Shown here: piece by piece, positions 1 to 32,647 of the stretch
Layout: the number at the start of each line of letters is the position of its first letter
How positions within the stretch are numbered: position 1 is the stretch's first letter
Source: Clostridia bacterium
GTDB lineage: Bacteria > Bacillota > Clostridia > Oscillospirales > CAG-272
Direction of reading: 5' to 3'
Assembly: GCA_017412675.1 (NCBI GenBank)
Contig: JAFPWV010000067.1
Span: 1 to 32,647 of the forward strand
Length of the DNA stretch: 32,647 bases
Translations under genes and position numbers: made by a program
Notes under the pieces: generated by a model
Database searches by the model: none
Seen by the model: only the letters and a program-made list of their open reading frames with translations
What the model was told of the DNA's origin: nothing

Positions 1-165
1 ATTCTTGTAATTTTGGTAAATCTTTGGTAAAGACGATTTGCGGGTGCTCAAAACCCTTGTCCTGTAAGGCTTTCAGGGCTCATTTGGACAAAACCGCGGA
101 TTTCGTTCAAAATTAAGGATCAGTGAAGGACGGATGAAATCGGGATAAAATCGCCCGCTGCCCGC

Positions 166-194
166 TTGCAAAACCGTGGAAGGCGTGCTATACT
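166..194 (+). promoter_or_regulatory. Promoter of the GlsB-type gene
   Basis: TTGCAA at 166-171 and TATACT at 189-194 are separated by exactly 17 bp. TGC directly before the -10 gives an extended -10. Transcription would start near 200, about 28 bases before the ATG. Upstream (1-165) I see no gene, only AT-richer sequence with TTTGGTAAA twice at 12-20 and 23-31. Confidence 0.65.
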
Positions 195-227
195 ATACCC
201 AGAAAAAGAAAAAGGAGGCTCTCTGAT

Positions 228-473
228 ATGATCGTACCGATCCTGCGCTCGATCCTGCTCGGCGCGCTCATCGGCTGGGTGGCGGGACTCATCACGGGCA
301 ACGCAAAACGTGGATTTCTGAGAAACTGGCTGGTGGGCTTCATCGGCTCCGCCGTCGGCGGGTTCATTGCGGAAAAGCTGAGCATCAGCGGCGGGAAGCT
401 GACTGAGTTCGCCATCTCGGTCCTCGGCGGCTGCATCGTGCTCTTCGTCGCGCATCTGCTCGTCAAGAAATAA
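228..473 (+). CDS. GlsB/YeaQ/YmgE family small membrane protein
   Basis: An 81-residue, almost wholly hydrophobic protein with three predicted membrane helices (about residues 4-22, 31-49 and 60-78) and many glycines spaced as in helix-packing motifs. This is the size and layout of the GlsB/YeaQ/YmgE family (transglycosylase-associated protein), which sits in the cytoplasmic membrane and is linked to stress responses, although its biochemical activity is unknown. The start is fixed by an AAGGAGG ribosome binding site a few bases before the ATG. It has its own promoter and is followed by a strong terminator, so it is a single-gene unit. Family assignment is from composition and glycine spacing. 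Confidence 0.8.
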   Translation: MIVPILRSILLGALIGWVAGLITGNAKRGFLRNWLVGFIGSAVGGFIAEKLSISGGKLTEFAISVLGGCIVLFVAHLLVKK

Positions 474-494
474 AAACCGAATCATGTACAAGAA

Positions 495-535
495 GCCCCG
501 GGAATACGGTGTTCTGCCGCTCCCGGGGCCTTTTT
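495..535 (+). terminator. Rho-independent terminator after the GlsB-type gene
   Basis: A 9-bp perfect stem (GCCCCGGGA at 495-503 with TCCCGGGGC at 521-529) is followed by a run of five T at 531-535. It lies between convergent genes. The minus-strand side has only a weak T-rich flank, so it may also partly stop the lipoprotein gene. Confidence 0.85.
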
Positions 536-543
536 CCTTCTGC

Positions 544-1233
544 TCAGCCGAGCACCACGCGGACCTCGCCGATCTTGTCGTAGACATCGGCCGCTGCCGT
601 CGTCACCGCGCGGATCACGTCGTCGACCTGACGGTCATCGCCCATCACGAGCACGATATCGTCGTCCAGCGTGATCGCCGCCGCTTTCCCGGCAGACGCG
701 TGGTCCCACTTTTCGGGATCGATCCCCTCCGCCAGACGCCGCGCGAGGGATTCCGTGTTCGTTCCGTCCGTGCGGAGCATCACCACGGAAAAGCTCCCGT
801 CGGAGAGTGCGGATTCCGAGACGATCACGTCGGAAATGCCGTCCGTATCCTCCAACTCCGTCGAGTAGGTCAGGGCGTCCATGTCGTCATTCGAGAGCAC
901 GCGCGTCCGGGTCATCACGGGCAGGGAATCGCGGCAGAGGGAATAGACGTTCGCGCCGATGAAGTTCACGGCGTCGTCGGCGTCCTTCACCTTTTCCACG
1001 GCCGTGAACGCGCCGGTGTCCTCTTTCTCATCGGAGCCCGCGTTCATGGAGCCGGAGGTGCCGTCGTCCTCCACGTGACCGTCTCCGTCGCGGTCGCCGA
1101 GGGTGCTGTCGTCGAGGATCCCGTCGCCCGGGAGCGGGTCTTTTTGGTCATCCTTTCTCCCGCTCATCGGGGAACACGCCGCGAGGAGCAGAACGGATGC
1201 GAGTATCAGGATTGCATAGGATAAGTGTTTCAT
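544..1233 (-). CDS. Putative lipoprotein, DUF4358-like
   Basis: A 229-residue exported lipoprotein. Residues 1-19 form a lipoprotein signal peptide ending in the lipobox Leu-Ala-Ala-Cys, with Cys20 as the lipid-modified residue after cleavage. Residues 21-75 are Asp/Gly/Ser-rich and likely a flexible linker. Residues 80-225 form a compact domain resembling the small extracellular DUF4358 family of Clostridia, a tentative match by overall pattern, and its function is unknown. The start is the only one that gives a complete signal peptide. Its GGAAAGGA ribosome binding site lies inside the arm of a long inverted repeat (1238-1313), which suggests control of translation or transcription. It is transcribed in the same direction as the chromate transporter pair upstream. 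Confidence 0.6.
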   Translation of the reverse strand: MKHLSYAILILASVLLLAACSPMSGRKDDQKDPLPGDGILDDSTLGDRDGDGHVEDDGTSGSMNAGSDEKEDTGAFTAVEKVKDADDAVNFIGANVYSLCRDSLPVMTRTRVLSNDDMDALTYSTELEDTDGISDVIVSESALSDGSFSVVMLRTDGTNTESLARRLAEGIDPEKWDHASAGKAAAITLDDDIVLVMGDDRQVDDVIRAVTTAAADVYDKIGEVRVVLG

Positions 1234-1237
1234 CGGA

Positions 1238-1313
1238 AAAACCGGTCCTTTCCTTGGTTTCGCGGTTAGTATGGACGAATCCGGACCGCCGATACCTGGA
1301 AAAGACCGGTTTT
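1238..1313 (-). promoter_or_regulatory. Long inverted repeat over the lipoprotein ribosome binding site
   Basis: Bases 1238-1253 (AAAACCGGTCCTTTCC) are complementary to 1298-1313 (GGAAAAGACCGGTTTT) over 16 positions with one G-U type mismatch. A smaller stem (GCGGT 1262-1266 with ACCGC 1285-1289) lies inside the loop. On the minus strand the distal arm contains the GGAAAGGA ribosome binding site of the lipoprotein gene and is followed by a short T run. It could act as terminator for the chromate transporter genes, as attenuator, or as a translation-blocking hairpin. Confidence 0.5.
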
Positions 1314-1332
1314 GATTCTATTTGATGACAGT

Positions 1333-1866
1333 TTACAGCAGCACCGCCCCAGCCGCGCCCGCGATGAGGATCACGATGGCCGGAGGCACCTTGCCCGTGC
1401 GGCTCAGCAGGAAGCATCCGCCGAAGAGGAGAAGCGACGCGATGCTGACCATGCCGGCACCGAAGACGGATTCCGAGAACACGCTCCAGAATGCCGCGAA
1501 GACGAGCGCGCACACCGCCGGACGGATCGAGCCGAGAATGCCCGAGAAAACAGGATGCGAGGCGTATTTGACCCAGAGCAGGGCGAGGAGCGTGACCGTG
1601 ACGAATGCCGGGAGCACGCACCCGACCGTCGCCGCGACCGCACCGGGGATCCCCGCCGCCGTATAGCCCGCGAAGGAAGCTGCGTTGAGCGCGATGGGAC
1701 CGGGCGTCACCTCCGCAAAGGCCGTGAGGTCGTAAAACTGCGCCGCCGTCAGCCAGCCGCGGGTCGAGACCGCCGCATTTTCGATCATCGCGAGCGTGCC
1801 GTATCCGCCGCCGAAGCTGAGCGCGCCGATGAGGAGGAACTCGAAGAAGAGATCGGCAAGGATCAT
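1333..1866 (-). CDS. Chromate transporter family protein, second half
   Basis: A 177-residue membrane protein of the short-chain CHR (chromate ion transporter) family. An N-terminal Gly-Gly-Gly-Tyr segment after the first helix (about residues 18-21) and the Thr-Pro-Gly-Pro-Ile-Ala-Leu-Asn motif near residue 54 are CHR hallmarks. The rest is four to five hydrophobic helices. Short CHR proteins act as pairs encoded by adjacent genes and move chromate or an unidentified anion across the cytoplasmic membrane; the natural substrate in anaerobes is unclear. The ATG at 1866 overlaps the stop of the upstream partner as ATGA, so the two are translationally coupled. A much longer reading in the same frame upstream is excluded by this overlap. 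Confidence 0.85.
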   Translation of the reverse strand: MILADLFFEFLLIGALSFGGGYGTLAMIENAAVSTRGWLTAAQFYDLTAFAEVTPGPIALNAASFAGYTAAGIPGAVAATVGCVLPAFVTVTLLALLWVKYASHPVFSGILGSIRPAVCALVFAAFWSVFSESVFGAGMVSIASLLLFGGCFLLSRTGKVPPAIVILIAGAAGAVLL

Positions 1867-2438
1867 ACCGCATCGCCCGCCTTTCTGCGCCGCAGAACAT
1901 ACAGACCGCGCGCCGCACCGAGGAATGCCGCGCCGAGCACGATCCATGCCGGGGAGAGACCCATGCCGAGGATGAGCGCGAGGGAGACGGCAAAGATGAC
2001 GGCGCGGGGCAGGGTGTTCTTTGCGAGCGAGCCCTTCGTGAGCGTGAGGGCGGTATCGAGAATGACCGCCGCGACGCCCGCCCGCATCCCGGCCATGATC
2101 TTCATGATGAGGGGAAAGTCCGCGCTCCGGCGATAGGCCTCGGCGAGGAGGCACATGGCGCAGAGCGGCGGGATCACCGTTCCGGCGAGGGAGACCAGCG
2201 CGCCGCCGATCCCCGCGAGACGATATCCGACGAGGAGGGAGGCGTTGACCGCGACGGCGCCGGGTGCGCTCTGTGCCGCGGCGGAGAGATCGAGCATCTC
2301 GTCCTCGGAGATCCACCCGAGCTTTTCCACATACAGGCGGCGGAGCACCGAAAGGATCACATAGCCCCCGCCGACGGTGGTTGCGGAGATCAGGAGGGAG
2401 CGGAGGAACAGGGTGAGGAGCGGACGGCGTGCGGTCAT
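1863..2438 (-). CDS. Chromate transporter family protein, first half
   Basis: A 191-residue membrane protein of the short-chain CHR family. It shows the same layout as its downstream partner: Gly-Gly-Gly-Tyr near residue 23, then Ala-Pro-Gly-Ala-Val-Ala-Val-Asn near residue 58, in place of the usual Thr-Pro-Gly-Pro-Ile-Ala. It ends in a basic tail after the last helix. The ATG at 2438 has a GGGAGG ribosome binding site six bases upstream. A strong promoter lies at 2474-2502 and a palindrome at 2525-2540. The two halves together correspond to one full-length ChrA-type transporter. Chromate export has not been shown for most clostridial pairs, so the substrate is left open. Confidence 0.85.
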   Translation of the reverse strand: MTARRPLLTLFLRSLLISATTVGGGYVILSVLRRLYVEKLGWISEDEMLDLSAAAQSAPGAVAVNASLLVGYRLAGIGGALVSLAGTVIPPLCAMCLLAEAYRRSADFPLIMKIMAGMRAGVAAVILDTALTLTKGSLAKNTLPRAVIFAVSLALILGMGLSPAWIVLGAAFLGAARGLYVLRRRKAGDAV

Positions 2439-2473
2439 GGGATGCCTCCCGGCAGGATTTCTGATTTGTCTCT

Positions 2474-2502
2474 ATTATACACCCTGCACGCGGATATGTA
2501 AA
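2474..2502 (-). promoter_or_regulatory. Promoter of the chromate transporter pair
   Basis: On the minus strand TTTACA (2502-2497) and a perfect TATAAT (2479-2474) are separated by exactly 17 bp. The predicted start is about 30 bases before the ATG at 2438. Confidence 0.8.
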
Positions 2503-2524
2503 ATGATATGATTTAATCAGAACA

Positions 2525-2540
2525 ATAAGTAAATACTTAT
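2525..2540. promoter_or_regulatory. AT-rich palindrome upstream of the chromate transporter promoter
   Basis: ATAAGTA (2525-2531) and TACTTAT (2534-2540) form a perfect 7-bp inverted repeat with a 2-base centre, in a GC-rich surrounding. It lies about 22 bp upstream of the -35 element, a position suited to a dimeric activator. No regulator gene is adjacent. The rest of 2541-2619 holds nothing I can recognise. Confidence 0.4.
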
Positions 2541-2619
2541 TATATGCAAAGCAGTGTGCGCATCCCGATCATTTCAGCCGGCACTTCACAGAATTGCATT
2601 TCTCACGGCGATCTCACGG

Positions 2620-2666
2620 AAAAAACAACGACCGGGCAGCACATTTCGTGTTGTCCGGTTCGTTTT
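2620..2666 (-). terminator. Terminator after the 238-aa protein gene
   Basis: A 14-bp stem (2629-2642 with 2648-2662, one bulge and two G-U pairs) has a 5-base loop. On the minus strand it is followed by six T (2625-2620). There are also four T on the plus side. It ends the minus-strand gene at 2727. Confidence 0.75.
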
Positions 2667-2726
2667 GACGGGTATTGTTGATGGATCCGACAGGTCTTTA
2701 TGCGAATTCCGGGGAATGCCCGCCGG

Positions 2727-3443
2727 TCACGCGGATTCCTTCAGGAGCGCGATCACCGCGTCCATCAGCCGATCCTTCAGCGCGGCGGGAAGCTCCGTGC
2801 CGACTGCGGCAGCCGTCGGTCCCGCGCCTGTTTGGACCGTCATATCGCCGAGCGTTGCGACCAGGCCGATCTTGCCGAGAGCGCCGGAGAGGGCGGAGAG
2901 GATCTTCGGCTTCACCCGGTCCGAGGAGAGAAGGGTGATCCCCTGCTTCTCGAGGGTTTCGGGACTGGCCTTCGTTACCATCTGCAGCGCGAACTTTGCC
3001 GCGCCCTTGAGCAGGCTGTTCTCACCGCCCAGCTGCCCGAGGGCGGATTCCACGACGGGGCTGGAGGAGAGGGCGGCGTAGTCCGTCTCGACCTGCGAGG
3101 CGACCAGAACCATCCGGGTGCTGGGACGGTCCTCCGCATGCAGCGGGCCGACCTTCATGACGGACTTCCCGAACAGCGAATCCAACTGCTGGTTGACCGC
3201 GGCGACGATCTGTTCCTGACGGCTCTCGGCCATCCAGACGACGAGGCCGTCCTTCAGATCGTCGTTCATGTACTTTAGCAGCTTCTTTGCCACGGGGACC
3301 GCGTCCTTGCCCAGCCGCGCGACGAACGCTTCCAATCCGTTCGGCGACTTCTTTTCTTCGGCCTCCTTCACAAGCTGGGGAAGGAGATTCTCGATGCTCT
3401 TCTGATAATCGATCCGTTCGATCTGAAGGGTAATGTTGATCAT
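2727..3443 (-). CDS. Uncharacterised 238-residue soluble protein
   Basis: I do not recognise this protein. It has no signal peptide or membrane segment and appears mostly helical. Residues 12-75 are rich in Lys, Glu and Leu, as in a helical bundle. Around residues 105-125 it shows a Val-Leu-Val-Ala-Ser-Gln-Val stretch, and the C-terminal part (about 195-238) is Ala/Gly-rich and ends in an amphipathic helix. The ATG at 3443 has an AGGAG ribosome binding site and follows a good extended -10 promoter; a terminator lies 60 bases beyond the stop. It is therefore a genuine single-gene unit of unknown function, probably cytoplasmic. Confidence 0.65.
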   Translation of the reverse strand: MINITLQIERIDYQKSIENLLPQLVKEAEEKKSPNGLEAFVARLGKDAVPVAKKLLKYMNDDLKDGLVVWMAESRQEQIVAAVNQQLDSLFGKSVMKVGPLHAEDRPSTRMVLVASQVETDYAALSSSPVVESALGQLGGENSLLKGAAKFALQMVTKASPETLEKQGITLLSSDRVKPKILSALSGALGKIGLVATLGDMTVQTGAGPTAAAVGTELPAALKDRLMDAVIALLKESA

Positions 3444-3502
3444 AAACTCCTCTTTCCGGCGGAAGAGTCCGGAGACCTGTTCCGCCTGTTTGTTCCGTCT
3501 TC

Positions 3503-3531
3503 AGTATAGCATATTTCCGGGCAATGCGCAA
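3503..3531 (-). promoter_or_regulatory. Promoter of the 238-aa protein gene
   Basis: On the minus strand TATACT (3508-3503) is preceded by TGC (extended -10). A weak -35, TTGCGC (3531-3526), lies exactly 17 bp upstream. Confidence 0.6.
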
Positions 3532-3557
3532 GAGAGAACTTGTCTGGCGCAGCTTTT

Positions 3558-5480
3558 TCATGCAGAGCCGCCATTTCGGACAGGCCGGTCGACCCATCCG
3601 TTGACGCGGGAGAAGGTCTCGAGCAGGGATTTGCCTCCCCGGCGCACGATCGAGCCGTTCACCACGGCGCAGCGATCCCCCTGTGCGGCGAGGATCTCCG
3701 CGTCCGTGAACCAGCCGTCCATCACGTTGATGCAGTTGCGGTGGATGATCTTGCCGTCCGCGCGGTGGTTGACATAGACCGTCGTGCCGCCCGCGGTGAT
3801 CTTCCAGCCGTCGGTGATCGGCGTCAGGACGGGCTCGATGCGCTCGTCGAGCGGGATGATGCCGCAGAATTTCGCGTGGTGCTGTTCGTCCGTATCCGTC
3901 GTATAGACATCGTAGTCCGCCGTCTTCGTGTCGCCTCCGATCCATCCGGTCCGGGTTTCGGCATCGGCGGGGGAGAGCATCCGGAACGGATTTCCCGCGA
4001 GGCCGTGCATGAGGAAGCTCACCCGCCCGGCTTCGTAGCACTCGACGTCATCGTAGATCAGAATGAAGCCGTCCATCCAGAGGAAATGGCGGTGATGCTT
4101 GCGGAAATACCGTCCCATCGGCCCCGTGCCGTCCGCCGCGAGATACCGGAATCCGTCGTCATCGATGAAGTTCCGGAGCTTTCCGGGAAGGTGGGTGTTG
4201 TTTTTGTAATTGTCACGGAAATCCTGCCCGTGTCCGTTGAAGAGAAGGACGTTGTGGGCATCCGACGTCACGTAATAGCGCTGGTAGAGGGGATCGGAAT
4301 AACTGTTCGTCGTGAGCGGATCATAGATCTCCGGCTTCCCGTTCCGGTAGAGGAGGAACGAGGCGCAGTCGGCGTGGGCGTGGTTCCAGGTGTCCCCGCA
4401 TTTGACGGCGAGCATGACGGAATCCTTCTCCCAGCTTTCGTGGAAGACTGCCCAGCCGATGTTCGGATAACAGGCGGCGCGCTTTTCCGGCGGCACGGGA
4501 TCCGGGGCCTCGATCTTGTCCCAGAGGAGCGCCGAGAGCAGCGGATCGCAGTTCTTGCGGTTTCTGTTCCGGAGGAAATACCTGAGGCCGGGGACGTCGA
4601 TGCCGTAGCGGAGGAAGTACAGGGGAGAGTTGAAATCCCCGTCCTCGTTCCCATAATCCCCGAACCCGACAAAATAGTCCTTGCGGCCATTCGAGGGGTA
4701 CCAGCAGGAGAGGAAGAACGAGATCGCGGCGCGGAGAAGATCCCCGTCGTCGAAGGGGTGCTCCCCGGTGAGGCGTTCGTGGACGATGGCGAAGGTCAGG
4801 TATTCCCGCAGGGCATAATCGAAATACCCGACGGATTCGTAGTACCCGCCGCCGTCGAAGGTCATGGGCTTGGCGTTCATCGGATTGCCGGGATAGCGGA
4901 ACCACGCTTCGAGGGCTTCCGTCGCCTGCTTCAGAAGGGAGTCTCCGTCCGGGATGAGATCGCGGAAGACGACGGCTCCGAGCGCGGCGGCGGAAATGCA
5001 GACGCACCAGAAGTTGTGCCCCATCGTGTCGAGGGCGTGGATGCGCGTTCCGGGCAGGACCCAGTCGCTGAGCAGATCGCGGATCCCTTTCTCGTACGTC
5101 CCGCGGATGATGAGATCCCGGTCCTCTTCGGAGAGCAGGTTGCCGAACAGGGCAAAGCCGAGGGACGCCGTCACACAGCGGGAGGCGGTCGGAAGGGAGG
5201 TGCGGATGTCGAAGCCGTGATAGGCGTCCGGATCATAACCGGAATCGATCCAGCTCTCCTCCCAGACGAGGTCGAGCAGGATGCGGCGCGCGCAGTCGAC
5301 GTAACGCCGGTCCCCGGTGCAGGCGTACGCGAAGCCGAGGAGCCTCATGTCGCAGCTTCCCCGGTCCGCGCCGCGTTCGGCATCCGCAAGCAGCCCGCCG
5401 ACGAGGGTACGCAGGCCGGGATCGGCCGTCGTTTTCAGCCGCTCGATCTCTTCTTCGGTGAATAAAGCGCTCGGTTTCAT
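3558..5480 (-). CDS. Heparinase II/III-like polysaccharide lyase-type protein
   Basis: A 640-residue protein with the two-part architecture of heparinase II/III-like polysaccharide lyases. An N-terminal alpha/alpha-toroid region (about 1-330) carries Gly-His-Asn-Phe-Trp at 154-158, whose Asn156 matches the catalytic-region Asn, and a Gly-Gly-Tyr-Tyr-Glu segment near 210. A C-terminal beta-sheet region (about 340-640) contains Trp-Asn-His-Ala-His-Ala-Asp at 365-371, the heparinase II/III metal/substrate motif. Such enzymes cleave uronic-acid polysaccharides by beta-elimination. There is no signal peptide, so it should act in the cytoplasm on imported oligosaccharides. Its ATG overlaps the stop of the GNAT gene (ATGA), making it the last gene of a three-gene operon. 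The exact substrate cannot be read from sequence. Confidence 0.8.
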   Translation of the reverse strand: MKPSALFTEEEIERLKTTADPGLRTLVGGLLADAERGADRGSCDMRLLGFAYACTGDRRYVDCARRILLDLVWEESWIDSGYDPDAYHGFDIRTSLPTASRCVTASLGFALFGNLLSEEDRDLIIRGTYEKGIRDLLSDWVLPGTRIHALDTMGHNFWCVCISAAALGAVVFRDLIPDGDSLLKQATEALEAWFRYPGNPMNAKPMTFDGGGYYESVGYFDYALREYLTFAIVHERLTGEHPFDDGDLLRAAISFFLSCWYPSNGRKDYFVGFGDYGNEDGDFNSPLYFLRYGIDVPGLRYFLRNRNRKNCDPLLSALLWDKIEAPDPVPPEKRAACYPNIGWAVFHESWEKDSVMLAVKCGDTWNHAHADCASFLLYRNGKPEIYDPLTTNSYSDPLYQRYYVTSDAHNVLLFNGHGQDFRDNYKNNTHLPGKLRNFIDDDGFRYLAADGTGPMGRYFRKHHRHFLWMDGFILIYDDVECYEAGRVSFLMHGLAGNPFRMLSPADAETRTGWIGGDTKTADYDVYTTDTDEQHHAKFCGIIPLDERIEPVLTPITDGWKITAGGTTVYVNHRADGKIIHRNCINVMDGWFTDAEILAAQGDRCAVVNGSIVRRGGKSLLETFSRVNGWVDRPVRNGGSA

Positions 5481-6103
5481 CCGTTGCTCCCCGCTTCCTC
5501 CGGATCTTCGATGAACCCCGCGGGCGTGACGATCCCGTAGGGGGTTGCATCTTCATGAACGACGCGGAGACGGTCGATCCCATAGGTCTCGAGCACCTTC
5601 TTCCACCGCTCGAGCATCCCTTCCGCGTATTCCACGGCGACGAATCCGGCACTCAGGTAGGATTTCAGCGCGGCGGGACGTCCCTCGCTCGTCGTCAGGG
5701 ATACATAGGGAACGCCTCTCGCGCGCAGCGTTTTCTGGATGTGATGAGAGAGATACTTCGCCAGCCCCTGTCCGCGGTACGCTTCCTTGATCCCCACCCA
5801 ATGCATGTCGCCGAATCCGGCCGGCTGATGGACGAAGGAGGTCGCGGTCCCGATGTGCTTGTCCCCATGATCGAGGAACCAGACGTCTTCCTCGGGGCGG
5901 ATATCCTTAAAGTCGTAGATCTCCTGCTTGAACCGTCCCTCGTCCGTCTCCTCCGAAGAGGTCCAGGTGCGGATGCATTCGTTCCAGTCGTGAACGTCGC
6001 GCGCGTGGGTCTTCTCGGAAAAACGGGAGAAGGAATAGCCCGCCGGAAGCGTCAGATCGGGGAGCGGATCGTCGGTGAACCAGTACATTTTGAGCTGTGA
6101 CAT
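5477..6103 (-). CDS. GNAT family N-acetyltransferase
   Basis: A 208-residue GNAT-fold acetyltransferase. The acetyl-CoA binding motif Arg-Gly-Gln-Gly-Leu-Ala sits near residue 116, preceded by a beta-strand Met-His-Trp-Val-Gly-Ile. It is followed by the typical Ala-Leu-Lys-Ser-Tyr-Leu-Ser-Ala-Gly-Phe helix. The N-terminal 60 residues are Asp/Glu/Trp-rich and not a known domain. The chosen ATG at 6103 has a perfect AAGGAGG six bases upstream; an in-frame reading 11 codons longer lacks one. It lies between a GH28-like gene (10 bp upstream) and the heparinase-like gene (4-bp overlap). It could acetylate an amino sugar or a small molecule from the same pathway, but the substrate is unknown. Confidence 0.8.
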   Translation of the reverse strand: MSQLKMYWFTDDPLPDLTLPAGYSFSRFSEKTHARDVHDWNECIRTWTSSEETDEGRFKQEIYDFKDIRPEEDVWFLDHGDKHIGTATSFVHQPAGFGDMHWVGIKEAYRGQGLAKYLSHHIQKTLRARGVPYVSLTTSEGRPAALKSYLSAGFVAVEYAEGMLERWKKVLETYGIDRLRVVHEDATPYGIVTPAGFIEDPEEAGSNG

Positions 6104-6113
6104 GGAAGCCTCC

Positions 6114-7631
6114 TTATCGCCTGAACAGGCTGTCATGGTATCGATAGATGATTTTGCCGCGATCGAAGATCACATCCCGGTATCCGAACGCCGACGGCAC
6201 GCCGCTGAACTGCACTTCCCGGATGGCCGAGACGCCGTGGGCTTCGCTCTCGAGGCCGATGTGGTAATTGCCGCTCACGGGGACCTCGAAGCGCAGCTGG
6301 ACTTCTTCCCAGTCGGAGCATCTGACCGGTGCCTCGGCGATGAGGGCGCCCGTGTCGAGATCGCGCACGAAGAGGTTCCCGCCGCTCTCCGTCCGGGCTT
6401 CCGCGCGGAAGAGGAGCTGCCGTCCCGCCTCCATCCAGAGCCCCTGATAGATCGCCGAACGGCTCCCCCGCGGATCGATCCGGCCGTACGGCTTATCTCC
6501 ATCTTCCGGATGCCGCTCGACGCCCGCGTTCCCCGTCATCGCCCAGAAGCACCGGCCCTGCTCGAAGTTCCCGTTATGAAGGACCGGACTGCTGCGGAAA
6601 CCGTTCATGTCGCTGATCTGCGTCTCGAAGAAATTCGCCTCGATCCCGTCGATCGTGTTGTTCTCGAAGCGCACCGTCGTGACTGGCGGCGGCCAGCCCT
6701 TGTCGCAGTAGGGATTGTACAGCCAGACCCCCATCGTTTCGAAATGGTTGTCGTGGACGTAGAGATCCCGCACCTCGATCTTTTCTGGATCCGGGCAGCC
6801 GATGCCCCAGAGGATCATGCCGAACGCCTTGCAATGGTTGGAGCGGAGGTCGTTGTGGTCGATTTCGATGTTCAGGGAGGGCTGCGGATCGTCGCTCGAC
6901 CACCATTCGCTCTTCCGCGGATCCCGGTAGGAGGAAAAGAGATAGACGGAATCGTCCCCCGTCATCATGGTGCAGCCGGTGACGCGCATGTTCTGGCAGT
7001 TCATCATGCAGATCCCGTCGCCGTTGCCGTGGGAACTCCCGTCGATCCGGACGTTTTGGATCAGGCCGTCGGTCGAGGAAAACGGCATCATGGCGTAGCT
7101 GTGGTAGTTCGTGATATGGATGTCCGCGATCTCGAAGCGATGGCAGTCGAAGAAGCCGATCGGGCAGATCTTGAGGATCTTTTCGGGATCCGTCACCTCC
7201 ATCATGCGGACGCAGCCGGGACCTCGGACGGCGAAATCGTGCGTGCCGCGCTCCGCGCAGAGGAGGGGATAGTTGCGGTACCACCAGTGGCTCCATTTGA
7301 TCTCGGCGGAGTAGTTGTGCCCGGGCATGGGCCGATACGGCTCGTAACCGCCCGGGACGGGTCTGACGTAGTCGCGGGGATCGGGGCTCTGGCAAAGCTC
7401 CGCGCCTTCTTCAAACAAAAGCTCCGTGTGGTTCCGCAGCACGAGCGTTCCCGTGAGGAACCGGCGTCCGGCAGTCAGCACCACGGTACCGCCGCCGAGC
7501 GACGCGGCATGATCGATCGCGTTCTGGATGGCGGCGCGATCGCAGACCACTCCGTCCCCGACGGCGGAAAAGGGCGGGTCGGTGACGCGGATCCGATGCG
7601 CTCCGATGCAGATGTTCCGATTGTCCTCCAT
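6114..7631 (-). CDS. GH28-like right-handed beta-helix protein
   Basis: A 505-residue protein of the polygalacturonase (GH28)/pectate-lyase-fold group. It starts with the family's Asp-Gly...Ala-Ile-Gln-Asn-Ala-Ile pattern (about 26-40) and has Asn-Gly-Asp-Gly at 203-206 and Gly-Asp-Asp at 225-227, matching the GH28 NTDG and GDD acid motifs. The later Gly-His-Gly and Arg-Ile-Lys motifs of true polygalacturonases are not evident. After the helix (to about 360) comes a beta-sandwich resembling a carbohydrate-binding module (about 365-480). No signal peptide is present. The ATG at 7631 has GAGGAGG five bases upstream; the GTG two codons earlier overlaps that site. It is first in an operon with a GNAT and a heparinase-like gene, driven by a perfect-consensus promoter. 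Confidence 0.8.
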   Translation of the reverse strand: MEDNRNICIGAHRIRVTDPPFSAVGDGVVCDRAAIQNAIDHAASLGGGTVVLTAGRRFLTGTLVLRNHTELLFEEGAELCQSPDPRDYVRPVPGGYEPYRPMPGHNYSAEIKWSHWWYRNYPLLCAERGTHDFAVRGPGCVRMMEVTDPEKILKICPIGFFDCHRFEIADIHITNYHSYAMMPFSSTDGLIQNVRIDGSSHGNGDGICMMNCQNMRVTGCTMMTGDDSVYLFSSYRDPRKSEWWSSDDPQPSLNIEIDHNDLRSNHCKAFGMILWGIGCPDPEKIEVRDLYVHDNHFETMGVWLYNPYCDKGWPPPVTTVRFENNTIDGIEANFFETQISDMNGFRSSPVLHNGNFEQGRCFWAMTGNAGVERHPEDGDKPYGRIDPRGSRSAIYQGLWMEAGRQLLFRAEARTESGGNLFVRDLDTGALIAEAPVRCSDWEEVQLRFEVPVSGNYHIGLESEAHGVSAIREVQFSGVPSAFGYRDVIFDRGKIIYRYHDSLFRR

Positions 7632-7712
7632 GAGCACCTCCTCAAATGACGGGAATCCGGGAGAGGGAGCGCCGATGTTCGTTCTTCGGTCTCCGTTTCC
7701 GATTCATGATTC

Positions 7713-7741
7713 ATTATACCACCCATCCGGTGCGCTGTCAA
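7713..7741 (-). promoter_or_regulatory. Perfect-consensus promoter of the GH28-GNAT-heparinase operon
   Basis: On the minus strand TTGACA (7741-7736) and TATAAT (7718-7713) are separated by 17 bp: both hexamers are exact consensus. The start would be near 7706, giving a leader of about 75 bases before the ATG at 7631. It is divergent from the LysR promoter, the two -35 boxes being 48 bp apart. Together with 7632-7966 this is the only stretch over 300 bases without a gene. Confidence 0.85.
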
Positions 7742-7757
7742 GGAAAGCAAAGAAACC

Positions 7758-7773
7758 GCGCGGCAGATCGCGC
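7758..7773. promoter_or_regulatory. Dyad between the divergent promoters
   Basis: GCGCG (7758-7762) and CGCGC (7769-7773) form an inverted repeat with a 6-base spacer, midway between the two opposing -35 boxes. It is a candidate operator for the LysR protein encoded on the plus side. The arms are short and GC-only, so chance is possible. Confidence 0.35.
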
Positions 7774-7789
7774 AATCCGTGCGGGGAAC

Positions 7790-7818
7790 TTGACACATCC
7801 TGCGAGCTATGTTATAAT
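7790..7818 (+). promoter_or_regulatory. Perfect-consensus promoter of the lysR-hslO operon
   Basis: TTGACA at 7790-7795 and TATAAT at 7813-7818 are separated by 17 bp, with TGT before the -10 (extended). Both hexamers are exact. The start is expected at about 7824-7825, which leaves a leader of about 142 bases. Confidence 0.88.
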
Positions 7819-7823
7819 GATCT

Positions 7824-7966
7824 TGCCCGTCGGAGTCCTTCTCCGTCAGAGAGAAGATACATCTTCAAAAACCCATGATCGCTGTTCCCCGTTGATTGAC
7901 CATCGTTTTGGATGAAAGCGGGCAGCAAAGAACGGAACCATAGGCAGCCGTAACAAGGAGGCGCGC
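7824..7966 (+). ncRNA. Structured 5' leader of the lysR-hslO operon
   Basis: The predicted transcript begins with UGCCCG (7824-7829), which can pair with CGGGCA (7919-7924) and enclose several hairpins: CGGAG/CTCCG at 7831-7845, GAAGAT/ATCTTC at 7853-7866 and CATC/GATG at 7901-7914. A further ACGG/CCGT pairing near 7932-7951 ends just before the AAGGAGG ribosome binding site. No known riboswitch class is recognised. The closing stem at the transcript's first bases and the length suggest a cis-regulatory leader. This was folded by eye. Confidence 0.4.
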
Positions 7967-8884
7967 ATGACGATCCGGCACATCCGCATCTTCGAGGCCG
8001 TGTGCGACGCGGGATGCAACACCACACGCGCGGCGGAGGCGCTTCACATGACCCAGCCCGCCGTGAGTCTCGCGATTGCGGAGCTCGAATCCTATTACGG
8101 CATCCTCCTCTTCGACCGGATCGCGCGCCGGCTCCATCTGACCGAGGCGGGACGGGAATTCCTCGACTACGCCCGGCGCATCACGCTCACCTTCGACGAC
8201 ATGGAGAAAACGGTCCGCAGCTGGGAATCCAAGGGGATCCTGCGGGTCGGCGCGAGCGTTTCCGTCGGCGCGAAGCTCATGCCGGAGCTCGTCGCCCGGT
8301 TCCGCGAGCACGCCCCCGACCTCCGCGTCAAAGTGAAGATCGACCGCTCCGACCGTCTCGAAGAAGCGCTCGCCGCGGGAGAAGCCGATCTTGCCCTCAT
8401 CGAAGGGATCGCGCACGACGCAAACCTGCTCGTCGAGGACTTCATGGAGGACCGCCTCGCGCTCATCGCCTCCCCGAAAGCCGTCAAGCCCGGCGAGATC
8501 GTGACCCGTGCGGCATTTTCCGAAATGGAATTCCTCCTTCGCGAGCGGGGCAGCGGGACGCGGGAGATCTTCGAGAGCACCCTCGCCGCCGCCTCCCTTC
8601 CGCTTCCCGATCCCGCGTGGGAGAGCCTCTCCACAGCCGCCCTCATGAACGCGGCGGAAGCGGGACTCGGTACTGCGGTGGTGCCGCGCAGGATGGCCGA
8701 GGAGATGATCGACAGCGGCCGCGTCGCGGAGTTCTTCGTCGAGGGACTGACCTTCACGCGGACCTACAAGATCGTCTGGCACCGGGACAAGAGATTCACC
8801 CGCGCGGCGCGGGACTTCATTGCGCTCTGCCGCTCATGGGGCAGGGAAGCCTCCGGCGGGACGGATAACCGAAAGGACAACTGA
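7967..8884 (+). CDS. LysR family transcriptional regulator
   Basis: A 305-residue LysR-type regulator. Residues 1-60 form the winged helix-turn-helix with the typical Thr-Arg-Ala-Ala-Glu-Ala-Leu...Gln-Pro-Ala-Val-Ser core (20-35). Residues 90-300 form the periplasmic-binding-protein-like effector domain, starting at Ile-Leu-Arg-Val-Gly-Ala. The start has AAGGAGG seven bases upstream. Its only cysteines are Cys13, Cys17 and one near the C-terminus, so it does not show the OxyR disulfide pattern. It is first in an operon with hslO (1-base gap). It is divergent from the GH28-GNAT-heparinase operon, the classical geometry for a LysR target, but it might instead control its own operon. The effector is unknown. 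Confidence 0.9.
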   Translation: MTIRHIRIFEAVCDAGCNTTRAAEALHMTQPAVSLAIAELESYYGILLFDRIARRLHLTEAGREFLDYARRITLTFDDMEKTVRSWESKGILRVGASVSVGAKLMPELVARFREHAPDLRVKVKIDRSDRLEEALAAGEADLALIEGIAHDANLLVEDFMEDRLALIASPKAVKPGEIVTRAAFSEMEFLLRERGSGTREIFESTLAAASLPLPDPAWESLSTAALMNAAEAGLGTAVVPRRMAEEMIDSGRVAEFFVEGLTFTRTYKIVWHRDKRFTRAARDFIALCRSWGREASGGTDNRKDN

Positions 8885-8885
8885 C

Positions 8886-9836
8886 ATGCCAAGAGAAACG
8901 AGCATCATCAAGCGCGCCATTTCCCGCGACGGCGGGATCCGCGTGATCTTCTGCGACAGTACGGCCGTCGTGCGCCGTTCGTGCGAGATCCATCATACCT
9001 CGAAAACCATGACCGCGACCCTCGGCCGCGCGCTCACCGCCACCTCGCTCATGTCCTCGCTCCTCAAGGACCGGGACAACACCCTCACCCTCCAGTTCCG
9101 CGGCAACGGTCCGGCTGGCTCCGTGATCTGCGTCGGGGACTACAAGGGCAACGTCCGCGGGTATGCCGACAACATGGACGTCGAGCTCCAGCCGAACGCG
9201 GAGGGCAAGCTGAACGTCGGCGGGGCGATCGGACGGGGAAGCATGTACGTCATCAAGGACCTCGGCATGAGCGAGCCCTACGTCGGCGTCTCTCCCATCG
9301 TCTCGGGGGAGATCGCGGAGGACGTCACCGAGTACTTTGCCGCCAGCGAACAGACGCCGACGGTCTGCGCGCTCGGTGTGCGGGTCGACCGGGACAACCT
9401 GTGCTTCGCCGCGGGCGGTTATCTCGTCCAGCTCATGCCGGGCTACGACGAGGCGGACGTCGGGAAGCTCGAGACCAACGTGAAGATGGCGGGCTCCATA
9501 TCGAAGCAGATCGCGGACGGCCACGACGGCGACGAGATCATCGCGATGCTCTTCGACGGCATCGAATACGAGATGTTCGACGAATTCGACATCGCCTATG
9601 TCTGCCCCTGCGATCGGGACCGCTACCTGCGCGCCCTCGTCTCGCTGAACGAAAAGGATATGCAGGAGCTTTACGACGCCGGAGAACCCGTCGAAACGCG
9701 CTGCCAGTTCTGCGGAAAGACCTACGTCTTCGCGCTCGACGAGCTGCGTCAGGCACGGGAGACGGCCAAAGCCGAAAAAGAAAAGAACGACCCCGCCGAA
9801 GCACCGGACGGGGAAGAGAAAGGAGACGGGCAATGA
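8886..9836 (+). CDS. hslO: Hsp33 family molecular chaperone HslO
   Basis: A 316-residue Hsp33, the cytoplasmic redox-regulated holdase that binds unfolding proteins during oxidative stress. The N-terminal chaperone domain spans about 1-225. The C-terminal redox switch has the four zinc cysteines Cys240-Pro-Cys242 and Cys273-Gln-Phe-Cys276, the conserved CxC...CxxC pattern. A charged Lys/Glu/Asp-rich tail of about 25 residues follows and is not part of the usual domain. The ATG at 8886 follows the LysR stop by one base; an in-frame upstream extension would run into lysR and is rejected. Its stop overlaps the next start (ATGA). The operon thus joins a regulator, an oxidation-activated chaperone and a ThyX-like protein. 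Confidence 0.93.
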   Translation: MPRETSIIKRAISRDGGIRVIFCDSTAVVRRSCEIHHTSKTMTATLGRALTATSLMSSLLKDRDNTLTLQFRGNGPAGSVICVGDYKGNVRGYADNMDVELQPNAEGKLNVGGAIGRGSMYVIKDLGMSEPYVGVSPIVSGEIAEDVTEYFAASEQTPTVCALGVRVDRDNLCFAAGGYLVQLMPGYDEADVGKLETNVKMAGSISKQIADGHDGDEIIAMLFDGIEYEMFDEFDIAYVCPCDRDRYLRALVSLNEKDMQELYDAGEPVETRCQFCGKTYVFALDELRQARETAKAEKEKNDPAEAPDGEEKGDGQ

Positions 9837-10453
9837 TCAAACTGGAACACACCGCCGTCATGAATCTGGAAAACGCGCTCCGCGGGATGCGCAACCCCAT
9901 GAACAGCTGGGCCAAATCGGACAGCTACGAGGATGAAGCGGGGAATTACGTCATCGGCGAAGCGGACCTCGATCTCGCCGAACGGCTGGCGAAATCCGGG
10001 ACGGATCACCGCAAATACCTGCGCATGATCTTCGTCTCGGTCGACGTCACCGCGCCGCTCTACTGGTGGAAGGAGTATGACACCTACAAAGTGGGGACCG
10101 TCGCCAACTCCACCTCCACGATGCACAAGATCCACGCCAAGCCCTTCTCCCGCGAGGATTTCAGCTGTGACCGCATGTCCCCGACCGCGCTCGCCTGCCT
10201 CGACCATGTGATCGAAGTGCTCGAAGGGCAGCGGCTGAAATTCCTGGAAACGAAGGACACGGCGTACTGGCACGACATGATCCAGCTCCTGCCGACGTCC
10301 TACAACCAGATGCGGACGACCACGCTCAACTACGAGACCCTCATCAACATCTACTATGCGCGCCGGAATCACAAGCTCCCCGAGTGGCACACCTACTGCG
10401 ACTGGATCGCCGGCCTCCCCTACGCCGATCACCTGATCACCAACCTGAAATAA
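9833..10453 (+). CDS. ThyX-like protein with degenerate active site
   Basis: A 206-residue soluble protein that I align by eye with flavin-dependent thymidylate synthase (ThyX). The segment Asp58-His59...Phe67-Val-Ser-Val-Asp-Val to about residue 98 parallels the ThyX stretch leading into its RHRxxSxxxxSxRY signature. The later Leu-Leu-Pro-Thr-Ser-Tyr (152-157), Thr-Leu-Asn-Tyr-Glu-Thr-Leu (164-170), Arg177 and Glu184-Trp185 parallel the LP-x-x-T/Y, N-x-R-x-L and EW-type elements near the ThyX C-terminus. The RHR residues and the SxRY residues are not preserved (roughly Tyr-Asp-Thr and Ser-Thr-Met instead), so normal dUMP methylation is unlikely. The ATG overlaps the hslO stop and has AAGGAG upstream. 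Function is unknown; the relation to ThyX is inference. Confidence 0.55.
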   Translation: MIKLEHTAVMNLENALRGMRNPMNSWAKSDSYEDEAGNYVIGEADLDLAERLAKSGTDHRKYLRMIFVSVDVTAPLYWWKEYDTYKVGTVANSTSTMHKIHAKPFSREDFSCDRMSPTALACLDHVIEVLEGQRLKFLETKDTAYWHDMIQLLPTSYNQMRTTTLNYETLINIYYARRNHKLPEWHTYCDWIAGLPYADHLITNLK

Positions 10454-10460
10454 GCATCAG

Positions 10461-10493
10461 AAATCCGCCCCCTTCGTGAGGACGGATTTTCTT

Positions 10494-10496
<3 letters not shown>
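10461..10496 (+). terminator. Terminator of the lysR-hslO operon
   Basis: AAATCCG (10461-10467) pairs with CGGATTT (10483-10489), with a further CC/GG inside. The T-rich stretch TTTTCTTTT follows, partly contributed by the stem. It lies at the junction with the convergent GNAT gene. Confidence 0.75.
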
Positions 10497-13213
<2,717 letters not shown>

Positions 13214-13231
13214 GATATATACCCAAAACAG

Positions 13232-13258
13232 GCGGGGAATCTCGGTTTCCCGCTTTTT
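13232..13258 (+). terminator. Terminator after upp
   Basis: GCGGGGAA (13232-13239) pairs with TTTCCCGC (13246-13253), one G-U pair, loop of six, followed by five T. Confidence 0.9.
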
Positions 13259-13275
13259 GATTGACAGGAAAACGC

Positions 13276-14298
13276 ATGAAACGCTTTGAAATCAACGAAA
13301 ACGACGCTGGCCAGCGGCTCGACAAATTCGTCTCGAAGGTCACCGTCGGGATGCCGAAATCCCTGCTCTACAAGTGCATCCGGCAAAAGCGGATCAAAGT
13401 CAACCGCAGCCGCGCGCACGAGGGGGACATCCTCTCTCCCGGGGACGTCGTCGAGATGTACGTCCCGGACGAATTCTTCGGAGAAGGCAAGGGCGCGGCG
13501 GACTACGCGAAGGCAAAGGTCACCCCGACGATCGTCTATGAGGATGAGGATCTCCTGCTCTGCGACAAGCGCCCCGGGATCCTCGTGCACCTCGGGGACG
13601 AAGGCGATCCGAACCGCGCCGAGGCAGCCGAGCGGGAGACGCTTCTCTACGCCCTGACCGCCCTGCTTGCGAACCGCGGCGAATACGATCCCGCGTCGGA
13701 GCATTCCTTCGCGCCGGCCCTCTGCAACCGCATCGACCGCAACACCGGCGGCATCGTGATCCTCGCAAAGAACGCGAAGACCCTGCGCGCGGTGAACGAG
13801 GCCATCCGCGAAGACCGCGTGACGAAGCGCTATCTGTGCGCCGTGCACGGGGAACTCCGGGAATCGTCGACCCTTCATGCGTGGCACCGCAAGAATCACC
13901 GCACCAACACCGTTGAAGTCACGGACAGCCCGCTTCCCGGCTCGAAGGAGATCGTCACGAAGGTCAAGCCCCTCGCATACAGCGGGGAACACGGCCTGAC
14001 GCTCTGCGAGGTGACGCTCGTGACCGGGCGGACGCATCAGATCCGCGCGCATCTCGCCCACATCGGCCATCCGCTCCTCGGAGAGGGGAAGTACGCGAAG
14101 AACGCCGCGGACCGCAGGATGGGTTACGACGCCCAGGCTCTCTATTCCTGCGCCGTCTCGTTCCGTTTCCCGGAATCCGAACCGCTCTCCCGCCTCAACG
14201 GCAAGCTCTTCACGGTCGATCCCGCGGGCATCGGTTTTCTCGCCCTCTTCCCGGATTTTGATTTCCGGCGGCATTTCCGTGAAAATGCGGAACCGTGA
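13276..14298 (+). CDS. RluA family pseudouridine synthase (RluC/RluD-like)
   Basis: A 340-residue pseudouridine synthase that isomerises uridines in rRNA (or possibly tRNA). An N-terminal S4 RNA-binding domain spans about 10-65. The catalytic domain contains Asn-Arg-Ile-Asp154-Arg-Asn-Thr-Gly-Gly, corresponding to the HRLDxxTSG motif with Asp154 as nucleophile. The later Gly-Arg-Thr-His-Gln-Ile-Arg-Ala-His motif is also intact. A Lys/Ala/Asp-rich insert at about 68-84 separates the domains. The ATG at 13276 has AGGA six bases upstream; a TTG five codons earlier has no such site. The target nucleotides cannot be assigned. It sits alone between the upp terminator and the rnf promoter; no clear terminator follows it. 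Confidence 0.92.
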   Translation: MKRFEINENDAGQRLDKFVSKVTVGMPKSLLYKCIRQKRIKVNRSRAHEGDILSPGDVVEMYVPDEFFGEGKGAADYAKAKVTPTIVYEDEDLLLCDKRPGILVHLGDEGDPNRAEAAERETLLYALTALLANRGEYDPASEHSFAPALCNRIDRNTGGIVILAKNAKTLRAVNEAIREDRVTKRYLCAVHGELRESSTLHAWHRKNHRTNTVEVTDSPLPGSKEIVTKVKPLAYSGEHGLTLCEVTLVTGRTHQIRAHLAHIGHPLLGEGKYAKNAADRRMGYDAQALYSCAVSFRFPESEPLSRLNGKLFTVDPAGIGFLALFPDFDFRRHFRENAEP

Positions 14299-14341
14299 CC
14301 GAGATTTTGCCGGGATTTGTGCGGATATTTACAATTAAACC

Positions 14342-14370
14342 TTGTTTTTTGCGTGACAGTCGGCTATAAT
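14342..14370 (+). promoter_or_regulatory. Promoter of the rnf operon
   Basis: TTGTTT (14342-14347) and a perfect TATAAT (14365-14370) are 17 bp apart. The expected leader of about 77 bases contains a short TGCC/GGCA hairpin (about 14408-14420). Confidence 0.7.
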
Positions 14371-14453
14371 TGTGATAATCGGACAAAATCCGGCCGAGAC
14401 CGGACCCGTGCCCGCGCGGCATGATTTCAGAGATACAGAAGAGGTGATCCCTT

Positions 14454-15797
14454 TTGGCATATACCTTCAGCGGCGGCATCCATGTCGAGGAATACAAGAA
14501 CACGCGCAAGTGCCGCATCGAGACCCTCCCGCCGCCCAAAACGGTGATAATCCCCCTGTCCCAGCACATCGGCGCACCTGCCGTCGCCACGGTCATCCCC
14601 GGCGAGGAAGTGACCCTTGGCCAGAAGATCGGGAACGTAGCGGAGGAAATGCTCGGCTGCCCCGTCCATTCGAGCGTGTCCGGCAAGGTCCGCGAGATCG
14701 TGAAGAAGACCCTGCCCACCGGCGCATCCGTCGATCACGTCGTCATCGAGAACGACATGAAGGACACGCCCTGTCCCGACATCAAGCCGATCGAGAAGAA
14801 GCTGACCGACGTGTCGACCGAGGAGATCGTCTCGGTCATACGCGAAGCGGGCATCGTCGGCATGGGCGGCGCGGCGTTCCCGACGTACGCGAAGATTAAT
14901 TCCGCCCTCGGCAAGGTCAACCGCATCATCATCAACTGCGCGGAGTGCGAGCCCTTCATCACGGCGAACCACCGCCTCCTGCTTGAGCATCCCGCCTCCG
15001 TCATCAACGGCATCAAGATCCTCTTGAAGGCGCTCGGCGTGCATACCGCGTGGATCGCCGTCGAGGACAACAAGCCGGACGCCATCGAGAAGCTCGAGGA
15101 GCTGACCGAGGACAGCCGGATGATCACCGTCAAGGTCATGAAGACCAAGTACCCGCAGGGCGACGAACGCCAGCTCATCTACGCGCTCACCGGGCAGGAG
15201 ATCCCCACGGGCAAGCTCCCGGCGGATGTCGGCTGCGTCATCTTCAACGCCGAAACCTGCGCGGCCGTCTATAAGGCTTTTGCGAACGGCACCCCGTCGA
15301 TCTCCCGCGTCGTGACGGTGGACGGCGACTGCATCAAGCGTCCGAAGAATCTGCTCGTTCCCGTCGGTACGCCCGTCACCGATCTCGTCGAATTCTGCGG
15401 CGGCCTCGCCAAGGGACCCTATAAGCTGGTGAGCGGCGGCCCCATGATGGGCATGGCCCAGTGGGATCCCGAGATGCCGGTCACGAAGTCCACGAGCGCG
15501 GTGCTCCTCTTCTCCGAGCGGTTCGGCAAAAAGAACGTGAAGGTCCCGACCTGCATCCATTGCGGACGCTGCGTCAACCATTGCCCGATGCATCTCATGC
15601 CGATGTACATCGCCCAGTTCTCGAAGATCGGCGACTTCACGCGCGCGGAGGAATACGGCGCGATGAGCTGCGTCGAGTGCGGATCGTGCTCCTACAACTG
15701 CCCCGGCGGGGTGGAGATCGTGCAGCACATCCGGGTGGCCAAAGCCGCGATCAAGACGGAAAAGGCGCGTCTCGCCGCTCTGAACGCGCAGAAATGA
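14454..15797 (+). CDS. rnfC: Rnf complex subunit RnfC
   Basis: A 447-residue peripheral subunit of the Rnf ferredoxin:NAD+ oxidoreductase, which couples electron flow from reduced ferredoxin to NAD+ with export of Na+ or H+. RnfC carries the NAD(H)/FMN-binding region related to the 51-kDa subunit of complex I: Gly136-Met-Gly-Gly-Ala-Ala-Phe-Pro-Thr is visible. Two 4Fe-4S ferredoxin motifs follow, starting at Cys367 (CIHCGRCVNHCP) and Cys406 (CVECGSCSYNCP). It acts on the cytoplasmic face. The start is TTG at 14454, supported by a GAGGTGA site six bases upstream and by the family's Phe-Ser-Gly-Gly-Ile-His N-terminus. It is the first gene of a full rnfCDGEAB operon. Confidence 0.95.
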   Translation: MAYTFSGGIHVEEYKNTRKCRIETLPPPKTVIIPLSQHIGAPAVATVIPGEEVTLGQKIGNVAEEMLGCPVHSSVSGKVREIVKKTLPTGASVDHVVIENDMKDTPCPDIKPIEKKLTDVSTEEIVSVIREAGIVGMGGAAFPTYAKINSALGKVNRIIINCAECEPFITANHRLLLEHPASVINGIKILLKALGVHTAWIAVEDNKPDAIEKLEELTEDSRMITVKVMKTKYPQGDERQLIYALTGQEIPTGKLPADVGCVIFNAETCAAVYKAFANGTPSISRVVTVDGDCIKRPKNLLVPVGTPVTDLVEFCGGLAKGPYKLVSGGPMMGMAQWDPEMPVTKSTSAVLLFSERFGKKNVKVPTCIHCGRCVNHCPMHLMPMYIAQFSKIGDFTRAEEYGAMSCVECGSCSYNCPGGVEIVQHIRVAKAAIKTEKARLAALNAQK

Positions 15798-15818
15798 CGA
15801 CGAACACGAGGTTTCGAT

Positions 15819-16877
15819 ATGGATAATCAGGATAAGATTCAGGAGGAAGGCGGACGGCGCGGGAAAACGCCGAAGACCTACTCCATGCCCCCGTTTCTGA
15901 CGGTCTCCCCCTCGCCCCACATCCGGAGCGCGGATTCGACGACGACCGTCATGCTCAACGTGCTGATCGCGCTCTGCCCCGCGTTTCTCTGGGGGATCTA
16001 CGTGTTCGGGATCCGCGCGCTGGTCCTCGTCTTGATCTCCGTCGTGTCCTGCGTCGTGTGGGAGGCGGCGGCCCAATTCCTTCTGAAGCGTCCCGTGACG
16101 GTCGGGGATCTCTCCGCGGCGGTGACCGGTATGCTTCTCGGAATGAACCTTCCGGTGACGGCTCCGCTCTGGATGCCCGTCGTCGGCGGATTCTTCGCGA
16201 TCGTCATCGTCAAGCAGCTCTTCGGCGGCATCGGCAAGAACTTCGTCAACCCGGCCCTCGCGGCGCGCGTGTTCCTGTTCTCGTGGGCGTCCTCGATGAG
16301 CCTGTTCCCGGCCGCCGCTCAGAAGGTCACGTCCCTCGCCGTCAACCTCGCCGAAACCGACGTCGTTGCCAGCGCCACGCCCCTCGCCGCGCTCAAGAAC
16401 GGCGTCCTGCCGGATACGAATCTCTTCGGCATGATCGTCGGCAACATGACCGGATGCATTGGGGAGGTCTCCTCCCTCCTGCTCGTGGCGGGCGGCGTCT
16501 ACCTGCTCGTCCAGAAAATCATCACCTGGCAGATCCCCGTCGCGTACATCGGAACGGTCGCGCTGCTCACGATCCTCTTCCCGCAGTCGAACGGCATCGC
16601 TTACGAGTTCATGCTCTACGAGCTATTCTCGGGCGGCCTGATCCTCGGCGCGATCTTCATGGCGACGGACTACTCGACCTCTCCGGTCACGCCCATGGGA
16701 CGCCTGCTCTTCGGCGCGGGATGCGGCGCGATCACCGTGCTGATCCGCTATTTCGGCGCGTACCCGGAGGGCGTGTCTTTCTCCATCCTCATCATGAACC
16801 TGCTTGTGTGGTACATCGATAAAGTGACCATGCCCCGCCGCTTTGGAGGTAAAACGAATGGCAAATCTGAACGATAA
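15819..16877 (+). CDS. rnfD: Rnf complex subunit RnfD
   Basis: A 352-residue integral membrane subunit of the Rnf complex, related to NqrB. About 10 hydrophobic helices are visible from residue 42 onward. The covalent FMN attachment motif appears as Ser-Ala-Thr187-Pro-Leu, with Thr187 the expected flavin-bearing residue. The N-terminal 25 residues are charged and cytoplasmic, and the Ser-Pro-Ser-Pro-His-Ile segment (30-35) is typical of RnfD. Its start follows rnfC by 21 bases with GAGG upstream, and its end overlaps the rnfG start by 20 bases, so the proteins are probably made in a coupled way. Confidence 0.94.
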
Positions 16878-18780
16878 GAACGAACGGCCCGTACAGGCGG
16901 ACGGCTCGTGGAGCATCGATCTGAAGTTCGATGAACCGGCCCCCGCCGAGGCTCCTGCGGAGAAAAAGCCCGCCGAGCCCGTAACGGACGACGTCTTCGC
17001 CTTCGATATCCCGGAGGACATCCCTGTCGAACCGGTGAAGGCGGCGGAGGCTCCGAAGGCGGAAGCTCCCGTGCCGAAGACGCCGAAGGCCGAGGAAACG
17101 CCGAAGCCTGCGGAAGAACCGGCCCCCGCGATCACCGTCGACGAGCTTCTCGCGTCCTTCTCTCCGACGGAGCCCGAAGAGGCGCAGACGACGGCGGACG
17201 CATCCGAGAGCGGCACCCCCGCGGAGACGGAAGCGGCTGCCGAAGCGCTGCCCGAAGCCGCCGAAGAGGCCGAAGAACCGGAAAAAGCGGAAGACCAGCC
17301 CACCGAAGAGCGCCCGGTGAAAGAAAAGAAGGCTCTCTTCGCAGGACTCGCCGCGAAACGCCTGGCCCGGGAATCCGCAGCCGGTACGCCGCGTGAAAAG
17401 AAAGCGGTCGACGAGAGCTCGAAGAGATTTCTCGTGCGCACGGCGGCGGTCCTCACCGGGATCTGCGCGGGCGTGGCGCTCCTCTTGGCCGTCATTCACG
17501 GCGCGACGCAGACCGTCATTGCCGAGAACGTCGAGCGCGAAAAGAACGAAGCGATCCTCGCGGTCTTCCCGGAGGGGAACGACATCCGCGAATATGAAAC
17601 CGAAGACGGCGAAAAGGTCTACATCGTCCTGCACGACGGCGTCATCATCGGTTACTGCGTGAACACCGTCGGCTCCGGGTACATCGGCGACATCTCCATG
17701 ATGGTCGGCCTCAACGCGGAGCACGAGGTGAACGGCGTCCGCATCGTGGACATCCAGGAGACGCCCGGCACCGGCACCCGCGTCCAGAGCGAGAGCTTCC
17801 TCTCCCGCTTTAAGGGCGCGCGCGACACGGTGACCATCGGCGAGAACGTCGACGGCATCACCGGCGCGACCTTCTCCTCCCGTGCGATCGCGCAGGGCGT
17901 GAACAAGGCCCTGGATGTGAAGGTCAACCTCTCCGACGCGGCGCGTTCCGTCGGCGCATCCCTCGCGTCCCTCGACTTCCTCATGAACCAGCCCGAGAAC
18001 AGCGACAACGGCGTCGAACCGATCCGCATCGGCGAGGTCGGCGAATCGAACGACGAGGAACCCGTCACGGAACCCGAGGAGACGCTTCCGACTGTTGCTG
18101 AAGAGCCTGAACCGGAACCCGAGCCGGAGCCGGAGCCGGAACCCGAACCCGAGCCGGAACCCGAGCCGGAACCGGAGCCCGAGCCAGAGCCGGAACCCGA
18201 ACCTGAACCGGAACCGGAGCCTGAACCTGAGCCTGAACCGGAACCGGAGCCTGAACCGGAACCCGAGCCGGAACCGGAACCCGAGCCGGAACCTGAACCT
18301 GAACCGGAACCCGAGCCGGAACCGGAACCCGAACCGGAACCGGAACCGGAACCCGAACAGCCTGCCGTGACCCAGCCCGAACCGCAGCAGCAGACGTGGC
18401 AGCCCGAACCGCAGCAGCAGACGTGGCAGCCCGAACCGCAGCAGCAGACGTGGCAGCCTGAACCGCAGCAGCAGACATGGCAGCCTGAACCGCAGCAGAC
18501 ATGGCAGCCCGAGCCCGAACAGCCCGCCCAGACCTGGACGCCGCCCGTCACCGAGCCGGAAACGCCGGTCGTGACGGAGCCCGTCGCCGAACCCGAACCC
18601 GCGGAGCCGGAACCGGCCGAACAGACGGAAGTGCCGGATGTCCCCGATGTGACGGAGATCACGGAACCCGAGCCCTCAGAGATCGATCCTGAGAATCTTC
18701 TGAATATCGAAGAACCCGAAACGGAGCCCGCCGAAACCGAAGCGCCTGTCAGCCACGGCGGATGGGTCTTCGGGCCGTAA
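16858..18780 (+). CDS. rnfG: Rnf complex subunit RnfG with long N- and C-terminal extensions
   Basis: A 640-residue protein, where RnfG is usually about 200. The RnfG core lies at about 190-385: one membrane helix (190-215), then the extracytoplasmic FMN domain with Thr335-Gly-Ala-Thr338-Phe-Ser-Ser, Thr338 being the expected covalent FMN site. The N-terminal 185 residues are an acidic Ala/Glu/Pro/Lys-rich extension on the cytoplasmic side. After the core comes a tail of about 225 residues: 42 uninterrupted Glu-Pro dipeptides (416-499), four copies of a 9-residue unit (Gln-Pro-Glu-Pro-Gln-Gln-Gln-Thr-Trp) and one 8-residue copy (506-549), then more Pro/Glu-rich sequence. The ATG at 16858 has GGAGGT seven bases upstream. 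Known RnfG passes electrons between flavins outside the membrane; the extensions are of unknown role. Confidence 0.92.
18103..18354 (+). repeat. Hexanucleotide repeat encoding (Glu-Pro)42 in rnfG
   Basis: 252 bp of degenerate 6-bp units (GAR-CCN) encode 42 Glu-Pro dipeptides without interruption. Codons vary among GAA/GAG and CCC/CCG/CCT/CCA, with local higher-order duplications of 12-24 bp. Unit gain or loss keeps the frame. Confidence 0.95.
18373..18504 (+). repeat. 27-bp tandem repeats encoding Trp-containing units in rnfG
   Basis: Four 27-bp units encode Gln-Pro-Glu-Pro-Gln-Gln-Gln-Thr-Trp. A fifth of 24 bp lacks one Gln. The units are nearly identical at DNA level, differing mainly at CCC/CCT and ACG/ACA, which indicates recent expansion. 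Confidence 0.93.
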
Positions 18781-18795
18781 GGAGGGGACACGGAT

Positions 18796-19713
18796 ATGAA
18801 AAAATCGATTTCCGGTATTTTCAAGGAAGGGATCCTGACGAACAACCCGACGTTCGTTCAGCTCCTCGGCATGTGCCCGACCCTCGCGACGACCACCTCG
18901 GTGGTGAACGCCCTCGGCATGGGCGCGGCGGTCATCGTTGTGCTCGCCTTCTCGAACCTCTTGATCTCGCTGCTGCGCAAGATCATCCCGAAGCAGGTGC
19001 GCATCGCCTCCTATATCGTCATCATCTCCGGCTTCGTGACCGCCGTCGAGCTGATCATCAAGGCGTATTTTCCGACGATCAACAAGGCCCTCGGCCTCTT
19101 CATCCCGCTGATCGTCGTCAACTGCATCATCCTCGCGCGCGCGGAAGCGTTCGCATCGAAGAACGGACCCGTCGAGGCCTTCTGTGACGGCATCGCCACG
19201 GGCATCGGCTTCACGCTTGCCCTCACCTGCATCGCCTTCGTCCGCGAGCTGATCGGCACCGGTTCGCTCTTCGCGGCGGCGGACGGTTCCGGCGGCGTGC
19301 AGATCCTCGGCGACTGGTATAAGCCCGCGTCGATCTTCCTCATGCCGACGGGCGCGTTCCTGACGCTCGGCTGTCTGATCGCCCTCGTGCAGAAGATCCA
19401 GTACACGTCCGAAGACCGCGCGAGAAGACGCCGGATCGAGCTCGACGCCATCGACGGCGGCTTCCACGAGACCCTGATGCGCGACCCCGTGACGGGGAAG
19501 ATCGTGCGCAGACCCGCGCTTGTCGAAGGATCTGCCGAAGAGGTAGCGGCTCCGGCCGATCCCGAACCGGCGGAAGTCAAGCAGGAGACGGCGGACGAAA
19601 AGCCTCAGGAAGAGAAACCCACGGAAGAGAAACCCATAGACGAGAAACCCATGGAAGAGAAACCGGCGGACGCACCGTCTGACGGCGGAGAAGGGAAGGA
19701 GGAGAACACATGA
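18796..19713 (+). CDS. rnfE: Rnf complex subunit RnfE with charged C-terminal tail
   Basis: A 305-residue integral membrane subunit homologous to NqrD. Residues 1-205 show six hydrophobic helices and the family's Asn-Pro-Thr-Phe-Val-Gln-Leu-Leu-Gly-Met-Cys-Pro segment (17-28), whose cysteine takes part in the membrane iron site shared with RnfA. Residues 206-305 are an unusual hydrophilic extension that includes a run of Glu-Lys-Pro units near the end. By the usual inverted topology of RnfE and RnfA this tail should be cytoplasmic. AAGGAGG lies upstream of the ATG, 15 bases after rnfG. Its stop overlaps the rnfA start (ATGA). Confidence 0.94.
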   Translation: MKKSISGIFKEGILTNNPTFVQLLGMCPTLATTTSVVNALGMGAAVIVVLAFSNLLISLLRKIIPKQVRIASYIVIISGFVTAVELIIKAYFPTINKALGLFIPLIVVNCIILARAEAFASKNGPVEAFCDGIATGIGFTLALTCIAFVRELIGTGSLFAAADGSGGVQILGDWYKPASIFLMPTGAFLTLGCLIALVQKIQYTSEDRARRRRIELDAIDGGFHETLMRDPVTGKIVRRPALVEGSAEEVAAPADPEPAEVKQETADEKPQEEKPTEEKPIDEKPMEEKPADAPSDGGEGKEENT

Positions 19714-20288
19714 GTACGATCTTCATGATCATGTTCACGGCGATCCTCACCCAGAACTTCATCTTCTCCCGCTTCTACGGCTGCTGCCCGTTCCTCGGCG
19801 TGTCGGACAAACCGTCCACCGCGCTCGGCATGGGCATGGCGGTGACCTTCGTCATGACGCTGTCCTCCGCGGCGACCTATGCGGTCTACCATTACCTGCT
19901 CGTTCCCTTCGGCCTTGAATACTTCAAGACCATCGCCTTCATCCTCGTCATCGCGACGCTCGTGCAGTTCATCGAAATGTTTCTGCGCAAGTTCGTCCCG
20001 GTGCTGTATTCCGCCCTCGGCATCTATCTGCCGCTCATCACCACCAACTGCGCGGTCCTCGGCGCGGCGCTCGTCAACATCGAGGAGGGCTACAACTTCG
20101 TCGAAAGCGTCGTGTTCGGCTTCTCCGCCGCCATCGGCTTCACGCTGGCGATCTGCATTTTCGCGGGCGTGCGCGAGCGGCTGAACTTCGCCGATCCGCC
20201 GAAGGCCTTCCGCGGCTTCCCGCTGCTTCTGATTTCGGCGGGACTCGCGGCCATGGCGTTCTCCGGTTTTTCCGGTATGAGATTCTGA
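19710..20288 (+). CDS. rnfA: Rnf complex subunit RnfA
   Basis: A 192-residue integral membrane subunit homologous to NqrE, of normal length. Six helices are visible. The Gln-Asn-Phe-Ile-Phe-Ser-Arg-Phe-Tyr-Gly-Cys-Cys-Pro-Phe-Leu-Gly segment (15-30) and the Thr-Thr-Asn-Cys-Ala-Val-Leu-Gly segment near residue 111 are the inverted-repeat cysteine motifs. With RnfE they hold a membrane-embedded iron-sulfur centre that passes electrons across the membrane. It is translationally coupled to rnfE and followed by rnfB after 22 bases. Confidence 0.95.
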   Translation: MSTIFMIMFTAILTQNFIFSRFYGCCPFLGVSDKPSTALGMGMAVTFVMTLSSAATYAVYHYLLVPFGLEYFKTIAFILVIATLVQFIEMFLRKFVPVLYSALGIYLPLITTNCAVLGAALVNIEEGYNFVESVVFGFSAAIGFTLAICIFAGVRERLNFADPPKAFRGFPLLLISAGLAAMAFSGFSGMRF

Positions 20289-20310
20289 CTGTGACAAGGG
20301 AGAAATCAAG

Positions 20311-21171
20311 ATGGAACACATCTATATCCCGGTACTGATCTTCATCGGTCTCGGCGTGGTCATGGGCGCTCTGCTCGCGGTGGCGTCCCGGATCTTCGCG
20401 GTCCCGAAGAACGAAAAAGCGGAGGCGGTCGCCGAATGCCTTCCCGGTGCGAACTGCGGCGGATGCGGCTATTCCGGCTGCGCAGCCCTCGCGGAGGCCA
20501 TCTCGAAGGGCGAGGCGAAGGTCAACGCCTGCACCGTCGGCGGCGCGGAGGTCGCCAATAAAATCGCCGGGATCATGGGCGTCGAAGCGGCTCCCACCGT
20601 GCGGATGCGCGCGCAGGTCATGTGCTCCGGCACGAGCGAATACGCCAGAAAGAAGTATCTCTACGACGGCGTCGCGGACTGCATCGCGGCATCCCGGATC
20701 GGCGGCGGCGACAAGCTCTGCAAGAACGGCTGCATCGGCCTCGGCACCTGCGTGAAGGCCTGTCCCTTCGAGGCGATCTCGGTGGTGCAGGGCGTCGCGG
20801 TCGTCGACTACAAGAAGTGCCGCGGATGCGGTGTCTGCGTGGCGGCCTGCCCGAAGAGCATCATCCGCCTGATCCCCTTCGACGCGAAGCATTGGGTCGG
20901 CTGCATGTCCGTCGACGACGGCAAGAACACGCGCAAGGTCTGCGACGTCGGGTGCATCTCCTGCAAGCTCTGTCAGAAAAACTGCCCCGAAGGCGCGATC
21001 GTGGTCGACAGCTTCGTCGCGCACATCGATTACGAGAAGTGCATCGGCTGCGGCAAGTGCGTGGAGAAATGTCCGCGCCACATCATCTGGTCCGGCGAGC
21101 GGCAGGGCGAATACGGCCTGGTCATCAAGCGCGTCACGCCGGAGAAGCCGGATAAAACCAAGGCTTCCTGA
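20311..21171 (+). CDS. rnfB: Rnf complex subunit RnfB
   Basis: A 286-residue ferredoxin-like subunit that accepts electrons from reduced ferredoxin. Residues 5-27 form one membrane helix. Next come Cys43, Cys49, Cys52, Cys57 and Cys74, including the Cys-Gly-Gly-Cys-Gly-Tyr-Ser-Gly-Cys motif of the N-terminal 4Fe-4S domain. Four ferredoxin-type cysteine clusters follow, beginning near Cys137/141, Cys170, Cys211/215 and Cys244; the first and third are spaced less regularly. This is in the range of clostridial RnfB proteins. It ends the operon, with a strong terminator 19 bases later. Confidence 0.94.
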   Translation: MEHIYIPVLIFIGLGVVMGALLAVASRIFAVPKNEKAEAVAECLPGANCGGCGYSGCAALAEAISKGEAKVNACTVGGAEVANKIAGIMGVEAAPTVRMRAQVMCSGTSEYARKKYLYDGVADCIAASRIGGGDKLCKNGCIGLGTCVKACPFEAISVVQGVAVVDYKKCRGCGVCVAACPKSIIRLIPFDAKHWVGCMSVDDGKNTRKVCDVGCISCKLCQKNCPEGAIVVDSFVAHIDYEKCIGCGKCVEKCPRHIIWSGERQGEYGLVIKRVTPEKPDKTKAS

Positions 21172-21189
21172 ATCATCCGCATCCTGGAC

Positions 21190-21224
21190 GACGGGTTCCG
21201 ACCTTCCGGAGCCCGTCCTTTTTT
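21190..21224 (+). terminator. Terminator of the rnf operon
   Basis: GACGGGTTCCG (21190-21200) pairs with CGGAGCCCGTC (21207-21217), one G-U pair, loop of six, followed by C and six T. Confidence 0.92.
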
Positions 21225-21307
21225 GTCCGGTTTGCACAAACGGAATGACGGCAACTTGTCCAAAACTCCGAATCGTAAAAAACCGGAGAAATTTCAACCA
21301 ATTCCCC

Positions 21308-21336
21308 TTGAAAAAAACGCCGGATTCGTCTATGAT
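21308..21336 (+). promoter_or_regulatory. Promoter of the sugar oxidoreductase/epimerase operon
   Basis: TTGAAA (21308-21313) and TATGAT (21331-21336) are 17 bp apart. A CTCCG/CGGAG inverted repeat (about 21268-21291) lies just upstream. I see no catabolite-repression (cre) site. Confidence 0.75.
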
Positions 21337-21398
21337 AGGAGCCGGAGAGGTTTGCTCTCACGAAAACAAGACTATATCAAACCGGAGGTATATCCAAA

Positions 21399-22490
21399 AT
21401 GAGCGCACTTGAAACCATCAGAGTCGGTATCATCGGCTGCGGCGGTATCGCAAACGGAAAGCACATGCCTTCCCTGAAGAAGGTTCCGGGCGTCCAGATG
21501 GTCGCGTTCTGCGACATCATCATCGAACGCGCGGAAAAGGCCGCCAAGCAGTACGGCACGCCGGACGCGAAGGTCTATGAGGACTACCGCGAGCTTCTCG
21601 AAGACAAGACCATCGACGTCGTTCACGTCTGCACCCCGAACCGCGCCCACAGCTTCATCACGGTCGACGCCCTCGAGGCAGGCAAGCACGTCATGTGCGA
21701 AAAGCCGATGGCGATCAACTCCGCTGAGGCGAAGAAGATGCTCGACGCGGCAGAGCGCACCGGCAAGCTCCTGACCATCGGTTACCAGAACCGCCAGACC
21801 TCCGAGGCCCTCTTCCTCAAGGAAGAAGCGGATCGCGGCACCTTCGGCGATATCTATTTCGCAAGAGCGTTTGCTGTCCGCCGCCGCGCGGTCCCGACCT
21901 GGGGCGTGTTCCTCAACGAGTATGAGCAGGGCGGCGGTCCTCTGATCGACATCGGGACCCATGCGCTCGACCTCACCCTCTGGATGATGAACAACTACAA
22001 ACCGAAGTACTGCGTCGGCACCACCTACCACGCCCTCAACAACGACACCGAGCAGGGCAACGCGTGGGGCAACTGGGATCCCGCGAAGTTCACGGTCGAG
22101 GATTCCGCGTTCGGCTTCGTCGTCATGGAAAACGGCGCGACCGTCTCCCTCGACGCCGCATGGGCGCTGAACACCCTCGAGGTCCGCGAAGCCTGCACGA
22201 TGCTCTGCGGCACCAAGGCCGGCGGTGATATGCTCGACGGCGTCCGCATCAACGGCATCCGCCAGAACCGTCAGTACACCTTCCGCCCGAGCTTCTCCGC
22301 AGGCGGCGCGGCGTTCTATGAAGGCGCTTCCGACAATGACCCGTCCGCGAAGGATATGGCGCAGTGGATCGCGACGGTCCGCGGCCAGAAGCCGGCTCCG
22401 ACCGTTCTTCCCGAACAGGCCTACACCGTCACCCGCATCCTCGAAGGCATTTACACCTCCGCCAAGACCGGTGACATCTACAGATTCTGA
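21399..22490 (+). CDS. Gfo/Idh/MocA family oxidoreductase
   Basis: A 363-residue NAD(P)-dependent sugar or sugar-derivative dehydrogenase. The N-terminal Rossmann fold begins Val-Gly-Ile-Ile-Gly-Cys-Gly-Gly-Ile-Ala (9-18). The Glu101-Lys102-Pro103 motif and Asp184-Ile-Gly-Thr-His188 provide the family's conserved Lys and catalytic His. The C-terminal domain is an alpha/beta substrate-binding fold (about 125-340). GGAGGT lies nine bases before the ATG. The gene is followed by a sugar isomerase/epimerase-like gene, a frequent pairing in pathways for inositol, keto-sugars or disaccharide oxidation. The substrate is not determinable. It is cytoplasmic, and its even codon choice suggests high expression. 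Confidence 0.92.
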   Translation: MSALETIRVGIIGCGGIANGKHMPSLKKVPGVQMVAFCDIIIERAEKAAKQYGTPDAKVYEDYRELLEDKTIDVVHVCTPNRAHSFITVDALEAGKHVMCEKPMAINSAEAKKMLDAAERTGKLLTIGYQNRQTSEALFLKEEADRGTFGDIYFARAFAVRRRAVPTWGVFLNEYEQGGGPLIDIGTHALDLTLWMMNNYKPKYCVGTTYHALNNDTEQGNAWGNWDPAKFTVEDSAFGFVVMENGATVSLDAAWALNTLEVREACTMLCGTKAGGDMLDGVRINGIRQNRQYTFRPSFSAGGAAFYEGASDNDPSAKDMAQWIATVRGQKPAPTVLPEQAYTVTRILEGIYTSAKTGDIYRF

Positions 22491-22503
22491 TTCCAACCGA
22501 AGC

Positions 22504-22538
22504 ACGGGGGAGGGGCTTTCCTTTCCCCCGTCATTTTT
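22504..22538 (+). terminator. Intercistronic hairpin, possible attenuator
   Basis: ACGGGGGA (22504-22511) pairs with TCCCCCGT (22524-22531), followed after two bases by five T (22534-22538), just before the AAAGGAG of the next gene. It looks like a leaky terminator or an mRNA processing/stability element inside the operon, because no separate promoter precedes the next gene. Confidence 0.55.
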
Positions 22539-22552
22539 AAAGGAGAACTTTC

Positions 22553-23521
22553 ATGAAAATCTGCGTCTGCGAAAACCTCAACGCGAAAAAGCCCCTCGAT
22601 CAGTCTCTCACCGAGCTGAAAGCGGCCGGCATCGAAGCGGTGGAGATCGGCTGCGGCGGTTACCCGGGCAACGATCACGCCAACGCCGACATCCTTCTGA
22701 ACGACGACAAGGCGTTCGCCGAATGGCTCGACACCTTTAAGCGCCACGACATGATCCTCGCCGCGCTGTCCGTGCACGGCAACTGCGTCCACCCGGATCC
22801 CGAAGTCGCGGCATCCTTTGAAAAGGATTTCCGCAATGCCATCCTCCTCGCCGAAAAGGCCGGGCTTGACACCATCATCACCTTCTCGGGCTGCCCGGGC
22901 GACCATCCCGGCGCGAAGTACCCGAACTGGGTCACCTGCCCGTGGCCGGATGATTTCTTGAAGATCCTCGACTACCAGTGGAACGAAGTCCTGATCCCGT
23001 ACTGGAAGGAAGCGGCTGCGTTTGCCGAATCCCACGGCGTCACGAAGATCGCCCTCGAAATGCACCCCGGCTTCTGCGTCTACAACACCGAGACCCTCCT
23101 GAAGCTCCGCGCGGCCGTCGGTCCCGTCATCGGCGCGAACTTTGACCCGTCCCACCTCGTATGGCAGGGCATGGAGCCCGCCGCGGCCATTCGTATGCTC
23201 GCCGGCGCGATCTATCACGTCCATGCGAAGGATACGAAGGTCGATCCGATCAACACCGCCCGCATCGGCGTTCTCGACACCAAGCACTACGGCGATGAGA
23301 TCAACCGCGCGTGGGTCTTCCGTGCGCTCGGCTACGGCCATGACATCGCGTGGTGGAAGGATCTCGTTTCGAATCTCCGTCTGGTCGGCTACGACGGCGT
23401 CCTCTCCATCGAGCACGAAGACAGCCTCATGACCACTGACGAAGGGCTTCACAAGGCTGTCGCGGTCCTCAAGGAGGCCATCATGAAGGAGCCGAAGCCC
23501 TCCACCATGTCCTGGGCCTGA
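22553..23521 (+). CDS. Sugar phosphate isomerase/epimerase family TIM barrel
   Basis: A 322-residue member of the xylose-isomerase-like TIM-barrel family (AP endonuclease family 2). Likely metal ligands in the usual order are Glu169 (Ala-Leu-Glu-Met-His), Asp198 and His201 (Phe-Asp-Pro-Ser-His), His224 (His-Val-His-Ala-Lys-Asp) and Glu287 (Ser-Ile-Glu-His-Glu-Asp). Such enzymes isomerise or epimerise sugars or keto-sugars with a divalent metal. AAAGGAG lies eight bases before the ATG. It is read with the Gfo/Idh/MocA gene across a small hairpin. Two adjacent hairpins follow its stop (23520-23533 and 23534-23553) but lack a T run directly after, so termination is uncertain. Confidence 0.9.
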   Translation: MKICVCENLNAKKPLDQSLTELKAAGIEAVEIGCGGYPGNDHANADILLNDDKAFAEWLDTFKRHDMILAALSVHGNCVHPDPEVAASFEKDFRNAILLAEKAGLDTIITFSGCPGDHPGAKYPNWVTCPWPDDFLKILDYQWNEVLIPYWKEAAAFAESHGVTKIALEMHPGFCVYNTETLLKLRAAVGPVIGANFDPSHLVWQGMEPAAAIRMLAGAIYHVHAKDTKVDPINTARIGVLDTKHYGDEINRAWVFRALGYGHDIAWWKDLVSNLRLVGYDGVLSIEHEDSLMTTDEGLHKAVAVLKEAIMKEPKPSTMSWA

Positions 23522-23602
23522 GCCTTTTGGCTCCGCGGTCCATTTTTACCGCGCCGTGCGAAAATTGTTACAAATAACAAGGTTTTTCCACGTTTCTGGG
23601 GC

Positions 23603-23631
23603 TTGTTTTTTCCGCGGAGATATGCTATAAT
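23603..23631 (+). promoter_or_regulatory. Promoter of the discoidin-like surface protein gene
   Basis: TTGTTT (23603-23608) and a perfect TATAAT (23626-23631) are 17 bp apart, with TGC before the -10 (extended). Confidence 0.8.
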
Positions 23632-23638
23632 GCACTTG

Positions 23639-23661
23639 TTAACACCCCTTGGGGATGTTAA
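23639..23661 (+). promoter_or_regulatory. Stem-loop at the predicted mRNA 5' end
   Basis: TTAACA-CCCC (23639-23648) pairs with GGGG-(A)-TGTTAA (23651-23661). It begins one to two bases from the expected transcription start. 5'-terminal hairpins of this kind are known to protect abundant mRNAs from decay. Confidence 0.45.
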
Positions 23662-23688
23662 ATCCCTATTTTACTCATGGAGGAAAAC

Positions 23689-25797
23689 ATGAAGAAAGTA
23701 CTTTCTCTCGTCCTTTCCGCAATGCTCCTTCTCACGCTCGCTTCCGTGGTTCTGGCTGACAGCAACCTCGACTGCGAGACCCCGTGGGTCGACATTGAGG
23801 AACTCGCTCCGGATGCACTCGCCGATATGTTCGGTGACTCGTATCCTTATTCGGTCGACTATGACTGGCCGGAATGCAAGGGCGATCCCGTCATCAAGGG
23901 CACGGTCATCGTCGGCGTCAAGGATGACGGCGTGACTCACTGCTGGTCCAACGGCACGGACAATGCGTCCTGCGCGTTCGACGGCGACACCATCACCTTC
24001 TATGACCCCTACGAAGCGTCCACCAAGTCCTGGTGCGGCCTCCGTCTCGATCAGCCTTATGAGCTGACGGAAGTCCGTATCTGCAACCGCTCCGGTCAGG
24101 AAGCCCGTATCATCGGCGCTGCCATCCAGGGCTCCAACGACAACGGCGCGACCTGGCACAATGTCGTTTATTTCGACAAGGAGATCTACGGCACGTCCGC
24201 CCTCCTGATGAACGACTACCACATCGTCACTCCCGAACCGAATGACGAGTACATCCAGATCTACAAGGAAAATGCGGGTCTCGACGACGACCAGGCTGAC
24301 TTCAGCCACTTCTGGGTCGGCAAGGGCTCCTACAGCATGTACCGCTACGTCAACCTCGTCGGCACGCACGGCGACTGCGCGGAAATCGAGCTCTACGGTC
24401 ATCCGGCTGATGCTTACACCGGCGAAGAAAAGGTGATCGAAGAGGCGAAGAAGAGCACCGCCGAAGAGTTCTACGGCGACCTCGAATACATCGGCACCGC
24501 GAACTACACCGCTGACGGTTCCGTTTCCGGTAAGGTCATCGGCGGCGGCGGCGCATGGTCCGATTCCGCTTCTTATCCCTGCGCATGGGACGGCGACGGC
24601 TCCACCTACTACGACCCGGCTTCCGCTGGTCCGGATTGCTTCACCGGTATCCTTGCCGATCAGGCGACCGTTCTGACCGAAGTCCGCGTGATGCCTCGTA
24701 CCGACTGGTTCACTCGTACCGCAGGGGCGGCGATCCAGGGCTCCAACGATGGTATCAACTGGACCACTCTCGCGTTCTATGACAAGGGCGACTGCCTCGC
24801 GGACGACGCCGAGCAGCAGTACATTTCCAAGACCGTTGAAGGCGCGGACGCTTACTGGATGTTCCGTTATGTCTCCATCGGCTACGAAGCCGGCACGGAC
24901 GCCGAAGGCAACGCCTATGACGCAGGCACCAGCCACGGCGACGTCGGCGACATCCTCCTCTTCGGTAAGGCCGGCGAAGCTGAGCTGAAGTACGAAGTTC
25001 CCGCTGCTCCCGCTGCCGATATGCTGAAGTGCGACGGCAACGAATATGATGAAGCTGCTGCCGCTGCGAAGGCGCTCGGCACGAAGCCCATCACGAAGTA
25101 TGAATTTGTCGAAGGCGCGGACGTTCACTTCAACAATGAAGGTCCGGAAAACCTCTGGGACGACGACGTCACCACGAAGTTCTGCACCAACGGCTTCCCG
25201 GCATGGTCCGTTGCTCAGGTGGACGGTAAGTACTCCATCAACGGCATCATCATGGCGACCGCGAACGACAACTCCTCCAACCCGGGCAGAGCTCCCGGCC
25301 TGTGGACCATCTACGGTTCCAACGACAATGCCGGCTGGGATGTCATCGCCACCGGTGACGACTCTTTCTTCACGGAAGTGTCCGGCGACGTGGACTACAC
25401 GTTCTTCGCCGCTTCCATCGAGCCCACCGCTGCGTACTCCTACTTCAAGTTCGAGTGCACCGAGACCCCGGTCAGCCTGATGCAGGTTTCCGAAGTCGTC
25501 CTCTGCTCCGCGGATGCTCCCGAAGCGGAAACCCCGGCTCCGGTCGAAGAGAAGGTTGAAGAGGTCAAGGAAGAAGTCACTGAGGCTGTTGAAGAAGTCA
25601 AGGAAGACGTCACCGAAGCCGCTGAGGCTGTCGGCGATGCCGTCTCCAACGCTGCCAATGACGCTGCGAGCGCGGTTTCCGACGCTGCCAACAACGCCGT
25701 TCAGACTGCGAAGAGCGGCTGCGGTTCCTTCATCGGCGGCGGCCTGATCGTCCTTGTGACGCTCCTCGGCTCCGCTTGGATCTCCCGCCGTAAATAA
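23689..25797 (+). CDS. Secreted protein with three discoidin-like domains and Cys-TM-Arg tail
   Basis: A 702-residue exported protein. Residues 1-23 are a signal peptide (cleavage after Val-Leu-Ala). Three F5/8 type C (discoidin)-like segments follow at about 70-240, 265-430 and 465-607; the first two share Ala-Ala-Ile-Gln-Gly-Ser-Asn-Asp and Phe/Trp-Asp-Gly-Asp motifs, and the third has Ile-Tyr-Gly-Ser-Asn-Asp. Such domains bind carbohydrate or surfaces. Residues 610-675 are a Glu/Ala/Val-rich amphipathic helix with heptad-like repeats. The C-terminus is Ser676-Gly-Cys678-Gly-Ser, a hydrophobic helix (about 681-697), then Arg-Arg-Lys. This resembles bacterial C-terminal sorting signals with an essential Cys. 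GGAGG lies five bases before the ATG at 23689, so the in-frame ATG 12 bases earlier is excluded. A strong promoter and even codon usage indicate high expression. Confidence 0.85.
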   Translation: MKKVLSLVLSAMLLLTLASVVLADSNLDCETPWVDIEELAPDALADMFGDSYPYSVDYDWPECKGDPVIKGTVIVGVKDDGVTHCWSNGTDNASCAFDGDTITFYDPYEASTKSWCGLRLDQPYELTEVRICNRSGQEARIIGAAIQGSNDNGATWHNVVYFDKEIYGTSALLMNDYHIVTPEPNDEYIQIYKENAGLDDDQADFSHFWVGKGSYSMYRYVNLVGTHGDCAEIELYGHPADAYTGEEKVIEEAKKSTAEEFYGDLEYIGTANYTADGSVSGKVIGGGGAWSDSASYPCAWDGDGSTYYDPASAGPDCFTGILADQATVLTEVRVMPRTDWFTRTAGAAIQGSNDGINWTTLAFYDKGDCLADDAEQQYISKTVEGADAYWMFRYVSIGYEAGTDAEGNAYDAGTSHGDVGDILLFGKAGEAELKYEVPAAPAADMLKCDGNEYDEAAAAAKALGTKPITKYEFVEGADVHFNNEGPENLWDDDVTTKFCTNGFPAWSVAQVDGKYSINGIIMATANDNSSNPGRAPGLWTIYGSNDNAGWDVIATGDDSFFTEVSGDVDYTFFAASIEPTAAYSYFKFECTETPVSLMQVSEVVLCSADAPEAETPAPVEEKVEEVKEEVTEAVEEVKEDVTEAAEAVGDAVSNAANDAASAVSDAANNAVQTAKSGCGSFIGGGLIVLVTLLGSAWISRRK

Positions 25798-25818
25798 GCG
25801 CTGAAACAATCCATTCGT

Positions 25819-25858
25819 GGGAAGCCTTCCAACCGGGGGGCTTCCCCGAATCTTTTTT
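25819..25858 (+). terminator. Terminator-like hairpin between the surface protein and lgt-like genes
   Basis: GGGAAGCC (25819-25826) pairs with GGCTTCCC (25839-25846). Six T follow at 25853-25858 but only after a 6-base gap, which suggests incomplete termination and read-through into the genes that follow. Confidence 0.6.
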
Positions 25859-25861
25859 GCC

Positions 25862-26629
25862 ATGTATCCATACGAACTTTTCTTCGGCATCACCCTCTAC
25901 GAGGTCCTGATCGTCGTCGGGTATATCGCGGCGATCGCCCTCTTCCGCCGATATTCCGTCAAGACCGGCATGTCCGCGAAGCTCTATAACCTCGCGCTCG
26001 TCTCCGTCACGGCGGGAGCGGTAGGCGGGTATCTCTCCGGCTATCTTTTTCAGGCGCTCTACGACTGGCTCGGCGGCGGAGGCTTTCATTTGAATAGATC
26101 GACCGGCTCGACCTACCTCGGCGGGCTGATCGGCGCCCTCGCGATCATCGCGGTCGTCTACTTCGTCGGCGGCGCACTCGTCTTCCGGGATTCCCGCGAA
26201 CACCTCGAACATTTTGCCGACGTCATGGACGGATATGCCGCCGGGATCGCGCTCGGCCACGGCTTCGGACGCATTGGATGCCTCATGGCGGGCTGCTGTT
26301 ACGGTCTTCCTTCGGAGCACGGGATCTATTTCCCGGAGCTTGGCTTCCGGGCCATCCCGACGCAGCTCTTCGAGGCGGTCTTCCTCTTCCTCCTCGCCGC
26401 GTTTCTCTGGCGCCTCGTCACGCGTACCAGCGGATACGGCGCGCCCGTCTATTTCATCGCGTACGGCGTCTGGCGGTTCTTCCTCGAATTCTGGCGCGGA
26501 GACGACCGCGGCAAAACGGTGGTCGATTTTCTCACGCCGTCCCAGCTCGTGTCCGTGCTCCTCGTCGCCGTGGGGCTCGTCCTTCTGTTCGTGAAGCGGA
26601 GAAAGGAGCGTCGCCATGACGAAACGTGA
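25862..26629 (+). CDS. Lgt-family (prolipoprotein diacylglyceryl transferase) paralog
   Basis: A 255-residue polytopic membrane protein with about seven helices and the Lgt signature region His133-Gly-Phe-Gly-Arg137-Ile-Gly-Cys-Leu-Met-Ala-Gly-Cys-Cys-Tyr-Gly. Lgt moves diacylglycerol from phosphatidylglycerol to a cysteine thiol of lipoproteins. The conserved Arg137 is present, and so is a late Arg in Tyr-Gly-Val-Trp-Arg-Phe-Phe-Leu-Glu (about 206-214). The His of the canonical His-Gly-Gly-Leu element is replaced (Tyr-Leu-Gly-Gly-Leu-Ile-Gly near 85-91), and the usual Asn after Arg-Ile-Gly is Cys140. It is therefore a divergent paralog rather than a clear housekeeping Lgt. The ATG has no visible ribosome binding site and directly follows a T run. 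Its end overlaps the CPBP protease gene by 14 bases. Confidence 0.82.
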   Translation: MYPYELFFGITLYEVLIVVGYIAAIALFRRYSVKTGMSAKLYNLALVSVTAGAVGGYLSGYLFQALYDWLGGGGFHLNRSTGSTYLGGLIGALAIIAVVYFVGGALVFRDSREHLEHFADVMDGYAAGIALGHGFGRIGCLMAGCCYGLPSEHGIYFPELGFRAIPTQLFEAVFLFLLAAFLWRLVTRTSGYGAPVYFIAYGVWRFFLEFWRGDDRGKTVVDFLTPSQLVSVLLVAVGLVLLFVKRRKERRHDET

Positions 26630-27380
26630 GAAGCTCCTCTTTGCCGCGGCGTTGGCGATCCTCGTGTTCTGTGAGATCGCAGGCCGTCTCTTTCACCCGG
26701 ATGCCGTGTGGTTCCCGATGGCGGAGACGGTCCTCACCCGGCTGATCGGCGCGGCGGTCATCGTCGTCCTGATCCGGCAGACGGGCTATCGCGTCCTCGG
26801 AATCCCGGAGTTGTCCCGGCATCCCGTGATCCCGCTGCTCGCCCTCCTCGTCGCGCTCAACAACCTCCCGTGGATCGGGCTCTTCACCGGACGCGCGAAG
26901 ATCGGCGCTTCCTCCGGGATGATCCTGCTCTTCGTCTGCGAGTGCATCGCCGTCGGCCTCTTCGAGGAGCTCGCCTTCCGCGGATTCCTGATGCCGTACA
27001 GCCTCTCGCGCCTGCAGGACCGTCCCCATGCCGTCTTTCTCGCCGCCCTGTTGTCCTCGACGGTCTTCGGCCTCGTGCACCTCGTGAATCTCCTGGTCGG
27101 CGCGTCGCCGGGTGCCGTGCTCATGCAGATCGGCTATTCCTTCCTCATCGGCGGGATGTGCGCGTGCGTCCTCGTCGCCTCGCGTTCCGTGTGGCTGTGC
27201 GCCGCGATCCATGCCGTCTATAATTTCTGCGGGACCGTCGTGCTGCGCCTCGGAGAAGGGGACGGCTGGGACCCCGTCACGATCACGGTCACCGTCCTGC
27301 TCGGGCTCCTCACCGCCGTCCTCCTCGTCCGCTTCCTCTGGCGGACCGTGGATGCCGAAGATCTCCTCCCCATGAAATAA
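26616..27380 (+). CDS. CPBP family intramembrane glutamic endopeptidase
   Basis: A 254-residue polytopic membrane protein of the CPBP (CAAX protease/bacteriocin-processing, Abi) family. All family motifs are present: Glu117-Glu118-Leu-Ala-Phe-Arg122, Phe151-Gly-Leu-Val-His155, and His199-Ala-Val-Tyr-Asn203. Glu117, His155 and His199 should form the catalytic site within the membrane. About eight helices are visible. Relatives cleave near the membrane ends of substrates, including C-terminal sorting tails. AAGGAG precedes the ATG and the gene overlaps the lgt-like gene by 14 bases, so the two are co-translated. The upstream surface protein with its Cys-TM-Arg tail is the obvious candidate substrate. 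Confidence 0.9.
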   Translation: MTKREKLLFAAALAILVFCEIAGRLFHPDAVWFPMAETVLTRLIGAAVIVVLIRQTGYRVLGIPELSRHPVIPLLALLVALNNLPWIGLFTGRAKIGASSGMILLFVCECIAVGLFEELAFRGFLMPYSLSRLQDRPHAVFLAALLSSTVFGLVHLVNLLVGASPGAVLMQIGYSFLIGGMCACVLVASRSVWLCAAIHAVYNFCGTVVLRLGEGDGWDPVTITVTVLLGLLTAVLLVRFLWRTVDAEDLLPMK

Positions 27381-27413
27381 GCCGCTCACCGGAATTCCGA
27401 TGAACGGCTTTTT
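27380..27413 (+). terminator. Terminator after the CPBP protease gene
   Basis: AGCCG (27380-27384) pairs with CGGCT (27405-27409). A nested TCA/TGA and CGGAATTCCG palindrome lies inside, and five T follow (27409-27413). It ends right before the convergent AraC-type gene. Confidence 0.85.
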
Positions 27414-27416
27414 CTG

Positions 27417-28322
27417 TCAGATCTGCTCGATCGGGAGCCAGATTTCCATGTATCGCTGCAGATACCGGTCGTCGTTGAACCAATGCGCGACCTCGATCTC
27501 CGGTGCGTCGCGGAGCGCGTATCCCGAGCTCGGGAGCCAGCTTCCCACCGCTTCCCGGCGCAGCGCGAGGAAGTCATTCGTCGGATGCTGGCACCGCTTC
27601 GTCTCGCACACGAGCCAGCGTCCCGCCGGGATTTCCACCGGTTCCAGCCCGACGAGGTTTGCGACCTCTTCGCCTACATACTGCGGCTCCCGGTACACGT
27701 CGATGAGATCATCCGGCACTATCCCCGCAATGTAATAGTCATAGCCGTCTTCGCCGAAATTCGTGAGAACGCCGAACTGTGTGTCCGCGTCGTGCTGCAT
27801 CCCGGCGAGCAGAAACTGCCCGAGCCGCGTGCCGACGAAGAAGTCCGCCTCCTGCTGTGCCCGATCTGCCGGGGAGCCGGTAAAGCGCCGCTTGTACCCG
27901 AGCATTCGGAACGCATTCTTTTCTTCGATCCGATAGTTCATGATCGTACCGCCTTCCAAGGAAATTTTGAGCGACAGGGGAGAGAAGGACTTGAGCACGG
28001 CCCCGCTCCGGCGCGCTTCGGAGGGGGAGATGCCGTGGAACGCGCGGAACGCCTTCGCAAAGCTGTCCGGGGAGTCATAGCCGTATTTCAGCGCGACGTC
28101 GATGACGCGGGCGTTCCCGTGCGCGAGTTCCGCCCCTGCCAGCGTCAGCCGCCTCAGCCGAACATATTCCCCGAGCGTGTACCCGCAGAGGATCGAGAAG
28201 ACCCGCGCGAAGTGCGACGGCGACGAATAACTCCGCCGCGCCGCTTCCGCAAAGTCGATCTCGTCCGCGAGGTGCGCTTCGATATAGGCGATCGCCTGCC
28301 CGATCCCGCTGATCCAGTCCAT
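27417..28322 (-). CDS. AraC family regulator with GyrI-like effector domain
   Basis: A 301-residue regulator. Residues 1-105 form an AraC-type double helix-turn-helix, including Ser-His-Phe-Ala-Arg-Val-Phe (36-42) and the second-helix pattern Ile-Asp-Val-Ala-Leu-Lys-Tyr-Gly-Tyr-Asp-Ser-Pro-Asp-Ser-Phe-Ala-Lys-Ala-Phe. Residues 125-301 form a GyrI-like small-molecule binding domain, often binding amphipathic drugs or other hydrophobic ligands. This arrangement matches Rob/SoxS-type regulators with a fused effector domain. The ATG at 28322 has AGGAGGG six bases upstream; an ATG two codons earlier abuts that site. No transporter gene is adjacent, so its targets are probably elsewhere. Confidence 0.9.
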   Translation of the reverse strand: MDWISGIGQAIAYIEAHLADEIDFAEAARRSYSSPSHFARVFSILCGYTLGEYVRLRRLTLAGAELAHGNARVIDVALKYGYDSPDSFAKAFRAFHGISPSEARRSGAVLKSFSPLSLKISLEGGTIMNYRIEEKNAFRMLGYKRRFTGSPADRAQQEADFFVGTRLGQFLLAGMQHDADTQFGVLTNFGEDGYDYYIAGIVPDDLIDVYREPQYVGEEVANLVGLEPVEIPAGRWLVCETKRCQHPTNDFLALRREAVGSWLPSSGYALRDAPEIEVAHWFNDDRYLQRYMEIWLPIEQI

Positions 28323-28345
28323 GTGCATCCCTCCTGTCTGACGGT

Positions 28346-28374
28346 ATTCTATCAGATTTTGCCGCTCCTGTCCC
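28346..28374 (-). promoter_or_regulatory. Promoter of the AraC-type gene
   Basis: On the minus strand GGGACA (28374-28369) and TAGAAT (28351-28346) are 17 bp apart. The predicted start is about 18 bases before the ATG. Confidence 0.55.
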
Positions 28375-28405
28375 GACATTTCCGGCGAACCGGTGTCGGG
28401 TCATG

Positions 28406-28427
28406 AAAAAACGGGATCCGATCCCGT
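28406..28427 (-). terminator. Terminator after the phosphodiesterase gene
   Basis: ACGGGAT (28411-28417) and ATCCCGT (28421-28427) form a perfect 7-bp stem with a 3-base loop. On the minus strand it runs into six T (28411-28406). Confidence 0.88.
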
Positions 28428-28432
28428 GATTT

Positions 28433-28936
28433 CTATTTCTCCCCGCCGAAGGAACAGACGACGGTCCCGTCGGGGAGCAGATCGAGGAGCGCGAAGGATG
28501 CTTCATACCATGCCCCAACCGACCCCGGATTGATCGTGCGGACCGACGTCCCGTCCGAGGCTTCGAGCGGCTCGTCGAAGACCTCGTGTGTGTGTCCGAA
28601 GAGGAGGATGTCCGCCCCCTTCTGCGCCGCGAGATTGACCGCTCCGCCGATCCCGGACTTCACGCCGTGCCGGTGCCCGTGCATGAGCAGGAACCGGTGA
28701 CCGCCGAGCTCGACGAGCTTTTCGTACGTTCCGCCCGTGAGGAGCCGGAAGCTGTCGCAGTTGCCGAGGACGCCGTAGTATTTCGGACCGGTGTATGTTG
28801 CCATGATCCGTTCAAAATCGGAATACCCGTCGCCGAGGAAGAAGACCGCGTCGAGGCCGTGGCCGATGTTCAGCCGGACCGCCTCGTCCATCAGATCGGG
28901 GTGATTGTGGGAATCGGAAAAAACGAGAATCTTCAT
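28433..28936 (-). CDS. YfcE/MJ0936 family metallophosphoesterase
   Basis: A 167-residue cytoplasmic calcineurin-like phosphodiesterase of the YfcE type. Metal ligands are all visible: Asp8-Ser-His10, Gly-Asp37 (Phe-Leu-Gly-Asp-Gly), Gly58-Asn59-Cys-Asp61, His86-Gly-His88, and Gly114-His115-Thr-His117. The length is typical. In Bacillota such genes usually follow rdgB/xanthosine-triphosphate pyrophosphatase, but here it stands alone. The ATG at 28936 has GGGAGG four bases upstream, although the frame stays open far upstream. A strong terminator follows the stop. The natural phosphodiester substrate is unknown. Confidence 0.92.
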   Translation of the reverse strand: MKILVFSDSHNHPDLMDEAVRLNIGHGLDAVFFLGDGYSDFERIMATYTGPKYYGVLGNCDSFRLLTGGTYEKLVELGGHRFLLMHGHRHGVKSGIGGAVNLAAQKGADILLFGHTHEVFDEPLEASDGTSVRTINPGSVGAWYEASFALLDLLPDGTVVCSFGGEK

Positions 28937-29014
28937 AAAGCCTCCCGGATCGTGTGTCAATGCACGCCGATCCTGAATAGGATGATAGGGAAATCGGGAA
29001 ACGGAGGTTTTGCC

Positions 29015-29233
29015 ATGATAACGAAGAAAACCATCGATCAGATGCTCGCGCTGCCGGACGATAAGATGGCGGCAATGCTGAAGCTGGTGCTGACGACCGC
29101 GGGCGCGGATCCGTCCGGGCTCAAGTTCGACGAGCGGACGGTACGGCGGCTGCGCGCGGTTCTCGGTGAGCTGACGGACGCGGACCTTTCGCGCATCTCC
29201 GCGCTGACGGAGCGGTGGCGGACGGGAGGCTGA
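29015..29233 (+). CDS. Small uncharacterised helical protein (72 aa)
   Basis: I do not recognise this protein. It has 72 residues, is basic and mostly helical, with no signal peptide. The start at 29015 has GGAGG seven bases upstream, although the frame is open for a long way upstream. It is followed one base after its stop by the next gene, so it is the first of three tightly linked genes (29015-30016). An ATCCT/AGGAT hairpin (about 28970-28983) lies in its leader. I see no convincing vegetative promoter in 28937-29014, so control by an alternative sigma factor is possible. Confidence 0.65.
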   Translation: MITKKTIDQMLALPDDKMAAMLKLVLTTAGADPSGLKFDERTVRRLRAVLGELTDADLSRISALTERWRTGG

Positions 29234-29234
29234 C

Positions 29235-29645
29235 ATGGCGGACGACATCGGCTCCATGGTGGAGAAGATCATCGGGAATCCGGAATTTAGGACCCTGATC
29301 GGGGAACTGCGCGGATCCGGTGATGCACTGGACAGCGCGGAACTCATGAGCCGCCTCCCGGAGGTCATGGCACAGCTTTCGCCGCTTCTTTCGTCCTCAG
29401 AATCATCGCCGGACACGGAAGCGCAACCGTCCCCGCCTGCGGACGCTCCGGTCGTGAGCGGCGGGAAGTTCAACCGCAAGAACGCCGAGCGGCTGCTCAC
29501 GGCGCTGAAGCCCTACCTGCGCGCCTCCCGCTGCGGGATCATCGATAAGTGCATGTCCGTCATGCAGATCAGCGATCTCATCGGTGCGGCGGGCGGGCTC
29601 GGCGCGCTTGCCGGAGGGGCCAAACCTGAGGGAGGAAACCCGTGA
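29235..29645 (+). CDS. Uncharacterised 136-aa protein of a clostridial small-gene cluster
   Basis: A 136-residue protein with no signal peptide. Residues 1-50 are helical. Residues 52-75 are a Ser/Pro/Asp-rich linker. Residues 77-120 contain Asn-Ala-Glu-Arg-Leu-Leu-Thr-Ala-Leu-Lys-Pro-Tyr-Leu-Arg followed by a Lys-Cys-Met-Ser-Val-Met helix. That pattern (LLxALKPYLxxxR...DKxxxVM) recalls small uncharacterised clostridial proteins, from memory and unverified. The end is Gly/Ala-rich. GGGAGG lies five bases before the ATG. Its stop overlaps the GTG start of the next gene (GTGA). Function is unknown. Confidence 0.65.
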   Translation: MADDIGSMVEKIIGNPEFRTLIGELRGSGDALDSAELMSRLPEVMAQLSPLLSSSESSPDTEAQPSPPADAPVVSGGKFNRKNAERLLTALKPYLRASRCGIIDKCMSVMQISDLIGAAGGLGALAGGAKPEGGNP

Positions 29646-30016
29646 ATCTTGTCGAGGAGAGGGATATGTACACACGCCAGCTGAATCGGAAAAAACGTTA
29701 CAGCCCTCCGCCGGGATATGTGGGGACCGCGTTCGGAGCGGAGGAGGCGCCGATGGAGGGAAAGGTCCACTCGCCGGGGGCGCCACCCATCCGTCAGGAG
29801 GTCCCGGAATCCGCCGTCACGGTTCCCGAAAGCCCACAGCTGCCGCGGGAAGGGGCGTCCGTCCTCGGCGATCTGCTCGGCGATCTGCGGGGACACATCG
29901 GCGCGGAGGAGCTGATCCTACTCCTCGTGATGCTCCTGTTGGCCTCTGACGGCGCCGGATCGGAGATCCTGCTCCTCGCCCTCATTCTGTTCGCAGGCGG
30001 CGAGCAGGCCGGGTAA
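29642..30016 (+). CDS. Uncharacterised 124-aa protein with C-terminal hydrophobic hairpin
   Basis: A 124-residue protein. Residues 1-30 are basic and Tyr/Pro-rich, 31-75 are Pro/Glu-rich, and 85-120 form two short hydrophobic helices separated by Ser-Asp-Gly-Ala-Gly-Ser. This suggests a membrane hairpin or a self-associating domain. The GTG at 29642 has GGGAGG six bases upstream and overlaps the previous stop. An ATG at 29666 with GAGGAG upstream is an equally good start and would give 116 residues. The last 99 bases overlap, tail to tail, the coding end of the opposite-strand gene at 29918. Function is unknown. Confidence 0.6.
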   Translation: MNLVEERDMYTRQLNRKKRYSPPPGYVGTAFGAEEAPMEGKVHSPGAPPIRQEVPESAVTVPESPQLPREGASVLGDLLGDLRGHIGAEELILLLVMLLLASDGAGSEILLLALILFAGGEQAG

Positions 30017-31057
30017 GTCGAGCAGCCCGAGGGTCTCGCCGAGTGTGGAAGGGACGGCGGCGATCGGATCGCTGTATTTGAAATCGAGCAGCGGAGGCGG
30101 TTCCGCGCCGATCCGGAAAACGAGGGTCAGCATCGTGCCGTTCGTATAGACGGCCGTCGGGAGATGGGTGAGCTCCATGAGTACGACTGCGATCCGTACC
30201 GCGTCCCGGAAATCGTCCGAGAGGCGGAAGAGGACGCTCAGCCCGTCGCCGTTCGCGGAGAACGGAAGGGATCGCGTGTCGGCCGTGAACTCGATCTCTC
30301 GCACATTCCCGCAGCGGATCAGCCGGATGTGCACCGTGTTGTCCGACGCGAGACAGCGGAAGACCGTGATCATCGATGTGAGCGCGCAGACGAGCGCCTC
30401 GACCGGGATGTCCGAGATCGGATCCGTCTCGCCTGTGATGTCCTCGAAGGGGAGCTTCACCGAGGCGAAATCCGGGTTGCGGAGCAGCTGAGCGATCATG
30501 GTGCGCAGCAGCTCGGCGAGATCGCAGCACCGTGTCCCGCATCGCTCGGAGAAGATCGCCTGAGCGAGCCGGGGCGTGCGGCTGACGAGGAGGAAGACCT
30601 CCGGCGACAGCGCGCTGAAATCCGGGGAACCGCCGTGCTTCAGGTACAGGAGCTCGAAGAGGATGCGGTTCACCGTGGAGGCGTAATAGACCGATTTCGG
30701 ACCCATGTAGGGAAAGAAATCCGTCAGGCTCCTTCCGAGAAAGACGACCGTCATCCGGGTGCCGAGGATCGTCGCGCGTTCACAGAAGGCCGCACGGAAC
30801 GGACCGAACTTTCCGCGCAGATCGTACGTCCGGTAATCGGGACGCTCGTCCGTCGAGGCACAGAAGCGGTAGAAATCCTCGCGGTCCCGGCTCAGAAGCA
30901 AAAGGAAAGCGTGCCGAAGACTTTCCAGATCGGAGGTCTCCGGCACGGAGGACAGGACTCCGCGCTCTTCGCAGAGGCGCGCGTCAGGGGAGAAAACGAG
31001 GGAGGGGAGTGTCGGCGGGGAATCCGGCGTCCGGGCGGTGCTGGGGGATCGTCTCAT
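29918..31057 (-). CDS. Degenerate histidine-kinase-like (GHKL) protein, tentative
   Basis: A 379-residue soluble protein without clear catalytic motifs. Residues 40-215 are helical. Residues 225-345 resemble a histidine-kinase ATPase domain in order of elements: a helix where the N box would be, strand pairs (Asn-Thr-Val-His-Ile-Arg-Leu-Ile, Arg-Glu-Ile-Glu-Phe-Thr-Ala-Asp), and a terminal Ala-Val-Tyr-Thr-Asn-Gly-Thr-Met-Leu-Thr-Leu-Val-Phe stretch. The ATP-binding Asn and Gly boxes are not evident. The ATG at 31057 shares one base with the upstream stop (TGATG) and has GGAGG six bases upstream. Its last 33 codons lie antisense to the gene ending at 30016. It may be a regulatory pseudokinase; this is inference. 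Confidence 0.55.
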   Translation of the reverse strand: MRRSPSTARTPDSPPTLPSLVFSPDARLCEERGVLSSVPETSDLESLRHAFLLLLSRDREDFYRFCASTDERPDYRTYDLRGKFGPFRAAFCERATILGTRMTVVFLGRSLTDFFPYMGPKSVYYASTVNRILFELLYLKHGGSPDFSALSPEVFLLVSRTPRLAQAIFSERCGTRCCDLAELLRTMIAQLLRNPDFASVKLPFEDITGETDPISDIPVEALVCALTSMITVFRCLASDNTVHIRLIRCGNVREIEFTADTRSLPFSANGDGLSVLFRLSDDFRDAVRIAVVLMELTHLPTAVYTNGTMLTLVFRIGAEPPPLLDFKYSDPIAAVPSTLGETLGLLDLPGLLAACEQNEGEEQDLRSGAVRGQQEHHEE

Positions 31058-32574
31058 CACCAGCCTCCGTTCGGGTGCCATACGCCGTAGCTGTCCATCC
31101 ACCCGGTCCAGTTGCCGTTTTCGTCGATGAACTCGGCGGGGGGCGTTCCGGTGACGATGCCGGAAGAATCGGAGGTGCCGCCGGACCAGATGCCCGGGTC
31201 ATACCAGTCGTCGGACGAAGCATTCCAGTTGTTCCCCGTGTTCCCGGAGCTAGACCAGTCATTGCCCGTTTGGGCACTCCAGTCCGTTGCCGTCTGCGCA
31301 CTCCAGTCCGTTGCCGTCTGTGCGCTCCAGTCGGTGGTCGGCTGGGTGTTCCCGTCATTCCCCGACACGGTGTTCCAGTCGGTGGCGGGCTGCGGCTCGC
31401 TCACGGGGGTCTCCGGCGTCGTCAGCACCGTCCAGTCATCGGCTGCGGGAACGGGTTCCTCCTCCGGCGCTTCGGTTTCGTAGGTCTCCCGGGTGTTGGC
31501 GTAGGGATTCGTGATGCTCTCGGGGATGTTCGATACCGTATCGGTCACCGGCGCATCGGGCTCTTTTTCTTCGATTTCACCCGAATACGTCAGCGTCGCG
31601 GGCTTTACCGTCTTCGTGAAATAGTAGTTCATCACGCCACGATCCGCGCAGGCCTGATACTCCGCCGCGACGCGGTAGGCGTTCGTCTCATCGAGCACGA
31701 CCCGCATGTTGTACACGGAGAACGTCCCCTCGAGGGCCTGGATCGTGTCGGAGACGGTCCTGTAGACCTCGTCCGGGTTGCTGATGGACGCGGTGGGGAA
31801 GCGGATGCCGAGACTTGACGCGATCTGTGCGATCATCTGCAGCTGCATCGCGCCTGCGGAGTCGAGATACACCGCGGAGGGGAGCACGATCCCGAGCCGG
31901 CACGCATCGCCGATCGCTTCGCTGCAGTCGTTCAGATACAGGCGCAGACGGTTTGCGGTCTCGTAGTCGAGCGTGCCCGTGAGGGACGGCGTCACGAGGA
32001 TCTCCGTCACGCCGAAGGAAGCGAGCTCCTTCATGAGCGCGGCGTCGGTCGCCGAATCGGCGGGGATCAGCGAGGCGATGATGCGCAGGCCGCGGGTCTT
32101 CGCTTCCCGAATGGAATCCGTGATCCGGTCGAGTGTCTCGGTGTCGGTCACCTGCATCCGCACGAGCGCGCAGACGGCGGGGGACTGATAGATGAGCTGG
32201 CCGTCCTGGTCGCAGATCGGATAGACCACCGTGTTGAACGCCTCGGACAGCTCGTCCAGCTCTTCACCGAGTTCAGCCGCCGATTTGTAAGAGAGGAGAT
32301 CGATCCCCACCCCGCGGATGCTCGGCGCATTTCCGACGCTGCGGCTCTCGTCGGTGTCCTCCCGCTCATACGAGATCCCGGTCCCGCCCGTGGGAAGCGG
32401 CGTGTATTCGGCGGACTGCACCTTCATCAGAAGGCGGTGCCCGACGAAGACCGTCCCGACGGTGATGAGCGCGGCGGCTCCGACCACGAAGAGGATGCGT
32501 GCGAGCACCTTCTTCAATGCCGGCGGCGCCTGTTTGTTTCTTTTGTACCGTTTCAAAATGCGTACCTGCCTCAA
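31057..32574 (-). CDS. Membrane-anchored TIM-barrel-like protein with Trp-repeat tail
   Basis: A 505-residue protein. Residues 1-25 are strongly basic and cytoplasmic, and 26-48 form one membrane helix, so the rest is outside the cell. Residues 85-335 have alternating strands and helices (Gly-Val-Gly-Ile-Asp-Leu-Leu; Leu-Arg-Ile-Ile-Ala-Ser-Leu; Val-Thr-Glu-Ile-Leu-Val-Thr-Pro) resembling a glycoside-hydrolase-like TIM barrel. The catalytic acids cannot be assigned. Residues 340-505 are a Thr/Ser/Asn/Trp-rich tail with three 8-residue units containing Asp-Trp-Ser-Ala-Gln-Thr. The start is TTG at 32574, which overlaps the preceding stop as TTGA, like other junctions here. A TTG 18 bases later is the alternative. 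It may act on the cell wall; that is inference. Confidence 0.65.
   Translation of the reverse strand: MRQVRILKRYKRNKQAPPALKKVLARILFVVGAAALITVGTVFVGHRLLMKVQSAEYTPLPTGGTGISYEREDTDESRSVGNAPSIRGVGIDLLSYKSAAELGEELDELSEAFNTVVYPICDQDGQLIYQSPAVCALVRMQVTDTETLDRITDSIREAKTRGLRIIASLIPADSATDAALMKELASFGVTEILVTPSLTGTLDYETANRLRLYLNDCSEAIGDACRLGIVLPSAVYLDSAGAMQLQMIAQIASSLGIRFPTASISNPDEVYRTVSDTIQALEGTFSVYNMRVVLDETNAYRVAAEYQACADRGVMNYYFTKTVKPATLTYSGEIEEKEPDAPVTDTVSNIPESITNPYANTRETYETEAPEEEPVPAADDWTVLTTPETPVSEPQPATDWNTVSGNDGNTQPTTDWSAQTATDWSAQTATDWSAQTGNDWSSSGNTGNNWNASSDDWYDPGIWSGGTSDSSGIVTGTPPAEFIDENGNWTGWMDSYGVWHPNGGW
31261..31332 (-). repeat. Three 24-bp tandem repeats with Trp codon
   Basis: Units at 31261-31284, 31285-31308 and 31309-31332 encode Asp-Trp-Ser-Ala-Gln-Thr plus two variable residues. 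The second and third differ at two bases. They lie in the extracellular tail of the 505-aa protein. Confidence 0.9.
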
Positions 32575-32647
32575 TATGTGGCTTCAAGATTGAATACGGG
32601 GTAATCCTCGAGTGCGGGGAGCTTTTCGATGCCCTCGGCAAGGAGAG
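32571..32647 (-). CDS. C-terminal fragment of a gene cut by the window edge
   Basis: The minus-strand frame that begins at 32645 stays open to a TGA at 32571-32573 and encodes about 24 residues ending Asn-Leu-Glu-Ala-Thr-Tyr, with an acidic/hydrophobic composition typical of a real C-terminus. Its stop overlaps the TTG start of the 505-aa protein gene (TTGA), indicating that the two form one operon. The product cannot be identified from this fragment. Confidence 0.5.
   Translation of the reverse strand, partial: LLAEGIEKLPALEDYPVFNLEATY

Follow-up and report, generated by a model that had tools for sequence, protein, structure and literature searches.

Do the three genes at this locus form one protein-sorting system, and if so, which step would each of them perform? 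The question arises from a 32,647-nucleotide stretch of DNA, hereafter the window (contig JAFPWV010000067.1, positions 1 to 32,647), of an uncultured Clostridia bacterium, in which a gene for a secreted F5/8 type C protein is followed by a divergent Lgt-family gene and then by a CPBP protease gene (Table 1). A sequence-only reading of the window had proposed that the Lgt paralog lipidates a cysteine near the C-terminus of the secreted protein and that the protease removes the remaining tail.

Gene organization of the locus

The substrate open reading frame (23677-25797) contains an in-frame ATG at 23689, from which it encodes 702 amino acids ending in AKSGCGSFIGGGLIVLVTLLGSAWISRRK, with the cysteine at residue 678. 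Its translation bears out the tail layout of the sequence-only reading, and the 14-bp overlap previously noted between the two enzyme genes follows from the end of the Lgt frame at 26629 and the start of the CPBP frame at 26616. Between the substrate gene and the Lgt gene lies a 12-pair hairpin (25819-25846) followed by a T-run, which resembles a terminator; the scan found 5 hairpin/T-run sites in all, compared with 2.9 expected in shuffles.

Table 1. Coordinates of the features of the locus within the window.
Feature	Position	Strand	Evidence
Substrate gene; secreted protein with signal-peptide-like N-terminus, three F5/8 type C stretches, low-complexity linker and C-terminal Cys tail	23689..25797	+	
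Sorting tail, Ser-Gly-Cys678-Gly-Ser / hydrophobic helix / Arg-Arg-Lys	25714..25794	+	tail profile match
Cys678 codon of substrate	25720-25722	+	
Hydrophobic helix of substrate tail	about 25729-25782	+	
Hairpin with T-run resembling a terminator, between the substrate gene and the enzyme genes	25819..25858	+	consensus scan only
Lgt-family paralog gene	25862..26629	+	PF01790 match, conserved start
Lgt paralog motif GRIGCLMAGCCYG	26267-26305	+	
CPBP (Rce1-like) intramembrane glutamic endopeptidase gene	26616..27380	+	PF02517 match
CPBP motif EExxxR	26964-26981	+	
CPBP motif HxxxN	27210-27224	+	

A cysteine tail carried by different secreted proteins

The three F5/8 type C stretches of the window substrate were found by Pfam profile search. 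Its tail scores E 3.1e-22 when the tail profile is run against its own genome, the window tail itself being one of the eight rows of that profile. Among 103 extracted tails, chosen via profiles or filters favouring Cys, Gly-Cys is present in 103/103, Ser stands at +2 from the Cys in 100, and 24-31 residues lie C-terminal of the Cys; from -6 to +11 only Cys and Gly -1 are constant, partly a selection effect. An N-terminal hydrophobic segment was found in 71 of the 85 tail proteins of at least 200 aa and a lipobox-like site in one. The tripartite Cys tail occurs on secreted proteins with different bodies, as a Cys-type sorting signal does; six of nine tail proteins scanned had no Pfam match.

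No NCBIfam family matched the window tail with an E of 10 or below, which rules out a known CTERM family for it. Three wider tails gave matches below cut-off only, for example CoaP_CTERM (14.7, cut-off 35), Synergist_CTERM (13.6, cut-off 22.5) and LPXTG (13.4, cut-off 15.9). As a family without an existing model, these tails are new. Read from the membrane outwards, as hydrophobic-Ser-Gly-Cys-Gly-Ser/Gly, the motif in our view resembles the lipobox pattern read backwards.

The Cys could in principle serve for recognition only, with the CPBP protein attaching a lipid or another amine to the new C-terminus in a transpeptidase-like manner, as proposed for rhombosortase, and the Lgt-like protein supplying the lipid acceptor. 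Other C-terminal sorting proteases may indeed transfer instead of hydrolyse, according to the consulted part of PMC11980579, but the constancy of Cys and Gly -1 in the 103 tails (again partly through selection), the action of the Lgt family on Cys thiols, and the CAAX and myxosortase precedents make such a scheme improbable.

An Lgt paralog distinct from the canonical enzyme

The sequence-only assignment to the Lgt family is confirmed by a PF01790 (LGT) score of 102.6 bits against a cut-off of 24.9, and the profile match to the family of E. coli Lgt (5azb/5azc) has an E of 3.7e-29. The protein nevertheless falls below the NCBIfam cut-offs for true Lgt equivalogs (119 vs 334 for NF000778; 65.4 vs 118.9 for TIGR00544). 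In E. coli numbering, N146 and E151 are replaced by Cys and H103 by Leu, and the Y26 position, R143, G154, Y235, R239, E243 and R246 are kept. Both Cys replacements occur in 58/58 pair-type Lgt rows, among which the H103 position is variable (regular-expression count). In the Lgt tree, the 58 pair-type rows form one clade on one side of a branch with an SH-aLRT of 95.

The genome encodes three Lgt proteins, one of which is canonical (254 bits, GRWGN motif). This separate copy, together with the distinct clade, rules out a housekeeping role for the window gene, and the earlier concern that it might be the only Lgt of the genome does not hold.

Because of the exchanges at N146 and H103, the lipid donor or the mechanism may differ from those of canonical Lgt. 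The residues essential in E. coli Lgt are given as Y26, H103, R143, N146, G154 and R239 in the portion of PMC13251419 consulted. One may ask whether the sorting system is real but its Lgt-like protein does not place diacylglycerol on the Cys. It would then act with a different lipid, or hand lipid or substrate over to the CPBP protease, and the remainder would fall to the housekeeping Lgt or involve no lipid at all. The uniform Cys at N146 and E151 and the variable H103 position point that way, as does the M. smegmatis homolog with N146C, which is presumed weak (PMC13251419, in part), and in E. coli MrtX cleaved its substrate with no cognate partner present (PMC11980579). We consider this version unlikely, though it deserves weight: the other residues listed above are kept, a dedicated paralog would be superfluous were the housekeeping Lgt enough, and L. 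interrogans Lgt, which also carries N146C, partly complements E. coli (PMC13251419, same portion).

A CPBP protease with intact catalytic motifs

The second enzyme scores 61.3 bits against PF02517 (cut-off 22.4) and contains the motifs EELAFR (E117, E118, R122), H155 and H199, in agreement with its earlier description as a CPBP protease with all catalytic motifs. These five residues are invariant in a 15-row CPBP alignment (A7). Scores against the myxosortase models were all under cut-off: MrtJ 30.5 (75), Mrt_core 20.7 (100), MrtS 17.3 (130) and MrtP 15.2 (250).

Tails, Lgt and CPBP occur together

On the sequence-only reading, such tails should track with these Lgt and CPBP subfamilies, and they do so in the genus, in the family and across genomes found through a database scan. 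Within the genus, an Lgt of the window type with an adjacent CPBP is present in 11/25 genomes, and strong tails (E < 1e-6) are found in exactly these (11/11 vs 0/14). In the family sample, 40/196 genomes contain the window-type CPBP and 39/196 the window-type Lgt (at least 213 bits), all of the latter among the 40 and none elsewhere at that score; the 40th CPBP begins at a contig end. Cys-type tails accompany this cognate protease in 40/40 genomes vs 14/156 others, and three or more tails in 38/40 vs 5/156 (Fisher test). These counts must be read in the light of how the tail profiles were built, from loci that carry the pair, and of the relatedness of the genomes, which are not independent. 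Among the database-scan genomes, tails are present in 12/13 vs 0/14 controls; two of the 13 also belong to the family sample, and three of the 12 have only 1-2 weak matches.

Lgt and CPBP are neighbours on the same strand at 53/56 loci (51/54 once two duplicates were removed by hand), the rest being two divergent neighbours and one contig break. Of the Lgt loci scoring 172-197 bits, 0/6 have a CPBP. Chance adjacency is ruled out by the 56-locus counts and the family-wide co-occurrence. A tail gene lies immediately upstream of the Lgt gene in 10/34 family loci and also at L150, L155 and L300, the last placing the complete trio in a genome of another family. In two of the 11 genus genomes (L050/L051) the pair occupies another chromosomal place, and the adjoining substrate has only the tail and the preceding linker in common with the window substrate.

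Could neighbours have been co-inherited by shared ancestry alone, with no functional tie? The genomes are related and the profiles derive from pair-bearing loci, but the pair loci fall into nine neighbourhood clusters, the substrates are alike in the tail only, the trio recurs in another family, and presence is patchy inside one genus, so that we disfavour this explanation as highly improbable. Substrate, Lgt paralog and CPBP belong together. The one-system reading is in this respect supported by co-occurrence; it required correction at N146 (Cys) and H103 (Leu), and its general idea had already been published as a hypothesis for MYXO-CTERM (PMC11980579, as far as consulted).

Exceptions to the pattern

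Three or more tail hits without the pair, or at least without this Lgt, occur in five family genomes (G290, G404, G410, G427 and G280); all except G280 belong to genera in which the pair is otherwise present, and these four genomes are 63-90% complete. Nine further family genomes without the pair have one tail hit each. The class sample includes G804 (family f40), with 15 tail hits but no window-type Lgt, as well as G821 with 3 hits and G838 with 2; inspection covered a single tail from G804 and a single one from G821. A window-type Lgt occurs in the L157 genome with neither CPBP nor tails, and in the L152 genome with two weak tails and no CPBP; a CPBP resembling the A3 set, without tails, is found in 4/14 control genomes. 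Among pair-negative genomes of the genus, G021 and G008 have Lgt paralogs of 183 and 94 bits, and the Lgt pieces of G013 lie outside the clade (no match and 19.8 bits). A PEMT/ICMT-like gene is located about 3 kb from the L228 locus and is a candidate for a third step, carboxyl methylation.

Six loci from a group of Bacilli also carry an Lgt-CPBP pair, but in their genomes no tails matched our profiles except two weak hits in one genome; these pairs were not counted as members of the system. They lend some colour to the notion that the pair serves ordinary N-terminal lipoproteins, the tails being plain membrane anchors, much as the CPBP relative LnsB serves lipoprotein acylation with LnsA in S. 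aureus (PMC7387801, parts consulted). We regard this as very improbable, since the catalytic motifs of LnsB are reported there to have diverged and the present CPBPs keep theirs, the tails follow the pair within one genus, and tail genes adjoin the pair in different contexts. The Bacilli pair and deviant Myxococcales Lgt paralogs could be further versions of the system.

A proposed C-terminal lipidation pathway

We return to the reading that uncultured gut Clostridia have a dedicated system for sorting proteins by their C-terminus, in which the tail Cys is lipidated by the Lgt-like enzyme and the tail is cut by the CPBP protease, and consider it probable. In the sequence, the tail runs from a linker through Gly-Cys-x-Ser and a hydrophobic helix about 20 residues long to a Lys/Arg end. 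By the positive-inside rule, it would halt in the membrane after Sec export, its Cys on the outer face. A lipid, most simply diacylglyceryl from phosphatidylglycerol, would then be transferred onto the Cys thiol by the Lgt-like enzyme, and the protease, by analogy with MrtX and Rce1, would subsequently cleave behind the lipidated Cys, towards the helix, leaving the mature protein at the surface on a C-terminal lipid anchor. Cleavage by MrtX requires the Cys of its tail (PMC11980579, consulted part). With 1 to 37 tail hits per pair-bearing genome in the family sample, a single pair would serve many substrates.

With somewhat less assurance, we favour the view that this Lgt clade is the dedicated acyltransferase for Cys-type C-terminal sorting, part of a complete retro-lipoprotein pathway, with its own protease replacing LspA, that evolved beside the N-terminal one. 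Judged by sequence, the new elements are a dedicated, genetically linked Lgt partner for a C-terminal Cys signal and a tail family without a model; a literature search of titles and abstract openings, mostly outside subscription journals, found no Lgt dedicated to a C-terminal signal. Because a specific Lgt clade matches protease and tails in presence, absence and gene order, the question of the lipidating enzyme becomes testable. If true, our proposal would mean that gut Clostridia have an additional, C-terminal class of lipoproteins, with a lipoprotein pathway that starts from the opposite protein end. It would also assign a function to surface proteins whose annotation is poor and suggest an ability of the Lgt fold to act on a signal of reversed polarity.

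Comparison with known systems

With E. coli Lgt the window paralog shares the sequence family and the PG-binding arginines; it differs by Cys at N146 and E151, its separate clade, its sub-cut-off NCBIfam scores and its linkage to a C-terminal rather than an N-terminal signal. JDVT-CTERM/MrtJ, Synerg-CTERM/MrtS and CGP-CTERM are likewise Cys-containing C-terminal signals paired with CPBP proteases, and we know of no Lgt partner reported for them; even MrtJ, the best Mrt model, gives the window CPBP 30.5 bits against its cut-off of 75.

The eukaryotic CAAX pathway employs a cytosolic prenyltransferase and Rce1. There too, a near-C-terminal Cys is lipidated before an Rce1-family cut behind it (partly from the consulted text of PMC11980579); the present system would instead act at the outer membrane face with an Lgt-type transferase, and a methylation step would be hypothetical here. 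S. aureus LnsA/LnsB also involves a CPBP relative in lipoprotein modification but, in the portion of PMC7387801 consulted, concerns N-terminal acylation, with diverged LnsB motifs and a scheme without an Lgt paralog.

By analogy, the system appears to work like MYXO-CTERM/myxosortase, and the parallel drawn by the sequence-only reading (a Cys, helix and Arg-rich tail with a CPBP enzyme) agrees with the consulted sections of PMC11980579. For Myxococcus xanthus these describe secreted substrates with a Cys motif, helix and Arg-rich end, a CPBP protease (MrtX) with EExxxR and HxxxN, and, as a published hypothesis, an Lgt-like acyltransferase acting with the CPBP on the C-terminal Cys signal. No MYXO or Mrt model, however, reaches its cut-off with the window tail or CPBP, and the hosts are Clostridia, not myxobacteria, in which a type II secretion step is involved (PMC11980579, in part). 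The lipidating enzyme of MYXO-CTERM is reported in the same sections as unidentified, with Lgt the leading guess, whereas here a dedicated Lgt lies adjacent to the protease.

Tail, Lgt paralog and CPBP protease genes in the window

The sequence-only reading described a tailed secreted substrate followed by an Lgt-family protein and a CPBP intramembrane protease, and all three genes were found as stated (see table). GGAGG, read off by eye, lies shortly before the substrate ATG, and a terminator-like hairpin lies 3' of the substrate gene. The listed Lgt ORF starts at GTG 25817, but the alignment of relatives begins at MYP (ATG 25862). The Lgt and CPBP genes share 14 bp.

Coordinates of the window genes and of side observations at other loci
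Feature	Locus	Position	Description
Substrate	window (+)	23689-25797, from ATG 23689	702 aa; three F5/8 type C stretches between a signal-peptide-like start and the tail AKSGCGSFIGGGLIVLVTLLGSAWISRRK
Lgt-family gene	window (+)	25862-26629	
CPBP protease gene	window (+)	26616-27380	
Second, different Lgt paralog	L038 (G000:C238); L042 (G002)	8693-9466; 8716-9495	adjoins ~1000-aa protein with zinc-ribbon-like N-terminal motif in both genomes
Two overlapping tail ORFs	L116 (own genome, G000:C175)	2308-4815 and 1341-2369	one strand; upstream ORF has a more diverged tail (GGCSSAMG..RRKKKDD)
Four tandem secreted proteins	L288 (G355)	1029-8228	541-556 aa, each with Gly-Cys-Gly-Ser tail
Tandem secreted proteins, Cys-less tail (ATGFATVAIA..SKKRH)	L153 (three); L241 (two)	7080-10315; 3408-5547	just downstream of Lgt-CPBP pair
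PEMT/ICMT-like methyltransferase gene	L228	11350-12015	~3 kb from pair
Lone genus-type tail	L289 (G285)	6289-6396	35-aa ORF; other genus, without pair
Lgt-family gene and diverged CPBP gene (Bacilli)	L180, L181, L183, L191, L209; L192	about 6001-7510; 1458-2955	genes overlap by 11-20 bp

The window Lgt had been proposed to be a paralog, and it is not the genome's only, housekeeping Lgt: of the three copies matching the Lgt family profile PF01790 in this genome (G000), the one on contig C204 scores 254 bits and bears the canonical motif GRWGNFINIEAYG, while those on C45 (the window) and C238 score 102 and 87 bits. The paralog at L038/L042 and its ~1000-aa neighbour possibly form another paired system.

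Tails accompany the Lgt-CPBP pair within the genus

Among 25 genomes of the genus (G000-G024), an Lgt with adjoining CPBP was found in the window's own genome and 10 relatives. In G012 and G022 the gene upstream of the pair encodes a different protein, whose resemblance to the window substrate is confined to the tail and its preceding linker; the flanks also differ from the window's neighbours, and resemble genes of ribosomal proteins L1 and L11.

A tail profile drawn from the genus pair loci (A1, 8 rows) was run on 40 genomes and matched at E < 1e-6 only in G000, G002, G003, G006, G011, G012, G016, G018, G019, G022 and G024. These are the same 11 genomes that carry the pair, as expected if tails track with the two enzymes, pair absence in the other 14 being judged by Lgt alone (paralogs of G008, G013 and G021 were checked; the genome-wide CPBP search covered G007 and G008 only). 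In those 14 and in 15 genomes of the order, A1 gave nothing below E 0.1.

From 72 genus loci (60 regions and 12 other loci), a filter demanding Cys, helix and basic end extracted 68 tail ORFs, 1 to 10 per genome, excluding A1 matches in G011:C67, G006:C250 and G006:C104. It gave no tail ORF at L134, L142 and L147; the filter also overlooked the L141 tail, which is visible in the alignment of relatives. Because 49 substrate bodies form five single-linkage groups (36, 8, 2, 2 and 1), many substrates are related to one another, but not all.

Association in the family, the class and a wider scan

Lgt exceeded 200 bits in 4/245 genomes of the order sample, all from the window's family. The family sample is one set of 196 genomes searched for Lgt, CPBP and tails alike. 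Lgt reached at least 213 bits in 39 genomes; five more had copies of 171-191 bits, and a second G324 copy scored 196. CPBP (E <= 1e-25) was found in 40, namely the 39 Lgt genomes and G326, where the gene starts 48 bases from the contig start. Tail profile A5 (17 rows, E <= 0.01) matched in 54 genomes, comprising 40/40 with CPBP vs 14/156 others, so that the expected tracking holds here too. At least three matches occurred in 38/40 vs 5/156; the Fisher values are 4e-30 (at least one tail) and 1e-32 (at least three) for genomes and 9e-13 for genera (14/15 vs 1/56), neither genomes nor genera being independent samples.

Two CPBP genomes, G342 and G294 (52% complete), have fewer than three tails. 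Among the five tail-rich pairless genomes, G290, G404, G410 and G427 belong to genera whose other members carry the pair, and G280 does not. A looser CPBP search (1e-12) in these five and G285 found none; each of the five has a PF01790 copy of canonical strength, with weaker extra copies in G280 and G290, and none scores as the pair-type clade. G282, from a pair-bearing genus, is without Lgt, CPBP and tails. The lone G285 tail may lie on a contaminating contig or belong to a fragment of a gene.

Of the 34 family loci where Lgt scores 214 bits or more, 33 have CPBP on the same strand, -249 to +30 bp away (between ORFs extended to the first start codon). The exception is L262, cut by a contig end, whose genome has its CPBP 186 bases into another contig. 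Six family loci with Lgt of 172-197 bits have no adjoining CPBP. Over all loci, 53/56 have same-strand neighbours, or 51/54 once the duplicates L159/L253 and L160/L259 are removed by hand. Single linkage of flanking proteins, a method that may fuse clusters and may divide them where flanks are short, gives nine neighbourhood clusters, and a tail gene stands immediately upstream of Lgt at 10/34 family loci. Lgt, CPBP and tail are genetically linked.

Genome contigs were also scanned with the Lgt alignment, and the best 80 of 571 matches were analysed. Among these, Lgt reached at least 238 bits at 16 loci (three from genus genomes counted before); a same-strand CPBP adjoined it in 11, a divergent one at L156, and none at L152, L154, L157 and L162. 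The tail search covered 33 genomes from the best 80: 13 with pair-type Lgt, 14 of 58 with other paralogs, and six Bacilli. Tails (E <= 0.01) followed pair-type Lgt, in 12/13 vs 0/14, with G444, G448 and G450 among the 12 having one or two weak matches apiece and L159 and L160 of the 13 recurring in the family sample as G336 and G396 (identical coordinates). Pair-type CPBP (E <= 1e-12) occurred in 11/13, away from Lgt for L154 and L162; four of the 14 controls (G464-G467) have one at 66-176 bits, yet no tails. The Bacilli loci have no adjoining tail genes, and A5 gave two weak matches in one of six genomes.

In a class sample of 391 genomes, Lgt reached at least 213 bits in G000, G722 and G701; G483, G489 and G681 have copies of 189-200 bits and no tails. 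Eleven genomes have tails at E <= 0.001: G722 (19), G804 (15), G000 (9), G821 (3), G838 (2), G701 (1) and five with a single weak match, of which G665's ORF ends Cys-less (L310). In G722, from another family, tail gene, Lgt and CPBP are consecutive (L300); in G701 Lgt and CPBP are divergent (L301). The neighbours of the two G804 Lgt copies, and of those copies in G821 and G838 that are distant from the clade, include no CPBP; Gly-Cys is present in the one tail inspected from each of G804 and G821. The Gly-Cys tail type thus seems to exist without pair-type Lgt in family f40 (G804, G821, G838; L308, L309), for which one has to postulate either a different processing route or a pair that has diverged further.

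Tail anatomy and Lgt residues

All 103 tails (68 genus, 35 wider) have Gly at -1 and the Cys, and 100 have Ser at +2; position +1 is Gly in 82 and Lys in 14, and +3 and +4 are chiefly hydrophobic. The Gly-Cys constancy comes partly from selection, because Cys was built into the collecting profiles and filters, and the rule that located each tail required Gly-Cys (0/103 failed), but its contrast with the variable neighbouring positions is still informative. Read from the membrane outward, hydrophobic-Ser-Gly-Cys-Gly-Ser/Gly appears to resemble a lipobox reversed, which might explain how an Lgt fold could act on either signal.

In a quick Lgt tree of 120 rows (LG+G4 without mixture), a single branch (SH-aLRT 95) separates the 58 pair-type rows from 49 other rows (Cys motif in 45) and 13 canonical rows. 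The tree samples every second locus of L164-L227 and omits L148, L149, L151, L159 and L160, because their genomes were already included; its pair-type rows include L152, L154, L157 and L162 (CPBP not adjacent) and L262 (contig break).

Aligned to Lgt of E. coli (chain from 5azb/5azc, E 3.7e-29), the window Lgt keeps R143, G154, Y235, R239, E243 and R246. Which Lgt residues are essential is taken from PMC13251419. N146 and E151 are replaced by Cys, and H103 by Leu, with Tyr there in 31/58 pair-type rows (an approximate regex count). PMC13251419 also reports that other bacteria can have Y, W or F in place of H103 and that distant Lgt carry N146C. Lgt-like proteins without R143/R239, which it describes from Myxococcales and others, could include the missing MYXO-CTERM acyltransferase.

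Proposed processing and known systems

On the best reading, which draws on the protein families, the substrate would be exported by Sec and then stopped in the membrane, the Lgt-like enzyme would put a lipid on the tail Cys and CPBP would cut the tail, giving a protein with a C-terminal lipid anchor. A CAAX-like carboxyl methylation step by the L228 methyltransferase is conceivable.

With E values up to 10 allowed, the window tail still matched no NCBIfam 20.0 model, three wider tails gave sub-cut-off matches only, and the window CPBP scores under the cut-offs of all four Mrt models it touched. By title or opening of the abstract, none of the papers listed in our literature search describes an Lgt dedicated to a C-terminal signal. 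We class the trio with the known Cys-CTERM/CPBP kind, not as a categorically new system. The main caution is LnsB, a CPBP relative that acts in N-terminal lipoprotein acylation, though with diverged catalytic motifs (PMC7387801). In Myxococcus, according to PMC11980579, TraA is cut by the myxosortase MrtX and the Cys residues are required; the same paper reports the cognate acyltransferase as still unidentified, with Lgt as the leading candidate. That idea, of Lgt acting on a C-terminal Cys, now has a dedicated gene in Clostridia.
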